A stretch of DNA of 64,000 nucleotides, taken from positions 3,286,001 through 3,350,000 of the forward strand of contig NC_016631.1 in assembly GCF_000178955.2 (NCBI RefSeq), written 5' to 3'. Every line of letters starts with the position of its first letter. Positions within the stretch are counted from its first letter, which is position 1. This document shows positions 1 to 64,000 of the stretch, in pieces. This DNA comes from Granulicella mallensis MP5ACTX8. Its GTDB lineage: Bacteria > Acidobacteriota > Terriglobia > Terriglobales > Acidobacteriaceae. Below the pieces are notes generated by a model. It saw only the letters and a program-made list of their open reading frames with translations, had not been told where the DNA came from and ran no database searches. Position numbers and translations under genes: made by a program.

Positions 1-9
1 TATCTGGCG

Positions 10-55
10 GAAAGCAGATTCCCTGCGGGAATGACAACAAGAAAAGCAAAAACGA
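10..55. repeat. Partial copy of a dispersed palindromic repeat
   Basis: The sequence downstream of murB reads like the right arm of the long palindromes found at 3536-3735 and 36930-37184: AAGCAGATTCC, then GGGAATGACAACAAG and AAAAGCAAA. The core word here is CCCTGCGGGAATGAC rather than the CGCTCGGAATGAC form, and the same variant recurs at 57113-57175. Only one arm lies inside the window, so the left arm may lie before base 1. Confidence 0.6.
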
Positions 56-59
56 GCCG

Positions 60-1109
60 CTACCCGAGCACCACCGGTTCCCGTTCCAGTCGAATCCCGA
101 ACCGAATCTCTACCCCGGCCACAATCTCTTCTTCCAAATGCTCAACATCCGCAAACGTCGCGCCCCCGCGATTGGTCAGCGCCAACGTATGGCGCGTCGA
201 GATTCCCGCCGGACCGACACCATATCCCTTGACGAAGCCCGCACGTTCCAGCAACCAGGCTGCAGGCAGCTTCACGCAGCCCTCGCCCGCAGGCCAGCTA
301 GGCACGTCTTTAACCTCGCCCCCCACAGCTTTGGCGACCTCTGGAAGCAACGACGCAGCTACCACCGGGTTTTTGAAGAACGACCCCGCACTACGGCAGT
401 CCGGATCACCCTCGACAATCAGCATTCCCTTTGCCCGGCGAATCTCACGCACAGCAGCAGCGACCGCGACCAGCGACGGCGTTGGGTGAGCATCTGCGAA
501 ATGCTTCTGAAGATCGGCATAACGCAGCGTAGGCACTCCTCCCGCCCGAAGCTGAAAGCGTACGCGCGTAACGATATAACGGCCGCGAGCGTCCGTATTG
601 AACAAGCTCGCGCGATAGCGGAACCGGCACTCCTGCTTCGAAAGATCGACGAAGGCCTTCGCCTGCCGGTCGAAGGCCCGCACCGACACAATCGTCTCCG
701 AGACCTCCTGCCCGTAGGCCCCCACGTTCTGCACCGGAGTTCCCCCCACGCTGCCCGGAATCCCGGCAAGGCACTCGATACCGGCACACTCCGCCGCGAC
801 GGCCCGTGCGACAAATCCGTCCCAGGATTCGCCCGCACCGACCTCGAACACCCCATCGCCCAGCGCCTCGATGCCCGCAATCTTCATCTGGAGCACAAGA
901 CCGGCAAAGCCTTCGTCATGCACCAGCAGGTTGCTGCCGCCGCCCAGCAGGAAGAGCTCTACCCCCTGCGCTTCAGCCCAGGCAACGGCAGCCGCAACCT
1001 CCTGTTCCGTCGTCGCTTCGGCAAAATATCGTGCGGGGCCGCCGATTCGAAAGGTGGTCAACGGGGCGAGAGGAACGTCTTCACGGAGGGGCAGGCTTGC
1101 AGAGGTCAC
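60..1109 (-). CDS. murB: UDP-N-acetylenolpyruvoylglucosamine reductase (MurB)
   Basis: Cytoplasmic FAD enzyme that uses NADPH to reduce UDP-GlcNAc-enolpyruvate to UDP-MurNAc in peptidoglycan precursor synthesis. The N-terminus carries the family hallmark TTFRIGGPARYFAE (about residues 18-31). It is followed by the FAD-binding LLGGGSNLLVHDEGFAG and the loop GIPGSVGGTPVQNVGAYGQE. The C-terminal part has CRSAGSFFKNPVV, whose Ser is the usual proton donor. The 349-residue length fits the long type I MurB class of E. coli. The start is a GTG (1107-1109) with only a weak GGGG upstream, so the exact first residue is uncertain. It is divergent from the bacilliredoxin gene across about 110 bp and appears monocistronic here. 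Confidence 0.96.
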   Translation of the reverse strand: MTSASLPLREDVPLAPLTTFRIGGPARYFAEATTEQEVAAAVAWAEAQGVELFLLGGGSNLLVHDEGFAGLVLQMKIAGIEALGDGVFEVGAGESWDGFVARAVAAECAGIECLAGIPGSVGGTPVQNVGAYGQEVSETIVSVRAFDRQAKAFVDLSKQECRFRYRASLFNTDARGRYIVTRVRFQLRAGGVPTLRYADLQKHFADAHPTPSLVAVAAAVREIRRAKGMLIVEGDPDCRSAGSFFKNPVVAASLLPEVAKAVGGEVKDVPSWPAGEGCVKLPAAWLLERAGFVKGYGVGPAGISTRHTLALTNRGGATFADVEHLEEEIVAGVEIRFGIRLEREPVVLG

Positions 1110-1218
1110 GGCTTCGAGAATACCCCCTTAAAACCCTAACCACAGGTGCCCTTTTTGATGCGACCAAAGCAAGAGCCGTACAATCAAATACAGAACGTAA
1201 GGTCCCAGGAGGAAGTAA

Positions 1219-1644
1219 ATGTATCCAGAGTTGATGGTAATTCCGATGCGCGAAGAGTTGACGAAGGCCGGTGTGCAGGAAGCACGCTCCAGCGCGGACG
1301 TCGATGCCGCTGTTGCACAGCCCGGAACCACGATGCTCGTCGTCAATTCCATCTGCGGCTGCGCCGCGGGCAAGATGCGCCCAGGCGTACGTCTCGCGCT
1401 GCAGCACACCACCAAGCCCGACCATGCCGTAACGGTCTTCGCCGGCCAGGACCGCGAAGCCACCGACCGTGCCCGCAGCTACTTCCAGGGACATCCGCCG
1501 ACGTCGCCTGCCATCGCCATCCTGCGCGACGGACAGCTCGTCTACCTGATGCAGCGCTCCGCGATCGAAAGCTCGACCGCTCCGGCGATTGCCCAGGAAC
1601 TGACCCGCGCCTTCGAGACCTACTGCTCGAAAGCAACGGCCTAA
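1219..1644 (+). CDS. Bacilliredoxin, BrxA/BrxB (YphP/YqiW) family
   Basis: A small thioredoxin-fold protein of 141 residues, the usual family length. It carries the bacilliredoxin active site CGC in the context NSICGCAAG (about residues 43-51), near an N-terminal MYPELMVIPMREELT, which is also a family signature. In Bacillus, such proteins remove bacillithiol from S-bacillithiolated proteins. Acidobacteria often carry the fold, but whether this host makes bacillithiol cannot be told from this window. The start is well supported by AGGAGG about 7 bases before the ATG. The gene stands alone between murB and proC and is followed at once by the G-rich heptad array and hairpin at 1648-1741. Confidence 0.92.
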   Translation: MYPELMVIPMREELTKAGVQEARSSADVDAAVAQPGTTMLVVNSICGCAAGKMRPGVRLALQHTTKPDHAVTVFAGQDREATDRARSYFQGHPPTSPAIAILRDGQLVYLMQRSAIESSTAPAIAQELTRAFETYCSKATA

Positions 1645-1647
1645 AAG

Positions 1648-1741
1648 CAGGGATTAGGGAACAGGGATTAGGGATTAGGGATTAGAAAACAGGAAACAGC
1701 GCACCAGGGCTGTTTCCTGTTTTCTGTTCCCTAATCCCTGC
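1648..1741 (+). terminator. G-rich heptad array nested in a double inverted repeat
   Basis: Starting 4 bases after the bacilliredoxin stop there are five tandem heptads of the form GGGATTA/GGGAACA (1650-1684), giving five GGG tracts separated by four bases each, a classic G-quadruplex-capable pattern. A perfect 16-bp inverted repeat follows (1685-1700 with 1709-1724, loop of 8). The first 17-18 bases (from 1648) also pair perfectly with 1724-1741, so the hairpin is enclosed by an outer stem. No long T tract follows. The likely role is transcription termination or mRNA 3'-end protection between the bacilliredoxin and proC genes; the G-quadruplex is inference. Confidence 0.7.
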
Positions 1742-1760
1742 ATTTGATAGCCTTGCAAGC

Positions 1761-2585
1761 ATGACCTCTAATAACGCAGAGCTTCGTGTCGCCATTCTTG
1801 GCACCGGCAAGATGGGCGGCATTCTGCTGCAAGGCTTTCTGAAAGCCGGGTTCCTCAAACCCGAGCAGATCTTCGCGACCGTTGCGCACGAAGCACGGGC
1901 ACAAGCTCTTTCCAGCCAGCTTGGCATCACCGTCACAACCGACAATCTTGAGGCCGCGCAAAAGGCTGACGTCATCCTGCTCGGCGTAAAGCCCTTTCAG
2001 ATCGCGGACGTAGTCCACCAGATCAAGCCCGCGCTCACTCCGGGCAAACTGCTGGTGTCGTTCGCGGCCTCGGTCAAGACCCGCGCCATTGAAGACGCTG
2101 CCGGTGCGGAGATCGCGGTGGTACGCGCCATGCCCAATACCCCGTCGATGGTCGGCGCGGGCATTGCCGCTCTCTGCCGGGGCAGGTTTGTCACGGACGA
2201 ACAACTGCGCATCGCCGAACAGATCTTCGCGACCGTCGGACGTACCGTCGTCGTCGATGAAAAGCACATGGACGCTGTAACGGGCCTCTCCGGCTCCGGA
2301 CCAGCCTTCCTGTACATCATCATCGAGGCCCTTGCCGAAGCGGGCGTCAACGTCGGTCTGCCCCGCGACATCGCAACCCAACTGGCCGCACAGACCACCT
2401 ACGGCGCGGCCAAGATGGTGCTCGAGACCGGCTCCCATCCCGCGCTGCTCAAGGATGAGGTCACCACCCCTGCCGGTTGCACCGTCGACGGCATCCTCGA
2501 ACTGGAAGAGGGTGGCCTGCGCGTGACACTTATCAAGGCCGTTAAACGCGCAACGCAACGAGCTCGTGAGCTCGCGAACAGCTAA
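1761..2585 (+). CDS. proC: Pyrroline-5-carboxylate reductase
   Basis: Catalyses the last step of proline synthesis, NAD(P)H-dependent reduction of pyrroline-5-carboxylate, in the cytoplasm. The Rossmann motif VAILGTGKMGGILL lies at residues 9-22. ADVILLGVKPFQ and VRAMPNTPSMVGAGIAA follow, and the C-terminal dimerisation domain carries the ProC signature VTGLSGSGPAFLYIIIEALAEAGV plus the DEVTTPAGCTVDGI substrate-binding segment. The length of 274 residues is normal. The gene is followed 18 bases later by the heme A synthase gene on the same strand, so the two may be co-transcribed, although their functions are unrelated. No clear Shine-Dalgarno sequence precedes the ATG. Confidence 0.96.
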   Translation: MTSNNAELRVAILGTGKMGGILLQGFLKAGFLKPEQIFATVAHEARAQALSSQLGITVTTDNLEAAQKADVILLGVKPFQIADVVHQIKPALTPGKLLVSFAASVKTRAIEDAAGAEIAVVRAMPNTPSMVGAGIAALCRGRFVTDEQLRIAEQIFATVGRTVVVDEKHMDAVTGLSGSGPAFLYIIIEALAEAGVNVGLPRDIATQLAAQTTYGAAKMVLETGSHPALLKDEVTTPAGCTVDGILELEEGGLRVTLIKAVKRATQRARELANS

Positions 2586-2603
2586 GCGCACTATCATCGA
2601 AAC

Positions 2604-3518
2604 ATGAGCGGAATCGTACGTGCGTTGCGCAACGGGCGCGGCCTCACAGCCTATGCGTGGTGTGTGCTGGCCTTCATGGTCCTCGTCGTCCTGGAGGGCG
2701 CCATCGTGCGTGCCACAGGCTCCGGCGCTGGTTGCGGCAATCACTGGCCGCTGTGCAACGGTGACTTCTTTCCCCATCACCCACGGCTGGCTACGATCAT
2801 CGAATACACGCATCGGTCGATGACCGGCTTCTGCTCTACGATGGTTGCGATCCTGATCGCCTGGGTCTTCTTCGCTCGGTCCAAGGGCGATCGCGCGCGA
2901 AGAGCCGCGGTCTGGGTTGGAGTTTTGCTGTTGACCGAAGCCCTGCTGGGCGCGGTGCTGGTGAAAGGCGGCTATGTCGAGACCAATGCCTCGAACGCCC
3001 GCGTCTTCATGCAGTGCATCCACTTCACCAATACGATGCTGCTGATCGCCGCACTGACCCTCACGGTCTGGTGGCTACGTGTTAGGTCCGGCTTCGAGTC
3101 CAGACTCGCACCGGAGGCCAGAAGCCTGGCGTGGCTCTCTATCGTGGCTACGCTGGTGGTAGGCGCAACGGGCTCTGTGGCCGCACTTGCCGACACGCTC
3201 TTTCCCTCCCCCTCCGTCCTCGCGGGTCTGGCCGATGACTTCGCAGCAGCAGCGCCGCTGATGGTGCGTATGCGCTGGCTGCATCCTGCCGCCGCCTTGG
3301 TCGGCGTTGTCTGTGTTGCGTGGCTCTACCTGCGAGTTCGATCGAAGGCCGCGCGCTGGGTGATGGCACTGCTCGTATTGCAAATCGTGCTTGGCGTAGG
3401 GGACGTACTTCTTCTCGCGCCAACATGGATGCAGGTGTTGCACCTGCTTGGCGCGGACCTTTATTGGATCGCGTTGATCGCGCTGGGTGCGGATATCATC
3501 GCGCCACAACGAAGTTAA
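2604..3518 (+). CDS. ctaA: Heme A synthase, CtaA/COX15 family
   Basis: An inner-membrane protein that oxidises the C8 methyl of heme O to give heme A for aa3-type oxidases. Eight hydrophobic segments are visible in 304 residues. After the first helix comes GSGAGCGNHWPLCNG, containing the paired periplasmic cysteines of this family. The four conserved helix histidines appear in EYTHRSMTG, QCIHFTNT, MRWLHPAAAL and VLHLLGADLYW, matching the two heme-binding bundle halves. It lies 18 bases after proC. No cytochrome oxidase or ctaB gene is present in the window, so its partner genes are elsewhere. A long palindromic repeat begins 17 bases after its stop and may end the transcript. Confidence 0.93.
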   Translation: MSGIVRALRNGRGLTAYAWCVLAFMVLVVLEGAIVRATGSGAGCGNHWPLCNGDFFPHHPRLATIIEYTHRSMTGFCSTMVAILIAWVFFARSKGDRARRAAVWVGVLLLTEALLGAVLVKGGYVETNASNARVFMQCIHFTNTMLLIAALTLTVWWLRVRSGFESRLAPEARSLAWLSIVATLVVGATGSVAALADTLFPSPSVLAGLADDFAAAAPLMVRMRWLHPAAALVGVVCVAWLYLRVRSKAARWVMALLVLQIVLGVGDVLLLAPTWMQVLHLLGADLYWIALIALGADIIAPQRS

Positions 3519-3535
3519 AGCGGCTGCAACGCTTA

Positions 3536-3735
3536 GCTTTTGCCTTTCTTGTTTGTCATTCCGAGCGCAGCGAGCGAATCTGCTTCCTCCCGTTCTTTGG
3601 TCGTATCACCCAAAAGCCGGTGGCCAGGACCGACGTCGCTTGATCGGGCTAGCCACTGTGGTGGCGCAGGCGAAAAACGGGAGGAAGCAGATTCGCTCGC
3701 TACGCTCGGAATGACAAACAAGAAAAGCAAAGGCA
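3536..3735. repeat. Long palindromic dispersed repeat, family A copy 1
   Basis: Two near-identical arms of roughly 58 bp (3536-3593 and 3676-3734) face each other around an 80-bp centre. The arms contain GTCATTCCGAGCG, CAGCGAGCGAATCTGC and TTCCTCCCGTT, and their reverse complements. The same arm words recur at 36930-37184 and 58021-58190, and half copies lie at 10-55 and 57113-57175. It sits exactly between the convergent heme A synthase and aminotransferase genes, where its hairpin could end transcription from both sides. The open frames across it (peptides of the 'VIPSAASESASS' sort) are artefacts. Confidence 0.88.
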
Positions 3736-3772
3736 AGAGCAAAGATACTGCCACAGCTCTACTCAAACTGGC

Positions 3773-5143
3773 TCAAACACACTTCTCATCGGCCAGCGAA
3801 AGATGCTTGTCCAACGCATCGATCCCCCGATCAAGCTCCTCTTTGGTCACAATCAACGGTGGCGCAATGACAAAGTGGCTCACCCACGCCTGGATCGCAA
3901 CGCCGTCGGCAAACATCTTGCCCGCAATCTGATCGACGAGCAGCGGCGCACCCGAGACCTTATCGGTATAGGTGTTGAATGGCTCCTTCGTCTCGCGGTT
4001 CTTGACGAGATCCACCGCCCAGAACAGGCCCTTACCCCGTACCTCGCCGATGCTGCGATGCTTCTCTTTCAAAGCCCGCAACTTCGATTCGACATAAGGC
4101 GCCAGTTCAGCGGCACGGTCGACGAGGTTCAAACGCTGCATCTCGTGGATCGTGGCGACCGCGGGAGCGAGCGTCATCGGATGCGCCTCATAGGTGTGCC
4201 CATGCGCAAAGTAGTGGTCGAGGAAGAAATCGCCGATCTTCTCCGAGGTTGCACAGAGTCCCAGAGGTACATACGCAGAGGTGATGCCCTTCGCCGTAAC
4301 CAGAATGTCCGGGGTCACTCCCCAGTGCTCGACGGCAAACCACTTGCCCGTACGGCCCCAGCCGGTCATTACTTCGTCGGCGATCATTAGCACGCCGTTC
4401 TCATCGCAGATCTTCCGCAGCTTCGGGAAGTATTCGTCCGGCGGAACGAGGACGCCGTTCGTTCCCACGATCGGCTCCAGCAACACCGCGGCCACATCCG
4501 ACTCATTCCGAATCATGTGCTCGATGTAGTCAGCACAGGCGACGCCGCACTGCGGATAGGTATGCTTCATCGGGCACCGATAGCAGTTGACCTCCGGGCC
4601 AAAGACGACGCCCGGCCCCTTACCGCCCGGCTCCATCGCCCAGCGGCGCGGATCGCCGGTCGCTGCAATGCTTCCCGACGTCGAGCCATGATAGGAGCGG
4701 TAGCGTGCGATGATCTTCGACTTGCCCGTATACATGCGGGCAATCTTGAACGCGGCCTCATTGGCCTCCGTGCCGGAGGTCGTGAAGAAGAACTTGTTGA
4801 TCCCCTCGGGCAAGACCTCAAGTAACAGCTTCGAGAGTTCGGCCCGCGTCGCGGTTGCATAACCCGGCATGGCGTAGGGCAACTCACGAGCCTGCTGCGC
4901 GATGGATTCCACTACCACCGGATTCTTGTGGCCCAGGTTGACGCACATCAACTGCGACGAGAAGTCGAGGTAGCGCTTGCCCGCGCCGTCGATGATGTAG
5001 CAGTCCTCAGCGTCGGCGATGTGCACGGGGTTCCAGCTCTTCTGGAAACGCCAGGTGCCATAGTTCAGGCGGCGGGTAAGATCGACGATCTCTTCAGAGG
5101 TCATGCCGTGCATGTTTTGCGGAAGCGTATCGGTAGGGCTCAT
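3773..5143 (-). CDS. Class III (omega) aminotransferase, probable beta-alanine/beta-aminoisobutyrate transaminase
   Basis: PLP enzyme of 456 residues in the aspartate-aminotransferase fold type I, class III. TTSGTEANEAAFKIAR is the phosphate-binding region, IADEVMTGWGRTGKWFA holds the PLP-contacting Asp, and DILVTAKGITSAYVPLG holds the Schiff-base Lys. A CYRCPMKHTYPQCGVAC stretch is cysteine-rich, as in several omega-aminotransferases. It is the last gene of the pyrimidine operon, and its ATG overlaps the stop of the NCS1 permease by four bases (ATGA). That context makes beta-alanine or beta-aminoisobutyrate, the end products of reductive pyrimidine breakdown, the likely amino donors, giving malonate semialdehyde or its methyl form. 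No semialdehyde dehydrogenase is present nearby. A GABA or taurine specificity cannot be excluded by sequence alone. Confidence 0.88.
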   Translation of the reverse strand: MSPTDTLPQNMHGMTSEEIVDLTRRLNYGTWRFQKSWNPVHIADAEDCYIIDGAGKRYLDFSSQLMCVNLGHKNPVVVESIAQQARELPYAMPGYATATRAELSKLLLEVLPEGINKFFFTTSGTEANEAAFKIARMYTGKSKIIARYRSYHGSTSGSIAATGDPRRWAMEPGGKGPGVVFGPEVNCYRCPMKHTYPQCGVACADYIEHMIRNESDVAAVLLEPIVGTNGVLVPPDEYFPKLRKICDENGVLMIADEVMTGWGRTGKWFAVEHWGVTPDILVTAKGITSAYVPLGLCATSEKIGDFFLDHYFAHGHTYEAHPMTLAPAVATIHEMQRLNLVDRAAELAPYVESKLRALKEKHRSIGEVRGKGLFWAVDLVKNRETKEPFNTYTDKVSGAPLLVDQIAGKMFADGVAIQAWVSHFVIAPPLIVTKEELDRGIDALDKHLSLADEKCV

Positions 5144-6612
5144 ACATTGCCTTTCGTGTCAGTGAGTGCGAGCGGCAGACGCCGGGCATGACCCAGCATC
5201 AGTAGATAATAAAGTCCGCCGGACAGGAAAAACCCGACGAACCAGGCGTAGTCATAGAGAAACGCGATCTGAGGAACGAACCGCCCGATCAGCGCCACCG
5301 TTACCCCTAAGATAAGCGCGATCAGGGCGACGGGATTGAAACCATTCTTGTACTCGTAGATTCCCCCGCGACGATAGAGCGAGTATGTATCAAGCTGCTT
5401 GTGGCGCACGAGAAAGTAATCGACGACCATGATGCCTGCAACCGGGCCAAGCAGTCCCGAATAACCCACCAGCCAGCCGAACACATAACTGCCGAACGTC
5501 GCCATCAGCTTCCAGGGCATCATCGCGAGTCCGAGGAACCCCGTAATCAGCCCACCGGTACGAAAGCTGATCAGCCGAGGCGCGAGGTTCGAGAAGTCGT
5601 TCGACGGCCCGACCACGTTAGCGCCGATATTCACGTTCATCGTCGCAATCAACAGTCCCACCAGGCCGAGCAGCGCGATCCACGGTTGATGAAACTTGCC
5701 CAGCAGCGTCACCGGATTCCATATTGGCTCGCCAAACACCACCGTCGAGGCGGAGGTCACGGCGATCCCCACAAACGAGTACAGGGTCATCGCCACCGGC
5801 AACCCGAAGGCTTGCCCCGCAATCTGTGAGTCCTGGCTCTTCGCATACCTTGTGAAGTCCGGGATATTCAGCGACACCGTAGCCCAGTATCCGACCATCG
5901 CCGTAAGCGAGGGAAAGAAGAAGTGCCAGAACCCGGCATGCGTCGCAAACTTACTGGGAGCCGCCAGCATTGGCCCAAAGCCGCCCGCGCGATGCAGCAT
6001 GTATCCCAGCAGCACCAGCGACAGAATCAGCATCAAGGGCGCGGAGAAACTCTGCAGGAACCGGATCGACTCCACCCCCCGCCATACCACCAGCATATTG
6101 AGAGCCCAGAACCCTAGAAAGCATAGCCACGTCACGCTCGGCATATGCTCGGCCCGTGGCCACAACACCACGACCATCGCCGCAATCGCCTGTCCGCCGA
6201 TCCACGATTGAATCCCGAACCAGCCGCACGCGACGATCGCACGCAGCATCGCCGGGATATTCGCCCCCACCGGCCCGAAGGAGGCTCGTACAAAGACCGG
6301 GAACGGAATGCCGTACTTCGCTCCCGCATGGGCATTCAGCAGCATAGGAATGAGGACAATCAGATTGCCCAACAGGATCGTACCCACCGCCTGTTTCCAG
6401 TTCATCCCGCCGGCGATCAATGACGCCGCCAGCATGTAGGTCGTCACCTCCATCGACATGGAGAACCACAGAGCGATGTAGTTATACGTGCTCCAGGTAC
6501 GCTGCGAGGGCTCCGTCGGCGCAAGGTCTGCGTTGTACAGGCGTGGATCGGGCGCAAACTCCGCCCCCATCTGATCGCTGTCCAATACGGCCCTCGTAAC
6601 GGTTGGAATCAA
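5140..6612 (-). CDS. NCS1-family nucleobase:cation symporter
   Basis: Inner-membrane permease of the nucleobase:cation symporter-1 family, with about twelve hydrophobic segments. The N-terminal RLYNADLAPTEPSQRTWSTYNYIALW is the family signature, followed by YGIPFPVFVRASFGPVGANIPAMLRA and GWFGIQSWIGGQA. The start chosen is a TTG at 6612 that overlaps the dihydropyrimidinase stop (TTGA). It is preceded five bases earlier by GGAGGG, whereas the later in-frame ATG at 6570 has no ribosome binding site. With this start the protein has 490 residues. Its position inside the uracil-degradation operon points to uracil, thymine, dihydropyrimidine or hydantoin uptake; purines or allantoin are alternatives within the family. 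Confidence 0.9.
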   Translation of the reverse strand: MIPTVTRAVLDSDQMGAEFAPDPRLYNADLAPTEPSQRTWSTYNYIALWFSMSMEVTTYMLAASLIAGGMNWKQAVGTILLGNLIVLIPMLLNAHAGAKYGIPFPVFVRASFGPVGANIPAMLRAIVACGWFGIQSWIGGQAIAAMVVVLWPRAEHMPSVTWLCFLGFWALNMLVVWRGVESIRFLQSFSAPLMLILSLVLLGYMLHRAGGFGPMLAAPSKFATHAGFWHFFFPSLTAMVGYWATVSLNIPDFTRYAKSQDSQIAGQAFGLPVAMTLYSFVGIAVTSASTVVFGEPIWNPVTLLGKFHQPWIALLGLVGLLIATMNVNIGANVVGPSNDFSNLAPRLISFRTGGLITGFLGLAMMPWKLMATFGSYVFGWLVGYSGLLGPVAGIMVVDYFLVRHKQLDTYSLYRRGGIYEYKNGFNPVALIALILGVTVALIGRFVPQIAFLYDYAWFVGFFLSGGLYYLLMLGHARRLPLALTDTKGNV

Positions 6613-8024
6613 GCAAACCCTCCGGCATTCGCCTCGCGCCGCACAAATCGTCCTCGTCCGGTCGCGCCCAGAAACTTCCCGGGCTGTACGGTATTGTCGA
6701 CCACGAGCTCTCCACGGGAGAACACCTTTGCGGCGTTGCCCTGCACCTTCCAACCTTCAAACATGGAGTAGTCGGTGGCCATGCACTGCGTCGCCGCCGA
6801 GATGGTGTACTCCGCCTTCGGGTCCCAGAGCAGAATGTCAGCGTCCAGCCCCGGAGCGATGGTGCCCTTCTGCTTGCCCATGCCAAAGATACGAGCCGGT
6901 GCCGTGCAGCAGAGCTCGACGAACTTCTCCTGCGTGATGCGTCCGGCATTCACGCCAAAATGCCACAGGATCTGCAAGCGGTTTTCGATACCCGGACCGC
7001 CGTTTGGAATCTTCGTAAAGTTACCGCGCCCGAGTTCCTTCTGATCGGCAAAGCGGAAGGGACAATGGTCGGTCGAAACAACCGAGAGCGATCCCTCCAC
7101 AAGCGCCTTCCACAGCGGAGCCTGATGCCGTTTTTCGCGGAGCGGTGGCGTGAAGACGAACTTCGCCTCCTCCCAGCTCTTGCCGGGCATCTGGTCTTCG
7201 AGAGAGAGCACCAGGTACTGCGTACAGGTTTCAGCCAGCGCCTTTGCGCCGCGTGCCTGCATGAACTTCAATTCGTCCAGCGCGTACTCGTTCGACAGAT
7301 GCACGATGTAGACCGCCGCTCCGGCCATATCGGCAAGAGCGATAGCCCGATGCGTTGCTTCTGCCTCAGCCTTCGGCGAACGCGAGAGCGCGTGATAGTG
7401 CGGAGCCGTCTTCCCTTCGGCAATCATCTGCGCCACGACGATATCAATCGCGCTGCCGTTCTCCGCATGGATGCAACATAGAGCGTTCAAGGCCGCAGCC
7501 TTCTGCATGACCTTGAACATCAGGCCGTCGTCGATCATCAGCACGCCTGGATAAGCCATGAACAGCTTGAAGCTCGAGATACCAGCAGCCAGCATCTCCT
7601 CCATCTCGCGCAAACCTTGCGAACCATCCCCAGGCCCAAGGTCGGTTACCGCCATATGCAGCGAGAAGTCCACACACGCCTTGTTGTCGGACTTCTTAAG
7701 CCAGGTAGCCAGCGCCTCCTTCATGGTGTGGCCCTGCGACTGCAGGGCAAAGTCGATCACCGTTGTCGTGCCTCCGACTGCGGCGGCCTGCGTGCCCGTA
7801 GTGTAGTCATCCGCCGAAGTCGTTCCACCAAAGGGCATGTCGAGATGGGTGTGCACATCAATACCGCCCGGCATCACCAGCAGGCCCGTCGCATCGACAA
7901 CAGTATGGCCCGCAATATCCAGTCCCGGCCCCACCTTCGCGATCTTCTCGCCTTCCATCAACACATCGAGCAACTGCGAACGATCCGAACTTACCACTGT
8001 TCCGTTCTGAATCAGCGTTCCCAT
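6609..8024 (-). CDS. Dihydropyrimidinase (hydantoinase)
   Basis: Cyclic amidohydrolase that opens 5,6-dihydrouracil or dihydrothymine to N-carbamoyl-beta-amino acids. VMPGGIDVHTHLDMPFGG carries the first metal-binding His-x-His. ISSFKLFMAYPG carries the carbamylated Lys bridging the two zinc ions. Later metal ligands lie in CIHAENG and VYIVHLSNE, and VSTDHCPF carries the catalytic Asp. The ATG at 8024 is preferred because GGAGG lies nine bases upstream; the GTG three codons earlier abuts that same sequence and has no room for ribosome binding. Length is 471 residues, standard for the family. It lies 51 bp after preA in the operon and its stop overlaps the TTG start of the permease. Confidence 0.95.
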   Translation of the reverse strand: MGTLIQNGTVVSSDRSQLLDVLMEGEKIAKVGPGLDIAGHTVVDATGLLVMPGGIDVHTHLDMPFGGTTSADDYTTGTQAAAVGGTTTVIDFALQSQGHTMKEALATWLKKSDNKACVDFSLHMAVTDLGPGDGSQGLREMEEMLAAGISSFKLFMAYPGVLMIDDGLMFKVMQKAAALNALCCIHAENGSAIDIVVAQMIAEGKTAPHYHALSRSPKAEAEATHRAIALADMAGAAVYIVHLSNEYALDELKFMQARGAKALAETCTQYLVLSLEDQMPGKSWEEAKFVFTPPLREKRHQAPLWKALVEGSLSVVSTDHCPFRFADQKELGRGNFTKIPNGGPGIENRLQILWHFGVNAGRITQEKFVELCCTAPARIFGMGKQKGTIAPGLDADILLWDPKAEYTISAATQCMATDYSMFEGWKVQGNAAKVFSRGELVVDNTVQPGKFLGATGRGRFVRREANAGGFA

Positions 8025-8075
8025 GTCCCTCACCCTCCAACTCGCAACTCGAAACTCGAGCCTGAAAGCCGCTTT

Positions 8076-9491
8076 CTACAGATTCGGATTCCCCGCATCC
8101 GCTGCGTTCTGCGGCACAATTCCCGCAGCCACGCGCTCTTCCCAGGTCTGCGGTGGCAGCCCGGTATCGATCCGCTCCATCGTGATGCACTCCGGCACAG
8201 GACAGACCAATGAGCATAGATTACAGCCCACGCACTCCACCTCATCGACGCGTGGAATACGCGAGAGCGGCGTGCGATACGGCCCGTCAACACCTGCCCC
8301 ATCGATATCGAGCTTCGGAATCGGCGTCGTGCTGATACGTCCGCGACTCTCAGCAGCGACCATGTCCGGCGTGCGCGTATGATCCGGCGCGGGCAGCGTG
8401 CGGTCGAGATGGATGCACTGATGTGCGCCATCCCAGCAGGCCGTATAGCAGAGGTCGCAGCCGATGCATTTAGACTCGTGAATACGCGCGACAACCTTGT
8501 AATTCAGGTTGAGGTGCTTCCACTCGCGAACCTTGGGCAGTGAGAGACCTCGGAAGTCATCAAGCGTCTCATAGCCCTTGCGGCGCATCCACGACTGCAG
8601 GCCATCGGCCATATCTTCGACGATGCGATAGCCATAGTGCATCGCGGCAGTGCAGACCTGCACTGTACCGGACCCCAGCAGAATGAACTCCGCGGCATCC
8701 TGCCAGGTGCCGATGCCTCCGATACCCGACATCGGCAGCGCGGCATCAGGATCCGACATCACCTGCTGCACCATGTTCAGCGCGATGGGCTTCACCGCAG
8801 GGCCGCAGTAGCCGCCATGCGAGCTCTTGCCATCGACCATCGGCCTCGGCTCCAGCGTGTCCAGATCGATGCTGGTAATCGAGTTGATCGTATTGATCGC
8901 CGAAAGTGCGTCCGCACCGCCGCGCTTGGCCGCTCGCGCCGGAATGCGGATGTCGCTGATGTTCGGCGTCAACTTGACGATGACCGGCGTGCGAGCCTTC
9001 TCCTTCACCCAGCCGGTGATCTGCTCGCAGTACTCCGGCACCTGTCCGACGGCCGAGCCCATGCCGCGCTCGCTCATGCCGTGGGGGCAGCCGAAGTTCA
9101 ACTCCAGCCCATCGGCACCGGCATCTTCAGCGCGCTGCACGATGTCATGCCACGTCTCGCGTTTGCTCTCGACCATCAACGACGCAATCACTACGTGCTT
9201 CGGATAGCGCCGCTTTACCTCGGAGATCTCACGGAGGTTCACCTCGATGGGCCGGTCGGAGATGAGTTCGATGTTATTGAAGCCCATCATCTTCTGGCCG
9301 TTCCAGTCGATCGACGAGTAGCGCGAGCTTACATTTGTGATCGGCTCGCCGATGGTCTTCCACACCGCCCCACCCCAGCCTGCATCGAAGGCGCGCATGA
9401 TCTGCTCGCCGCAGTTGGTCGGCGGCGCAGACGCCAGCCAGAAGGGGTTGAGGCACTTAATTCCCGCGAATGTCGTCTCAAGCGTTGGCAT
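8076..9491 (-). CDS. preA: Dihydropyrimidine dehydrogenase, FMN/iron-sulfur subunit PreA
   Basis: Catalytic half of the NAD-dependent dihydropyrimidine dehydrogenase, which reduces uracil or thymine to the 5,6-dihydro form. The N-terminal 330 residues form a dihydroorotate-dehydrogenase-like FMN barrel: FAGIKCLNPFWLASAPPTN at the start, LELNFGCPHGMSERGMG with the pyrimidine-contacting Asn, VKLTPNISD and GIGGIGTWQDAAEF. The C-terminus carries two 4Fe-4S motifs, ESKCIGCDLCYTACW and EVECVGCNLCSLVCPVPEC, as in E. coli PreA and the C-terminal end of mammalian DPYD. The 471-residue length is longer than E. coli PreA (about 411). Its ATG lies inside the end of preT (14-bp overlap), so the two subunits are probably translationally coupled. 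Confidence 0.95.
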   Translation of the reverse strand: MPTLETTFAGIKCLNPFWLASAPPTNCGEQIMRAFDAGWGGAVWKTIGEPITNVSSRYSSIDWNGQKMMGFNNIELISDRPIEVNLREISEVKRRYPKHVVIASLMVESKRETWHDIVQRAEDAGADGLELNFGCPHGMSERGMGSAVGQVPEYCEQITGWVKEKARTPVIVKLTPNISDIRIPARAAKRGGADALSAINTINSITSIDLDTLEPRPMVDGKSSHGGYCGPAVKPIALNMVQQVMSDPDAALPMSGIGGIGTWQDAAEFILLGSGTVQVCTAAMHYGYRIVEDMADGLQSWMRRKGYETLDDFRGLSLPKVREWKHLNLNYKVVARIHESKCIGCDLCYTACWDGAHQCIHLDRTLPAPDHTRTPDMVAAESRGRISTTPIPKLDIDGAGVDGPYRTPLSRIPRVDEVECVGCNLCSLVCPVPECITMERIDTGLPPQTWEERVAAGIVPQNAADAGNPNL

Positions 9492-10836
9492 CTTGGCCCT
9501 CTAACCACGCAGCGATTCCAATGCCTGCGCGCTTGCCGTCAGCGACGGCGTCCACCACTTCGCGACCGCCGTTCGTGCAGTCGCCCCCCGCGAAGTACTT
9601 TGGGTTCGACGTCTGCCCAGTGGCGCGATCGATCAGGATGCGGCCACGCTCGAGCTTTACCGTCGAGGTCTTGCCCTCCGCACCAGCCAGAAATTCCGTG
9701 TGCGTCGCTTGCCCAATGGCCAGCACGATCAGGTCAACCGGCAGCGAGAACTCATCCCCCGCCCTTGGAACTAACGATCCATCCGAAGTCATTTCCAGCT
9801 TCACGAGCTCCAATGCCTCTACCTTATCCGTGCCCTTCAGACCGACGGGCATCACATGCCACAGGAATTTCACACCCTCCTGCTTTGCATGCTCATACTC
9901 AAACGCAAACGCCGACATCTGTTCCGGCCCACGGCGATAGACCATGTGGACCTCGCGAGCTCCGAGCCGCACCGCCGCATTAGCAGCATCGATGGCCGTG
10001 TTGCCTGCGCCGATGACCGCAACCCGTTGCGGCGCGGACGTAATCTCTCCGCTCTTATATCCGGCAATATAGTCGAGCGCGTTGGTTACGCCCGCAGTCT
10101 CTTCTCCGGCTATGCCAAGTCTGTGGATCGCACCCAGGCCCAGCCCCAGGAACACGGCGTCGTGCGATGCCTCAAGCGCAGCAAGCTGCGCAGCATCGAC
10201 GGTCGTGTTGAAGCGGAACTCCACACCAAGCTGAGAAAGCAGATCGATCTCACGCAGGCTCTCGGCAAGCGGCAGCTTATACTCGGCGATGCCATAGGTG
10301 TTCAAGCCACCCGGCAGAGGCCGCGCATCGAAGATCTCTGCGCGAATCCCACGACGGCGAAGCTCGGCAGCACAAGCCAGCGAGGCCGGGCCGCCGCCGA
10401 TCAGCGCAACCGACTTGCCAGTGTCTTTTCCGGGAGAAAACGGCAGCGGAGCACCACTCTCGTGCAGAGCGTCCATCGCGAAGCGCTGCAGCCTGCCGAT
10501 TTCGATTGGCTGCTTGTTATAGCGGTGCATCACGCAAGCGCCTTCGCAGAGCACCTCTACCGGACAGGCTCGCGAGCAGCTCGCGCCGAGGATATTCGCA
10601 TCGAGGATGGTCTTCGCAGAGCCCTCAAGATTGTCACGGGCAATCTTCTTGATAAACCGTGGCACATCAATATGCGTAGGACAGGCGGCAGTACAGGGCG
10701 CGTCGAAGCAGTAGAGACATCGGTGGGCTTCCGTCACCGCAGCCGTCTTGTCAAAGGCCGGATGCAGGTCCGGAAACCGCGACGCGATCTCCGCCGAGCC
10801 GGGTGACTGTGAATAGAAGTTGGTCTGCTCGCTCAT
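9478..10836 (-). CDS. preT: Dihydropyrimidine dehydrogenase, NAD(P)H-oxidising subunit PreT
   Basis: FAD- and iron-sulfur-containing electron-input subunit related to the glutamate synthase small subunit. The N-terminus has the cysteine cluster CLYCFDAPCTAACPTHIDVPRFI and then GASCSRACPVEVLCEGACV for 4Fe-4S centres. Two Rossmann folds follow: VALIGGGPASLACAAELRRRG for FAD and VAVIGAGNTAIDAANAAVRLG for NAD(P)H. The C-terminus has YFAGGDCTNGGREVVDAVADGKRAG, the usual FAD-binding end. The ATG at 10836 is preferred over a TTG 14 codons upstream; AGGAGAGG lies about 11 bases before it. A 189-bp gap separates it from the amidohydrolase upstream, so a second promoter there is possible. The stop overlaps preA. 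Confidence 0.94.
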   Translation of the reverse strand: MSEQTNFYSQSPGSAEIASRFPDLHPAFDKTAAVTEAHRCLYCFDAPCTAACPTHIDVPRFIKKIARDNLEGSAKTILDANILGASCSRACPVEVLCEGACVMHRYNKQPIEIGRLQRFAMDALHESGAPLPFSPGKDTGKSVALIGGGPASLACAAELRRRGIRAEIFDARPLPGGLNTYGIAEYKLPLAESLREIDLLSQLGVEFRFNTTVDAAQLAALEASHDAVFLGLGLGAIHRLGIAGEETAGVTNALDYIAGYKSGEITSAPQRVAVIGAGNTAIDAANAAVRLGAREVHMVYRRGPEQMSAFAFEYEHAKQEGVKFLWHVMPVGLKGTDKVEALELVKLEMTSDGSLVPRAGDEFSLPVDLIVLAIGQATHTEFLAGAEGKTSTVKLERGRILIDRATGQTSNPKYFAGGDCTNGGREVVDAVADGKRAGIGIAAWLEGQDANA

Positions 10837-11025
10837 CGTGTCGATTGCCTCTCCTATCTCCGCGGTGTGACTCGCCAAAATAAAATGCTACGCCACCGCA
10901 GCCTTCTTCTGGCGTCGCGTGCCGGACAGATACAAACCTTTTCAGAAGTCACGATTATGCATCATTCTGACGAGAAAGCGTGAATCCAGGATATCGAAGG
11001 GAATACTCTTCGCCCTTGCCATACG

Positions 11026-12264
11026 CTATCGCCCTAATATCCATCCACAAGTCTTCTCGGCAAGCGAGTGAAACCCCGTCACAGCCTGTTCAATATGCTC
11101 ACGCTTCGTATCCTCAGCCCGGTTATGGCTAAGCCCATTCAAGGACTGCACGAACATCATCACCGCAGGAATGCCCACGCGCGCCACCTCAGCCGCATCA
11201 TGCAGCGGGCCCGAGGGAAGCCGCTCTGAAACTCCAGCTGTTTCGACGATCGCCTGATCGCAGAAAGCGATCAACTCCGGATGAAATGGAATCGGCTCAA
11301 TCGACCAGATCTTCGCCCACTCCACCGTGCAGCCCTCTTCCTTCGCAAAACGCTCGCTGGCCTCTCTTGCTTCGCGCAGCATTCCAGCCAGTACCCCGGC
11401 ATCGAGATCGCGCATATCGAGCGTCGTCTCGCAGCGCCCCACAACCGCCGTCACAATGCCAGGAAAGGTCTTCACACTGCCCATCGTCGCAACAGCTTGA
11501 GGGTGCTTGCGCGCGATAGGCCGAATCTCCAGCGCAAGTTTGGCAGCGGCTGCCAGCGCGTCGCGACGGACCTCCATGGGCGTCGAACCGGAGTGCGCCT
11601 CCTGGCCGCGAAAGATAATCGCCCATCGCTCCACCCCTTTGGTTCCCTGCACCACACCCAGCGATTTGCCGAGCCTCTCCAGAATCGGCCCCTGCTCGAT
11701 ATGAAGTTCGAGATACGCCGCAAGGTCCTTTTGTTCGACGCTCGCGTCCCCAATCTTCTCGACGGCAACGCCACACTGCTGGAGCGCGGCCTCCAGCGTC
11801 AGACCCTCACGATCTGTGCGGACACGATCGGCTTCGATACTGTGCGTCCCCGCAAAGGCGGAGGACCCAAACAGGCTGCGCCCAAAGCGTGCGCCTTCCT
11901 CATCGGCCCAGTCAACCAGTTTGATCGTGCAGGGCGGCTTGCCGTTGTACTGCTTGGAGAAGTTCGTCAGAACCTCAAGACCGGCGAGGACACCGAGGCA
12001 ACCATCGAGCCAGCCGCCATTCGGCACAGAATCCAGATGGCTGCCGAGGACCAGCGCCTTCTCCGACTCGCCCTTCAATGTGACCCAGTGGTTCCCCGCA
12101 GCATCGTAGTGATGCTCTACCGGCAAAGCAGCAAGCTTCTGCTCGAACCACGCGCGGGCCTTTAGCCATACCGGCGACCACGCCACGCGCTGGGCCCCGT
12201 CCTCGTCGGCGGTCAGAGCACGAAGCTCGTCCAGATTGGTCAGCACTGCCTTGGGATCGATCAT
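11026..12264 (-). CDS. M20-family N-carbamoyl-beta-amino acid amidohydrolase (beta-ureidopropionase / HyuC/AmaB type)
   Basis: Metal-dependent amidohydrolase of the M20 fold, 412 residues, the standard bacterial length. LVLGSHLDSVPNGGWLDGCLGVLAG supplies the metal-binding His and bridging Asp. DWADEEGARFGRSLFGSSAFAG supplies the catalytic Glu pair. ELHIEQGPILERLGKSLGVVQG supplies a further metal His, as in the allantoate and carbamoyl-amino-acid hydrolase subgroup. It is the first gene of the pyrimidine operon, where it would hydrolyse N-carbamoyl-beta-alanine to beta-alanine, CO2 and ammonia. Allantoate amidohydrolase and L-carbamoylase are close relatives and cannot be excluded from sequence alone. 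It is divergent from the GH3 gene; the 163-bp space between must hold both promoters. Confidence 0.9.
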   Translation of the reverse strand: MIDPKAVLTNLDELRALTADEDGAQRVAWSPVWLKARAWFEQKLAALPVEHHYDAAGNHWVTLKGESEKALVLGSHLDSVPNGGWLDGCLGVLAGLEVLTNFSKQYNGKPPCTIKLVDWADEEGARFGRSLFGSSAFAGTHSIEADRVRTDREGLTLEAALQQCGVAVEKIGDASVEQKDLAAYLELHIEQGPILERLGKSLGVVQGTKGVERWAIIFRGQEAHSGSTPMEVRRDALAAAAKLALEIRPIARKHPQAVATMGSVKTFPGIVTAVVGRCETTLDMRDLDAGVLAGMLREAREASERFAKEEGCTVEWAKIWSIEPIPFHPELIAFCDQAIVETAGVSERLPSGPLHDAAEVARVGIPAVMMFVQSLNGLSHNRAEDTKREHIEQAVTGFHSLAEKTCGWILGR

Positions 12265-12427
12265 GCCAACACCTCAAGATGAAACGTTAGCACCTGGGCT
12301 CATTTTAATGCTCGGTAGAGATGAGCTGAGGCGCTCATCCGTTCAGGTTACCGAAGCGAATGGCGCGGACTATTGCAATCATGGCAACAATCGATAGACT
12401 TACTGCTGCCAAGGAGAACGTTCCCGA

Positions 12428-14995
12428 ATGAGATCCCTGCTTCCCCTCGCCATACTTCGGTCTGCTGCACGCCATACCCCACAATTGCTGCTCGGCAGCC
12501 TTTTCGTCGCGGCAACCTGCATGAACGCGCCTCTGGCCTCTGCACAGCAGACGACTACGGCAGCCCAGGAACAGCAGATCGATCAGATGCTGGCAAAGCT
12601 GACCCTCGAAGAAAAGATCGACCTCATCGGCGGTGTCAGCAGCTGGTATACCCACGCGGAACCTTCCATCGGCCTGGCTCCCATTCGCATGTCCGACGGG
12701 CCGGCAGGGCTGCGCTCCGGCATTCCGGCGATAGCCTATCCCGCGCCCATCGCCCTCGCAGCCTCCTGGGACCCATCCCTTGCGGAACGCATGGGAGCTT
12801 CGCTCGGCCGCGATGCCCACGCACGTGGCGTGGATATCCTGCTGGGACCGGGAGTCAACATCGCCCGCGCGCCCATGGGCGGACGAAACTTCGAGTACAT
12901 GGGCGAAGACCCCTGGCTGGCCTCGCGGACGGCCGTAGGCTACATCCGTGGCGTGCAATCGCAGGGCGTCGGCGCGACGGTAAAGCATTTCATGCTGAAT
13001 AACCAGGAGTTCAACCGGCACGATGCAAGCTCCGACGCGGACGAGCGGACCAAGCGCGAGATCTATCTGCCCGCTTTCGAAGCAGCCGTAAAAGAAGCGC
13101 ATGTCGCCGCCATCATGGACTCTTACAACCTCGTCGACGGAGTACACTCAACGCAAAACGGCTGGATGAACGTCGAGCTCGCCAAGAAAGAGTGGGGCTT
13201 CGATGGCGTCATCATGTCCGATTGGGTCGCCGTCTATGACGGTGTCGAGGCGGCAAAGAACGGCCTCGACCTGGAGATGCCGTTTGCGCATTTCATGTCG
13301 CGAGACACGTTGCTGCCCGCTGTCCATAACGGCTCCCTCTCCGAAAAACTCATCGACGACAAAGTTCGCCGCATTCTTCGCCTCTCTCTGCGCTTCGGAA
13401 CGTCCGGCAGACAGGAGGACGATTCGACTTCGCTCTTCTCTGAAGATAGCGACAAGACCGCACTCGACATTGCCAAAGAGAGCATCGTTCTGCTCAAGAA
13501 CGACGGCGCTGTTCTCCCACTGAATGTCGAGAAGACCTGCACTCTCGCGATCATCGGCCCCAACGCCTCTCCTGCCGTCATGGGCGGGGGCGGAAGCGCC
13601 ATCGTTGCAACGCACAAGTCTGTCAGCATTCTCGAAGGTATCGCCGATTACGTCTCTGCCCATGCTGCCTCGACTCCCGGCTGTACTCATCGGGTTCTTT
13701 ACGATGACGGCTTCCCTGCCGGCTACGATGTCTTGTCTCAGAGCCACTTTGAGGGTGGACTGAAGCAGCAGGTCTTCTCGACGAACAACTGGACTGGAGC
13801 TGCCACAGAGTCCGTTCGTGACCATCTCGCGGAAGACCGCATCGTTGCTCCGAAGAACGGGTCTATCCGCTGGTCGGGCCGGTTTACGGCGCCGAAGGCA
13901 GGCAATTACTTCGTCATCGTGCACGAGGGCCGCGCCCCGGACCATCACACAGTCTTTGTCGATGGCGAGCCGCTTCCGACAAAAAACACCGACCTGCACG
14001 GAGAGCTCTACTATCAGCCTCTGCCCCGTCCCCTGATGCAGGGACAAAGCATCGACCTACGCCTGGACTACCTCCCGGGCAACACCGAGGTATCTCCGGG
14101 ATTTGGGATCCTGCAGGAAGACGATATTCTTTCGGCGCGGGCTCGCTCTATTGCGAAGCACGCCGATGCGGTTCTCTTTACCGCCGGCTTCGATAAGAGT
14201 ACCGAGCACGAGGGCGCGGATCGCACCTTCGAACTGCCTTTGCTGCAGGACATCTTCATCCGCAATCTTGCAGCCCTCAATCCCAGGACCATCGTCACGC
14301 TCAATGCAGGTGGCAACGTCGATATGCGCTCATGGCTCGAGCATGTGCCGGCACTGCTGCATCTCTGGTATCCAGGAGAAGAAGGCGGCACGGCTCTTGC
14401 GGACGTTCTCTTTGGCGAGCAGAATCCCGAGGGACATCTTCCGGTTAGCTTCGAATATAAGTGGGAAGATAATCCGACGCTGCACAGCTACTACCCGCAG
14501 GACACCTCCAACCCGAATACTCCGCACATCCGCTATACCGAGGGCATCTTCCTGGGTTACAGATATTATGAATCCCCGGCTGTGAACACCCAGCACACAA
14601 AGCCGCGTTTCCCCTTTGGCTTCGGGCTTTCCTACACGACCTTCAACTTCAGCAATCTTGCACTAAGCCAGCCCTCGCTTAAAGCTGGCGATCCCCTGAC
14701 CGTAACGCTGACGGTACAAAATACCGGATCGGTAGAAGGCGCGACGGTGGCACAACTCTACGTAGGAGAACAGTCGCCCAAGGTTGCCAGACCCGCCTAT
14801 GAACTCAAGGCCTTCCAGAAAGTAAATCTGAAGCCCGGCGAGAGCAAAACCGTCTCACTCACACTGGACAGCCGCTCCTTCGCCTACTGGTCCAACGAGA
14901 AAAAGAATTGGCAAGTAGATTCAGGCCGCTTCACGATCTTCGCGGGCGACTCCTCAGAACACCTCCCACTGAAACAGGAAGTAAGTATTCACTAA
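12428..14995 (+). CDS. Glycoside hydrolase family 3 beta-glycosidase with an inserted PA14-like domain
   Basis: A secreted exo-glycosidase of 855 residues, probably a beta-glucosidase. A signal peptide is visible: basic start, then a hydrophobic stretch ending near PLASAQQ at about residue 39. The GH3 barrel runs from about 45 to 330 with the nucleophile Asp in GVIMSDWVAVYDG (about residue 265). The second alpha/beta domain contains ESIVLLKNDGAVLPL and GGGGSAI. A PA14-type insert (about 448-550: NNWTG, IRWSGRFTAPKAGNYFVIVHEG) sits inside this domain as in some cellodextrinases, and a fibronectin-III-like C-terminus ends the protein. It faces the fucosidase operon tail to tail across a repeat-filled spacer. 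AAGGAG lies about 11 bases before the ATG. Substrate could be beta-glucosides of xyloglucan or cellulose origin. Confidence 0.93.
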   Translation: MRSLLPLAILRSAARHTPQLLLGSLFVAATCMNAPLASAQQTTTAAQEQQIDQMLAKLTLEEKIDLIGGVSSWYTHAEPSIGLAPIRMSDGPAGLRSGIPAIAYPAPIALAASWDPSLAERMGASLGRDAHARGVDILLGPGVNIARAPMGGRNFEYMGEDPWLASRTAVGYIRGVQSQGVGATVKHFMLNNQEFNRHDASSDADERTKREIYLPAFEAAVKEAHVAAIMDSYNLVDGVHSTQNGWMNVELAKKEWGFDGVIMSDWVAVYDGVEAAKNGLDLEMPFAHFMSRDTLLPAVHNGSLSEKLIDDKVRRILRLSLRFGTSGRQEDDSTSLFSEDSDKTALDIAKESIVLLKNDGAVLPLNVEKTCTLAIIGPNASPAVMGGGGSAIVATHKSVSILEGIADYVSAHAASTPGCTHRVLYDDGFPAGYDVLSQSHFEGGLKQQVFSTNNWTGAATESVRDHLAEDRIVAPKNGSIRWSGRFTAPKAGNYFVIVHEGRAPDHHTVFVDGEPLPTKNTDLHGELYYQPLPRPLMQGQSIDLRLDYLPGNTEVSPGFGILQEDDILSARARSIAKHADAVLFTAGFDKSTEHEGADRTFELPLLQDIFIRNLAALNPRTIVTLNAGGNVDMRSWLEHVPALLHLWYPGEEGGTALADVLFGEQNPEGHLPVSFEYKWEDNPTLHSYYPQDTSNPNTPHIRYTEGIFLGYRYYESPAVNTQHTKPRFPFGFGLSYTTFNFSNLALSQPSLKAGDPLTVTLTVQNTGSVEGATVAQLYVGEQSPKVARPAYELKAFQKVNLKPGESKTVSLTLDSRSFAYWSNEKKNWQVDSGRFTIFAGDSSEHLPLKQEVSIH

Positions 14996-15004
14996 GCGAC
15001 GATA

Positions 15005-15200
15005 GCTACTTTTTGATTAGTCGCGCTTCGTTAAGGGCACGGCTTCAGCCGCGCCGAAAATGCCAATGTTGCAATGCGGCTTTAGCCGCTAAGGGAACGC
15101 GCTTCAGCGCGCTACAACCATTTAGCTGCCGCTAAAAGCCCGACCTATCCATGATGCCAGGAATAGGTCGGGCCTTCAGCCCACTACAATTGGGGATCTA
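15005..15200. repeat. Cluster of short GC-rich palindromes between convergent genes
   Basis: The 255-bp gap between the convergent GH3 and SGNH genes is filled with small hairpins. Words such as CGGCTTCAGCCGCG, CGGCTTTAGCCGC and GCGCTTCAGCGCGC share a stem/TTCAG/stem design. A perfect 11-bp stem follows, 15138-15148 with 15163-15173, and then GGCCTTCAGCCC. The GGCCTTCAGCCC word recurs at 44137-44155 and in the 17-bp palindrome at 61842-61885, so these look like one dispersed family. They may act as a two-way terminator here. Confidence 0.7.
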
Positions 15201-15250
15201 TCAGCTCTTCAGGACTCAGCCCCGTGCAGACTCCCCGATCTATCGCTAAC

Positions 15251-15943
15251 TTATTTCTTCAGCGCTGACCGAATAAATTGCGCCACCTGCTGGCCCTGAA
15301 TAGCCGCCCCCGTGGGATTGAAATGCACGTGGTCTTCGTACTGATCCGTGTGATGGGTCATCAATTCATGCTGGTCATCCACAGGAATGTCAGCCTTAGC
15401 CATAATCGCTTGAGCAATGTCATTTCTGGCTTCAATGCGAGCGTTGGTAGGCCCCGGAGTATCTTCCGCTTTTACCGGCGTGATATTTGCCCAGATAAAC
15501 GAAGCTTTGGGAGCGATCTTATGCAGAGTCCGAAGGTAAGAGGGAAAGGCGGCCTTGAACTCCTCCTCCGAATACGTCCAGCCGTGCATACCGTTATTGA
15601 AGTGCACCACTTTGAAGGAAACCCCTTCCATTATCGAGAACTCGACAAGCTCACGGGGAAGACGAGGATCTCCCAGGCTGGTCGACGCGGCAAACAGGTA
15701 GACATTCGCAACATCGGCTAACTGCTTCTTGACCTCTGGATAGTAGTTTCTCGTGATGGAGTCGCCGACCAATAGAACATTGGGAAGCTTCGGATCGACA
15801 TGCACCGGACGAACCTCCCAAGTCCACTCCGTCTCTTCTGGTCGCGAGGCGTGATCCTGCGCATGCGCCCTGGCTGGCCCTATCATCGCCACTCCACAGA
15901 CAAACAGCGCAACGATCGACAGCTTGTACAAATTCAATCTCAT
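15251..15943 (-). CDS. Secreted SGNH/GDSL hydrolase, probable carbohydrate esterase
   Basis: A 230-residue protein with a signal peptide ending near ARAHAQD (residue 30). Block I is NVLLVGDSITRN with the catalytic Ser at about 62. A central NNGMHGW provides the block-III-like Asn. The C-terminal DHVHFNPTGAAIQG is block V with the Asp-x-x-His pair. Such enzymes include acetylesterases acting on plant cell-wall glycans. The ribosome binding site AGGAAG lies about eight bases before the ATG, and the gene begins 24 bases after the GH95 stop. It would be the third gene of the GH-D / GH95 / esterase operon, which suggests removal of acetyl groups from the same glycan. Lipase or sialate-esterase activity remains possible. 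Confidence 0.82.
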   Translation of the reverse strand: MRLNLYKLSIVALFVCGVAMIGPARAHAQDHASRPEETEWTWEVRPVHVDPKLPNVLLVGDSITRNYYPEVKKQLADVANVYLFAASTSLGDPRLPRELVEFSIMEGVSFKVVHFNNGMHGWTYSEEEFKAAFPSYLRTLHKIAPKASFIWANITPVKAEDTPGPTNARIEARNDIAQAIMAKADIPVDDQHELMTHHTDQYEDHVHFNPTGAAIQGQQVAQFIRSALKK

Positions 15944-15967
15944 GGAACTCTTCCTTTCAGGGCCATC

Positions 15968-18364
15968 CTACGCACGATGAAACTGCGTGGGACTAACCTT
16001 AACCTCGCGACCTATTGGCAACGCCACCTTCACAACGCTGGCCCCGTAACGCACCGAGTGGGTTCCCCCACGCTTGCTCTTAAGGGAAGCAGAGATCAGT
16101 TTCCCGTCCGTCCAGGCCATCGAAACTTCAATCCCGCCTCGTGCACATAGTCCCTTGATGCTTCCCTGCGGCCACGCCGAAGGAAGCGCGGGCAGAAGAT
16201 GAATCTCGTCCGCCTGCGACTGGAGCAGCATCTCCGCCACACCCGCCGCGCCGGCCGTATTGCCGTCGAGCGAGAAGATATTGCTCTCTGCCCCGGCAAC
16301 GCCGCCCCGCGAGTACGCAAGCAGCGAATCTTCTGCAGCGCTTGAGAGAAGACCGACGAAGTGCTTATGCGCCGACTCTCCATCCAGCAGACGAGCATAG
16401 AAGTTGACCAGATTAGCCCGGGTCCACTCGGAGTCTTCCCAGTTCGTCTGGCTGATGCGGCGCTCGATGGTAATCCGTGCCGCCGTTGCGAGCGCGGGCG
16501 TCGCCGCAGGTGAGATCTGATGCTCAGGGTAAAGCCCCATGAGATGCGACATGTGCCGGTGACCGGGCACAGCTTCATCGAAATCTTCAAGCCACTCCTG
16601 CAACTGTCCGTGTTTCCCGATCTGGAATGGCGGCAGCTGCTTGAGCGCCTCCGTCGCCTTTGCGCGGAACTCCTCATCGATGCCAAGCGTTGTGCTGGCT
16701 TCAATACAGCCGCTTAGCAGAGAGTGCACAAACACACGATCGACGGTAGGTCCCATCGACTCCGAACACTGCTTTCCATCAGGTGCGATGAACCAGTTTT
16801 CAGGAGAGACCGAAGGCCCGGTAACCAGCCAGCCATGCTGAGGATGCTTGACCATATAGGCCAAAAAGAATTCAGCGGCTCCTTTGTAGACCGGGTAAAG
16901 ACGCTGCTGAAGAAATTGCTTGTCCCCGGTAAAGCGATAATGCTCCCATAGTTGCAGAGCGAGCCAGACGCCTCCGGTTGAAAATATTCCCCAACCCAGC
17001 CCCCAACCAGCCGCTGTAAATCCCCAGGGATTCGTGACAACATGCGCTACCCAGCCGGGTGCGCCATACATATCGCGCGCAGTCGATCTTCCGGCGATAG
17101 ACAAGCCTTCAACGAAATCGAACAGAGGAGACTGGCACTCCGAAAGATTGCAAACTTCAGCCGCCCAGTAGTTTTGCTCCGTATTGATGTCGAGATGAAA
17201 GTCGTCCGTCCAACCCATGCTGGACGCAAGTCCATCGTTCCAGATTCCCTGCAGAGCCAGCGGCAAAGGAGAGTTGACGCGTGAACCCGCAATCGTAAGA
17301 TACCGGCCATATTGAAAAAAGAGCGATGCCAGCCCGGGATCGTCTGCACCAGCTTCTACAGCCTTGCGTCTCTCATCGGTAGGCTTCGACTCCGCGGAAG
17401 AGTTGGTCCCCAAATCAATTGCCACACGGCGAAACAGCGATTGGTGATCCGCAACATGAGCAGCGCGAAGCTGCGCAAAGGTTTTGGGACGGAGCACCTG
17501 CAACGTCTGCACGTTGCGCGTAGAGGCATTGGCTCCGCGAAAGTTTGTAGCAATGACAACGTGCAACGTAACGGCATCGGCCCCCTTTAGATGCAGAGCG
17601 CCCTCATGAGCAGTAACTTCACCGCCCTTGGCAGACACACGAACTCTCGTTTCAAAGGCCACGCCCTGTTTGCCATTGCTATGCAGATGCTCAAAAGCAT
17701 TGCCTTTCAGAACAAGCGTGTCGTTCCCTTCTGTCGTAACCTCGCCAGGAAGCGTTAGCTTGGGAAAAGAAATAGAACAGCTAACCGACTTGGGCTGATT
17801 GCAACTGATATGAGCAATCAGGGCATTGTCGGGATTAGAAGCAAAAACTTCGCGGTGAAAACTAAGACCCCCGCGCGAGTAGTCGACGTAGGCAATACCT
17901 TCGTCGAGATTGAGCGACCGCCGATAATTCTGTGGGTGCTCGTCTTCAGGAAACGCCAGCTCGAGGGTAGCCATCGGCAGGTGAGTTCCGAAGGAGCCAG
18001 GATTCCCCAGCAGATGCTCCTTGCAGAGCTCTCCTCCCTCGGCATACTTTCCTGCAAACATGAGTTCGCGAATCTTCCCGAGATTCGCAAGTGCCGTTGG
18101 TTTTACGTTCTTGTCATTCGGCGCACCTGACCACGTCGTCGATTCCGTGAGAGCAAAGCTCTCGATAGAAGTCCCGCCATAGATCATTCCACCGATACGG
18201 CCATTGCCTATGGGGACAGCTTCCATCCACCGGGTGGCAGGGCGGGAGTACCAGAGTTCTGTCTTGTGAGAGGGGGAGGATTGACCCTCCGCGTGCATGA
18301 GCCGTGGAGGATAGAGTGCGAGTGCGGCGGAGCCGATCACAAAATCTCGTCTTGTCGTTGTCAC
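15968..18364 (-). CDS. Glycoside hydrolase family 95 alpha-L-fucosidase (or alpha-L-galactosidase)
   Basis: A large inverting glycosidase. The N-terminal domain opens with LWYSRPATRWMEAVPIGNGRIGGMIYGG and ESTTWSGAPND, which are very characteristic of GH95. The (alpha/alpha)6 barrel contains LPLALQGIWNDG, then DINTEQNYWAAEVCNLSE, and later HMSHLMGLYPEHQISP. The start chosen is a GTG at 18364 with AGGGA seven bases upstream; a longer frame back to an ATG at 18412 would run into the preceding gene and has no binding site. From the GTG the protein starts TTTRRDFVIGSAALAL, a twin-arginine-like signal, so Tat export is likely. It is 28 bp after the GH-D gene. GH95 removes terminal 1,2-linked fucose or L-galactose, as on xyloglucan side chains; the fucose operon at 37 kb fits. 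Confidence 0.92.
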   Translation of the reverse strand: MTTTRRDFVIGSAALALYPPRLMHAEGQSSPSHKTELWYSRPATRWMEAVPIGNGRIGGMIYGGTSIESFALTESTTWSGAPNDKNVKPTALANLGKIRELMFAGKYAEGGELCKEHLLGNPGSFGTHLPMATLELAFPEDEHPQNYRRSLNLDEGIAYVDYSRGGLSFHREVFASNPDNALIAHISCNQPKSVSCSISFPKLTLPGEVTTEGNDTLVLKGNAFEHLHSNGKQGVAFETRVRVSAKGGEVTAHEGALHLKGADAVTLHVVIATNFRGANASTRNVQTLQVLRPKTFAQLRAAHVADHQSLFRRVAIDLGTNSSAESKPTDERRKAVEAGADDPGLASLFFQYGRYLTIAGSRVNSPLPLALQGIWNDGLASSMGWTDDFHLDINTEQNYWAAEVCNLSECQSPLFDFVEGLSIAGRSTARDMYGAPGWVAHVVTNPWGFTAAGWGLGWGIFSTGGVWLALQLWEHYRFTGDKQFLQQRLYPVYKGAAEFFLAYMVKHPQHGWLVTGPSVSPENWFIAPDGKQCSESMGPTVDRVFVHSLLSGCIEASTTLGIDEEFRAKATEALKQLPPFQIGKHGQLQEWLEDFDEAVPGHRHMSHLMGLYPEHQISPAATPALATAARITIERRISQTNWEDSEWTRANLVNFYARLLDGESAHKHFVGLLSSAAEDSLLAYSRGGVAGAESNIFSLDGNTAGAAGVAEMLLQSQADEIHLLPALPSAWPQGSIKGLCARGGIEVSMAWTDGKLISASLKSKRGGTHSVRYGASVVKVALPIGREVKVSPTQFHRA

Positions 18365-18392
18365 TGAGAATTCCCTTTTGCTAACAAACAAA

Positions 18393-20555
18393 TTACTTCC
18401 AACGCAGTTCAACCAGCGTCGAGGCCGAAGGCGATAACTTCACACTGACATCTCCATGAGCGGAATCGAGCTTTGCTCCTGAAGCGACATCGATCACAGC
18501 AACAGAGCCCGCTGACGCAAGCGACTTATCGATGCGATCCAAAGGGATCGTGATGGTCTGAGCATGCTTCTCGTCGTAGTTGAAGAACGCAACGTATACA
18601 CCATGAGAGGAGGCGCGAACGAAGGCATCCGTAGCTTTGTCTCCCGTATTGCCTTCGATAGGACGGAACGTCTTCTCTTCAGCACCAACGGCTAACCACG
18701 GGCGATTGTTATAGACAGCCTGAGCCAGTTCGCGGCCTTGAGGATCGTCCGCCAGACGGCTGCTATCGAGCACCATGCCGCCGCTGATGATGGCCGAAAG
18801 TAGACGGCTCTTGCCTTCGTCCACATTGCGCGCACCCTGGTCGGCTTTCTCACCAAGGACTACGTGGTCGGGATCGGTGATGTACAGATTCTTGCTCGTC
18901 CACCAGCCATAGGTAAGCGAGTTGAGCATGTACTCCGTCGATTGATCGCCACCGCTGATATGCCCCTTGGTGTCACAGGAGAGACGGCGGGCATGTCCAT
19001 AGCCCGAAGGAAAGAGCGGAGCGATGGAGAGGCTAAGGAACATGCGATTCCCTGTCACATCGACGATCTGCTTCATGCCGAGGTTATAAGCCTGAATGCC
19101 TGTCTGGATCACAGGATCGAAGTGAACACCTTCGAGCGCACCGTGAGAGAGAAAATCGATCTTGAGATATTGAAAACCGAGCTTTTGGAACTGCTGAAGA
19201 TAATAAGCTGCCCGCGCCTTTGCCCCAGGATGCGATGGGTCAATCGCCAGCCCTCCATCTACCTTTGGAAGCAAAGAGCCATCGGGAGCCTTCAACAAAA
19301 TGTCGCGATAGCGATACTTCATGTTCGTGCCTTCGACATAGGCATCGAGATCGTCAGACCAATAAGCAAACGGGGTCCAGTAGATACCCGGTTCGAAACG
19401 AGTGCCATCTGCGCCGTGCATCGCCTTGATCGTGGCAACGGCATCCGTCAGCTGTACCGCATCGAGCTTCGACCAGAAGGCATCGAAATTGATGTAAACG
19501 ACTTTGTGATTGCCAAATCCCAGCGGCACAAGGGTGTCGCGGACAAACGCGGCGGAGCCAAGGTAACGGCGATCATCGATCTTCTCAGCATACGAAGCCC
19601 AGCTATTCCATCCCATCGGGGCGCCCTCAGCCCACTTGAGAGGCGCATGGATAGCGGCATTGGCTGCACCATAGGCCTCAAGCCCATCGCGCCAGTCGGA
19701 GAACGATCCTATAAAGATCCGCGGTGAAATCACGTGCGTGCCGTGCACGATGCCATGCGGAACAGTGTCATGCGTATCTGTCCGGACGCCAGTAGGCGAC
19801 GAGATACCACCATAGATATCGAGGTCGGTCAGTTGGCCGTCCGCGGCGTGAGCTTCAATGGCTGTCTTCCAGGTGTCATGACTAATCGACCCGAGGATCA
19901 GGGCCTGCCGACTTGTATTGTCATAGAGCGCTGTCACTTCGTCGCTGGTGACCAGTTGGCTGGGCTTCAGGTCTGCGGCAGAGACGCTGTTGTAGCGAAA
20001 CCACATGTCGTTATCGAAGGGAACGTGCAGCACGCGCAGTGACTTGCTTTCGCCTATCTGCACCGTATCCGAGCCCTTGAGCATGACCGCATCGAAGTGC
20101 CGTGTGCCGACAGCCCCATCCTTCGGATCGAGTTCTGCCTCAATAGCGATCCAGGGCTTGCCGTCGTAGATCCAGATATGCTGCAAAAGCCCCGGCTGGC
20201 CGGGAGCCGTGCTGCGAATGGTGTACTCATGCCCCGCTGTAGCGCTCGCAGCGTGCGGCGTCCTATCCAGTTCGTGTTCCGTATAGGTGGCAGTCGAAAG
20301 CTGACGGCCATCTTCGAGACGCGCGCCGCTCGTGATGCCAAGAAGCTTGTGCCCATCACGCCACTCGATATCCATCGTGCCCGTCTGGCGGTGATAGTGG
20401 ATGGTGAGTAATTGATTTTGGAGCTTTATCTCCTGCTGAGAGATAGCAGGGTTCGCTTGTGCAGCCGCCTGCGAGGTTGTGGAACTTACAAGTACTGTAA
20501 TGGCCGTCATTCCAGCTATAGCCAACACTCGCCGCAAACTTGCATCGCGTTTCAT
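18393..20555 (-). CDS. Secreted GH-D clan glycosidase, alpha-galactosidase-like
   Basis: A 720-residue secreted enzyme with an N-terminal signal (hydrophobic stretch to about residue 33). The first 300 residues form a beta-sandwich-like domain. The barrel then begins with APMGWNSWASYAEKID, the GH27/GH36 clan hallmark. The expected nucleophile appears in YLKIDFLSHG (Asp about 467). RLSCDTKGHISGGDQSTEYMLNSL holds a candidate acid/base region. A C-terminal beta domain ends in LVELRWK. It does not read exactly like the GH36 enzyme at 30.6 kb or the GH27 enzyme at 33 kb, so this could be a divergent GH27/GH36 member or a neighbouring clan family; the substrate is not certain. GGGGA precedes the ATG. 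It leads the operon with GH95 and the esterase. Confidence 0.8.
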   Translation of the reverse strand: MKRDASLRRVLAIAGMTAITVLVSSTTSQAAAQANPAISQQEIKLQNQLLTIHYHRQTGTMDIEWRDGHKLLGITSGARLEDGRQLSTATYTEHELDRTPHAASATAGHEYTIRSTAPGQPGLLQHIWIYDGKPWIAIEAELDPKDGAVGTRHFDAVMLKGSDTVQIGESKSLRVLHVPFDNDMWFRYNSVSAADLKPSQLVTSDEVTALYDNTSRQALILGSISHDTWKTAIEAHAADGQLTDLDIYGGISSPTGVRTDTHDTVPHGIVHGTHVISPRIFIGSFSDWRDGLEAYGAANAAIHAPLKWAEGAPMGWNSWASYAEKIDDRRYLGSAAFVRDTLVPLGFGNHKVVYINFDAFWSKLDAVQLTDAVATIKAMHGADGTRFEPGIYWTPFAYWSDDLDAYVEGTNMKYRYRDILLKAPDGSLLPKVDGGLAIDPSHPGAKARAAYYLQQFQKLGFQYLKIDFLSHGALEGVHFDPVIQTGIQAYNLGMKQIVDVTGNRMFLSLSIAPLFPSGYGHARRLSCDTKGHISGGDQSTEYMLNSLTYGWWTSKNLYITDPDHVVLGEKADQGARNVDEGKSRLLSAIISGGMVLDSSRLADDPQGRELAQAVYNNRPWLAVGAEEKTFRPIEGNTGDKATDAFVRASSHGVYVAFFNYDEKHAQTITIPLDRIDKSLASAGSVAVIDVASGAKLDSAHGDVSVKLSPSASTLVELRWK

Positions 20556-20919
20556 GAGATCCCCAATAGTTTGTGTAAGAAAAATTGAGGAGAGAACGGA
20601 CTGAACGTCTGTTCTCTCCCCTGGAGGCAGTGCTACGACTACCGCGACCGGATGGTAGAGATGTACACCTCTTACGTTGTAACTACCAGCGTTGTAGCTT
20701 CCGGGGTTGAACTTAGAGAATCATCATAAGGGACATTGCTCACGGTATGCACGCTTATGGAATAAGTCTCGGCCACTGTCGGGACTTAGGTAATAGAAAA
20801 CTCAGGCAGGGCTCTGAGTGCGACAACCCCACCATCATAAAACGATGGTGCGGTTGTCCAACTTAGTGATCTCCATGACTTGCTGAGGTTGCAATGACCT
20901 TCCTCATCAAGTCATGAGG
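20556..20919. other. 364-bp spacer with a hairpin and a possible coding remnant
   Basis: This stretch separates the receptor gene end (20920) from the GH-D gene start (20555), both on the minus strand. A 15-bp stem with one mismatch (20822-20836 with 20844-20858, loop of 7) is a probable terminator for the receptor gene, although no T tract follows. Between about 20665 and 20775 the minus strand reads an open frame starting VPTVAETYSISVHT and ending in ATTLVVTT. It is rich in Ser and Thr, like the end of an Ig-like surface domain, but it has no proper start. I take it as a doubtful remnant. The promoter of the GH-D operon must lie here, but I see no clear -35/-10 pair and no TGTATACGTATACA site. 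Confidence 0.5.
20822..20858 (-). terminator. Hairpin downstream of TonB receptor 1
   Basis: Arms GACAACCCCACCATC and GATGGTGCGGTTGTC pair over 15 positions with one mismatch around a 7-base A/T-rich loop, about 60 bp past the receptor stop codon. There is no poly-T tail, so it may stabilise the 3' end rather than act as a simple intrinsic terminator. Confidence 0.6.
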
Positions 20920-23900
20920 TTAGAAGACGTACTTCGCAGAAAGCTGCAGGAATCGAGCATCCGGCGTGTTGGCTTGGAACGACTTAGGCCCGGTGATCTG
21001 ACCACCGTTCGAACTGTTGTCCGAAGTTGAGGGATTTCCAAGCGTCGGATGATTCAAGAGATTGAAAGCATCCACACGGAACGAAAGGTATTGTTTTCGG
21101 AACGTGGCGAAGTCCTTGAAAAGTGACATATTGACACCATAGTAGCCGGGGCCGTAAACGGTGTTCGATCTGCCACCGAGGAACGACAGTGCTGCCCCTT
21201 CGCTCGTGACGGGTGAGGCAATCGTGCAGGGAACGCCGTTGACCACGGTACCTGGCGCCGTGTTAAGCGGGCAGATCAAATTACCCGGTAGCGGGTTGGC
21301 AAATGCGCAAGGGTTATACCAATTCGCTTTGTTCCTGGTCTGGGTGGGACAAGTGATATTCGGATTGGAACTATTCGGAGATCCCCCAGGAGCAAATGGG
21401 TCACGAATCTCTATAGCTCTTGCACTACCACCGTTCGCGGTACTGATGTTAGAAGTGCCTACCGAAAACGGCGTACCGGTCTGAGCCGCAAAAGTGAGGC
21501 TCGAGGACCATCCCCCAACGATCTCATCTTCCCAGCGCGATTTATTCAGGAACGCTTTGCCTCTTCCAAAGGGCAGTTGATAGTTGCCGTTCAATGTAAA
21601 CCGGTGACGAACGTCGTAGGGCGAGTTGGCGTATTCCTCGGTGTAGGGGATGAGCGCCATATTACGGTCGCCCACCGCAGATTCAAGACCACCTGCGTCG
21701 CTGTCGTCAGTCAAGCTATGCGACAAGGTATAGGTCGCCAGGAAGCTGAGACCGTGAGACGCACGCTTTTCCAGTTTGGCCTGCATTGAGTTGTAGTTGC
21801 TGATACCGCCATAGTGGATGGTACCTGCACCTCCGAAATCGGGAAACGGCTGATACTGTTGCGTGCTGACACCCGAGGCGAAGAGGCCTCGTATCGTATT
21901 GGGGTCGAAATAAAGCGGAAGATGACGCGAAACATTGCCGACGTAACTCACCGTCGCAACCATATTGGTGGTGATCGACCGCTCGACCGACAGGTTGTAA
22001 TTCATGGTGTAAGGCGTTTTGATGAAGGGATCGATGGCATGAAAGCCTGGGGTCGACACGAAGTTCTGCAGTCCATTACCGGTCTTGGCAACCAGTCCCG
22101 TCTCCAGGGTGACGCCTTGGGCGCTAAGTGATGGGCAGCTACCAACAGAGCAAGTAGGGGTGAAGAGATTTGCTGAGTTCGACCAGGGGAAGTTTGTCCC
22201 CAGGTTTGTATTTCCCTCGCTCTGCAGGCCTCCGTAAAAAATACCGAAGCCGCTGCGAACTACCGTCTTTGCCGTCGGTTGATACGCAAAGCCTATACGA
22301 GGCGCAAAGTTGAGTTCTTGTCCTTTCGCCAAACGCTCATTGTCGTTGTACTGGAGTGCGATATTATCTTGGGCTAACAAGGCTAGGAACGGCGCACCGA
22401 GATCTACACCCCGTGACCGGCTGGGAAGCTCATAAACAGCAGATCCTGTGCCGATGCCGAGGTTGGTGGCATTGATGAAGTTTGCCTGGCTTCCGCTATT
22501 TTCCTTGTAAGGCTGATAGTGGTCATACCTGAGACCAAGGTTGAGGGTAAAGTTATGAGCCACCTTCCAGTCATCCTGGAAATAAGCGGAGTCATACCAC
22601 TGCACATCGTTGATTGCCGGGGACGTAGAGATATCGGCAGTATTCATCTGATCGACAAGGAAGTCAGCTGACGAAGCGCCTGTATTTCCTACTCCCACGG
22701 CTGCCGTATAGGTACCGGTGTAGAAATATTGCCCGGTTGGAGCTGCCGCATAACGGTCGAAGACGCGGATGGACTGGAACGATACGCCAACCTTCAGAGA
22801 ATGGTTGCCGATGGTTTTGTTGATGTTGTCCAGAATCTGATAGACGTTCTGGGCTTCGTCCTGTGTACCTACGGAGCCCCACTGCTGGATATTCCCATAG
22901 GTTCCATTGCTGAAATAACCCAACGGCAGTCCACCCAGACCAGGTCCCGGAAAAGGAACATTCCCCAAGCCCAGCGATGCGGCGAGCGTGCTGCTGTTCG
23001 AGTTCGGCTGGTGGTACTGAGAGTGGATCCAGTTATAACCGAAGCGGAACTCGTTGGTGAGCGTCGGCGCAAAGGCATGGGTCTCGCTCAGGATGAAGTT
23101 CTCAGCCAGATTCGTATCGTTTTCGCCGCCGAAACCGCTACCATCAAGGATTGGCCCGAGCGGAAGCCCGTTTGTCTTGATCTCGTGCGCATAGCTATAG
23201 CGCGCGTAGACCTGGTCTCTCTGGCTGACGTTCCAATCGAGTCTCTGGTCCCACTGGATTGTATTGTCCGTCTGGCCCAGATTTACGTTGTAGTTGTTGT
23301 AGGTCTGTCCCGCAACACCAGCATTCGGATTGGGGTACATGTTGAGGATGTTCTGTGCAACCGAGTTGATCTGGGTAGGGCAGAAAACATTGTTCAAACC
23401 ATTGCAGGATAGCTTCTGCGCACCGCCGGAGTTCGGCTGATAGAGCTGAACCGCCACGCCCTGCTTCACGAGAACGGGATTTAGAAACTCACTGAAGTTT
23501 CCCTGGCGCATCAGCGCTGTCGGCACGGTGAGAATATTCGGATTGGCGATCGAAATACGATTTGCCTCGATGTCGCCGAAGTAGAAGAAGTGGTTCTTCC
23601 AGATTGGAAGACCGAGAGTCGCTCCAAACTGGTTCTCGTGGTAAGGCGCAACTGACTGGGCATTCCAAGGCTGCGCATCGAGACTGGTATTGCGCACATA
23701 CTCCCACACATCACCGTGAATCTGGTTCGTACCGGACTTGATGCTGGCACTCAGCACCGCACCAGCCGAGTGACCGAACTCCGCGCTGAAGTTGCTCGTC
23801 TGCAAACTGAACTCAGCCAGTGCATCGGGCGGCGGGCGCACCACGTAGCTCGAGCCATTGAGGAAGTCGATCAGGTTCGTGTTGTTGTCGACACCATCCA

Positions 23901-24504
23901 GGAGAAAGTCGTTCTGCTCAGCGCTCTGCCCGTTGGCAACAAAGTCGCCTGTGCCACTGCCGCGCGTATTGCCGAACGGAGGAGCAACGCCTGCCGTCAA
24001 CTGGGCGATGTAGACCCAGTTACGCCCGTTCAACGGAGTGTTGTTAATGGTCTCTGAGCTGATGACCTGCCCGACGGCGCTGGTCTGCGTTTCAAGCAAC
24101 GGAGACTCGGTCGTAACCGTCACCTGCTGCGTCACCTCACCCGGCTTCAAGGCGAGCGTAACGTTCAGGCGCTGCTGGATGTCCAGGTGCAGGTTCTCAC
24201 GCACCGTGGTCTGGAAGCTTGGGGCTGTCGCTGACAGCTTGTAGTTGCCGATCTTCACAGGCGCGAAGACGAAGACGCCATCGTTATTGGCCGTACGTTC
24301 AAGAGAAAAGGCGGTATCCGTGGCGGTGAGAGTGACCTTTGCCCCCGGGATAATTGCGCCCTGATCGTCTTGAACGACTCCTGTAATCGCGCCCTGATCC
24401 GTCTGAGCCCATGCCGAGGGCACGACGAACGCGAGCAGGCAAACAGCGAACAATGCGCTGTAGTAGAAGAGCTTATTGCTTCTATCAACTAATTTTCTAA
24501 ACAT
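20920..24504 (-). CDS. TonB-dependent receptor 1, Oar-like with carboxypeptidase-regulatory domain
   Basis: Outer-membrane active transporter of 1194 residues. The start MFRKLVDRSNKLFYYSAL begins a signal peptide that ends near PSAWAQ. Next is a carboxypeptidase-regulatory-like domain (ITGVVQDDQGAIIPGAKVTL, about residues 40-115), then VTVTTESPLLETQTSAVGQVISSETINNTPLNGRN opening the plug. The plug holds EQNDFLLDGVDNN and GAVLSASIKSGTNQIHGDVWEY. The barrel ends in LQLSAKYVF with the terminal aromatic needed for outer-membrane assembly. The ATG at 24504 has AAGGAAGG upstream and matches the paralogue's start. No SusD gene adjoins it, as usual in Acidobacteria. It probably takes up an oligosaccharide; two LacI-type operators lie just downstream of its promoter. 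Confidence 0.9.
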   Translation of the reverse strand: MFRKLVDRSNKLFYYSALFAVCLLAFVVPSAWAQTDQGAITGVVQDDQGAIIPGAKVTLTATDTAFSLERTANNDGVFVFAPVKIGNYKLSATAPSFQTTVRENLHLDIQQRLNVTLALKPGEVTQQVTVTTESPLLETQTSAVGQVISSETINNTPLNGRNWVYIAQLTAGVAPPFGNTRGSGTGDFVANGQSAEQNDFLLDGVDNNTNLIDFLNGSSYVVRPPPDALAEFSLQTSNFSAEFGHSAGAVLSASIKSGTNQIHGDVWEYVRNTSLDAQPWNAQSVAPYHENQFGATLGLPIWKNHFFYFGDIEANRISIANPNILTVPTALMRQGNFSEFLNPVLVKQGVAVQLYQPNSGGAQKLSCNGLNNVFCPTQINSVAQNILNMYPNPNAGVAGQTYNNYNVNLGQTDNTIQWDQRLDWNVSQRDQVYARYSYAHEIKTNGLPLGPILDGSGFGGENDTNLAENFILSETHAFAPTLTNEFRFGYNWIHSQYHQPNSNSSTLAASLGLGNVPFPGPGLGGLPLGYFSNGTYGNIQQWGSVGTQDEAQNVYQILDNINKTIGNHSLKVGVSFQSIRVFDRYAAAPTGQYFYTGTYTAAVGVGNTGASSADFLVDQMNTADISTSPAINDVQWYDSAYFQDDWKVAHNFTLNLGLRYDHYQPYKENSGSQANFINATNLGIGTGSAVYELPSRSRGVDLGAPFLALLAQDNIALQYNDNERLAKGQELNFAPRIGFAYQPTAKTVVRSGFGIFYGGLQSEGNTNLGTNFPWSNSANLFTPTCSVGSCPSLSAQGVTLETGLVAKTGNGLQNFVSTPGFHAIDPFIKTPYTMNYNLSVERSITTNMVATVSYVGNVSRHLPLYFDPNTIRGLFASGVSTQQYQPFPDFGGAGTIHYGGISNYNSMQAKLEKRASHGLSFLATYTLSHSLTDDSDAGGLESAVGDRNMALIPYTEEYANSPYDVRHRFTLNGNYQLPFGRGKAFLNKSRWEDEIVGGWSSSLTFAAQTGTPFSVGTSNISTANGGSARAIEIRDPFAPGGSPNSSNPNITCPTQTRNKANWYNPCAFANPLPGNLICPLNTAPGTVVNGVPCTIASPVTSEGAALSFLGGRSNTVYGPGYYGVNMSLFKDFATFRKQYLSFRVDAFNLLNHPTLGNPSTSDNSSNGGQITGPKSFQANTPDARFLQLSAKYVF

Positions 24505-24602
24505 ATCTAGGCCTTCCTTTTGATTCAACACCCCGCAATGGGGATCTTCGCTACCGTTCCGATGCGATGTGCATTTCCGCTTTGATCATTCCCTTTGCCA
24601 CG

Positions 24603-24639
24603 ATGTATACGTATACATGAAACCCTGTATACGTATACA
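24603..24639. promoter_or_regulatory. Double LacI-type operator of TonB receptor 1
   Basis: Two perfect palindromes with a central CG lie here: ATGTATACGTATACAT at 24603-24618 and TGTATACGTATACA at 24626-24639. Their centres are 22 bp apart, about two helical turns, so two dimers would bind the same DNA face. The pair starts 14 bases downstream of the -10 box of the receptor promoter, a position suited to repression. The same word occurs at 28769-28782, and nearly so at 35753-35770 next to the LacI gene that probably encodes the repressor. Confidence 0.82.
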
Positions 24640-24653
24640 TGTGCCGCTCAAAA

Positions 24654-24683
24654 TCTATAGTGGAACGAATAGAACGTTGTCAA
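24654..24683 (-). promoter_or_regulatory. Sigma-70-type promoter of TonB receptor 1
   Basis: On the minus strand TTGACA (24678-24683) and TATAGA (24654-24659) are separated by 18 bases. The same two boxes with the same spacing precede receptor 2 (28798-28827), and the surrounding bases are also conserved between the two copies. This supports function. Confidence 0.8.
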
Positions 24684-24834
24684 CTGATTTTTTACAGATG
24701 CGATAATCGTTTCACGTGCGGCATCTTCACATAAAGAAGCTCGCAACTACGCTTAGGCTCAAATTCATATTTCAGCCATCCACTCGGCCCAACAAGCACC
24801 AGGCACAGCCTTGTCTTTTTGCGATCTTTTCACA

Positions 24835-24990
24835 CCAATATGCTGGCCCCTGGCCGTCCTATCGCTCTTCCAGGTTCTATCGTGCAGCCCGCACCTTTGC
24901 CCACCGCAGTCATGACGATTGCCTTCGTCACCGCCAGGGGCGAGCGCTTGAGATTGCCGAACTCGTTTCAGCCAGCACCAAATCAATGTC
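24835..24990 (+). pseudogene. Decayed 5' remnant of a sodium:solute symporter gene
   Basis: The sequence matches the 5' part of the intact symporter gene at 28954. Bases 24885-24935 align with 29075-29124 with only about seven substitutions plus one inserted T, which breaks the frame. The peptide LPTAVMTIAFVTA corresponds to LPTAVTAIAFVAA of the intact protein, and TTTCAGCCAGCACCAAAT matches the following CTCAGCCAGTGCGAAAT part. The rest of the gene is gone: the hairpin ending receptor 2 follows at 25001. Position and direction relative to receptor 1 match the intact symporter relative to receptor 2. So a receptor/promoter/symporter unit was duplicated and this symporter copy was lost. Confidence 0.82.
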
Positions 24991-25000
24991 CAGCAAACAG

Positions 25001-25052
25001 AACGCGCAGCATGTCCCTTGACGTTGAAGCGTCGGGGAACATGCTGCGCGTT
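25001..25052 (-). terminator. Hairpin downstream of TonB receptor 2
   Basis: Perfect 14-bp arms AACGCGCAGCATGT (25001-25014) and ACATGCTGCGCGTT (25039-25052) enclose a loop that can form a further GACG/CGTC stem. It lies about 50 bp past the receptor 2 stop on the minus strand and separates that transcript from the promoter region of receptor 1. Confidence 0.72.
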
Positions 25053-25100
25053 GTCAGCAATAGAGGCCATCAGGATTCAACGGCCTTAGAACTGATGAAT

Positions 25101-28100
25101 CTAGAAATAGAAATTCCCAGAGAGTTGTACCGTTCTGCCGCCAAAATTGAGACCAGTAATTTGGCCAAAGGTGCTGCTGCCCGGATAATTATTGGGTTCC
25201 CCGTAGCCCGGAACGTTGAATACGTTGAAGATATCTCCGCGGACCTTGAAGCCCATCCCATGATAAAGATTGAATGCCTTGAAGAGGGAGAGGTCGGTTT
25301 TGTTGAAGCCCGGGCTATAGACCAGCGTTCGTCCTGCCGGCCCATAAGCCGCTTTTCCGCCATTGTTCGAGACACTTACCTGCCCGGCTGATACAGGCTG
25401 GCCTGGATCGATCGCGACAGGAGGATTGATAAAGGCGCAAGGATTAAACCAGCTCTGCAATGTTTTTGTCTTCGTTGCGCAGGGCAGCCCAAATCCAAGC
25501 ACCGGGTCAGAAACGCCACCCGGCTTGAAGGGATCGGCGATCCTGACGGCGTTTGCTCGCCCGACCCCGCCTGTTGAGTTGTTGCTGGACTGAATGCTGA
25601 GTGGGTTACCAGATTGAACGGAGAATGCTATGTTTGCAGACCATCCACCGACAATCGTGTTGGCAATCCCTTTATGATTCATCCACTGCTTACCGGCGCC
25701 AAACGGGAGTTCATACCCTCCTGTCAGGGTAGCCCGATGGCGTACGTCCTGATAAGAACTGCCATAGTCGTAGCTAAGTCCAAGCTGGCGCGCGTTGCGA
25801 TAATCAATGCCGTTGGAGGCATCGCTCAGCGGCTGACGAGAATCATCGAGGGAATGAGAGAGCGTATAGGACGCGGCAAACTGGAGCCCCTTCGAGAATC
25901 TACGCTCCAGCTTTGTCTGCAGCGAGTTATAGTTCGCATCGGACCCATAGACAATATAACTTCCGTAATTGAGATCAGGGTAAGGACGTGCTGCCTGTGA
26001 ATCATCCCCTGGTCCGACTGGCAGCGGCTGGTTATTCGGGTCGACCGGTGTTTGTAAATGATGCGTTGTCGAACCGACATAAGCAACGGTAGCCGTCAGA
26101 TTAGAACTGAAGGAACGTTGCACGGTTAGATTGTATTGCTGAGAATAAGGCGTCTTTACATCGTCTGAGCCGTTCAAATTTGGCGAGGCCGCATTCTGGA
26201 TGATGCCTGTAGCCAGAACCTTGGACCATCCCGTTTCAAGCGTCTGACCGTTGGTCGGGCAGTTTCCATAAACGCAGCCTGTGCTATTGAAGTTGCTATT
26301 GAATGCAAAAGGTGGGTTTACGCCTAAATTGAGAGAATATCCGATACCCTCGAGCGCACCGTAGAAGATGCCGTACGCTCCACGAACGACAGTCTTATCG
26401 TTAACAGAGTAGGCAAATCCAATACGAGGAGCAAAGTTTTTGTAGTCGGGCTTCACCAGATAATGGTTATCTGTGTATTGCACGACCACACCATCTTTAG
26501 CAAAGTTTGCCAGCAGGTTGGCGGGCAGTGGATTACTGCGAGTGCTGGTCGGCAGCAGATAGGTTCCACCGGTGATATTTTGCGCCGGGTTATAGTTCAG
26601 CACAGGAACGTTCGGACGAAAATTGCCCATCTGATCGTTCCGCTCCCGCGCCGGCGTGGTGTATTCGTAACGAAGCCCGGCATTGATGGTGAGTTGCGAG
26701 GTGGCCTTCCAATCGTCCTGGAAATAGCCTGCACGCACCCAATAGATATTGTTGGTCGTTGTGATATTTGAAAGAGCCGAGCTGTTCATCTCGTTCAACA
26801 GCATGTCCGCTGCGCCGTAACCGGTTGTTCCCTGATTATTGGGATCCTGGGTGAACTTTCCACTAAAGTTTATTTGCCCAATCCCATTGTTCGGCTGAAG
26901 AGTGGCGACGCGGAGACTTTGAATGTTTACGCCAAAGTGCAGCGAATGATTGCCAACGATGCGAGTGACGTTGTCGTTGATCTGCCAAACGTTCTGGTGC
27001 TCATTGGAAGGCTCATATCCTGAGGCTCCAAAGTTGCTGATGCCATTGTTATTGTTCACATTGAAGGCAGGTATACCGCCAAGATTGGGCCCTGTAAGCA
27101 GTCCACCAAGCCCAAAGGATTCCGCAAGCCCTGTCTGGTTGTAACCAGCCTGGTAAAAGGCTGAATGATTCCAGTTGTAGCCATACCGCAGCTCATTGAT
27201 GAACTTCTCGCTAAACTCGTGGGTTTCGCTGAAAGCGAAGCTGCGGCTTTGGTTGATGACGGTCGAACCGCCAAAACCGGCCCCATCCAGAACACCGAAG
27301 GGTGAAGGCGAGAATTTAGGCTGATTTTCAAAGCTATATCGAGCGAATGCCTGGTCGTGGCTGGAGATATTCCAGTCTGTTCTTACATCGAACTGGTTGG
27401 TATTGATCGCCTGGTGCCCATTGAAGATGTAGTTGTTATACGTTTGCCCCGGAATACCAAAGTTTGGCTCAGGAAAGGCAGCTAGTAGTTTTTGGGCCAC
27501 TGGATCGACCTGTGCCGGGCAGATAACATTGATCTGCCCATTGCACGAAAGATAGTTGGTGGTCCCATTTGTTCCCGGCGCCGGACCTCCCGCGTTATAC
27601 AACTGCCGGTCATTATGGTTTGTGAGCGCCGGTTGCAGGAGTTCGCTGAAGTTTCCCTGACGCATCAAGTCGGTCGGTACCGTGTATTGTCCAGAGGAGC
27701 TCGTGGTGATTTCGCGCAGACCTTGATAGTCACCGAAGAAGAAGAGTTTATTCTTCCAGATTGGGCCGCCGAACGTAGCTCCGAACTGGTTATAGCGCAG
27801 CTCCGGAGAGACACGGCTGAAGTAGTTATTTCCGGTAATGGTGTTTAGTGCATCGTTCTGGAAATACTCCCATGCACTACCATGAAACGAGTTTGTTCCT
27901 GATTTGATACTGGCATTGATCACGGCTCCAGCAGAGTGCCCTAATTCAGCGCTATAGTCGCTCGTCTGGATCTTGAACTCCTGAAGAGCATCGGGTGGAG
28001 GATTGACGATGAAACTTGCTCCATTGAGGAAGTCCGTCAGATTCGAGTTGTTGTCCACACCGTCAAGAATGAAGTTGTTCTGTTCGGTTCGTTGACCATT

Positions 28101-28673
28101 GGCCGAGAAATCTCCACTTCCCGCATTTCGCGAACCCTGTTGCCCTTGATTGACGCCGGCGGTCAATTGCGCCAGGAACACATAGTTGCGGCTGGCCAGA
28201 GGGGTATTGTTGATCGTCTGCGAGTCGAACACGTGCCCGGAAGACCCATCTTCCGTCTGCATCAAGGGGATGCTTGAACCCGAAACATCTACAGTCTGCG
28301 TCGCAGCTCCAACTCGCAGGGTCACGTTCATGCCGAGGCGCTGGCTTACCTGCAGTTCAAAATCAGTGATGGATGTTGTTTGAAATCCGGACGCGGCAGC
28401 GGTGATCGTATAGTGACCGATCTTCAACGGCGAAAAAACGTACACACCTCGCTGATCGGTTGTCGTCTTCAACTCAAGCGCCGTCCCAAGATCTTTGATC
28501 GTCATACTGGCATTTGGAATGGCCGCTCCTTGTTGGTCAGTAACAGTGCCAGTAACCGATCCCTGGTCGACCTGGGCCCATGCTGATGGCATGGTGAACG
28601 AGAGCAGACAAATGGCTGAAAGTGCGCTGTAGAGGAGGAGCTTCTTGCTTCTATCCAGGAAATCTTTAAACAT
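25101..28673 (-). CDS. TonB-dependent receptor 2, Oar-like with carboxypeptidase-regulatory domain
   Basis: Paralogue of receptor 1, 1190 residues. Signal peptide MFKDFLDRSKKLLLYSAL to about PSAWAQ is nearly the same. The regulatory-like domain begins VTGTVTDQQGAAIPNASMTI. The plug has SQTINNTPLASRNYVFLAQLTAGVNQG, QNNFILDGVDNNSNLTDFLNG and GAVINASIKSGTNSFHGSAWEY. The barrel closes with VQLSGNFYF. AAGGAAGG lies about eight bases before the ATG. The promoter is the same as for receptor 1 but with a single operator. Divergent from it run the symporter and GH36 genes, so receptor, symporter and galactosidase form one control unit. Galacto-oligosaccharide import is the natural guess. The two paralogues differ most in the barrel, so they may take different oligosaccharides. 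Confidence 0.9.
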   Translation of the reverse strand: MFKDFLDRSKKLLLYSALSAICLLSFTMPSAWAQVDQGSVTGTVTDQQGAAIPNASMTIKDLGTALELKTTTDQRGVYVFSPLKIGHYTITAAASGFQTTSITDFELQVSQRLGMNVTLRVGAATQTVDVSGSSIPLMQTEDGSSGHVFDSQTINNTPLASRNYVFLAQLTAGVNQGQQGSRNAGSGDFSANGQRTEQNNFILDGVDNNSNLTDFLNGASFIVNPPPDALQEFKIQTSDYSAELGHSAGAVINASIKSGTNSFHGSAWEYFQNDALNTITGNNYFSRVSPELRYNQFGATFGGPIWKNKLFFFGDYQGLREITTSSSGQYTVPTDLMRQGNFSELLQPALTNHNDRQLYNAGGPAPGTNGTTNYLSCNGQINVICPAQVDPVAQKLLAAFPEPNFGIPGQTYNNYIFNGHQAINTNQFDVRTDWNISSHDQAFARYSFENQPKFSPSPFGVLDGAGFGGSTVINQSRSFAFSETHEFSEKFINELRYGYNWNHSAFYQAGYNQTGLAESFGLGGLLTGPNLGGIPAFNVNNNNGISNFGASGYEPSNEHQNVWQINDNVTRIVGNHSLHFGVNIQSLRVATLQPNNGIGQINFSGKFTQDPNNQGTTGYGAADMLLNEMNSSALSNITTTNNIYWVRAGYFQDDWKATSQLTINAGLRYEYTTPARERNDQMGNFRPNVPVLNYNPAQNITGGTYLLPTSTRSNPLPANLLANFAKDGVVVQYTDNHYLVKPDYKNFAPRIGFAYSVNDKTVVRGAYGIFYGALEGIGYSLNLGVNPPFAFNSNFNSTGCVYGNCPTNGQTLETGWSKVLATGIIQNAASPNLNGSDDVKTPYSQQYNLTVQRSFSSNLTATVAYVGSTTHHLQTPVDPNNQPLPVGPGDDSQAARPYPDLNYGSYIVYGSDANYNSLQTKLERRFSKGLQFAASYTLSHSLDDSRQPLSDASNGIDYRNARQLGLSYDYGSSYQDVRHRATLTGGYELPFGAGKQWMNHKGIANTIVGGWSANIAFSVQSGNPLSIQSSNNSTGGVGRANAVRIADPFKPGGVSDPVLGFGLPCATKTKTLQSWFNPCAFINPPVAIDPGQPVSAGQVSVSNNGGKAAYGPAGRTLVYSPGFNKTDLSLFKAFNLYHGMGFKVRGDIFNVFNVPGYGEPNNYPGSSTFGQITGLNFGGRTVQLSGNFYF

Positions 28674-28768
28674 ATGTTTAGCCTTCCTTCTGATTCGATC
28701 TGCAATCGCAACCTGCTCTGCTGCTCATAAGCAACGTACTTTGCGTAGAGGCCTTACCTACTGATTGA

Positions 28769-28782
28769 TGTATACGTATACA
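28769..28782. promoter_or_regulatory. Single LacI-type operator between receptor 2 and the symporter gene
   Basis: A perfect TGTATACGTATACA palindrome begins 15 bases downstream of the -10 box of the receptor 2 promoter. It lies in the 280-bp gap shared with the divergent symporter/GH36 unit and could control both directions, although I find no clear promoter for the plus-strand genes. Confidence 0.8.
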
Positions 28783-28797
28783 CGGAGAGTGTCAGAA

Positions 28798-28827
28798 TCT
28801 ATATTGGAATGCATAAGGAGTTGTCAA
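28798..28827 (-). promoter_or_regulatory. Sigma-70-type promoter of TonB receptor 2
   Basis: TTGACA (28822-28827) and TATAGA (28798-28803) on the minus strand are 18 bases apart. They are embedded in a stretch that matches the receptor 1 promoter (GAATCTATATTGGAAT against AAATCTATAGTGGAAC). Confidence 0.8.
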
Positions 28828-28953
28828 CTGAATTTTTCATAGATGCGACAATTACTTCCCCTCAGCCTCACTCTCCGCCGATACCTATGATTGCGCACAT
28901 ACTTAGAGGCACGCCTTAACCATCTCTTCAGCACCAGGTAAGACTTTAGACAC

Positions 28954-30552
28954 TTGCAAGCTTTCCCTCCCAATCCGCTCGACCTCACCGTCATCGGGGT
29001 CTACTTCGCCGCGACCATCCTGGTCGGGTGGCTCTTTCGTCGTAAGGCCCATTCCTCTTCCGACTTCTTTCATGCGGCCCGCACCTTGCCCACCGCCGTC
29101 ACGGCGATCGCCTTCGTCGCAGCCAATTGTGGCGCGCTCGAGATTGTCGGGATTGTCTCAGCCAGTGCGAAATATGGCGCAAAGACGCTTCATTTCTACT
29201 GGATAGGCGCCATTCCGGCGATGCTCTTTCTCTCCCTCTGCATGCTCCCGATTTACATGCGGAGCCGCGCACTCACCGTACCGGAGTTCCTGAAGCTGCG
29301 CTTCAACGGATCGACACGCACGCTGAATATCGTGTGCTGCGGCGTCATGATGATCTTGGTCTCCGGCATCAGCCTGTATGCGCTGGCACAGGTTTTGCGC
29401 ACTTTTCTTGGATGGAGTTTTACAGAGACCACATTATCCGCCGCAGCGATCGTCTTCCTGTATGTGTCCCTCGGCGGCCTGACAGCAACGATGTACAACG
29501 AGGTCATCCAGTTCGTCTTGATCGTCCTCGGGCTTCTGCCGCTCGTGTTCTTCATCCTGCATGATTTCCACGGCATGGCTGGTCTCACAGCGCAACTGGA
29601 GCCTGCCATGCGCCATACATGGGTAGGACTGCCCGTAGCAAATCCTCACGCCATCCCGATGGATGTCGTCGGCGTCTCCATGGGACTGGGGTTTGTTCTC
29701 AGCTTCGGATACTGGTGCACAGATTTCGTATTGATCCAACGCGCACTGGCCGCACGCACCACGGCCGGAGTACTCAACACTCCCCTCGTGGCGGCCTTCG
29801 TCAAGCTCCTGTTCCCTGTTTTGGTCGTTCTTCCCGGCCTGGCGGCGGCGGTTCTCTTCCGATCCGTTCCCGGGTTCCACTACGACCAGGCGTTGCCGGC
29901 TCTGATGATGCGTTACTACCGCCACGGCCTGCTCGGGTTCGGAATTACCGCCATCCTGGCAAGCCTGATGTCGGGACTGGCGGGAAATATCAACGCCCTC
30001 ACCACCATCTGGACGCACGATATCTATCGGGCCTCCCTGTCGCCGAATAAAAGTGACAGCCACTACGTTCGAGTGGGAAGAATCTCCACCCTGTTCGCGA
30101 TTCTGCTCAGCATCGCGACGGCCTATCTAGCCTTGTCCTTCAACAACATCATGGACTACCTGCAGTTGCTCTTCTCTCTGTTCAATGCCCCATTGCTGGC
30201 GACGTTTCTGCTGGGCATGTTCACGATGTGGGCTACCCCCAAGGCTGGCTTCTGGGGGCTCTTGATTGGGACACTCTCGTCGGTCGTGCACAACCTCGCC
30301 TACCGCCTGCACTGGATTACGTATGGAAGCGATATGAGCGCCAACTTCTACGGAGCCATTCTTGCCTTCTCCAGTTGTCTTGTCGTCACGGCCCTGCTGA
30401 GTGCGTTTACTCCGGCAAAGTCACGCGAGGAACTCGCCGACCTTACCTGTTGGACAGGCACACATCATGGCATTCAAATCCCCAGAGCGGCCGTGGTGCT
30501 TGCCGGTGTTGCACTCGTCATCTGCATCTTTTTGAGCATTCTTTTTCGATAG
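28954..30552 (+). CDS. Sodium:solute symporter (SSS family), probable sugar importer
   Basis: Inner-membrane permease of 532 residues with about thirteen to fourteen hydrophobic segments. The N-terminal LDLTVIGVYFAATILVGWLFRRKAHSSSDFFHAAR is the SSS family opening. ALEIVGIVSASAKYGAKTLHFYWIGAIPAM forms the first core helices, and LMSGLAGNINALTTIWTHDIYR is the conserved Na+-site region of galactose-type symporters. The start is a TTG with only a distant AGGT, so the exact first residue is uncertain. The GH36 gene follows after 93 bp on the same strand. The pair is divergent from receptor 2 across the operator. Sodium-coupled uptake of galactose or a released oligosaccharide is inferred from context. 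Confidence 0.87.
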   Translation: MQAFPPNPLDLTVIGVYFAATILVGWLFRRKAHSSSDFFHAARTLPTAVTAIAFVAANCGALEIVGIVSASAKYGAKTLHFYWIGAIPAMLFLSLCMLPIYMRSRALTVPEFLKLRFNGSTRTLNIVCCGVMMILVSGISLYALAQVLRTFLGWSFTETTLSAAAIVFLYVSLGGLTATMYNEVIQFVLIVLGLLPLVFFILHDFHGMAGLTAQLEPAMRHTWVGLPVANPHAIPMDVVGVSMGLGFVLSFGYWCTDFVLIQRALAARTTAGVLNTPLVAAFVKLLFPVLVVLPGLAAAVLFRSVPGFHYDQALPALMMRYYRHGLLGFGITAILASLMSGLAGNINALTTIWTHDIYRASLSPNKSDSHYVRVGRISTLFAILLSIATAYLALSFNNIMDYLQLLFSLFNAPLLATFLLGMFTMWATPKAGFWGLLIGTLSSVVHNLAYRLHWITYGSDMSANFYGAILAFSSCLVVTALLSAFTPAKSREELADLTCWTGTHHGIQIPRAAVVLAGVALVICIFLSILFR

Positions 30553-30645
30553 GGTGAAGCCGCAATGCGGTGCTTGAGTTTGCGGCGGCAAGAGAAATAA
30601 CCAGTTTGTAAGTGGAACGAAGTGATGCTTGGAGCAGGAAGAACT

Positions 30646-32922
30646 ATGAAAAATATTTTGAATACCCTTTTGTCCTCTGATAAAAGCAGCGCCAACGGAT
30701 TTCATCTTGTGTACAGGATGTTGCTGGCGACAGCGATCTTCATCGCTCCCCTGTGCCTCCGGGCTCAGGCGCAGACATCGTCTATCCACTTCGACAAGCA
30801 GACGAAGGTCTTCCGCATCGATGCAGCCGACGTGTCTTATATCTTCGGCGTCAATGAGAACAAGCAGGTTCAAACTCTTTACTGGGGCAAGCGTCTCAGC
30901 GCTGCAGACACCTTTGCTGCCTCTAAGTCCGCCCCAGGAGCTTCGTCCTCCGATCCATCCATAGACACGACACGGCAAGAGTTTGTCGCATGGGGTGGAG
31001 GACTGTACGTCGAGCCGGATCTGAAGGTCACCTTTCCCGATGGAAACCGAGATTTAGTTCTGCAATACGTCTCGCATACCATTGCCGGTAACCATCTGAC
31101 CCTGCAGCTCAAGGACGTATCGCGCGACGTCTACGTCGAACTGCAGTATGAGATTGACTCGGAGACCGGCATCCTGCGCCGTTCGGCAGAGGTGCAGAAT
31201 AAGACCTCCCTGCCGTTGACGATCGAGCAGATAGCCTCCGGCACGTGGACACTACCTCGCGCTCAGGATTATCGACTGCACTACCTTACAGGGCGCTGGG
31301 CCGGAGAGTGGAACCTTCGTGAGCAGGCAATCCAACCGGGCAAAATTACTTTGGAGAGCCGGCGCGGATCGACTGGAGCGCAAAATAATCCCTGGTTCGC
31401 AATCGACCGCAACAGCTCGAACGATCAGGATCAGGGCGATGTCTGGTTTGGCGCCCTCGGTTGGAGCGGGTCCTGGCAGATCAATATAGAACAGGATCAG
31501 ATTCAACAGGTACGCGTAACCGGCGGCCCTAATAGCTTTGACTTCGGCTATCGCCTGGCCGCGGGCGAAAGCCTGCAATCGCCCTACTTCTATGCAGGCT
31601 ACTCGCATGACGGCATTGGTGGAGCTTCTCGCCTGCTGCACCGATTTGAACTCTCCAGCATCCTGCCAGGCGCATCTCACCCCAAGTTGAGGCCTGTGCT
31701 TTATAACTCATGGGAAGCTACCGGTTTTAATGTCGACGAAGCGGGCCAGGAAGCCCTTGCAGAGAAGGCCGCCAGCATCGGGGTAGAGCGCTTTGTCGTA
31801 GACGATGGCTGGTTTGGACAGCGCGCGGACGATCATGCCGGGCTGGGCGACTGGTATGTGAATCCCGTAAAGTTTCCGCATGGCTTGAAGCCTCTGATCG
31901 ACAAGGTGCATTCGCTGGGGATGGACTTTGGCCTATGGATTGAGCCGGAGATGGTGAATCCCGATTCAGACCTCTACCGCAAGCATCCCGACTGGATATT
32001 GAACTTCACCGGAAGACCGCGCAGCGAGGGACGGCACCAGTTCGTACTGAATCTTGCCAGACCCGATGTCCGTGAGTATGTCTTCAACTTCATCGACAAG
32101 TTACTCGATGAGAATGACATTGCCTTTCTCAAGTGGGATTACAACCGTAACTGGTCGGAGCCAGGCTGGCCTGCGGTCTCACCCGACGAGCAAAAGAAGG
32201 TGTACGTCACCTACACGCAGAACCTCTATTCCATCCTGGAGGAGTTGCGCAGGAAACACCCGAAGATAGAGATCGAAAGCTGCTCCGGTGGAGGCAGCCG
32301 TGTCGATCTCGGCATCATGCGCTACACCGATGAGGTATGGCCCTCCGATAACACCGATGCCTTCGACCGCCTGAAGATACAGGACGGATTTACCTATGCC
32401 TACACGCCCGGCGTGATGATGGCCTGGGTAACTGACACGCCAACTCAGATCAATCATCGGACGGTTTCTCTGGACTATCGCTTCCTTTCCTCCATGCAGG
32501 GATCGCTGGGCATTGGAGCAAACCTCAACGACTGGAAACCGGAAGACTTTGCCACGGCAAAGAAGATGGTGGCACAGTACAAGCAGATTCGCGAGATCGT
32601 GCAGCGCGGCTCTCTGTACCGCCTGATTTCGCCACGAGATGGCAGCGAACAGTCGGTCACAGAAACGGTCTCACAAGACCAGACACGGGCTGTAGCCTTC
32701 GCCTTCCTGCATTCGAGCGAAATGCTCTACCCTTTTCCGCGAATCTATCTTCGTGGTCTAAAACCGGATGCCCTCTACCGGATTGAAGCACTGGATGGGA
32801 AGCTGGCCGGCGATTCACCGACGGTTGCCAGTGGAGCCTTCTGGATGCAGCAGGGCGTTGATGTAGACCTCAAAGGGGACTTCCAGGCCGCTGCGTTCTC
32901 CCTGAAGATCGTCTCCCAATAA
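30646..32922 (+). CDS. Glycoside hydrolase family 36 alpha-galactosidase
   Basis: Retaining alpha-galactosidase of 758 residues with a signal peptide (basic start, hydrophobic stretch to about APLCLRAQAQ), so it is probably periplasmic or exported. The beta-sandwich N-terminal domain ends near residue 330. The barrel shows PVLYNSWEATGFNVDE, VDDGWFGQR and DFGLWIEPEMVNPDSDLY. The nucleophile sits in FLKWDYNRNWSEPG (Asp about 498), and the acid/base region reads CSGGGSRVDLGIMRYTDEVWPSDNTDA. All these are strong GH36 group I features. The ATG at 30646 is chosen over one eight codons upstream because AGGAAG lies directly before it. It probably removes alpha-1,6-galactose from oligosaccharides that enter through receptor 2. 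Confidence 0.94.
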   Translation: MKNILNTLLSSDKSSANGFHLVYRMLLATAIFIAPLCLRAQAQTSSIHFDKQTKVFRIDAADVSYIFGVNENKQVQTLYWGKRLSAADTFAASKSAPGASSSDPSIDTTRQEFVAWGGGLYVEPDLKVTFPDGNRDLVLQYVSHTIAGNHLTLQLKDVSRDVYVELQYEIDSETGILRRSAEVQNKTSLPLTIEQIASGTWTLPRAQDYRLHYLTGRWAGEWNLREQAIQPGKITLESRRGSTGAQNNPWFAIDRNSSNDQDQGDVWFGALGWSGSWQINIEQDQIQQVRVTGGPNSFDFGYRLAAGESLQSPYFYAGYSHDGIGGASRLLHRFELSSILPGASHPKLRPVLYNSWEATGFNVDEAGQEALAEKAASIGVERFVVDDGWFGQRADDHAGLGDWYVNPVKFPHGLKPLIDKVHSLGMDFGLWIEPEMVNPDSDLYRKHPDWILNFTGRPRSEGRHQFVLNLARPDVREYVFNFIDKLLDENDIAFLKWDYNRNWSEPGWPAVSPDEQKKVYVTYTQNLYSILEELRRKHPKIEIESCSGGGSRVDLGIMRYTDEVWPSDNTDAFDRLKIQDGFTYAYTPGVMMAWVTDTPTQINHRTVSLDYRFLSSMQGSLGIGANLNDWKPEDFATAKKMVAQYKQIREIVQRGSLYRLISPRDGSEQSVTETVSQDQTRAVAFAFLHSSEMLYPFPRIYLRGLKPDALYRIEALDGKLAGDSPTVASGAFWMQQGVDVDLKGDFQAAAFSLKIVSQ

Positions 32923-32972
32923 ATTGAGCCTCCGCTGCATCGTGAAATGCCGCGGAGGCTCAGGCGTTATCA

Positions 32973-35513
32973 CTACCGTGTCGTCATAGCGTCTGTAGCG
33001 TTGCCTACAACGGCTCCGTTATTGGACGAGAAGACAAGGCTGGTGGCAAAGCGAGCACTCTCCGAGCATCTCGCAAAGTCGATTGGAACCACGATCGCTT
33101 TATGAGCTCCCGGAGCGATATCTCCTACCTCAAGCGGAAGACGCGCCAACACCTTGGGATGGCAGGTACCTTTGCCACTGGATTGTGTCAGTGAGAGAAG
33201 GTTCACCTCCGCCTGTCCAGCCTTGATCTTGCTCGTGTTGGTAAGCGAGAGCTGCCAGAGACGAAGTACCGGAAGGCCCAGCTTGGCTGTAACCGCTCCC
33301 GAGAGCGTCGCTGTTCCTACGGTTGGAGAGATAGCGATCCTATCGAGGTCCGGCGCAAAGTTCGTCGGATTACCAAACTGGATCGTGTTGACACCCGCCT
33401 GCAATGTAATCGGAACTACAGTACTGGTGGGCAGGCTGAAGCTGCTTCCATCAAGATCAAGCTCCGTACCCGTTCCTCCATTGACACTGATGAAGTAAGA
33501 GCGAGGACCGCTGGTCAGGTAATCGATCTCCATCTGATAGGTACCGGCCGTCGGAACGCTCACATTCGTGAACGTTACATTGGCGCCAGCGCCACCCAGA
33601 TTCCCTGCCTTCGAACCGGCGGAGCAGTTACCGCAGTAAGAGACACTGGCAGTGCCGCCGATCGTAGCAACCTCCGCCTCATACCCAGTCCAGTTCGGAG
33701 CGGGAGCCGATCCATCTCCACTGATCACGATACGGTCGAGATCGGGAGGATAGCTGGTCGGATTGCCAAATTGAATGCTGTTCATGCCCGCATTCAACTG
33801 GACGGGAACGGTGGTGCTGGCAGGGATGTTGAAGCTTCCGCCACTTACATTCAGAGTTGCAGGCAGACCGCCATTGACCTGATAGATCAGTGCTCGTGCA
33901 CCGACCGTCATCGAGTCGATCTCCATCTCATAGGTGCCAGCCCGTTCGACGCTGATGTTATTGATCGTCAGCGTATTGTTGGGACCTATTCCAAGGTTGC
34001 CGACCTTCAAACCACCCGAGCAGTTCGAGCAGGAAGCTACAGAAGCCGATCCGCTTACAACGCCGGCCTCTGCCTCATACACCTGAGAGTGAGGAACCAT
34101 TGCACGACCGGTTGGAGATACCTTGAGCAGGCGTACGCCGTGGCCAAGCACAACGGCACTGAAGCCGCTATTCACCGGGCCCAGATCAATGTGGCTCCAC
34201 AGGTCGCGGACAGCAGAGGCTCCCGTAAAGCCCAGCGTGCCCCAGGGAAGCGTCATCGAAGTGGGAAAGGCATTCAGATTGAAGAGAGCAACATAGTAGC
34301 TGCCATCGGCCTGCTTCGATGCCCAGATGGGATTGAAGCCACCCGCAACCTCCTGCGCAGGATATCCCGACTGGTCGACAGCAATCACTTCGTCGTTGCT
34401 CAGAAGCTGTACGCCCGCGCTGTCCAGGGCAGTCAAATCACCGCCGATAAACATAGGCGCGTTGCCCATAGCCCATAGTGAGATCGCAGACTGCTGCTCC
34501 GTGGAGCTCAAACCATCCGTGTTGGAATTACCCACCTCAAGAGAGTCGAGATCGTTCCAGCCAACAGTAGGACCGGAAGCCTTCTCCCAGCCGACGAGAT
34601 CATAGAAGCGCTGCGTCACCATGTTCCAGTTCGTAAGGGTAGAGCAGTTCCCTTCGCACTCGACATCGCCTTCAATGCGGCGAGCATTCGCATAGGTCTG
34701 CCAGGTACTCAGGTAATCCTGATCGAGTGCCCATGAGATGGTGAACCACATAGGATGGCTGTTCTGTTTAATCGCCGTAGCCCATGCCGCAACATCGTCC
34801 CGGTTATCGATAGCGGTGTTGTCGTTATAGGATCCTGGTGTGACTGCATCAAGCTTGATAAAGTCGATCCCCCACGAAGCAAACAGGTTGACGACAGAGG
34901 TGATGTACTCCTGAGCACCGGGCTTGGTGAAGTCGATCTTGTAGTGAAAGGGAGAAGTCCCCGATCCACCAAAGGCGTTCCCAGCGGTATAAGGAACCGT
35001 GAGAATATCCTGGATGTGATACGGCGTGCCCAGGATAGGGTAGTTGGCCTGTACCGCAGGCTGTTCTACGCCGGGAATCCAGTAGATGCCGGCCTTTTGT
35101 CCATTTTGATGGATGTGCGTCACAAGGGCCGTGATGTCTGGAAAGTTCGGGGCAGCGGGAATAGGTCTGCCATTCGCATCGAAGGTGGACATCCATCCGG
35201 AGTCCATATTGATGTAGTTATAGCCATGGGCCTGCAGGCCCGAAGCCAGCAACGCATCCGACTGGGCTTGAATATTTGCTTGCGTAAGAAAGTTGCTGGT
35301 GATCGTCTGCTGGCTGAAGCTACTCCAACCGAGATACGGTTTTTCCGCGACACCGGCTGACTGAGCGAGTGCGGATACAGCAGAGGTGAAAAGCGAAGTC
35401 ACGACGAGAGCGGCAGTATAGAAGGTACGGCGACGACGATGGTTGCGTACTGGAGGCGCAGTCTGCCTATCAGGGCCGACTAAGGGACGAGGCTGGGGCA
35501 ATATCAGAGTCAC
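32973..35513 (-). CDS. Secreted GH27 alpha-galactosidase with two tandem carbohydrate-binding modules
   Basis: The GTG at 35513 is chosen because AGAGGA lies about seven bases upstream and the frame before it does not look coding. The 846-residue protein has an Arg-rich start (HRRRRTF), a hydrophobic signal ending near ALAQ, and a GH27 barrel: LGWSSFSQQTI, YINMDSGWM and DFIKLDAVTPGS with the nucleophile Asp about 222. WNDLDSLEVGN is the typical GH27 acid/base context. After the C-terminal beta domain come two repeats of about 130 residues (starting VYEAEAGVVSG and GYEAEVATIGG; each with GTY[EQ]MEID and IQFGNPT..PPDLDRI or close), like CBM6/CBM35 modules. A final Cys-containing domain follows (TCHP, ARCSES). 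The modules suggest binding to insoluble galactan-type or galactomannan-type polymer outside the cell. Confidence 0.9.
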   Translation of the reverse strand: MTLILPQPRPLVGPDRQTAPPVRNHRRRRTFYTAALVVTSLFTSAVSALAQSAGVAEKPYLGWSSFSQQTITSNFLTQANIQAQSDALLASGLQAHGYNYINMDSGWMSTFDANGRPIPAAPNFPDITALVTHIHQNGQKAGIYWIPGVEQPAVQANYPILGTPYHIQDILTVPYTAGNAFGGSGTSPFHYKIDFTKPGAQEYITSVVNLFASWGIDFIKLDAVTPGSYNDNTAIDNRDDVAAWATAIKQNSHPMWFTISWALDQDYLSTWQTYANARRIEGDVECEGNCSTLTNWNMVTQRFYDLVGWEKASGPTVGWNDLDSLEVGNSNTDGLSSTEQQSAISLWAMGNAPMFIGGDLTALDSAGVQLLSNDEVIAVDQSGYPAQEVAGGFNPIWASKQADGSYYVALFNLNAFPTSMTLPWGTLGFTGASAVRDLWSHIDLGPVNSGFSAVVLGHGVRLLKVSPTGRAMVPHSQVYEAEAGVVSGSASVASCSNCSGGLKVGNLGIGPNNTLTINNISVERAGTYEMEIDSMTVGARALIYQVNGGLPATLNVSGGSFNIPASTTVPVQLNAGMNSIQFGNPTSYPPDLDRIVISGDGSAPAPNWTGYEAEVATIGGTASVSYCGNCSAGSKAGNLGGAGANVTFTNVSVPTAGTYQMEIDYLTSGPRSYFISVNGGTGTELDLDGSSFSLPTSTVVPITLQAGVNTIQFGNPTNFAPDLDRIAISPTVGTATLSGAVTAKLGLPVLRLWQLSLTNTSKIKAGQAEVNLLSLTQSSGKGTCHPKVLARLPLEVGDIAPGAHKAIVVPIDFARCSESARFATSLVFSSNNGAVVGNATDAMTTR

Positions 35514-35752
35514 TGTATTTCCTCTCTTGCTATCGAACCAGCTAGCAAGTAGCCGATTGAATTTCACTGGCTTACTCAGTGCGGGGGCAGACCGAAGAAA
35601 GTCGCACGAGTTACCGCTCGCAGCTGCGCGCACCCTGCTGCAGGACATCCATGAAGGCACACCTCACCTGAAACGCGGCCACGGTTCATCCGAGCCTCGC
35701 GAATTCCCGTGCCCGTTTGAATCCATCTCTTCAGGTCAAGAACTAGCGGTAC

Positions 35753-35770
35753 TATGTATACGTGTACATA
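35753..35770. promoter_or_regulatory. LacI-type operator between the GH27 and lacI-family genes
   Basis: TATGTATACGTGTACATA is an 18-bp palindrome with one mismatch pair and the same core as the operators at 24.6 and 28.8 kb. It lies in the 391-bp divergent gap between the GH27 gene (minus) and the repressor gene (plus), so it may serve GH27 control and repressor autoregulation at once. No convincing -35/-10 pair was found around it. The rest of the gap (35514-35904) shows no gene. Confidence 0.75.
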
Positions 35771-35904
35771 AGGAAATTTGGCAAGTCTGGAACAAATTTA
35801 TTAACCGGACGTCTATTGAATGGACACCCACATTTTTATTCCCTTGCTTGTTCTTCCTCTAACCCCACACACTGCTTATCACGACGAAGGAGTTGAACCG
35901 CACG

Positions 35905-36915
35905 ATGGACATGCGCGAGATTGCCAAATTGGCCGGAGTATCGAGTGCCACCGTATCGCGTGTCATTAACGGGTCAAGCCTTGTGCGGCCCGAGACCGTC
36001 GAACGCGTTCGCAAGGTCATCGACGAAGTAAAGTTCTTTCCCAACAACAGCGCTACAACGCTGAAGTACGGCAGAAGCGGTACGTATGGCTTGATCATCC
36101 CGGACATCACCAATCCGTTCTTTCCCGAGTTCATCAAGAGCTTCGAAGGAATCGTCGTTGAAAACGATCAGGAGATGCTGATGGCAACCACCGACTTTCA
36201 CTCCGGCCGCATGCAGCAATCGATTCGACGCATGTTGATCCGCAAGGTGGATGGCGTAGCCCTGCTGGCCTCGGAGATCGAAACCGAACCCTTCGAAGAC
36301 CTCATCCAGAATCGAGTTCCCTTAGTCACCATGGATCGAGGACATATCGGCAATGGGCTAAGCGATGTCGCCATCAACAACAAGAGCGGCATGGATCAAG
36401 CCTTGCGCCATCTGAAAGATCTGCGCCATAAAAAGATCGGTTATATCGGCGGCTTTGCCGGTCTCACTATCTCGGACCACCGTGTCGAGGCCTTTATGCG
36501 CGCGCTGAAGCGGGTCGACATCGTGCCACGGCCGGAGTTCATCAAGGTCGGCAACTACCGCATCACCGGCGGCATGACGGCCATGACCGAGTTACTGTCA
36601 CTCAAAGATCGGCCGACCGCAGTATTAGCCGCAAATGACCTGACAGCTATCGGCGGTATGCGCGCGGCGATGAAGATGGGATTCTCCATCCCAGGTGACC
36701 TGTCGATCATTGGGTTCGACGATATCGACATGAGCGATATCGTGCATCCGCCGCTCACGACCCTGCGGCTTTCAAGGCATGAATTGGCAAAGGTCTTCTT
36801 TGACGCCCTCGAACACCTCAAGTCCAAACCCCACGCCCAGGGAGAGCAACTCAGCGTAAAGACAAGCCTGATCGTACGTGAGTCCACAGGGCCTGCGCCG
36901 AAGCGTTCAGTGTAA
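35905..36915 (+). CDS. LacI-family transcriptional regulator of the galactoside locus
   Basis: A 336-residue repressor. The DNA-binding head MREIAKLAGVSSATVSRVINGSSLVRPETVERVRKVIDEV has the LacI helix-turn-helix followed by the hinge FFPNNSATTLKYGRSGTYGLIIPDITNPFF. The remainder is a periplasmic-binding-protein-like sugar domain (ETEPFEDL, VTMDRGHIG, GFDDIDMSDIVHPPLTTLRLSRHELA). The ATG at 35905 is chosen; a TTG four codons earlier abuts the AAGGAG binding site. The operator palindromes at 24.6, 28.8 and 35.76 kb have the central-CG form this family binds, and no other regulator lies in this part of the locus, so this is their likely owner. The inducer is unknown; galactose or a galactosyl oligosaccharide is plausible. 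Confidence 0.93.
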   Translation: MDMREIAKLAGVSSATVSRVINGSSLVRPETVERVRKVIDEVKFFPNNSATTLKYGRSGTYGLIIPDITNPFFPEFIKSFEGIVVENDQEMLMATTDFHSGRMQQSIRRMLIRKVDGVALLASEIETEPFEDLIQNRVPLVTMDRGHIGNGLSDVAINNKSGMDQALRHLKDLRHKKIGYIGGFAGLTISDHRVEAFMRALKRVDIVPRPEFIKVGNYRITGGMTAMTELLSLKDRPTAVLAANDLTAIGGMRAAMKMGFSIPGDLSIIGFDDIDMSDIVHPPLTTLRLSRHELAKVFFDALEHLKSKPHAQGEQLSVKTSLIVRESTGPAPKRSV

Positions 36916-36929
36916 GCAGGCTACTGTTC

Positions 36930-37184
36930 TTTGCTTTTGCTTTTGCTTTTCTGGTTTGTCATTCCGACCCTGAACGTAGCCGAAGGGGAGCGAACCTGCT
37001 TCCTCCCGTTTTTCGCTCGTATCGCCTAGAAAGCTACAGGCAGAAACCAGAAGGCCAGGGTTCCCGCTGGCACATAACGCTTGGGGCAGTACCGGCAAAA
37101 AGCGGGAGACAGCAGGCTCACTCCCCTTCGGCTACGCTCAGGGTCGGAATGACAAGCCAGAAAAGCAAAAGCAAAAACAAAAAC
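36930..37184. repeat. Long palindromic dispersed repeat, family A copy 2
   Basis: Arms of about 80 bp (36932-37015 and 37098-37182, imperfect) carry TTTGTCATTCCGACCCTGAA, GCCGAAGGGGAG and CTGCTTCCTCCCG and their complements, ending in CTTTTGC-rich tails. It lies between the LacI gene and the fucose operon and probably insulates them from each other. A variant word (GACCCTGAACGTAGCCGAAGGGG) replaces the CGAGCGCAGCGAG centre of copy 1, so two sub-types of the element are present. Confidence 0.87.
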
Positions 37185-37191
37185 GTTTATA

Positions 37192-37307
37192 TTGAGCGCT
37201 CAAATACAAAAACCCCACCCAAGCCGAATACGATAAACAGCAAAGTATATCTATAACTTGCCTATCAGACGTTCCACCAAGCCGCACTAGACAATTTTGA
37301 GCGCTCA
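37192..37307. promoter_or_regulatory. Pair of TTGAGCGCTCAA palindromes upstream of the fucose operon
   Basis: TTGAGCGCTCAA (37192-37203) and TGAGCGCTCA (37298-37307, within TTTTGAGCGCTCATCC) are perfect palindromes with centres 105 bp apart, ten turns of 10.5 bp. This fits two operators joined by a DNA loop over the promoter of the dehydrogenase gene at 37353. The binder could be the GntR protein at 40.4 kb or a LacI-type repressor; GCGC-centred palindromes are more typical of LacI proteins. The 437-bp gap (36916-37352) otherwise holds only the palindromic repeat. Confidence 0.65.
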
Positions 37308-37352
37308 TCCATATACTGCGATTCAACGAATAGAAGCTTGAAAGTGACCGCT

Positions 37353-38120
37353 ATGCCTGGCCAGTTACAAGGAAAATGCATTCTGATCACCGGCGGCGCA
37401 CAAGGGATCGGACTCGAATGCGCCCGCGCCTATGTCCGCGAGGGTGCCCGCGTCGCTATCGCCGACGTCGATCGGAAGCAAACTGAAAAAGCAGTCGAGG
37501 AACTCGGAGCCTCCACCCTCGCAGTCGATTGCGACGTAGCAGACGGAGCCTCTGTCACCAGGGCCGTCGCGCAGATCACTGCAGCGTTCGGAGCCATCGA
37601 CGCTGTCCATAACAACGCCGGTGTCAGCATGCCGTCGAAGCCTCTCCACCTGACAGAAGAAGACGAGTGGGACCGCCTGCTCCGCGTGAACCTGAAGTCT
37701 GTCTTCTGGACGACGAAGCTCTGCCACCCTTATCTAAAAGCCTCGCACGGCTCGATCCTGAACACCGCGAGCATGGTGGGCGTCATAGGGCAGTCGAACC
37801 ATGCGGCCTATGTGGCGACAAAGGGCGGGATGATCTCGCTGACCAAGGCCATGGCCCTGGACTACGCCGCCGACGGCATAAGAGTCAACGCGGTCTGTCC
37901 CGCCGGGGTCTGGACTCCGATGCTGCGGCAGTGGGCTACAGAGCAGGAAAATCCCGCGGAGATCGAGTCCTACCTGGATCGCATCCACCCGCTTGGTTAT
38001 TGCCCTGGAGGCGACGTCATCGCGGACGCCTCCGTCTTTTTACTATCACCCGCGGCGCGCTTCATCACCGGTTGCATCCTGCCCGTGAGCGGCGGCGCTG
38101 AACTTGGATACAAGCTATGA
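37353..38120 (+). CDS. SDR-family oxidoreductase, probable L-fucose dehydrogenase
   Basis: Short-chain dehydrogenase of 255 residues. The cofactor motif is ILITGGAQGIGLE and an acidic Asp in VAIADVDRK suggests NAD preference. NNAGVSMP and the catalytic AAYVATKGGM (Tyr-x-x-x-Lys) follow. The C-terminus has VNAVCPAGVWTPMLRQW, which resembles the L-fucose dehydrogenase branch. It is first in an operon with L-fuconate dehydratase (4-bp overlap) and a RhaT-type permease, so it probably oxidises L-fucose to fuconolactone; 2-keto-3-deoxy-L-fuconate dehydrogenase is the main alternative. The ATG at 37353 is used rather than the TTG five codons earlier. No lactonase gene is present in the cluster. Confidence 0.83.
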   Translation: MPGQLQGKCILITGGAQGIGLECARAYVREGARVAIADVDRKQTEKAVEELGASTLAVDCDVADGASVTRAVAQITAAFGAIDAVHNNAGVSMPSKPLHLTEEDEWDRLLRVNLKSVFWTTKLCHPYLKASHGSILNTASMVGVIGQSNHAAYVATKGGMISLTKAMALDYAADGIRVNAVCPAGVWTPMLRQWATEQENPAEIESYLDRIHPLGYCPGGDVIADASVFLLSPAARFITGCILPVSGGAELGYKL

Positions 38121-39337
38121 ACATCACGAAGATTTCAGCAGAAGATCGCCGCTTCAAACTTGAAGCAGGCGCCGGATCAGATGCCGTGCACTCCGATCCG
38201 GTCTACTCGTTCGCGGTAACCCGCATCGTGCTCGACTCGGGACTGGCAGGCACCGGCCTGGTATTGACGATGGGCCGAGGAAACGACCTGGTCTGCGGAG
38301 CAATCGAGCTTCTGGGACAGCAACTCAAAGGCCGCGACATCGAAGAGTTGATGGCGAACTTCGGAGTGACCTTCCGCAAGCTCGCCGACGACGTACAGCT
38401 TCGCTGGCTCGGGCCGCACAAGGGCGTCGTCCACCTTGCACTGGCGTCCATCACCAATGCCTGCTTCGATCTCTGGACCAAGTCTCGTGGCGTGCCGCTA
38501 TGGAAGCTTCTGCTTTCGCTGTCCCCTGCCGAGGTTGTGCAACTACTCGACCTCAGTTATCTGGAAGACGTACTCAATCACTCTGAAGCGCTCCAACTGC
38601 TGACAGCCGAACTGCCCTCACGAGTCTCCAGAGAAGGTGTGCTCACTACCGGATATCCCGGTTACGACACCAGCGTCGGCTGGTATCAGTACGATGCGGC
38701 GCAGATCGAAGACAAGGTAAAGCGCAGCCTCGATGAGGGCTTCGGAGCCTTCAAGCTGAAGGTGGGCGGACCGCTCGACCATGATCTGGCACGCGCGCAG
38801 GGACTGCGCAAAGTGGCCGGCGAAAAGGTCACCATCATGTTCGACGCCAATCAGCAGTGGAACCTCCCGCAGGCACTCGTTGCGTGCAAGGAACTCGGAG
38901 CCTTCCGCCCGCTATGGATCGAAGAGCCCACGCATCCCGACGATATCTTCGCTCATCAGACCCTCGCAAAGGCCATCGCTCCGCTAGCTCTTGCCCTGGG
39001 AGAGCACGTTCCGAACCGGGTGATCTTCAAGAACTATCTCCAATCCGGTTGCGTGGGATTCCTGCAGCCTGATTGCACGCGGCTGGGCGGCATCAGCGAG
39101 TTCATTACAGTGAGCCTGCTGGCAAAGAAGTTCGGCGTGCCGGTCATTCCCCACGTCGGCGACATGGGACAGATCCACCAGCACCTCGTGCTCTTCAACC
39201 GCATCGCCATCGGCCATCCTGAGGAGTTCCTGGAGTACATCCCGCACCTTAGCTCTCACTTCGTACATCCTGTCGACCTGCGAGATGGGCGCTACCAGAC
39301 ACCGCAGGAAGCCGGAAGCAGCACGGACTTGCTATGA
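38117..39337 (+). CDS. L-fuconate dehydratase, enolase superfamily
   Basis: Dehydrates L-fuconate to 2-keto-3-deoxy-L-fuconate. The N-terminal capping domain has GSDAVHSDPVYSFAVTRIVL and LVLTMGRGNDLVCGAIELL, then QLRWLGPHKGVVHLALASITNA, all close to the characterised Xanthomonas enzyme as I recall it. In the barrel the catalytic K-x-K is AFKLKVGG (Lys 213 and 215). Metal or catalytic residues are Asp243 and Asn245 (FDANQQW), Glu269 (WIEEPTHPDD), Glu296 (GEHVPN) and His346 (IPHVGDMG), each at the spacing expected for this subgroup. At 406 residues it is slightly shorter than usual at the C-terminus. The start overlaps the dehydrogenase stop by ATGA. It links the secreted GH95 fucosidase to fucose catabolism. 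Confidence 0.93.
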   Translation: MNITKISAEDRRFKLEAGAGSDAVHSDPVYSFAVTRIVLDSGLAGTGLVLTMGRGNDLVCGAIELLGQQLKGRDIEELMANFGVTFRKLADDVQLRWLGPHKGVVHLALASITNACFDLWTKSRGVPLWKLLLSLSPAEVVQLLDLSYLEDVLNHSEALQLLTAELPSRVSREGVLTTGYPGYDTSVGWYQYDAAQIEDKVKRSLDEGFGAFKLKVGGPLDHDLARAQGLRKVAGEKVTIMFDANQQWNLPQALVACKELGAFRPLWIEEPTHPDDIFAHQTLAKAIAPLALALGEHVPNRVIFKNYLQSGCVGFLQPDCTRLGGISEFITVSLLAKKFGVPVIPHVGDMGQIHQHLVLFNRIAIGHPEEFLEYIPHLSSHFVHPVDLRDGRYQTPQEAGSSTDLL

Positions 39338-40332
39338 GCTCGAACACCCTGGGGATCGTACTGTCGTTGCTGGGCGGAGTGCTGGTCGGCAACTGCATGC
39401 TTCCGCTCAAACGTATTCGTACCTGGCCCTGGGAGTGCTCCTGGCTGATCTTCAGCATCATCTCGCTGGTGATCGTGCCTTGCGGGCTGGCCTGGCTCGC
39501 GCTGCCCCACTGGCCTACTCTCTATCTTTCGCTAAACGCCTCTGAACTCCTCCCGCCTTTTCTCTTCGGAATAGGCTGGGGGATCGCGCAGGTGCTCTTC
39601 GGCCTCGCCGTCGTTCGCCTTGGCATGGCGCTGGGATTCACTCTGGTCGTGGGACTCGGCACCGTCTTCGGGACGCTGATTCCCTTCTTCGCCCGGCATG
39701 AGGCCAGCCTCGTCAGCAGGAACAGCCTGATGCTTCTTTCCGGCTGCTTCCTGATGATGCTTGGAGTCGGCCTATCCGGGTGGGCCGGCCGATTGCGCGA
39801 GGCACGCGGAGAATCCCAGAAGGGAAAGAACTATGGAGCCGGCCTGCTGATCGCCGTGGTCTCCGGCGTACTTTCCTCCATGCTCAATCTGTCCTTCTCC
39901 TTCGGACAACCTCTTACCCAGGCAGCGCTGAAGCATGGCGCGCCACCGGCACTGGCCGTTCTCGCCGTGTGGCCGATTGCACTGGCAGGAGGCCTACTGC
40001 CGAACGTGGGATACACGCTCTATCTGCTCAACCGCAACCGTAGCTGGAACAAGCTGCGCTCGGTCTATCCCGACTTCTTTCTCAGCCTGCTCATGGGTCT
40101 GCTCTGGATCTTCGCCGTCGCGATCTACGGGTTGGCGGCGCACCAGCTAGGCCGCCTTGGAGATTCTGCCGGATGGGCTATCTACCAGATCACGATGGTA
40201 CTGACAGCCTGCACAGCGGGCGTGCTCTCCGGTGAATGGAAGAGAGCCTCAGGGCGTTCCATCACGGTCTTCTCGCTCGGCATCGCCGCACTGGCCGTAG
40301 CGATCACGATAACGGCCAGCTCCACGCGCTAA
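39334..40332 (+). CDS. RhaT-type sugar:proton symporter
   Basis: An inner-membrane permease of 332 residues with about ten hydrophobic segments, in the drug/metabolite transporter superfamily. Typical L-rhamnose/proton symporter words are VLSLLGGVLVGNCMLPLKRIRTWPWECSW, IGWGIAQVLFGLAVVRLGMALGFTLVVGLG and GVLSSMLNLSFSFGQPL. The start overlaps the dehydratase stop (ATGA). RhaT proteins carry L-rhamnose, but in this operon L-fucose, another 6-deoxy-hexose, is the more probable substrate. No rhamnose genes are present in the window. Confidence 0.92.
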   Translation: MSSNTLGIVLSLLGGVLVGNCMLPLKRIRTWPWECSWLIFSIISLVIVPCGLAWLALPHWPTLYLSLNASELLPPFLFGIGWGIAQVLFGLAVVRLGMALGFTLVVGLGTVFGTLIPFFARHEASLVSRNSLMLLSGCFLMMLGVGLSGWAGRLREARGESQKGKNYGAGLLIAVVSGVLSSMLNLSFSFGQPLTQAALKHGAPPALAVLAVWPIALAGGLLPNVGYTLYLLNRNRSWNKLRSVYPDFFLSLLMGLLWIFAVAIYGLAAHQLGRLGDSAGWAIYQITMVLTACTAGVLSGEWKRASGRSITVFSLGIAALAVAITITASSTR

Positions 40333-40393
40333 GGTACTCCTGCAAGCATCAAAGTCGCTCTAGAATGTGGATAGCACACGCGAGATCAAATCA

Positions 40394-41065
40394 ATGGCTG
40401 CATCCACCGATTCGAAGGCGAAGCCTTCTCTTTTACTGAAACAGAGCCTGGCAGCACGACTGAAACAAGAGATCATCCGCGGCACGCTCCCCCAGGGGCA
40501 ACGGATCGTGGAAAAGTTCTGGGCACGCAAGTTTGAGGTCGCCCAGACGTCGGTGCGCGAGGCGATCAATCTCCTCATCAGTGAAGGTTTTGCCACCAAA
40601 AACTCCGGCCGAAGCGCTCGAGTCACCTCCTACTCCGTTCGCGATATCGGCCATATTTACGAGGTGAGAGCTGCGCTGGAAGGCCTCGCGGCCCGGCTGC
40701 TCGCACAGGCAAAGGCCGACCTGAGCCCTTTGCATCAGGCTGTCGCAGGCATGACCAAAGCGATCCAGCGAAAGAACATCACCGAGTTGCTGGAAGCCGA
40801 TCTACTCTTTCATCAGCGTCTCTGCGAACTCACAGGCAACGATTTTCTGGCACAGCAGGCCCGCATGTTGCTGGTGCCGCTCTTCGCCTTCGTCTCCATG
40901 CGAACCGGAGCCGATCCCCGCCTTGCGGCATCCTGGACCGAAGATGTTGAACGGCATCGGGCAATCATTCTTGCCATCGAAGACGGAGAACCCATGCTGG
41001 CGGAACTATCGGTCCGCAATGCCATTCAGAGATTCGGCGCGCGCGCCAGTGAAATCTGGCAGTGA
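40394..41065 (+). CDS. GntR-family regulator with FCD ligand domain
   Basis: A 223-residue regulator. The winged helix-turn-helix runs over about residues 10-70 (ARLKQEIIRGTLPQGQRIVE, ARKFEVAQTSVREAINLLISEGF). An all-helical FCD domain follows (EVRAALEGLAARLLAQ, DLLFHQRLCELTGNDFLAQQARML, HRAIILAIEDGEPMLAELSVRNAIQRF) with the His/Asp residues that commonly bind a metal in this domain. The ATG at 40394 is used; a GTG nine codons upstream has no binding site. It is the fourth gene of the fucose operon and probably senses a pathway intermediate. Whether it binds the TTGAGCGCTCAA sites at 37.2 kb is not known. Confidence 0.88.
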   Translation: MAASTDSKAKPSLLLKQSLAARLKQEIIRGTLPQGQRIVEKFWARKFEVAQTSVREAINLLISEGFATKNSGRSARVTSYSVRDIGHIYEVRAALEGLAARLLAQAKADLSPLHQAVAGMTKAIQRKNITELLEADLLFHQRLCELTGNDFLAQQARMLLVPLFAFVSMRTGADPRLAASWTEDVERHRAIILAIEDGEPMLAELSVRNAIQRFGARASEIWQ

Positions 41066-41447
41066 TCACCGCTCTGGATCCCTCGAACGAACCATGCAAA
41101 AACTCACCGGGTAACGGCTTGCCGGCATCCAGGTGGCCTTCTTGATAACAATATCAATGCGCCATTCAATCACCCTCATGATAATCCCTGGCATTTCATG
41201 CCGTCGCGTGCGATTCGAGGCTTGCAGATTGTATGTTTGACAGTGCATCATGACGGACGCAGGCTAAAAATACTTAATGGGAACGATTATCATTAAACCA
41301 ACCGAATACACGGCCAAGACAACTCTCCGGAACACAACCATTGGACAGGCATGGCTGGAATAAAGAATCCATGACCGCACGACAAGACCGGCAGCACCCC
41401 TGACTGTTCAACCACACACCGGAGTTCTGGAAAGCAGAAAGAATCTG
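41066..41447 (+). promoter_or_regulatory. 382-bp upstream region of the ROK kinase gene with a possible operator
   Basis: No gene is seen. GGAACGATTATCATT (41280-41294) shares AACGATTA and TTATCATT with the 45371-45404 region before the GH105/LacI pair. A TTGACA occurs at 41237-41242, but a -10 box at good spacing is lacking. No riboswitch fold was recognised. Confidence 0.4.
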
Positions 41448-42461
41448 ATGGACGAACTATTTTCGATTGGCGTTGACCTGGGCGGCACAAATCTGAGAAT
41501 TGCCTCTTATACAGACGGCACCGATTTTCTCGATACCATCCTTGTGCCGACACGTCTCGCCGAAGGCCGTGATCGCGTCGTGCGCGACATGTGCGAGGCG
41601 ATCAACGCGCTCGCGATCAAAGATTATGGAAACCGGCGGCTGGCCGGCGTTGGAATAGGCACACCGGGCCCGCTCGAGCTGCCGGAGGGCATCCTTCGGA
41701 ATCCACCGAACCTTCCTGGCTGGGATGGATTCGATCTCCGCCAGGCCGTCGAGTCGACCCTGGGACGCCCTGTCGAGATCGAGAGCGACGCCAACATCGC
41801 GGCCCTCGCGGAGTTTAAATTTGGGGCAGGCCGCGCCCATAACGTCAAATCCCTCTGCATGCTCACGCTCGGCACAGGCGTCGGCAATGGCCTCATCCTG
41901 GGCAAGCACATCTGGCACGGATCAACGGGCATGGGCGGCGAAGGCGGCCACATCGTCGTGCAGGATATTGGCGGCGCTCCGTGCGGCTGCGGCGGCTATG
42001 GATGCCTCGAACAATACGCCTCGGCGCCAGCCATCGTACGCATGGCTGGCGAACTCATGGGTCCAGCCGCCCCGTCCACCTCTGAGGAGATCGCGCATCT
42101 GGCGATGGCAGGCAATCAACAGTGCCTCCAGGTCTTTGAAAGAGTCGGCCATGCCCTCGCCATCGGGCTCACGGGCCTGATCAACACCCTCAACCTGCCG
42201 CTCTACCTCATTGGAGGCGGCGTGTGTGAGGCGTGGGATCTCTTTGCCCCGGCCATGTTCCGCGAGTTACCTGTGCGCAGCTACGTCTACCGGCTTACCG
42301 CACCTGATGTTTTGCAGCCCGAGCACCTGGAGCGGCACAAAACCTATATTCTGGGCGCGCAGCTCGGTCCTTCGGCTGGCCTTCTCGGAGCCTGCCTTCT
42401 GCCCTTGCATCAAAAATCAGGTTCGTCTCAGATCGCGGAGGATACTCTTGTCCATCAATAG
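41448..42461 (+). CDS. ROK-family sugar kinase (glucokinase-like)
   Basis: ATP-dependent cytoplasmic sugar kinase of 337 residues. The phosphate-1 motif is SIGVDLGGTNLRIA. The sugar-binding and catalytic part is GIGTPGPL, then VEIESDANIAALAEFKFGAGR with the catalytic Asp. TLGTGVGNGLILG forms phosphate-2. The ROK zinc motif appears as HIVVQDIGGAPCGCGGYGCLEQYAS (His and three Cys). Its lack of an N-terminal DNA-binding domain makes it an enzyme rather than a ROK repressor. The MFS sugar porter overlaps its end, so uptake and phosphorylation of the same hexose are likely. Glucose from the GH3 enzyme, or fructose or mannose, are possible substrates. Confidence 0.91.
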   Translation: MDELFSIGVDLGGTNLRIASYTDGTDFLDTILVPTRLAEGRDRVVRDMCEAINALAIKDYGNRRLAGVGIGTPGPLELPEGILRNPPNLPGWDGFDLRQAVESTLGRPVEIESDANIAALAEFKFGAGRAHNVKSLCMLTLGTGVGNGLILGKHIWHGSTGMGGEGGHIVVQDIGGAPCGCGGYGCLEQYASAPAIVRMAGELMGPAAPSTSEEIAHLAMAGNQQCLQVFERVGHALAIGLTGLINTLNLPLYLIGGGVCEAWDLFAPAMFRELPVRSYVYRLTAPDVLQPEHLERHKTYILGAQLGPSAGLLGACLLPLHQKSGSSQIAEDTLVHQ

Positions 42462-43791
42462 ATACATCGTGCGCAGCACCTTCGTCGGAGCGCTTGGCGG
42501 ACTGCTGTTCGGGTTCGATACCGCCGTGATTTCAGGAACGACCGCCGGGCTGACCCACGCCTATTCTCTCTCGCATAACCAGCTCGGCATCACCGTAGCC
42601 ATCGCGCTGGTCGGCACGGTAATCGGCGCTGCAACGGCGGGCTCGCTGGGCCAGCGCTATGGATCGCGCGAGATGCTGCGGCTCACGGCGATTCTGTATG
42701 TGCTCTCAGCCATTGGATGTGCGTTCGCCCCAAGCTGGGTCTTCCTGCTGGCAGCCCGCTTCCTGGGAGGATTGGGCATCGGCGGCTCGTCCGTACTCGG
42801 CCCCGTTTATATCGCGGAACTGGCTCCTCCAAAGCTGCGCGGCCGGCTCGTCGGCACGTTCCAGATCAATATCGTCGTCGGCATTCTGCTTGCCTATCTT
42901 TCGAACTATCTGATCAGCCTCTTGAACCTGGGTGCGCGCGAGTGGCGCTTCCAGCTTGGGATTGCTTCGGTTCCTGCCGCGATCTTTTTCGCCCTGCTCT
43001 TCGGCATCCCGCGTAGCGCACGCTGGCTCACAACCCAGGACAGGCTCGACGAAGCACGCGAGGTCCTCGAGATGATGGGCTCGCCCAACTCCGAAGCCGA
43101 GCTCGCCGATATCCGCGAGTCCCTGCATATGGAGCTCAACCAGAAACAGGCCTCGCTCTTCGAATCCACCGGCAACCGGCTGCGCTACGGCAAGCCGATC
43201 TTTCTAGCCATCGCCATCGGCGCGTTCAACCAGCTCAGCGGCATCAATGCGATTCTCTACTACCTGAACGATATCTTTGCCGCAGCAGGCTTCAGCCGCG
43301 TCTCCGGCAACATGCAGGCAGTAGCTATCGGTGCGATGAACCTGGTGGCGACGCTCGTCGGCATGACCTTGATCGACCGCGTTGGCCGCAAGATGCTCTT
43401 GCTGATCGGCGCGATTGGCACAGCGATCTGTCTCTCCATCGTTGCAGTGATCTTTGCCACGAACCAGCATAAGGTCATGCTGGTCTGGGCTCTTGTCGCC
43501 TACATCGCCTTCTTCGCCATCTCGCAGGGAGCAGTCGTCTGGGTTTATATCAGCGAGATCTTTCCAACGCGCGTTCGAGGCAAAGGACAGAGCCTCGGCT
43601 CCGGTACGCACTGGGTCCTGAATGCGGCCCTCTCGTGGATCTTTCCAGTGATCGCCGCTCGCTCCGGGGCGTATCCGTTCATCTTCTTCGCGGCGATGAT
43701 GGTGCTTCAATTCATCGTCGTTCTGGTGTTCTTCCCCGAGACCAAACAGGTCTCTCTGGAAGAGCTGCAACGCAAGCTGAAGATCGCGTAG
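42448..43791 (+). CDS. MFS sugar porter (SP family)
   Basis: Inner-membrane sugar:proton symporter or facilitator with twelve hydrophobic segments, 447 residues. It begins SINRYIVRSTFVGALGGLLFGFDTAVISGT. Family signatures are GLGIGGSSVLGPVYIAELAPPKLRGRLVG, FNQLSGINAILYYLNDIF, DRVGRKMLLLIGA, EIFPTRVRGKGQS and the terminal FFPETKQVSLEEL. The start is a TTG at 42448 with GGAGG six bases upstream. It lies inside the last codons of the kinase gene (14-bp overlap), so translation is coupled; a longer open frame running back into the kinase gene is not used. Hexose specificity is open. Confidence 0.93.
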   Translation: MSINRYIVRSTFVGALGGLLFGFDTAVISGTTAGLTHAYSLSHNQLGITVAIALVGTVIGAATAGSLGQRYGSREMLRLTAILYVLSAIGCAFAPSWVFLLAARFLGGLGIGGSSVLGPVYIAELAPPKLRGRLVGTFQINIVVGILLAYLSNYLISLLNLGAREWRFQLGIASVPAAIFFALLFGIPRSARWLTTQDRLDEAREVLEMMGSPNSEAELADIRESLHMELNQKQASLFESTGNRLRYGKPIFLAIAIGAFNQLSGINAILYYLNDIFAAAGFSRVSGNMQAVAIGAMNLVATLVGMTLIDRVGRKMLLLIGAIGTAICLSIVAVIFATNQHKVMLVWALVAYIAFFAISQGAVVWVYISEIFPTRVRGKGQSLGSGTHWVLNAALSWIFPVIAARSGAYPFIFFAAMMVLQFIVVLVFFPETKQVSLEELQRKLKIA

Positions 43792-43836
43792 ACGAATGAC
43801 TTCAAGCACAATGCACTCATAGCTTTTGTTTATGTC

Positions 43837-44086
43837 TTCCCACAGAATCGTCATCCTGAGCGGAGCGTCCCGGCTTTTGGGGACGCTCAGTCGAAGGACC
43901 CCGAGGGTTGTAATCTTGCCCTTTCTCTTCGCTCCTTTTCTACCTCAAGCGCTCGAGCCTGAACCTTCGTGCTGGAAAAGGTCTCGACATCGTGGCGAGA
44001 TAAAGTCCCTCGGGGTCCTTCGACTCCGCACCTCGCAAAAAACGCGAGGCGCTCCACTCAGGATGACGTTTCCGTGGGGAGACAAA
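43837..44086. repeat. Long palindromic dispersed repeat, family B copy 1
   Basis: Arms contain CACAGAATCGTCATCCTGAG, then CGGAGCGTCCCGGC, TCGAAGGACCCCGAGGG and, in the right arm, CCCTCGGGGTCCTTCGACTC and CTCAGGATGACG. A second copy lies at 50697-50962. This family shares no long words with family A. It lies between the convergent MFS and GH105 genes. A GGCCGGGCCTTCAGCCC word of the short-palindrome family follows at 44137-44155. The 370-bp gap (43792-44161) holds no gene. Confidence 0.87.
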
Positions 44087-44161
44087 ATATGTGATTAGGA
44101 GTTATCTCCGATTCACCAGACACTAGCACCCGATAGGCCGGGCCTTCAGCCCTTAATTTCT

Positions 44162-45337
44162 TTACCTCTTATGCTTCCCCGCATGGTGAAGCGCCCACTG
44201 ATTCACTTCTGTCCCTGCAAGCAGAAACGCACCTGTGCCAAAGACATAACTGGCACCCAGCGTATAAGCTCCAGGAGCCGCGCCCACCGGCTGAATGCAT
44301 CCCAACCGTCCATCGGCATAGATGTGACCCACCAATCCCGCCCAGCCTTTGGCCACGACCGGAGCGAACACCTTCTCATCCAGCAGATGGTGATTCAAGC
44401 CCCAGGCCATTGAGTAAACAAAGAAGGACGATCCCGACACCTCGGGATAGGGATAATCGGCTGCATCCAGCAGCCCCGGCCGCCACAAGCCATCCTCCCC
44501 CTGCAGCTTAGCCACGGAGGCTGCCATCTGCTGCAGCCTGTCGACATAGAACGCGCGGCGCGGATCGTTTGCAGGCAGGCTCTCCAGCACCCGCACCAAC
44601 CCACCCATCACCCATCCGTTGCCGCGCGACCAGAAGACCTTCTTCCCATTCTTCTCATGCTTGTCGAAGTAGCTCTTATCGCGAAAGAAAAGACGCTCCT
44701 GCGGGTCCCACAACAGGTTCGAGGTCACCAGCCACTCCTGATGCATGTAGCCGAGATAGCGTGCATCGTGTGTCGCCGCCGCCAGCCCTGACCATACCGG
44801 CGGAGCCATGAATAGAGCGTCGCACCACCACCAGACCGGCTTGGCCGCATCGTCGGGAATCTGCATAATCTCGTCGAACTGGCTGTGGAGAGCCTGGATG
44901 CGCTGTGGATCGGGCTTCTCCCGATACAGCCACAGATAGGACTGGCCAATCGCCTGATCGTCGGCGTGTGTCTTCCGCGGCCCCAGAGTCCACTGATAGT
45001 GCTTCGCCACCTTCTTGACGGCGTCGCTGTACTGCGGATCGTGAAGCGTCTCGGAGGCGGAGAGCAGCCCCACATACAGGGTCGCAAACGTCCAATCCTG
45101 GCTGGGTGAATCTGCAATACGAGGCGTCTGCCAGTCCGCGACCTTCTTCATCGCCGCCAGGATCGCGGTAGATTTCATCTCACCGGAGAGGTTCGTCGCC
45201 AGCGGCCCCGGATCAGCAGGGGCATCTCCCACCGAGGCCTGCCGCTCATTCGCCGTCATCTGGGCCTGTCCCGGATGAGTCCCCCCGGCCATAAAAAGGA
45301 TCGAACCTGCCAGTGCCACAACTAAAATCCGCTTCAT
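44162..45337 (-). CDS. GH105 unsaturated rhamnogalacturonyl / glucuronyl hydrolase
   Basis: A secreted protein of 391 residues with a signal peptide (MKRILVVALAGSILFMAGG to about GQAQ). It has the (alpha/alpha)6 barrel words of the YteR/GH88-105 group: DWTFATLYVGLLSASE, HADDQAIGQSYLWLY with the conserved Asp, WWWCDALFMAPPVWSGLA, FWSRGNGWVMGGLVRVLESLP and YPYPEVSGSSFFVYSMAWGL. Such enzymes remove the unsaturated uronic acid left by pectate or rhamnogalacturonan lyases. AGAGGG about six bases before the ATG at 45337 sets the start; an ATG five codons earlier lies before that site. No lyase is in the window. It is divergent from the second LacI gene. Confidence 0.92.
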   Translation of the reverse strand: MKRILVVALAGSILFMAGGTHPGQAQMTANERQASVGDAPADPGPLATNLSGEMKSTAILAAMKKVADWQTPRIADSPSQDWTFATLYVGLLSASETLHDPQYSDAVKKVAKHYQWTLGPRKTHADDQAIGQSYLWLYREKPDPQRIQALHSQFDEIMQIPDDAAKPVWWWCDALFMAPPVWSGLAAATHDARYLGYMHQEWLVTSNLLWDPQERLFFRDKSYFDKHEKNGKKVFWSRGNGWVMGGLVRVLESLPANDPRRAFYVDRLQQMAASVAKLQGEDGLWRPGLLDAADYPYPEVSGSSFFVYSMAWGLNHHLLDEKVFAPVVAKGWAGLVGHIYADGRLGCIQPVGAAPGAYTLGASYVFGTGAFLLAGTEVNQWALHHAGKHKR

Positions 45338-45370
45338 CCGTTTCCCTCTCATCTATCCCCGGCGCAGCCG

Positions 45371-45404
45371 GAAACGATTACCCCTAACGAGGATCGTTAT
45401 CATT
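45371..45404. promoter_or_regulatory. Candidate operator region between GH105 and the second LacI gene
   Basis: The 249-bp divergent gap holds GAAACGATTA (45371-45380), an exact inverted repeat TAACGA-GGA-TCGTTA (45385-45399), and CGTTATCATT ending at 45404. The AACGATTA and TTATCATT words occur together upstream of the ROK kinase gene at 41280-41294. This suggests one regulator, probably the LacI protein encoded next door. Confidence 0.45.
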
Positions 45405-45586
45405 GCTGATTTAACCTGTTGGCAACCATCATGCACGCAAAAACATAGGCTGGGCAAGTGAAATAACCCCTGTGATTCGCAGGAGATCCGGTAACTAGCT
45501 CTCATCTCTGAGCGGAGACCTCCTGCCCCGACGAAAGGAACATACCCTATGCCCCTTCCGTTAACGTCATTTATGCTTGGTGCACT

Positions 45587-46627
45587 ATGCGCAAGACAGA
45601 ACCCCGTATACCAACCATTCGCGAAGTGGCAAAGCTGGCCCGTGTCGGCCTGATGACAGTCTCGCGCGTCATCAACAATCACCCCTCGGTGCGCCCTTCA
45701 ACCCGCAAGAAGGTGGAAGCAGCCATCGTGCAGCTTGGTTATCGCCAGAACGAGGCCGCCCGCCTGCTCAAGGGCCAGCGCGCCAAGATGATCGGTCTCA
45801 TCGTTCCGGACCTCTCCGATGCCTTCTTCGCCTCCTGCGCTCACACTGTTCAGCACATCGCACGCGCCCATGGGTACATGACGCTCGTCGTCTCCTCCGA
45901 ACGCGATGCCGATCTCGAGTTCCAGCAGGCCGAACTCATGGCCAGCAGAAAGGTCTCCGGCCTGCTCATCGTCACCTCCACCCGCCGCGGCGACGACCGC
46001 CTGCGCGAGCTGCAGAATACTGGCCTCGCGATCGTGGCCTTTGACCGGCCACTCCCTGGCTCCGATGCCGACTGCGTCCTGGTCGAAAACCGTACTGGTG
46101 CCGAAGAGGCAACGCAGCACCTCATCTCCCATGGCCACAAGCGCATTGCCTGCGTGGGCTATGACGAAGAGACCTACACCATCCACGAGCGTGTCCTGGG
46201 TTATACCCATCACATGAATGCCGCGGGATTGAAGCCGAATATCGCGCTCGGCCTGCTGACTCTCGATGGCATACGCGAGTGGCTCACCGAGGTTCTCGCT
46301 AGTAAGAACAAGCCTACGGCGATCTTCTCACTCAACCATCGCACTTCTATCTACCTGCTACAGGCTCTGGCCGAGCAGAAGCTGCGCATCCCCCAGGACA
46401 TGGCCATCGTCGGCTTTGATGACTTCGATCTCGCATCCATCATCACGCCGCCGCTCACCACCGTTGCGCAGTCCCCTGTCGAACTGGCGCGCCGCTCCAT
46501 GGGTCTCCTGCTCGAGCGCATCCAGAAGACCCATGACGGGATCGAATCCTCTCCCGCCAAGATCCTTCTGCCGGTCAAGCTGATGGTGCGAGCCTCCTGT
46601 GGTCCGCACGAAGAGCGTCCTGCCTGA
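45587..46627 (+). CDS. LacI-family transcriptional regulator (second)
   Basis: A 346-residue LacI-type repressor. The head is PTIREVAKLARVGLMTVSRVINNHPSVRPSTRKKVEAAI (residues 9-47), then YRQNEAARLLKGQRAKMIGLIVPDLSDAFFA at the hinge. The ligand domain carries VAFDRPLPGSDADCV, GHKRIACVGYD and VGFDDFDLASIITPPLTTVAQ. It shares the general family plan with the regulator at 35.9 kb but differs in the recognition helix (VGLMTVSRV against VSSATVSRV), so different operators are expected. It is divergent from the GH105 gene and may also control the kinase/porter pair at 41.4 kb. Confidence 0.93.
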   Translation: MRKTEPRIPTIREVAKLARVGLMTVSRVINNHPSVRPSTRKKVEAAIVQLGYRQNEAARLLKGQRAKMIGLIVPDLSDAFFASCAHTVQHIARAHGYMTLVVSSERDADLEFQQAELMASRKVSGLLIVTSTRRGDDRLRELQNTGLAIVAFDRPLPGSDADCVLVENRTGAEEATQHLISHGHKRIACVGYDEETYTIHERVLGYTHHMNAAGLKPNIALGLLTLDGIREWLTEVLASKNKPTAIFSLNHRTSIYLLQALAEQKLRIPQDMAIVGFDDFDLASIITPPLTTVAQSPVELARRSMGLLLERIQKTHDGIESSPAKILLPVKLMVRASCGPHEERPA

Positions 46628-46702
46628 CATTTTTCAAAACCTTATCGGCTAATGGAAAGTGCCCCACAAAAGAGGGTGGCGGCTTGCTCTATCTCACCGG
46701 CT

Positions 46703-47464
46703 CTAACCTTGTCCAGAAGAAACAGGAGAGTCCGCAGAGCGGAGACCCAGGCGGGATTGAAGTTGGGGGCGGTAGGTTCGGCTTAGGCGGAGAGTGACGC
46801 CAGTGTGAAGAAGGACGTCGTAATCTCCAGATTCGTTCAGCTTAAGGCCCTGCACTCTGTCTAAGCGGACGATTGCCGAACGGTGGATGCGACAGAATGC
46901 CTCGGGATCCAGTTCGTCTTCGAGATCGGTGATGCTGCGGCGCAGAAGATGCTGTCTGGGACCGGTGTGGAGGCAGGTATAGTAGTCAGCGGCTTCGATC
47001 CAGTCGATGTCGGTGAGCTTGAGGAACAGGATCTGGCCGGCGCTCTTGAGGGTGATGTGACTGGGTTTCGCCACATTGGCGCCCCCGGCAGCAATGCGCT
47101 CGCGTGCTCGATCCAGGGCGCGGTGGAAGCGGGCGTCGTCGAAGGGTTTGAGGAGATAGTCGAGAGCGCCGGAGTCAAAGGCCCGGACGGCGTACTGATC
47201 GTATGCCGTAACAAAGATGATCGCGCGGGGCTGGTCGGCGCCGAGCATCTCGACCACATCGAAGCCGTCGAGTTCAGGCATCTCGATGTCGAGGAAGATG
47301 AGGTCGGGTTTGGCGGCTCGGATTATCCGAAGCGCTTCGGCCCCGGAGCCGCACTCACCGAGAATTTCGATTGTGGGATCGTTGCGTAGAAGCGTAAGGA
47401 TGTTGCTGCGGGCGAGGGGTTCGTCGTCGACGATGAGGGTGCGGATGGCTCTTGCGATTGACAT
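46703..47464 (-). CDS. LytTR-family response regulator
   Basis: A 253-residue response regulator. The receiver domain (about 8-120) has TLIVDDEPLA, the phosphorylatable Asp in LIFLDIEMPELDG, IIFVTAYDQYA and LLKPFDDARF. The C-terminal LytTR DNA-binding domain (about 145-245) shows DIDWIEAADYYTCLH, RRSITDLEDELDPEAFCRIHRSAIV and LRLSRTYRPQLQ. The gene starts 3 bases after the histidine kinase stop. Targets are unknown; the nearest divergent genes are cytochrome P460 beyond the kinase and, on the other side, the LacI gene. Confidence 0.94.
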   Translation of the reverse strand: MSIARAIRTLIVDDEPLARSNILTLLRNDPTIEILGECGSGAEALRIIRAAKPDLIFLDIEMPELDGFDVVEMLGADQPRAIIFVTAYDQYAVRAFDSGALDYLLKPFDDARFHRALDRARERIAAGGANVAKPSHITLKSAGQILFLKLTDIDWIEAADYYTCLHTGPRQHLLRRSITDLEDELDPEAFCRIHRSAIVRLDRVQGLKLNESGDYDVLLHTGVTLRLSRTYRPQLQSRLGLRSADSPVSSGQG

Positions 47465-47467
47465 GGC

Positions 47468-48556
47468 TCAAGCCGCCTCAGGCATCAGGAGCGGGAGGGT
47501 CATAGCGACCTCGACACCGCCAGTAGGCTGGTTGTGGAGGTCGAGGGTCGACGCGTCCCCGTAGAAAGATTGCAGGCGAGTGCGAACGTTGGCAATGCCA
47601 ATGCCGGTAGTCGAGCCCTGCCAGCCGGGCGCGAGACCAGGTCCGTCATCCGTGATGCGGAGAGTAAGTGTTTCTGCCGCACGCGATGCGGTAATGCGAA
47701 TCATGCCGCCCTGTGCGCGTTGCGCGATGCCGTGCTTCACCGCGTTTTCGACCACGGGCTGCAGAATAAGGCTGGGAACCCGAGCATCGTTGAGTTCACT
47801 AGGGACTTCCAACTGAATCTGCAGGCGATCGGCGAAGCGCATTTTCTGTATATCGAGATACTTTCGCACGAATGCCACTTCCTCGTGAAGCGAAACCTGT
47901 TGGAGCGGGGCGGTATCGAGCGAGCGACGCAGGAGGTCGCTGAGGCCGGCAACCATGTCGATGGCGTCACTGTTGCGGTGTTCGCGGACAAGTGCAGCGA
48001 TGGAGTTAAGGGTGTTGAACAGGAAGTGCGGTTCGATCTGACGGCGGAGGGCGTCGAGCTGTGCAAGGGAGAGCTGCTCGTTGAGTCGCGCTGTCTCAGT
48101 CTGCTGAGCATGGAGACGGTCGCGGGAGTCGATGACGGAGCTAACAGCGAGGATGGCTCCGTAGAGCACGAGTGCAGAGACGATCTCGTTGAAGAAGTGG
48201 CCGGTGAAGGCGGGTGCAAACCGTGGGAGCGTGGCATAGGCGTACGGATTGAAGAGGACTTCGAGCCAGGCGTTCCACGCGGAGTAGGCTGCGCCTATGG
48301 TGACGCAAAAGACGAGATGTATGGGCCATGCACGTGCGAGAGGGAAAAGGCGTGCGAGGCGTGAAATAAGGGGCGTTACCAGCGCCCAGGGAAACCACGC
48401 GACGGAGGTGATGAGGAAGAGCCGTATCCACGCGTGATGCATGCCTTCGGACTTCATAGAAAAGACAGCCTGGGAGGCAGCAAGGATACCGAAGCCGAGC
48501 CATATGGATGCCACCCAGCGAGCTTCTCGAGTGCGGAATGGGGGGTACGCGTCCAT
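47468..48556 (-). CDS. LytS/YehU-type sensor histidine kinase
   Basis: A 362-residue membrane kinase. Four hydrophobic segments fill the first 160 residues (such as VASIWLGFGILAASQAVF and LFLITSVAWFPWALVTPLI). The His_kinase domain has LRRQIEPHFLFNTLNSIAALV with the phospho-accepting His. The ATPase part has LILQPVVENAVKHGIAQ, RITDDGPG and GIGIANVRTRLQ. The ATG at 48556 is used because the longer GTG frame reaches across the region where the divergent P460 promoter should lie; neither has a good binding site. Paired with the LytTR regulator. Confidence 0.92.
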   Translation of the reverse strand: MDAYPPFRTREARWVASIWLGFGILAASQAVFSMKSEGMHHAWIRLFLITSVAWFPWALVTPLISRLARLFPLARAWPIHLVFCVTIGAAYSAWNAWLEVLFNPYAYATLPRFAPAFTGHFFNEIVSALVLYGAILAVSSVIDSRDRLHAQQTETARLNEQLSLAQLDALRRQIEPHFLFNTLNSIAALVREHRNSDAIDMVAGLSDLLRRSLDTAPLQQVSLHEEVAFVRKYLDIQKMRFADRLQIQLEVPSELNDARVPSLILQPVVENAVKHGIAQRAQGGMIRITASRAAETLTLRITDDGPGLAPGWQGSTTGIGIANVRTRLQSFYGDASTLDLHNQPTGGVEVAMTLPLLMPEAA

Positions 48557-48667
48557 AGGGAGAATCGTAGTGCAAGGAGGGGTGCGTCCGCAGGAAATGC
48601 AGCGAGCTGCCGGAAGTTTGCAGTGAGCGATCTGGTAAACCACCGCGACGGCAAAGATACTTCACGT

Positions 48668-49261
48668 ATGCAAACCCTAGCGAAAAGCCTCCTCTTACTT
48701 GCCACGACACTGCTTCTTTGTGCGATGCCTCAGTCGAAGCCTTCGACTCATGCGCCACAGTTCACCAGCGATGGACAGCTGAAGGCGCCTGAGGACTATC
48801 GGACATGGATCTATCTTTCAACGGGCTTTGATATGAGCTACACCGCGAGGGCCAGGAAGCCGGAGCATCATATGTTTGACAACGTGTTTGTCCCCCAGGA
48901 GTCCTATGCAGTGTTTCTGAAGACGGGAACGTGGCCAGAGGAGACCATGCTTGCACTGGAAGAACGCGAGGGAAAGAGCAAGGGTTCGATCAATCACGAT
49001 GGGAACTTTCAGGACACTGAGGTGACGGGCTTCGAGGTGCACGTCAAGGATTCGAAGCGGTTCGCAAATGGATGGGCGTTCTTTCGATTTTCCGGCGAGG
49101 GAAAACCAGGCGTGATGATTCCCACGACGACGGATTGCTATAGCTGCCATGCACAGCATGCGGCAGTGGATACAACGTTCGTACAGTTCTATCCGACGCT
49201 GCTACCGATTGCGAAGATCAAGGGGACGTTGAGTGCGAACTATAAGAAGGAAACAGAATAG
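48668..49261 (+). CDS. Secreted cytochrome P460-family protein
   Basis: A 197-residue protein with a signal peptide (MQTLAKSLLLLATTLLLCAMP). The P460 domain begins FTSDGQLKAPEDYRTWIYLSTG and contains the single c-type heme motif CYSCH in TTDCYSCHAQHAAVDTTFVQFYPTL near the C-terminus. P460 proteins oxidise hydroxylamine in ammonia oxidisers, but this CxxCH-bearing branch is widespread in heterotrophs with unknown roles, often linked to detoxification or haloalkane genes. It is divergent from the two-component genes across about 110 bp and may be one of their targets. Confidence 0.85.
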   Translation: MQTLAKSLLLLATTLLLCAMPQSKPSTHAPQFTSDGQLKAPEDYRTWIYLSTGFDMSYTARARKPEHHMFDNVFVPQESYAVFLKTGTWPEETMLALEEREGKSKGSINHDGNFQDTEVTGFEVHVKDSKRFANGWAFFRFSGEGKPGVMIPTTTDCYSCHAQHAAVDTTFVQFYPTLLPIAKIKGTLSANYKKETE

Positions 49262-49304
49262 GACTGAGCCAGCTAAAGCTATCGCAACACGTCCGCGTCT
49301 CGTC

Positions 49305-50528
49305 CTAGTGAATCACCACGGCATCCGACTCTTCACTCACGATCAACTCGCGAATCCCCATCCGGCCCACCAGAAGAACGGCCAGGGCCACCAGGGCCGT
49401 CGAGGACAGTAGCGACACCACAGAGCTGGCACCAAGCATTCCTATGCCCATCGAGATCAGCGCCCCTGTCCCTGTCTGCAGACAGCCCAGCAGTGCAGAG
49501 GCCCGTCCGGCATGGCTCGAAAAGGGAGCCAGCGCCAGCGCGGCCGAGTTCGGATAAGTCAGGCCGATGCAGGAAAGAAACGCAAAGAACAGCACCAGCG
49601 TCGCTTTCAGCCCCAGCATATGTCCGAGCATTCCAGCAAAGAAGATGGCTCCGATAGCAACCTGCAGGATCAGCGCGATAAAGAAGATCTGCTGGCTGGT
49701 GAACTTTCGCAACAAAACAACATTCAACTGGTTGCCGCCGATAAAGCCCATCACCAGGACAGCGAAGACGATTCCAAACGCTTTCGTCCCCAGGTGAAAC
49801 CCATCCATGAAGATGATGGGCGACCCCGCCACGTAGGCAAAGAGTCCGGCAAAGGAAAACGCCCCGGCTAGCGTGTAGGTCAAGAACTGCGGCTGCTTCA
49901 GAATATTCCAAAAGCTACTGATCATCGGCCCGGGACGTAGCGAGACGGAATGGTCCGGCTGATGCCCTTCCGGCAGCAACAGAAACGTAACCGTCAGGAT
50001 GACAAACGCAATCGCCGCCAGCAGCACGAAGATCCATCGCCATCCCATGCCGGCCAGCAGCAGGCTGCCGATCGTGGGCGCCAACAGCGGAGAGACACCG
50101 ATCATCAGGAACAACAGCGAGAAGATCTTGGCGCTCTCTTTCACAGGAAAGAAGTCCCGCACCATGGCAATTGCACCGACCTGCGCCACGCAACCGCCCA
50201 GCGCCTCAAGAAATCGCAGAGCCACAAACATCTTCAGGCTATGGGCCGTCGCACAACCGACTGAGGACAGGATGTAAACCGCCAGCCCGACATACAGCGG
50301 CCGCTTTCTTCCAAAGCGATCCAGCAGAGGCCCATAGATCATCTGCCCCAGCGAGAAGCCCACAAAGTAGGTGGAAAGCGTGAGCGAGATCGCGGGAGTG
50401 GTCGTCCTGTACTCATGGGCGATCGCCGCAAACGCAGGAAGATACATGTCGACCGCAAAAGGGGTCACAACGCAGAGCGCGCCCAACAAAACAATAATCC
50501 AGATACTCTGGCGGTGAAGATGCGCCAA
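49305..50528 (-). CDS. Bcr/CflA-family MFS drug exporter
   Basis: Twelve-helix inner-membrane exporter of 407 residues. The N-terminal ALCVVTPFAVDMYLPAFAAIA, FVGFSLGQMIYGPLLDRFGRKRPLYVGLAVYILSSVGCA and RFLEALGGCVAQVGAIAMVRDFF are hallmarks of the Bcr/CflA group; the usual alanine-rich antiporter motif C is recognisable. Family members export bicyclomycin, sulfonamide-like drugs or dipeptides. It stands alone. Its promoter must lie in 50529-50700 before a family B palindrome; no operator was seen. Confidence 0.92.
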   Translation of the reverse strand: MAHLHRQSIWIIVLLGALCVVTPFAVDMYLPAFAAIAHEYRTTTPAISLTLSTYFVGFSLGQMIYGPLLDRFGRKRPLYVGLAVYILSSVGCATAHSLKMFVALRFLEALGGCVAQVGAIAMVRDFFPVKESAKIFSLLFLMIGVSPLLAPTIGSLLLAGMGWRWIFVLLAAIAFVILTVTFLLLPEGHQPDHSVSLRPGPMISSFWNILKQPQFLTYTLAGAFSFAGLFAYVAGSPIIFMDGFHLGTKAFGIVFAVLVMGFIGGNQLNVVLLRKFTSQQIFFIALILQVAIGAIFFAGMLGHMLGLKATLVLFFAFLSCIGLTYPNSAALALAPFSSHAGRASALLGCLQTGTGALISMGIGMLGASSVVSLLSSTALVALAVLLVGRMGIRELIVSEESDAVVIH

Positions 50529-50696
50529 GGGACTGTACTCCTCTATCCGAACGATGAGGTTCAGTATGGACCTGCGTTGAGTTGTTCAGGGATTGAACGA
50601 AAGACGCGGACTCAGCAGGAGTCGGATAGCTCCATCATATCGTTAGCGGCAACGGGGCAGCAATCATGAGGGCGACAGCTTTCATAGCTTTCACAT

Positions 50697-50962
50697 ACCC
50701 ACAGAATCGTCATCCTGAGCCTAGCGCCTCGCGCTTTTGCGAGGCGCGTCCGTTCGACTACGCTCAGGACCGAAGGACCCCGAAGACCTTGATCTCGCCC
50801 TTACTGTCCGGATCTTTTCCACTACGAAAGCCCAGGCTCGAGCGCTCGAAGTAGAAAAGGTGCGAAGGGTATGGGCAAGATTAAACCCTCGGGGTCCTTC
50901 GACTCCGCGTTCCCAAAAGCCGGGACGCTCCGCTCAGGATGACGATTCTGTGGCGAGATAAA
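50697..50962. repeat. Long palindromic dispersed repeat, family B copy 2
   Basis: Begins CCCACAGAATCGTCATCCTG, continues with GCGCTTTTGCGAGGCGCG, AGGACCGAAGGACCCCGAAG and CTCGAGCGCTCGAAG in the middle, and ends GGGGTCCTTCGACTC, CTCAGGATGACGATTCTGTG. It is the second copy of the 43837-44086 element, with its own small hairpin of CGAGGCGC type in each arm. It lies between the exporter start and the tex end; the 445-bp gap (50529-50973) holds no gene. Confidence 0.87.
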
Positions 50963-50973
50963 AACACTACTAC

Positions 50974-53232
50974 TCAGTTGGCACTAACCCGCCACTTCGT
51001 AGAAAGCGCCGCCAGCTTATCGTCCATCGAAGCTACCGGCTTCGGCGCCGCCGGCCCCTTGGGCTTTGGAGAGGACGGTGCCTGCAGCGCCTTGATCGAC
51101 AGCGCAATGCGCTTCGTCTTCGTGTCCGCCGTCAACACCTTCGCCTTGACGATCTGTCCGGCCTTCAAGACCTCCGACGGATCTTTGATAAAGCGATTCG
51201 AGATCTCGGAGATGTGCACCAGACCATCCTGGTGAACACCAATATCGATAAAGGCCCCGAACTTCGTCACATTGGTAACGACGCCCTCCAGCACCATCCC
51301 CGGCTGCACATCCGACAATTCACGCACCGACTCGTTGAACGCCGCCGCCACAAACTGATCGCGCGGATCGCGGCCCGGCTTCTTCAACTCTTCCAGAATG
51401 TCCTGCAGGGTGAACGTGCCCGCGGAAAAGTCGGTTGCCTTTACCTTGGCCAGCAGCTGAGGGCTGCGGATAAGTTCGGCGACCGGCGTATCGAGCGAGC
51501 TGGCAATCTGAGCGACCAGAGGATACGACTCCGGGTGCACCGCCGTGCTATCGAGCGGCTCATCGCCATTGCGAATGCGCAGAAATCCCGCCGCCTGCTC
51601 AAACGTCTTCGGCCCGATGCCCGGTACCTCATGAAGCTGCGCGCGCGAACGAAAGCGCCCATTCGTATCGCGGAAGCTGACGATATTGAGCGCGATGCGT
51701 TCGCTAACGCCCGCGACATAGCGCAACAGCGTCCACGAAGCCGTATTGAGATCGACACCCACACGGTTCACGCAGCTCTCGATCACCGTCTCCAGCGACT
51801 GCTGCAACTGGCGCTGATCCACATCATGCTGATACTGCCCCACGCCAATGGACTTGGGATCGACCTTCACCAACTCGGAGAGCGGGTCTTGTAGCCGCCG
51901 CGCGATGGAGATTGCGCCACGAACGGTAAGGTCCAGATCCGGGAACTCCTGCCGCGCGATATCGGAGGCAGAGTAGATACTCGCCCCGGACTCCGAGACC
52001 GTCACCCGGAAGATGCCGTCGATCTTCTTCTCCTGGAAGAAGTCGCGGACAAAAGCATCGGTCTCACGAGAAGCCGTGCCGTTCCCGATAGCGATGGCGC
52101 GAACGTTATGCTTCGCCACCAGCGCCGCCAGCTTCTGCGTGGCCTCGGTCGTCCTGCCAGTGTGGGGATAGATCACATCATGAGCCAGGAACTTGCCCGT
52201 CTCGTCCACAATCGCGATTTTGCAGCCTGTACGCAGACCAGGATCGATCCCCAGTACGCCGATAGGACCCGCAGGAGCAGCCAGCAGAAGGTGCTGCAGA
52301 TTCTCGCGGAAGACCTGGATCGCATCCGTATCGGAACGCCGCTTCAGCTCCAATCGCAGCTCTCCCTGGATCGACGCATTGAGAAGCCGCTTCCAGCAGT
52401 CCTCAATCGCAAGATTGAGTTGAGCCGTCCAGTCCCCTTCAACACGCAGAATGCTGGAGCGAAGTACGCCCATAATGCGCGGCTCTTCCAGCTCGATAAG
52501 CCAGTACAGAACGCTCTCCGCTTCACCCCGCCGAACCGCAAGCATGCGATGCGAAGGAATCGTCTTCACGGGCTCGCGATACTCGTAGTACATCTTGAAC
52601 TTTTCCTGCTCGTCCTTCGCATCGAAGCTCTTGCGGCTGACGATCAGGCCCTCTTCGAACATCAAGTGACGCGCCGCCTTGCGAACCGCTGCGTCCTCAC
52701 TGATGAGTTCCGCCACGATATGGCGCGCGCCCTCAAGCGCATCCTCCACGGTAGCCACTTCTTTCGCAGGATCGACGAGTGACTGCGCCAACTCCATCAA
52801 ACCCTCTGCAGCAGGCGTCTGCGCCCAGATGTACTGGCCCAGCGGCTCCAGCCCCTTCTCGCGAGCGATGGTCGCCTTCGTGCGACGCTTCGGCCGATAG
52901 GGCAGGTAGAGGTCTTCCAGTTCGCTCCGGTCCAATGTCGCGGCGATACGGGCCTTCAGATCGTCGGTTAGCTTTCCCTGCTCCGCGATAGAAGCAAGGA
53001 TCGTCTCCCTGCGCGACACAAGCTCGCGGAAGTAAGCGAGCTTCTCCTCCGTATCCCGAATCTGGACCTCGTCGAGGTTGCCTGTCGCTTCCTTGCGATA
53101 ACGGGCGATAAAGGGGACAGTCGAGCCCTCGTCCAACAGCGACATGACGGCGAGAACGCCGTGCAGAGGCAGATTGAGAGTTTGCGCGATGTGAAGGAGA
53201 ATCTGGGGGTCAAGCGATGTGAGGGCAGCCAT
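50974..53232 (-). CDS. tex: RNA-binding transcription accessory protein Tex
   Basis: A 752-residue cytoplasmic nucleic-acid-binding protein related to eukaryotic Spt6. The N-terminal HTH-like part has LPLHGVLAVMSLLDEGSTVPFIARYRKEATGNLDEVQ. The YqgF-like domain has IGVLGIDPGLRTGCKIAIVD. The helix-hairpin-helix region reads VESCVNRVGVDLNTAS-type (ESCVNRVGVDLNTAS) and EVPGIGPKTFEQAAGFLRI. The C-terminal S1 domain reads LEGVVTNVTKFGAFIDIGVHQDGLVHISEISNRFI. The ATG at 53232 has AGGGGTG just upstream; earlier in-frame starts lack support. It lies in line with rarA and the methyltransferase gene but is separated from rarA by 214 bp. Confidence 0.95.
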   Translation of the reverse strand: MAALTSLDPQILLHIAQTLNLPLHGVLAVMSLLDEGSTVPFIARYRKEATGNLDEVQIRDTEEKLAYFRELVSRRETILASIAEQGKLTDDLKARIAATLDRSELEDLYLPYRPKRRTKATIAREKGLEPLGQYIWAQTPAAEGLMELAQSLVDPAKEVATVEDALEGARHIVAELISEDAAVRKAARHLMFEEGLIVSRKSFDAKDEQEKFKMYYEYREPVKTIPSHRMLAVRRGEAESVLYWLIELEEPRIMGVLRSSILRVEGDWTAQLNLAIEDCWKRLLNASIQGELRLELKRRSDTDAIQVFRENLQHLLLAAPAGPIGVLGIDPGLRTGCKIAIVDETGKFLAHDVIYPHTGRTTEATQKLAALVAKHNVRAIAIGNGTASRETDAFVRDFFQEKKIDGIFRVTVSESGASIYSASDIARQEFPDLDLTVRGAISIARRLQDPLSELVKVDPKSIGVGQYQHDVDQRQLQQSLETVIESCVNRVGVDLNTASWTLLRYVAGVSERIALNIVSFRDTNGRFRSRAQLHEVPGIGPKTFEQAAGFLRIRNGDEPLDSTAVHPESYPLVAQIASSLDTPVAELIRSPQLLAKVKATDFSAGTFTLQDILEELKKPGRDPRDQFVAAAFNESVRELSDVQPGMVLEGVVTNVTKFGAFIDIGVHQDGLVHISEISNRFIKDPSEVLKAGQIVKAKVLTADTKTKRIALSIKALQAPSSPKPKGPAAPKPVASMDDKLAALSTKWRVSAN

Positions 53233-53334
53233 GTTCACCCCTATGGTATCGAGTCGGAGCGAGGAAAACCCGGCCTCTCCGTCAAAGCCAATGCCTGCAC
53301 CGCGTGGTAGCACCCGTATCGATTGCTGTTGCCT

Positions 53335-53410
53335 GTTTTATGTCGTTGCTTGTTTTGCCGTTGCTTGTTTTTCGTCATCACCCTGAAGCGTAGCTGAAGG
53401 CCCCCGCATT
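53335..53410. repeat. Fragment of dispersed repeat material
   Basis: Contains a direct repeat of GTTGCTTGTTTT (twice within 30 bp) and then CGTCATCACCCTGAAGCGTAG and CTGAAGGCCCCCGCATTTTG, a degraded version of the family B arm start (CGTCATCCTGAGCG and TCGAAGGACCCCG). It looks like half of an element in the tex-rarA gap. Confidence 0.5.
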
Positions 53411-53446
53411 TTGCGCAACCCCGGCTCCAGAGGAACCACCACGCAG

Positions 53447-54790
53447 CTACTTCGCCCGCTTCGCTTCCCGTATCCGCGCGATCTCGTCCATGCGCTGCGA
53501 GAGCAGCTTTTCGCGACCCTCCTGCGTGGGCTGATAGTACCGGCGATTAGCCAGCGACGGCGGCAGGCACTCCATATCAGCGACACGCCCCTCAACATCG
53601 TGCGCGTACTGATAGTCCTTACCATAATCCAGCTCTTTCATCAGCTTCGTCGGAGCATTCCGCAGGTGCAGCGGCACGGGCTCCGCAGGACGCGACTCAA
53701 TATCCGAGCGCACCGCACCAAACGCCGTATAGACCGCGTTTGACTTGGGCGCCAGCGCCAGGTACACCACCGCCTGCGCCAGCGCGAGTTCCCCCTCGGG
53801 AGACCCCAGAAAGTGCATCGCATCGCGCGCCGAGAGACACAGGTTCAACGCTTCAGGAGCAGCCAGGCCAATATCCTCAACCGCCATGCGAACCACACGC
53901 CGCGCGACATACATCGGATCTTCGCCCGCAAACAACATCCGGCCCAGCCAGTAAAGCGCCGCATCCGCATCCGAGTTGCGCACGCTCTTGTGCAGTGCCG
54001 AAATAATGTCGTAATGCTGCTCGCCCTTCTTGTCATAGAGCAGCACACGCTGCTGCAGTGCCTCCGCCGCAAGCGCCTTCGTCAACAACTTTTCGCCACG
54101 CCCCTCGGTCAGTTTCGCCCCAACTTCGAGCGCGTTCAGAGCATTGCGAGCATCGCCGCTTGAGTAAGACGCAATCGCCTCCAGCGCACCCTCTTCGACC
54201 TCAAGCTGCAGCGCTCCCAAACCCCGCTCTGCGTCCTGCAAGGCCCGCTGCAACAGCGCCACCACCTCATCCTGCCCCAGGGCGCGCAGCGTATAGACGC
54301 GGCAGCGTGACAGCAGCGCGGCATTGATCTCAAACGAAGGATTCTCTGTCGTCGCTCCGATCAGGCGAATCGTTCCACGCTCGACATAGGGCAAAAACGC
54401 ATCCTGCTGCGCCTTGTTGAAGCGATGAATCTCGTCCACAAACAGGATCGTGCGCGAGCCGAACTCCGCAGCCTTCTCGGCCTCGACCATCACCTGCTTA
54501 ATTTCCTTGATACCCGAAAGCACCGCAGAAAACTCGATGAAGCTGGCCTGCGTCTCCCGCGCAATGATCTTCGCCAGCGTCGTCTTACCGACACCCGGAG
54601 GCCCCCAGAACAGCAGCGAAGCCGAGTCGTCGCGCTCAATCTGCAACCGCAGCGGCATGCCCGGCCCCAGCAGATGCTGCTGGCCGAAAAACTCATCCAG
54701 CGAACGTGGACGCATGCGCTCAGCCAGCGGTGCCGTCTTCACGACTCGCTGGGCACTTCGTTCCGGTAATCCTGTATCGAAGAGGCTCAT
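53447..54790 (-). CDS. rarA: Replication-associated recombination ATPase RarA (MgsA)
   Basis: AAA+ ATPase of 447 residues, related to clamp-loader subunits and acting at stalled forks. MSLFDTGLP and PLAERMRPRSLDEFFGQQHLLGPG open the protein. Walker A is LLFWGPPGVGKTTLAKII, Walker B TILFVDEIHRFNKAQQDAFLP, sensor IRLIGATTENPSFEINAALLSRC. The C-terminal part has the family-specific DIISALHKSVRNSDADAALYWLGRMLFAGEDP and GYQYAHD-like KDYQYAHDVEG. The ATG at 54790 overlaps the methyltransferase stop by one base (TGATG), with AAGGA six bases upstream, so the two are coupled. Confidence 0.95.
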   Translation of the reverse strand: MSLFDTGLPERSAQRVVKTAPLAERMRPRSLDEFFGQQHLLGPGMPLRLQIERDDSASLLFWGPPGVGKTTLAKIIARETQASFIEFSAVLSGIKEIKQVMVEAEKAAEFGSRTILFVDEIHRFNKAQQDAFLPYVERGTIRLIGATTENPSFEINAALLSRCRVYTLRALGQDEVVALLQRALQDAERGLGALQLEVEEGALEAIASYSSGDARNALNALEVGAKLTEGRGEKLLTKALAAEALQQRVLLYDKKGEQHYDIISALHKSVRNSDADAALYWLGRMLFAGEDPMYVARRVVRMAVEDIGLAAPEALNLCLSARDAMHFLGSPEGELALAQAVVYLALAPKSNAVYTAFGAVRSDIESRPAEPVPLHLRNAPTKLMKELDYGKDYQYAHDVEGRVADMECLPPSLANRRYYQPTQEGREKLLSQRMDEIARIREAKRAK

Positions 54791-55620
54791 CACAATCCTT
54801 TGCTTAGATGGATGCGCCCGAACGCCTCATGGAGGTTCTGCCGAAACGATTCATACATCAACGTCGATCCGGCGATCGCCGCATTCAACGACTCGACGGA
54901 GCAAGGAATATGCACCTGCTCATCCGCCAACTCCAGCGCGGTCATCGACAACCCAGCCCCTTCATTGCCGATCATGAGCGCGCAGGGTGCCAGAAGCTTC
55001 GCCTGCATCACGGGCGTCGCACCGGATGACCGCGCCACCGCTGCATAAAGTCGAACGCCTTCCGCCCCGAGCGCAGATTTGATCTCACTCAGAGGTCCAC
55101 GCACAACAGGCATACGAAACACCGACCCAGCAGAAGCGCGCATCGCCTTGGGGTTCCATTGATTGACGGTTCCCGGTGTCACGTACACTCGGCTGACAGA
55201 AAACGCCTCAGCAGAACGAATCAACGTGCCAAAGTTGCCGGGGTCCTGAATATCTTCCAGCACAAGGCACACCTCAGAATTTTTCGGCGCCCCCAGAGGC
55301 AGCGGCTGCGCGATCCTGAAGGTCGCCGCAACCCCCTGCGGCGAAGCAGTATCTACCGCGCTCTCGAAGACATCTTTGCTCAACACGGCCCAGCTCTGAG
55401 CCTGCAATCCTCTGAGAGATGCCCGCTCCAGCACTCCCTCGCTTCCCTCGCGGACGTACACGGTATCGAAGCCGATCCCCGACCGCAGCGCCTCGCCGAT
55501 CAGATTCTCCCCTTCAATCCCGAGGAGATCGCCGGGCAAAGAGGACTTTCCGCTGCATGCCGCGCGCAGAGCTTTTACGCGGGCATTCGTGCGGCTTGTA
55601 ATAGGTGGCGGTAAGGTCAT
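54790..55620 (-). CDS. TrmH/SpoU-family RNA 2'-O-methyltransferase
   Basis: A 276-residue SPOUT-class methyltransferase. The substrate-binding N-terminus has ITSRTNARVKALRAACSG and LGIEGENLIGEALRSG, as in the TrmH/RlmB group. The knotted catalytic domain has CLVLEDIQDPGNFGTLIRSAEAF (motif 1), ALMIGNEGAGLSMTAL (motif 2) and VHIPCSVESLNAAIAGSTLMYE (motif 3). The exact target (23S rRNA or tRNA position) cannot be told. It is coupled to rarA downstream and divergent from the threonylcarbamoyl-AMP synthase gene. Confidence 0.92.
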   Translation of the reverse strand: MTLPPPITSRTNARVKALRAACSGKSSLPGDLLGIEGENLIGEALRSGIGFDTVYVREGSEGVLERASLRGLQAQSWAVLSKDVFESAVDTASPQGVAATFRIAQPLPLGAPKNSEVCLVLEDIQDPGNFGTLIRSAEAFSVSRVYVTPGTVNQWNPKAMRASAGSVFRMPVVRGPLSEIKSALGAEGVRLYAAVARSSGATPVMQAKLLAPCALMIGNEGAGLSMTALELADEQVHIPCSVESLNAAIAGSTLMYESFRQNLHEAFGRIHLSKGL

Positions 55621-55718
55621 CGCGATTCCAAGTGTATCCTTGGTTCATCTTCACGTGCCGTCGTGCTATAAGCGAAGACAGGGCAAAGACGCTCTCCACG
55701 GAAAACAAGGGACCCATC

Positions 55719-56363
55719 GTGACGGCTGAACTTCTCCGCATCCATCCTGACGAACCGGAATCCGCACACATCGACCGCGTCGTGCAGCACCTTAACAGCG
55801 GCGAAGTCGTTGCGCTGCCCACCGACACCTTCTATGGCCTCGCCGTCGATCCCGTAAATCTTCGCGCCGTCGACCGCATCTATGACCTCAAGTCGCGCGC
55901 CCGGCACAAACCACTGTCGCTGCTGATCGCCGATGTCGCACAGGCCTACGAGCTTGCTCGCGGCATCGACACCGCCTTCGACCGGCTCGCCGAGCGCTTC
56001 TGGCCCGGCCCCCTTACCATCATCGTGAAGGCCGGCAGCAAGCTGCCGCTGCGGGTGACCGCCAACACCGGCAACGTCGCTCTGCGCGTTCCGGAGGCCC
56101 CCATCTGCCGCGCTGTCGTGGCCAAGCTGGGGCTTCCCATCACGGCGACCTCCGCCAACCTGCGCGGCCTGCCAGAGTGCTCCTATGCCGGTTGCGTGCG
56201 CGACCAGTTCGGCGACAAGATCCCGCTGATCGTCGACGGAGGCCCCACCTCCCGCTCGATGGCCACCACCATCGTCGATCTGAGCGGAGGCGGGAACTCC
56301 TGGATGATCCTCCGTGAGGGCGCCATCCCCACCCATGAGATTGCTCTCGCCCTGCAGCGATGA
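55719..56363 (+). CDS. L-threonylcarbamoyladenylate synthase (Sua5/YrdC family)
   Basis: Makes threonylcarbamoyl-AMP from threonine, bicarbonate and ATP for the t6A37 modification of ANN-decoding tRNAs. The YrdC domain has VVQHLNSGEVVALPTDTFYGLAVD, RIYDLKSRARHKPLSLLI, RFWPGPLTIIVKAG, NTGNVALRVPEAPICRAVVAKLGLPITATSANLRGLPE and LIVDGG. The start is a GTG at 55719 with AAGGGA seven bases upstream, giving 214 residues without the linker domain of long Sua5 proteins. A longer upstream frame would overlap the methyltransferase gene on the other strand and is not favoured. The tail SSGG-like end (DLSGGGNSWMILREG) is normal. Confidence 0.94.
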   Translation: MTAELLRIHPDEPESAHIDRVVQHLNSGEVVALPTDTFYGLAVDPVNLRAVDRIYDLKSRARHKPLSLLIADVAQAYELARGIDTAFDRLAERFWPGPLTIIVKAGSKLPLRVTANTGNVALRVPEAPICRAVVAKLGLPITATSANLRGLPECSYAGCVRDQFGDKIPLIVDGGPTSRSMATTIVDLSGGGNSWMILREGAIPTHEIALALQR

Positions 56364-56419
56364 AGACACCCTCCATTGGCGTCTGAGGCCGTCTCGCGGC
56401 ATACTAGTACTTCCCTACC

Positions 56420-57088
56420 ATGACGAACGCGAACAGTCCCGAGACGAAGAGCCCCGCCGGCCGGAGATTCCTGCGCTGGCTTCTCTTGATCCTGCTGCTG
56501 GTGGCTGTCGCCTGGTTCGGCTGGGTCTATCGTGAGATCAAGTTCACTGCGGACATAGACAACGCGCAGACCGCCGATGCGATCGCCGTATTCGGCGCAG
56601 CAGAGTACGCCGGACGCCCCTCCCCCGTGCTCCACGCACGACTGGACAAGGCCGTAGCGCTGTATCAGCGCGGCATCGCTCCGGTGGTCGTCACGCTGGG
56701 CGGAGGAGGCGACAAAGACTCCGGCAACACCGAGGGCGGCGTCGGACGCGACTATCTGCTTGCCAATGGGGTGCCCTATGACAAGATCATCGCCGAGACG
56801 GAGTCCTTCGATACCGAGCAACAGGTAGAGAATCTTGCCCTGATCGCAGAACGAGAGCACTTTCGCCACATCGTCGTCGTGAGCGACGGAACGCACCTGT
56901 TCCGCATCGCCCTGCTCTGCCGTCGCGCGGGACTGCAGGTCTACACCTCGCCCCGTGCCCCCCTCGGGCACATCGACGAACTGGACGAAGCCCAGCGAAT
57001 CATGCACGAGATGCTCAGCTACACGGCCCTGCGGTTCGGCCTGCACGCCAGCTGGATGCATCGCTGGCTGAACGGCAGAGCCGACTAG
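56420..57088 (+). CDS. YdcF-like (DUF218) membrane-anchored protein
   Basis: A 222-residue protein with one N-terminal membrane segment (FLRWLLLILLLVAVAWFGWVYREI, about 17-40) and a periplasm-facing DUF218 domain. Family words are ADAIAVFGAAEYAGRPSPVLHARLDKAVALYQRGIAPVVVTLGG, ETESFDTEQQVENLALI and IVVVSDGTHLFRIALLCRRAG. Members such as ElyC/SanA are tied to envelope or vancomycin-related phenotypes, with no defined reaction. It is 56 bp downstream of the threonylcarbamoyl-AMP synthase gene and probably in the same transcript. Confidence 0.9.
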   Translation: MTNANSPETKSPAGRRFLRWLLLILLLVAVAWFGWVYREIKFTADIDNAQTADAIAVFGAAEYAGRPSPVLHARLDKAVALYQRGIAPVVVTLGGGGDKDSGNTEGGVGRDYLLANGVPYDKIIAETESFDTEQQVENLALIAEREHFRHIVVVSDGTHLFRIALLCRRAGLQVYTSPRAPLGHIDELDEAQRIMHEMLSYTALRFGLHASWMHRWLNGRAD

Positions 57089-57112
57089 TCTCCCAAGCCC
57101 TTAGCGCGTTTG

Positions 57113-57175
57113 CTTTTGTTTTAGCCTTTGCCTTTCTTGTTGTCATTCCCGCAGGGAATCTGCTTCCCGTTGCCT
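57113..57175. repeat. Half copy of family A palindromic repeat
   Basis: CTTTCTTGTTGTCATTCCCG followed by GGGAATCTGCTTCCCGTTGC is the left arm of family A in the variant form seen at the window's first bases. No matching right arm follows. It lies between the convergent YdcF-like and hydroxylase genes. Confidence 0.65.
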
Positions 57176-57202
57176 CAGAAGCCCGGGCGATCTTTTCTTC
57201 CT

Positions 57203-57922
57203 CTATTCCTCCCGATGCAACGTCCCAAAGACCCGATCCCAGATCGTCGTATAGAAACCAAAGTTATACCGAAGATCGGCATGATGCCGCGCATGAAAGG
57301 AGCTGGTTCCTACCTGCTGTATCAGCGGATGCCGCATCCATGTCACAGGAAAAGGTTCCACCCCGGCATGCCCCAAAGTCCCCCAAAGAATATTCAGGCT
57401 CAGATAAACCAGGATCGCCACAGCCGATAGGTGAAAAAGTAAAAGCGCGGAGAGAAGCAATGCGCCAAATCCGATCACTTCAAACGGATTCAATACAAAC
57501 AGGCTGATCGGATTCATCGACTCATGCGTGTGGTGCGTCCTATGAACGATCTTGAAGATCCCCGGATGATGAACGACACGATGAGTCACATACATCCCCG
57601 CATCCATGTAGAACAACAGCAGCAGAGTGTCGAAGACGATTCTAGGCCACGACGGAAAAGTGATATGGATCCATCCGGCCTTCCATAGAAACCACCCGGC
57701 AATAGAAACACCCGCATTCAGCAAGACGCAGCCAAATGCAAGATAGATATCGTGCGCGATGAGCGGCTGTGACGCAGCAAAGACCGTCCGTTTGCGGAAA
57801 CAATAACCAAGCAACCAACAGCCGGTAATACTCGCAACGGCAATCCCCAAGTTACTCAGGACGCTGAAGAGCACCCATGATGCCCGACTTTGGAGATAGA
57901 ACCAGTCATACAGAGTCTTCAC
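57203..57922 (-). CDS. Sterol desaturase / fatty acid hydroxylase superfamily protein
   Basis: A 239-residue membrane protein with about four to five hydrophobic segments. The histidine clusters of a di-iron hydroxylase are present: THRVVHH, KIVHRTHHTHES and FHARHHADLRYNFG. These proteins hydroxylate or desaturate lipids (sterols, carotenoids, fatty acids or hopanoid-like lipids); the substrate is not evident. It stands alone between two repeat copies. Confidence 0.9.
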   Translation of the reverse strand: MKTLYDWFYLQSRASWVLFSVLSNLGIAVASITGCWLLGYCFRKRTVFAASQPLIAHDIYLAFGCVLLNAGVSIAGWFLWKAGWIHITFPSWPRIVFDTLLLLFYMDAGMYVTHRVVHHPGIFKIVHRTHHTHESMNPISLFVLNPFEVIGFGALLLSALLLFHLSAVAILVYLSLNILWGTLGHAGVEPFPVTWMRHPLIQQVGTSSFHARHHADLRYNFGFYTTIWDRVFGTLHREE

Positions 57923-57992
57923 AATAGGCTCATCCTACGGAATCGACCTTACTGCCTGCAAAATTTAAACGCCGCACCTAGACACTTGGAAC

Positions 57993-58190
57993 CCTCTCTG
58001 AATCGTGCAGAGAGGCAGTTGCTGTTGCTTTTCTGGTTGTCATTCCGAGCACAGCGAGGAACCTGCTGTCTCCCGTTCTTTGTTCGTATCGCCCAGGGAC
58101 ACGTGAGCTGAAACGCAGGATAGGTTTGAACGAACACACAACGCTTGTGGTCGTACTGACAAAAAGCGGGGGCAAAAACAAAGGCAACCT
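57993..58190. repeat. Palindromic repeat, family A copy 3 (right arm decayed), with an adjacent hairpin
   Basis: A perfect 8-bp stem CCTCTCTG / CAGAGAGG (57993-58000 with 58008-58015) is followed by the family A left arm TTGTCATTCCGAGCACAGCG and CTGTCTCCCGTTCTTTGTTC. The right arm is reduced to TGACAAAAAGCGGGGGC and AAAACAAAGGC. The rest of the gap before prfB (58191-58374) shows no feature. Confidence 0.8.
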
Positions 58191-58374
58191 ACCTCCACGG
58201 TTTAGGAGATGGATCTAACCTCATCTGAGCCTTCGGCGCGTCGATGCCATAGTCGGGCTTTGTTATGGATACGGTGGGAAAGAGATTCCTCCCGCGATGC
58301 TTCCTATCCTGGCCCATCACCGAGAAAAGTATTCAGCGTCTTCTCAGCGATGGGCCAGTACCGAATAACCTCTG

Positions 58375-59509
58375 TCACCCCAAATCGTCGTCCGCCACCG
58401 CCGCCGGAACGCCGCCCTCGCGACGCATCTTGAGATACCCCCGAATAAAAGGCTCTAGCTCGCCATCCAGCACCCGATCGACGTCACCGACCTCTACGCG
58501 TGTCCGCAGGTCCTTGGCGATGCGATACGGCTGCAACACATAGCTGCGAATCTGCGAGCCAAAATTAATCTCCAGTTTTGAGTCTTCCAGCTTGCGGCTG
58601 ACAGCCTTCTTTTTATCGAGTTCGTACTCATAGAGGCGAGACCGCAGCATCTTCATCGCCTTCTCTTTGTTCTTATGCTGCGAACGCTCATTCTGGCAGC
58701 CCGCAACAATACCCGTCGGAAGATGCGTGATGCGCACGGCAGAGTCCGTCGTATTGACGTGCTGGCCACCCTTGCCGCCCGAACGATAAGTATCGATACG
58801 CAGGTCGTCCGGCTTAATGTCGATCACGATGGAATCGTCGATCTCAGGCGAGACAAAGACGCTGGCAAAGCTTGTATGGCGGCGCTTGGCCTGGTCAAAC
58901 GGAGAAATACGTACCAGCCGATGTACCCCCGTCTCACCCGCAATTAAGCCGAAGGCAAAGTCACCCGTAATGGTAAAGGTCGCGGACTTGATGCCCGCCT
59001 CATCCCCATCCTGGAGTTCGTTGATCTCGGTCTTGAAGCCCTGCCGCTCTGCCCAGCGCAGGTACATGCGCATCAGCATCTCGGCCCAGTCCTGGCTCTC
59101 CGTTCCTCCGGCTCCCGGATGCACCGTAACAATGGCATTCAGGGTGTCGTTCTCTTCCGAGAGCATGGTGCGCGATTCCAGGGCTTCGGAGAAAGCTACC
59201 AGGGAATCGATCTCACGCTTGAGGTCCGGTTCAACCGAGGCTTCGCCCTCACGCATCAGGTCAAAATAAGCGTCGATGTCCTCGCCGCGACGTGCCAACT
59301 CCGCATCGTCGGCCAGTTGCGACTCAAGCCGTTTCCGTTCGCGCATCAACGGCTGCGACTTCGCAGCATCGGCCCAGACCGCCGGATCGGCGATCTTTTC
59401 TTCTATAACGGCAAGCTCTTTTTTCAGGCGGGGCGAGTCAAAGATACTCCCGCAGGTCGCGTACTTTCTCACGGACCGGGGAGTAAGCAAATTCAAGATC
59501 ATTCAACAT
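58375..59509 (-). CDS. prfB: Peptide chain release factor 2 with programmed +1 frameshift
   Basis: Reads UGA and UAA stop codons and releases the peptide. Translation starts at the ATG at 59509 and reads MLNDLEFAYSPVREKVRDLR, then EYL and an in-frame TGA (59438-59440). Shifting +1 at CTT TGA C gives DSPRLKKELAVIEEK and the remaining 354 residues, 377 in all. RF2 marks are RLVRISPFDQAKRRHTSFASV with the SPF stop-reading motif and RSGGKGGQHVNTTDSAVRI with the GGQ catalytic motif. The gene starts 5 bases after the lnt stop, so the two form an operon. Without the frameshift a downstream-only frame would lack the first 23 residues. Confidence 0.96.
59437..59452 (-). promoter_or_regulatory. prfB: Programmed +1 frameshift site of prfB
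   Basis: Minus-strand CGGGAG-TAT-CTT-TGA-C: a Shine-Dalgarno-like CGGGAG three bases before the slippery CTT and an in-frame TGA followed by C. This is the standard arrangement of bacterial prfB, in which low RF2 lets the ribosome slip, so RF2 controls its own synthesis. Confidence 0.95.
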
Positions 59510-59514
59510 AAGAA

Positions 59515-61113
59515 CTAGTTTACTGCTCTTCGCCCCATAAAACTCATAGCCAGCATCGCGGCGCTTACCAGGGCACATATCCAGGCAAGCCAATCGCCAT
59601 GCCTGGTATAGAAAGTCAGCCCTTCCCTATAGCCAAAAGCGACCTCGATCGAGCCCCGGATATGGCGTGGCATACTCGCCGTAATACGGCCATAGGGATC
59701 GATCGCGCCTGTAAGTCCGGTATTGGTCGCGCGTAAAACCCACCGGTTATTTTCAATCGCCCGCATCCGAACCATATCCAGATGCTCCCAGGGAGCGCTT
59801 GTATCGCCATACCAGCCATCATCCGAGATATTCACCAGCACCTGAGAACCGTCACCGACAAAGCGACGGATATCGTCACCAAAGATCGACTCGTAACAGA
59901 TGAAGACACCATATTTCTTGCCTCCGGTGTCGAATAAGCTCCGCTGCAATCCAGGCACGAACAATAGATCATCCAGCAGATGACCCACGAAGAAAAATAA
60001 CGGCTTATAAGGCGTGTATTCCCCAAAGGGCACGAGATGCATCTTGTCGTAGCGCCCGGCACGGCTTCCGTCGGCAGCAAAGAACGTCGAAGAGTTATAG
60101 ACATGCCCAAGGCCATCGCTATCGCGCGGCGCCAGGCTTATATCGTTCACAATCACCGAAGTACCAGAGCGCCTGGCTACCTCGCCCATGGCCTGCAGAA
60201 AATAAGGATCACCGTCCCTAAATGCTGTCGGAGCCTCGGGCCAGACAATCATATCCGGCTTTGGAGAAGAATTCGCCGCCCCACCGTGAATTCCCGGAGT
60301 GAACTGAGGATGCAGACTTAGATCCGTAAAAGAGGCTAACATCTGCGGTTCCGTCTCTGGAGTCGCAGGTGCTTCCGCTCCGATTCCGAGGTTCTCCTGC
60401 AATAAAACAGCTCGCGCAGTCGCCTCTGAACTGGCTGACGGCGACCGATGTCCCGCAACCAATGTTGTCACAATCGTTAACACGGCTGCGAATATTGGTC
60501 CGGCATAGGAATTTTTACCCTGCCTCGGGAAGACTCGCGATACCCAGAGAATATTGACCAGCACAATAACAAAGGACAGACCGAAGACGCCTGTCCACGG
60601 GGCTAAACGGGTAACCGTAAGATTGTCGACCTGGGTATAACCCAACAGATCCCAGGGAAATCCCGTGATACGAGCCCTGGCAAGTTCCACGCCCACCCAT
60701 ACGAACGGCACGATCCAAAGTACTGTCTGCGGCGAAAATTTGCGGTGCAGAAGACCCACCAGCCATCCAAATAGTCCGTGATAGAGACCGACATATAACG
60801 AAAATAAGACCAGAATTCCGAACGCCGCGGCACTGGGAATGCCCCCATAAAGATGCATGGTCCGGTAGACCCAATAGCAATTTCCCATGTACCAGAAGAA
60901 GCCACAGATATAACCGAGAAGCGCTGTTTGAGCGGGTCTCAAGCGATTTCCATGAGTATCTTTACCCAGCAGCGCCATGAGCAGAGGCACCAGGCAAAAC
61001 CAGCAAAAAACTCTACGCCAGGAAGGTACAGGTCCTGAAATAGGAAACGGCAGCACCTGCAATAACGACGATAGAATCGTGAGTGTCCAGAGACGTAGAG
61101 GGATAGTCCGCAT
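59515..61113 (-). CDS. lnt: Apolipoprotein N-acyltransferase
   Basis: Inner-membrane enzyme that adds the third acyl chain to lipoproteins. The first 200 residues hold about seven hydrophobic segments (such as LGYICGFFWYMGNCYWVYRTMHLYGG and PFVWVGVELARARITGFPWDLLGYTQ). The carbon-nitrogen-hydrolase domain follows with the catalytic triad: Glu in MIVWPEAPTAF, Lys in YDKMHLVPFGEYTPYK and Cys in GVFICYESIFGDDIRR. WLREMTDTG-like RATNTGLTGAIDPYGRI comes later. The ATG at 61113 is used; a GTG six codons earlier is the alternative and neither has a clear binding site. It is followed directly by prfB. Confidence 0.94.
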   Translation of the reverse strand: MRTIPLRLWTLTILSSLLQVLPFPISGPVPSWRRVFCWFCLVPLLMALLGKDTHGNRLRPAQTALLGYICGFFWYMGNCYWVYRTMHLYGGIPSAAAFGILVLFSLYVGLYHGLFGWLVGLLHRKFSPQTVLWIVPFVWVGVELARARITGFPWDLLGYTQVDNLTVTRLAPWTGVFGLSFVIVLVNILWVSRVFPRQGKNSYAGPIFAAVLTIVTTLVAGHRSPSASSEATARAVLLQENLGIGAEAPATPETEPQMLASFTDLSLHPQFTPGIHGGAANSSPKPDMIVWPEAPTAFRDGDPYFLQAMGEVARRSGTSVIVNDISLAPRDSDGLGHVYNSSTFFAADGSRAGRYDKMHLVPFGEYTPYKPLFFFVGHLLDDLLFVPGLQRSLFDTGGKKYGVFICYESIFGDDIRRFVGDGSQVLVNISDDGWYGDTSAPWEHLDMVRMRAIENNRWVLRATNTGLTGAIDPYGRITASMPRHIRGSIEVAFGYREGLTFYTRHGDWLAWICALVSAAMLAMSFMGRRAVN

Positions 61114-61264
61114 CGGTTTCGAGTCTAGCACTCAGAGTACGAGCAGACTGTCACGGGATTATTACGGCTTAGCCACACGAAGAAGAGGCGAAATAAGAAC
61201 CAACTTATATGCGCCTTAGCGCTATCTCATACGTCAAAACAGAAAGAAGATCGTAATTTATCGA

Positions 61265-61292
61265 TTGCAATTGTAGAATCGAAGACTATATG
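61265..61292 (+). promoter_or_regulatory. Probable promoter of the AT-hook gene
   Basis: TTGCAA (61265-61270) and TATATG (61287-61292) with a 16-base spacer lie about 70 bp before the start codon in an unusually A/T-rich stretch of 100 bp. Confidence 0.5.
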
Positions 61293-61364
61293 GTGTAAGT
61301 CCATCGCAGTTATTTCTAGCAACAGATACGATGGAATTAGAAAGAATGAATGGAGATTTCAAAA

Positions 61365-61706
61365 ATGGACTTCAATCGCATTGTGTCGGAGCTGGACGCT
61401 GAGATAGCACGACTGCAACATATTCGCTCTGCCCTTACGGCAGGTGCCGGGACAAGCACCGCTACCTCCAGCGTAGCCCCCACCGCTCTCGCCAAGAAGT
61501 CGGGACGTGGCCGTCCCAAGGGCAGCAAAAATGCTCCCAAGCCCGGAGCCGTCAAGGCCGCACAGGTAGCAGCACCGAAGCCCGTTGCCGCAAAGGCCGC
61601 CAAGAGCGCAGGCAAGCGCAAGCTGAGCCCCGAGGGCCGCAAGCGCATCGCCGAAGCCATGAAGCGCCGCTGGGCTGAGCGTCGCAAGGAAACCGCGAAG
61701 AAGTAG
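61365..61706 (+). CDS. Small basic AT-hook protein
   Basis: A 113-residue, Lys/Ala-rich protein. The N-terminal helix MDFNRIVSELDAEIARLQHIRSAL looks like a coiled-coil or oligomerisation segment. Then comes GRGRPKGSKN, a canonical AT-hook (GRP core flanked by basic residues), an Ala/Lys/Pro linker resembling histone-H1-like tails, and a C-terminal basic helix KLSPEGRKRIAEAMKRRWAERRKETAKK. It probably binds the DNA minor groove as a nucleoid-associated protein or local regulator. The ATG at 61365 has GGAG nine bases upstream and is favoured over the ATG 15 bases earlier. It is monocistronic, with a strong hairpin after it. The family is widespread in Acidobacteria, with no known function that I can name. 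Confidence 0.8.
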   Translation: MDFNRIVSELDAEIARLQHIRSALTAGAGTSTATSSVAPTALAKKSGRGRPKGSKNAPKPGAVKAAQVAAPKPVAAKAAKSAGKRKLSPEGRKRIAEAMKRRWAERRKETAKK

Positions 61707-61726
61707 TCTTTCCATCCAGATTGGAA

Positions 61727-61778
61727 CTACAAAGAGAGAATGGAACCTGAAGACTCAGGCTCCATTCTCTCTTTGTAG
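61727..61778 (+). terminator. Strong hairpin after the AT-hook gene
   Basis: 24-base arms (61727-61750 and 61755-61778) pair with a single mismatch around the four-base loop AGAC. It sits 20 bases after the stop. No T tract follows, so termination may depend on the strength of the stem. Confidence 0.82.
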
Positions 61779-61841
61779 CGTTGGCGCTATCTCCAATCTC
61801 ATGGCCACCCAGAGCTAGAAATCGATGTCCGCGAAAACTAT

Positions 61842-61885
61842 AGGGCTGAAGGCCTGATCTGTGAGTCGATCAGGCCTTCAGCCCT
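61842..61885. repeat. Perfect 17-bp palindrome of the GGCCTTCAGCCC family
   Basis: AGGGCTGAAGGCCTGAT (61842-61858) and ATCAGGCCTTCAGCCCT (61869-61885) pair exactly around a 10-base loop. Related words lie at 15173-15185 and 44137-44155. In this 326-bp space (61707-62032) it and the AT-hook terminator are the only features. Confidence 0.75.
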
Positions 61886-62032
61886 AAGTTTGTATTTATT
61901 CTCATTCCAGCCCAGACGACATCGCAGCTTCAGCGCTGAGTACGTACTAGCTCCGAAAATGAGTTTCCCTGGAGGACAAGAAAAACGAAATGATCGCACG
62001 GCCACGGATTCTGGACACGTCGCAAGCCATTA

Positions 62033-62680
62033 CTAATGGATTGCAATCACTTCGCGCACATTATCCTTGCCCAGAAAGAAGCGCACCCTGCTGTATCCCT
62101 CCAGAAACTTCTCGATCTGGCGGGTTTGATAGACCGCCTGCACCGGAAAATTCCCTGAATTCAGCACGATCAGGTTCTCGCTATCCGTGAGCTGATAGCG
62201 GGAAAAGGCAGTCCCTGGCCCGTCAAGACGGCCATGAAAGAAAGCCAGCAGGCTACCATCCGGGCGAAGCACCTGGCGCAGCCGCTGAAATAAAGCCGGA
62301 ACCAACTGTGGTGGCAGGTAGTTTGCGGTATCCCAGAGAAGAATGACATCGAAGTCTCGCTGCGAAAAATCGAGGTTGGCGGCAACAAAGGCGTCCGTAT
62401 CGAACTCCGGCTGGCTTCCCTTCTTCGCGTCGGCCTCAGCCGGCTTCAACCATTCCGGCCGAGCCGCATCCTGCACGATATTCGACATATAAACGCTATG
62501 TCCCAGAGAAGTCAGGTAGTTGATATTGGCTGGCGAGGTCGCGCCAAAATCGAGTACCCGCAGAGCTTCACTCGCCTTCATCAGCGTGAGAATATCGTTC
62601 CAGCCCCGAGAATGACGCGTCGAACTTTCTCCAGTCCCATTGCCACCGGAGTCCTTACCTTTTTTGAAGAGGTCAAACAT
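62033..62680 (-). CDS. Class I SAM-dependent methyltransferase-like protein
   Basis: A 215-residue protein. LRVLDFGATSPANINYLTSLGHSVYMSNI matches motif I with an altered Gly loop (DFGATSP in place of D-x-G-x-G-x-G). FDVILLWDTANYLPPQLVPALFQRLRQVLRPDGSLLAFFHG matches motifs IV to VI of a Rossmann methyltransferase. The N-terminal 30 residues are polar and flexible (FKKGKDSGGNGTGESS). The substrate is unknown. It stands alone, facing the AT-hook gene. Confidence 0.75.
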   Translation of the reverse strand: MFDLFKKGKDSGGNGTGESSTRHSRGWNDILTLMKASEALRVLDFGATSPANINYLTSLGHSVYMSNIVQDAARPEWLKPAEADAKKGSQPEFDTDAFVAANLDFSQRDFDVILLWDTANYLPPQLVPALFQRLRQVLRPDGSLLAFFHGRLDGPGTAFSRYQLTDSENLIVLNSGNFPVQAVYQTRQIEKFLEGYSRVRFFLGKDNVREVIAIH

Positions 62681-62900
62681 GGCTAGCTTTCCAGAGTCGA
62701 AAAGACTCTCAGGCTTTTCCTTCCGTCAGCGTAACAGTGCCTTTCACAAGCCCCGTCGTTTCATTAAACTTTATGGCGTGACCGCTATCCCCTAAGGGTT
62801 ACAGTAGCACTGAGCCGAACTATACCCAAGCAAATGCGGAAGTACAATCACCTTCCGCCCAAACTTATGCGTCTAAGGTTTACAGCGAGGCTTCTGCAGA

Positions 62901-63827
62901 TTGAGATTTTTGACACGACTTTCATTGCCGCAGGTGGAATCCGGAAGCTTTGCGACAATTTTGCTTCTGTTTTGCAGCGCAACTCTCCCTGCTTGCCTAT
63001 CAGGCATAGCAACCCAGGCGTTCGCACAAAATCAGACCTCAGTAGCGCTTCCTTCTGAGCCCCCACGGTTCTGGATCGAGCAGGCAGCAGCCAATGAGCA
63101 GCACATCATCGAAGCTGACGGCACCTTCCCGCTACGCTACCGTCAACGCAAGGTCGACGCCAAAGGCGACACCACGCGCGAGATCATCGAAAGCCGGGAG
63201 GGCGCTGTTGCGCGACTGATCGAGCGGAATGGACAACCCATCACCGCCAGCGAAGACACCGGCGAGCGCCAGAGGCTGACGGACGCGCTGGCCTCTCCAG
63301 CCGACTTCATCAAGCATCACAAGCGTGACTCCGGCACACGCTCCGACGTTCTTAGCCTGGTCCGGCTGATCCCGCAGGCCATGACCTTTACCTATGTCCC
63401 CGGACAGCCGCAGCCCCAGAACGCAACCTCGCGGCAGATTGTGATCGACTTTCAGCCTGATCCCAAGTTCAAGCCACCGACCATCCTCTCCAGCGCGCTT
63501 ACCGGCCTTGCGGGCCGGTTCTGGATCGACGAGAGGACCCACCAGCTAACGCGTGGCGAGGCGCATGTTCTCCATACCGTCGACTTTGGCTGGGGAATAC
63601 TCGGCAGCATCCATCCGGGCGGCACCGTGGAGTTCGAGCAGGCCGATGCCGGCAGCGGCCGCTGGGTCTACTCGCATGTGGATGCGCATCTCGTCTTTCG
63701 CGTACTGGTCAAGACCGTACCCGAGAACACGCTGATGACGAACACAAACTTCCGCCAGCTACCGGCACAGATCTCCTATCAGGATGCCATTCACATCCTG
63801 CTGGCGATGCCCATTCCCCTGAAGTAG
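62901..63827 (+). CDS. Secreted protein of unknown function
   Basis: A 308-residue protein whose start is uncertain (TTG at 62901 with GAGG ten bases upstream, or a GTG at 62934). The hydrophobic FATILLLFCSATLPACL followed by ATQAFAQ is a signal peptide. Mature words such as FPLRYRQRKVDAKGDTTREIIESREGAVARLIERNGQPIT and RQIVIDFQPDPKFKPPTILSSALTGLAGRFWIDERTHQLTRGEAHVL suggest a beta-rich periplasmic or outer-membrane-linked protein, possibly related to outer-membrane lipoprotein-sorting folds. I do not recognise a named family. The gene is intact, and its base composition is like that of its neighbours. Confidence 0.7.
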   Translation: MRFLTRLSLPQVESGSFATILLLFCSATLPACLSGIATQAFAQNQTSVALPSEPPRFWIEQAAANEQHIIEADGTFPLRYRQRKVDAKGDTTREIIESREGAVARLIERNGQPITASEDTGERQRLTDALASPADFIKHHKRDSGTRSDVLSLVRLIPQAMTFTYVPGQPQPQNATSRQIVIDFQPDPKFKPPTILSSALTGLAGRFWIDERTHQLTRGEAHVLHTVDFGWGILGSIHPGGTVEFEQADAGSGRWVYSHVDAHLVFRVLVKTVPENTLMTNTNFRQLPAQISYQDAIHILLAMPIPLK

Positions 63828-63835
63828 AACAACGC

Positions 63836-64000
63836 CTACAGGCTGCGCCACCGCACGGTAATGGCCTCGATGCGATCGCGCTGAACTTCAAAGCCGCGGC
63901 CCGGCGTCGTGGGCACAGTGATCTCGCCCTTCGCGCTCACCGTCACCTCCGGCTCGATAATGTCCTGCGCCCAGTACCGCTTTGAGGCAGACACATCTCC
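63836..64000 (-). CDS. C-terminus of an enolase-superfamily enzyme, cut by the window edge
   Basis: The last 54 codons read [20 protein letters not shown], then [14 protein letters not shown] and [14 protein letters not shown] before a TAG. RYWA-DIIEPEV and TPG-GFEV are typical of the C-terminal end of mandelate-racemase-type or acid-sugar dehydratase members. The start and active site are outside the window, so the reaction cannot be named. Confidence 0.6.

Follow-up and report, generated by a model that had tools for sequence, protein, structure and literature searches.

Predicted LacI operators at a locus for TonB-dependent receptors and alpha-galactosidases in Granulicella mallensis

In the CUT locus sux of Xanthomonas, the LacI-family protein SuxR represses the genes of a receptor, a transporter and an enzyme as well as its own gene (PMC1790865). 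The locus of Granulicella mallensis described here is built of the same parts, a TonB-dependent receptor, an inner-membrane sugar transporter, a sugar-active (degradative) enzyme and a LacI repressor being found together, and by analogy it may work like the Xanthomonas locus, with predicted import and induction. There are also clear differences: the present locus, which belongs to a member of the Acidobacteriota and is described here from its sequence, encodes alpha-galactosidases as enzymes, two large receptors of the OMP_b-brl_4 family and, for the inner membrane, an SSS symporter where sux has an MFS transporter. The other close parallel is provided by the galactoside regulons of LacI-family proteins (GalR, GanR, MsmR, LacI and others; PMC4052901), which likewise have a local regulator, an even palindrome with a central CG, an autoregulatory site and sugar-related targets, whereas the present locus has an operator sequence of its own and its putative targets include outer-membrane receptors. 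Such regulons are common, and the main text of that study makes no mention of Acidobacteria or TonB (PMC4052901). In the literature that we searched, mostly without subscription journals, we found neither a description of the motif TGTATACGTATACA nor a LacI regulon in Acidobacteria. What we describe is thus an ordinary kind of sugar-gene switch, well supported, from a phylum in which the mapping of such switches has scarcely begun.

The genes of the locus, in coordinates of the window (the whole 64-kb stretch of DNA analysed), are as follows.

15968-20555, minus strand: a likely alpha-galactosidase-like enzyme of 720 aa and a GH95 glycosidase, downstream of receptor 1
20920-24531, minus strand: TonB-dependent receptor 1, with carboxypeptidase-regulatory-like, plug and OMP_b-brl_4 domains (Pfam)
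25101-28673, minus strand: TonB-dependent receptor 2 (Pfam)
28954-30552, plus strand: sodium:solute symporter of the SSS family, an inner-membrane transporter (Pfam, NCBIfam)
30622-32922, plus strand: GH36 alpha-galactosidase (melibiase) with KWDYNR and DNTDAFDRLKIQ motifs (Pfam, translation)
32973-35660, minus strand: GH27-type alpha-galactosidase, carrying two CBM35 domains and probably a signal peptide at its N-terminus (Pfam, translation)
35905-36915, plus strand: LacI-family regulator of 336 aa from the ATG at 35905, with helix SSATVSRV and hinge ATTL

Inspection of the translations by eye suggests that the catalytic-region motifs of the GH36 and GH27 enzymes are intact. The pair formed by the 720-aa enzyme and GH95 may possibly belong to the receptor-1 transcription unit; in a relative, G002, it is preceded by an operator of its own. 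The candidate operators are four in number.

24604-24617, no strand: operator 1b, TGTATACGTATACA, the second site downstream of the receptor-1 promoter, kept in G. mallensis X5P3
24626-24639, no strand: operator 1a, TGTATACGTATACA, beginning 14 nt after the receptor-1 -10
28769-28782, no strand: operator 2, TGTATACGTATACA, 15 nt after the receptor-2 -10
35755-35768, no strand: operator 3, TGTATACGTGTACA, with one mismatch, between the GH27 gene and lacI

A sequence-only reading of this DNA had placed perfect palindromes at 24603-24618, 24626-24639 and 28769-28782 and a one-mismatch version at 35753-35770, had seen no other such palindrome in the window, and had noted the central CG and the adjoining lacI-family gene. 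Rescanning the window returned all four at these coordinates, the first being a 16-bp perfect palindrome, ATGTATACGTATACAT, around the core 24604-24617 and the last having its core at 35755-35768; a scan tolerating up to three mismatches to TGTATACGTATACA found no site in the window beyond these four, and the neighbouring protein (35905-36915) does have LacI domains. The motif is an even palindrome with a central CG and a G at NT-6. Could the sites be due to chance, or to a dispersed repeat devoid of any regulatory role? Loose matches are not rare enough by themselves to decide, since with the same tolerance 100 shuffles of the window gave 0.54 matches on average and four were reached in two of them. 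The exact 14-mer is another matter: calculated from the base composition of the window, its expected number is about 1e-5 in 64 kb and lies between 0.001 (first-order) and 0.005 (second-order) for the genome. It occurs three times in the 6,237,577 bp of the genome (one contig), all three within 4.2 kb at the locus. This genome-wide scan, proposed in the sequence-only reading, thus revealed a distribution that is not random, while the reversed pattern used as control gave no match in the whole genome at up to one mismatch. Given the lack of any exact copy elsewhere in the genome and the conservation of the sites in promoters across genera (see below), chance or a dispersed repeat is effectively refuted.

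Three looser matches elsewhere in the genome were considered and set aside. Besides operator 3 there is just one other one-mismatch match, at 6114352, before a xylulokinase operon; it is not conserved, because alignments with G. mallensis X5P3 and G009 are interrupted around it and a one-mismatch site is missing from the corresponding place in both genomes, and it is probably fortuitous. Two further sites, at 627583 and 3648293, have two mismatches and fall within coding sequence; they were not counted as operators, and the second is at the start of the galactokinase gene of a Leloir operon.

The position of the sites relative to promoters is informative about how they may act. Three promoters were recognised.

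24654-24683, minus strand: receptor-1 promoter, -35 TTGACA at 24678-24683, N18, -10 TATAGA at 24654-24659
28798-28827, minus strand: receptor-2 promoter, -35 TTGACA at 28822-28827, N18, -10 TATAGA at 28798-28803
35755-35784, minus strand: likely GH27 promoter, -35 TTGCCA at 35779-35784, N18, -10 TATACA inside operator 3

At the receptor promoters the distance from the -10 box to the first operator is 14 nt (receptor 1) or 15 nt (receptor 2), exactly as had been read by eye beforehand, which would place the operator at about +8 to +21. A similar arrangement is seen in the relatives whose LacI is at least 80% identical (receptors of G003, G009, G350, G371, G002, G284 and the Edaphobacter MAG L061): TTGACA-N18 followed by a -10-like hexamer and, 13-19 nt further on, the operator. 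In the more distant orthologs G061, G153 and most of G092 such a receptor promoter is not clear. A seven-genome alignment of the receptor/symporter interval shows the operator and the receptor promoter as conserved islands in otherwise divergent intergenic DNA. The GH27-facing TTGCCA-N18-TATACA promoter, with its -10 inside the operator, is kept in the GH27/lacI interval of four genomes, although in G009 two extra genes without Pfam matches separate it from GH27. Operator 2 lies between divergent genes, receptor 2 on one side and the symporter-GH36 pair on the other, and no clear symporter-facing promoter was found near it, the only strongly conserved elements being the operator and the opposite-strand receptor promoter. 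Because no promoter was recognised for the symporter-GH36 pair, we infer its control by LacI from the conserved position of the operator alone.

These observations suggest the following scheme. Without inducer, a LacI dimer would occupy each of the four sites. The conserved promoter-operator spacing makes it likely that repression at the receptor promoters proceeds by a block of initiation or of promoter escape, by LacI bound at about +8 to +21, and the position of this block would be comparable to that exerted at lacO1 of E. coli. At the GH27/lacI site, the bound protein would cover both the GH27 -10, which the site overlaps, and the region upstream of lacI, and so would combine repression with autoregulation. 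A sugar derived from alpha-galactosides, probably galactose or a small alpha-galactoside to judge from the enzyme content, would then bind LacI, and the receptors, the symporter and the alpha-galactosidases would be made together. The LacI of 336 aa does not extend as far at the C-terminus as that of E. coli, and it is therefore expected to act as a dimer at each site and not as a looping tetramer.

Operators 1a and 1b are 22 bp apart, i.e. about two helical turns, a spacing at which two dimers would lie on the same side of the helix. The same tandem pair would fold, in the receptor-1 leader, into a hairpin of about 18 bp, and one could imagine that the palindromes act in RNA, on mRNA stability or translation. 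We regard this as very improbable: of the genomes read, none but the two G. mallensis strains has the pair, the lone site of the receptor-2 leader could form a stem of 6 bp only, and neither the site over the GH27 -10 nor the sites of other genomes call for an RNA role.

The presumed repressor has the N-terminal helix-turn-helix (PF00356) and the C-terminal periplasmic-binding-like effector domain (PF13377), both above cut-off. No NCBIfam cut-off for the named LacI groups (GalR, RbsR, CytR, CcpA and others) was reached, the best score being 207.6 bits against the 531 required for RbsR. Among solved structures the best sequence matches are CcpA, RbsR and PurR, which share with it the domain layout and the TVS frame of the recognition helix, and CcpA also has Ala at the second specificity position; CcpA and PurR are global regulators and RbsR is a ribose regulator, and the protein falls far below the cut-offs for all three. 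Operators of the LacI family are mostly even palindromes with a central CG (PMC4052901). According to Camas and colleagues, an Arg at AA-20 pairs with G at NT-6, a hinge Leu pairs with the central CG, and AA-15/16 are tied to NT-5/4 of the operator (PMC2978694). The SSATVSRV helix and SATTL hinge of the present protein provide Arg at AA-20, Ser-Ala at AA-15/16 and a hinge Leu with Ala three before it, and the operator has G at NT-6, T-A at NT-5/4 and the central CG, so that the predicted contacts (Arg with G, Leu with CG) fit.

Comparison across genomes links the 14-mer to this protein. In the genus, the exact 14-mer is present in 4 of 28 genomes, exactly those whose LacI is at least 82% identical, and all their exact sites lie in the LacI neighbourhood (the LacI of G. 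mallensis X5P3 is 99% identical). In the family it is found in 8 of 398 genomes (1 for the reversed-pattern control), namely in six of the seven with a LacI at least 80% identical vs 2 of the 391 others (Fisher p 3.7e-11, a test that treats related genomes as independent; the genomes share ancestry and such co-occurrence statistics overstate independence). The seventh ortholog genome, G284, carries TGTATACCTATACA twice, in the receptor/symporter interval and before lacI. As for the two exceptions, G183 (59% complete) has the 14-mer at a GH36 start, and G092 has it upstream of a receptor gene. The exact copies of G002 are found in front of another receptor and of the pair encoding the 720-aa enzyme and GH95; membership of the putative regulon has therefore been reshuffled there while the operator was retained. 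Where the ortholog is 54-66% identical, receptors, GH28-type genes or lacI are preceded by TGTATACGTATTCA, TGTATTCGTATACA, TGTATCCGTATACA or TGTATACGATTACA. Of 15 loci whose LacI has the SSATVSRV helix, 12 have a site of no more than two mismatches within 1.5 kb of lacI, the other 3 having no close site within that distance, vs none of 23 more distant LacI loci (the genomes are related and these counts are not independent).

Is it nevertheless another regulator that binds the sites? LacI-family genes number at least a dozen in the genome, two further regulators of sugar type are encoded within 10 kb (a second LacI at 45587 and a GntR-FCD protein at 40367), and the sites of G092 are unlinked to its LacI homolog; being far from this 54% identical protein, they could be bound by another LacI. 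Yet across genomes the 14-mer follows the protein encoded at 35905-36915 and its neighbourhood, the stretches read for G350, G371 and G284 showed no GntR homolog next to the sites, the LacI paralogs read differ in their recognition residues, and at several more distant LacI loci a AAACGTTT-type palindrome is found instead. We therefore consider a different regulator, be it one of the two neighbours or a paralog elsewhere in the genome, unlikely. The proposal of a LacI regulon, already made in the sequence-only reading, gains support from the 398 genomes, in which the 14-mer tracks close LacI orthologs and the promoters of receptor, alpha-galactosidase and lacI genes. From the sites, their rarity, the gene identities, the conserved promoter-operator layout and the co-occurrence, we infer binding and repression by LacI, together with the nature of the inducer: the four palindromes are very probably the operators of the 35905-36915 protein, with sugar-relieved repression of the receptors, the symporter and the alpha-galactosidases.

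The site beside lacI deserves a separate comment. The one-base asymmetry of TGTATACGTGTACA is identical in six genomes (G000, i.e. the present one, G003, G009, G350, L061 and G002) and is therefore not random decay, suggesting a preserved autoregulatory operator; that it is a weaker one is a reasonable reading. Autoregulation is found for 72% of the LacI regulators studied (PMC4052901).

Looking further afield, we would tentatively propose, at a little under even confidence, that a wider acidobacterial clade of SSATVS-type LacI proteins governs many receptor-plus-glycosidase loci through near-identical operators, the operator shifting with the recognition residue; placement 13-19 nt after a stereotyped receptor promoter applies to the closest group. 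The G023 ortholog, with Asn at AA-20, has in the corresponding receptor/GH27 interval the site TATATACGTATAAA, altered at both NT-6 positions, which is suggestive only of a recognition shift, the evidence amounting to one clear site plus half-sites. The full palindrome TTATACGTATAA predicted for an Asn-type LacI is absent from G023 and G002, and the idea therefore stays weak.

Acidobacteriota are abundant in soil and have very many TonB-dependent receptors, the substrates and control of which are mostly obscure. The interest of the present locus comes chiefly from the fact that receptor control has been little studied in this phylum: a conserved operator that would tie one repressor to two receptors, a symporter and alpha-galactosidases predicts a substrate class for those receptors, the motif could be used for assigning others, and the switch is easily tested. 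The genome encodes at least 65 receptors of the OMP_b-brl_4 family, and the exact operator is found at just two, receptors 1 and 2.

Several observations were made in passing. In G009 (L167:2904-5813) a one-mismatch operator lies between a receptor gene and that of a DUF5695 protein (PF18951), possibly a new carbohydrate-active family under similar control. Another type of palindrome, CGTAAACGTTTAC, is found about 170 bp before more distant lacI genes of the genus (L032, L035-L037, around position 1330), and probably serves a second LacI group as operator. In the window, the second LacI-family gene (45587-46627, plus strand) is divergent from a GH88/105-type gene (44162-45352, minus strand), with which it probably forms a separate sugar switch. 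Downstream of lacI, at 37338-41065, are genes for an SDR dehydrogenase, an enolase-superfamily sugar-acid dehydratase, a RhaT-like transporter and a GntR regulator; the dehydratase gene adjoins lacI in G002 and G371 too, hinting at a linked sugar-acid pathway. Finally, the 720-aa enzyme (18393-20555, minus strand), probably secreted, has no Pfam or NCBIfam match and shows weak similarity to GH36 and GH27 enzymes of the PDB; 70-79% identical across four relatives and linked to the GH95 gene, it possibly represents an undescribed branch of the alpha-galactosidase clan.
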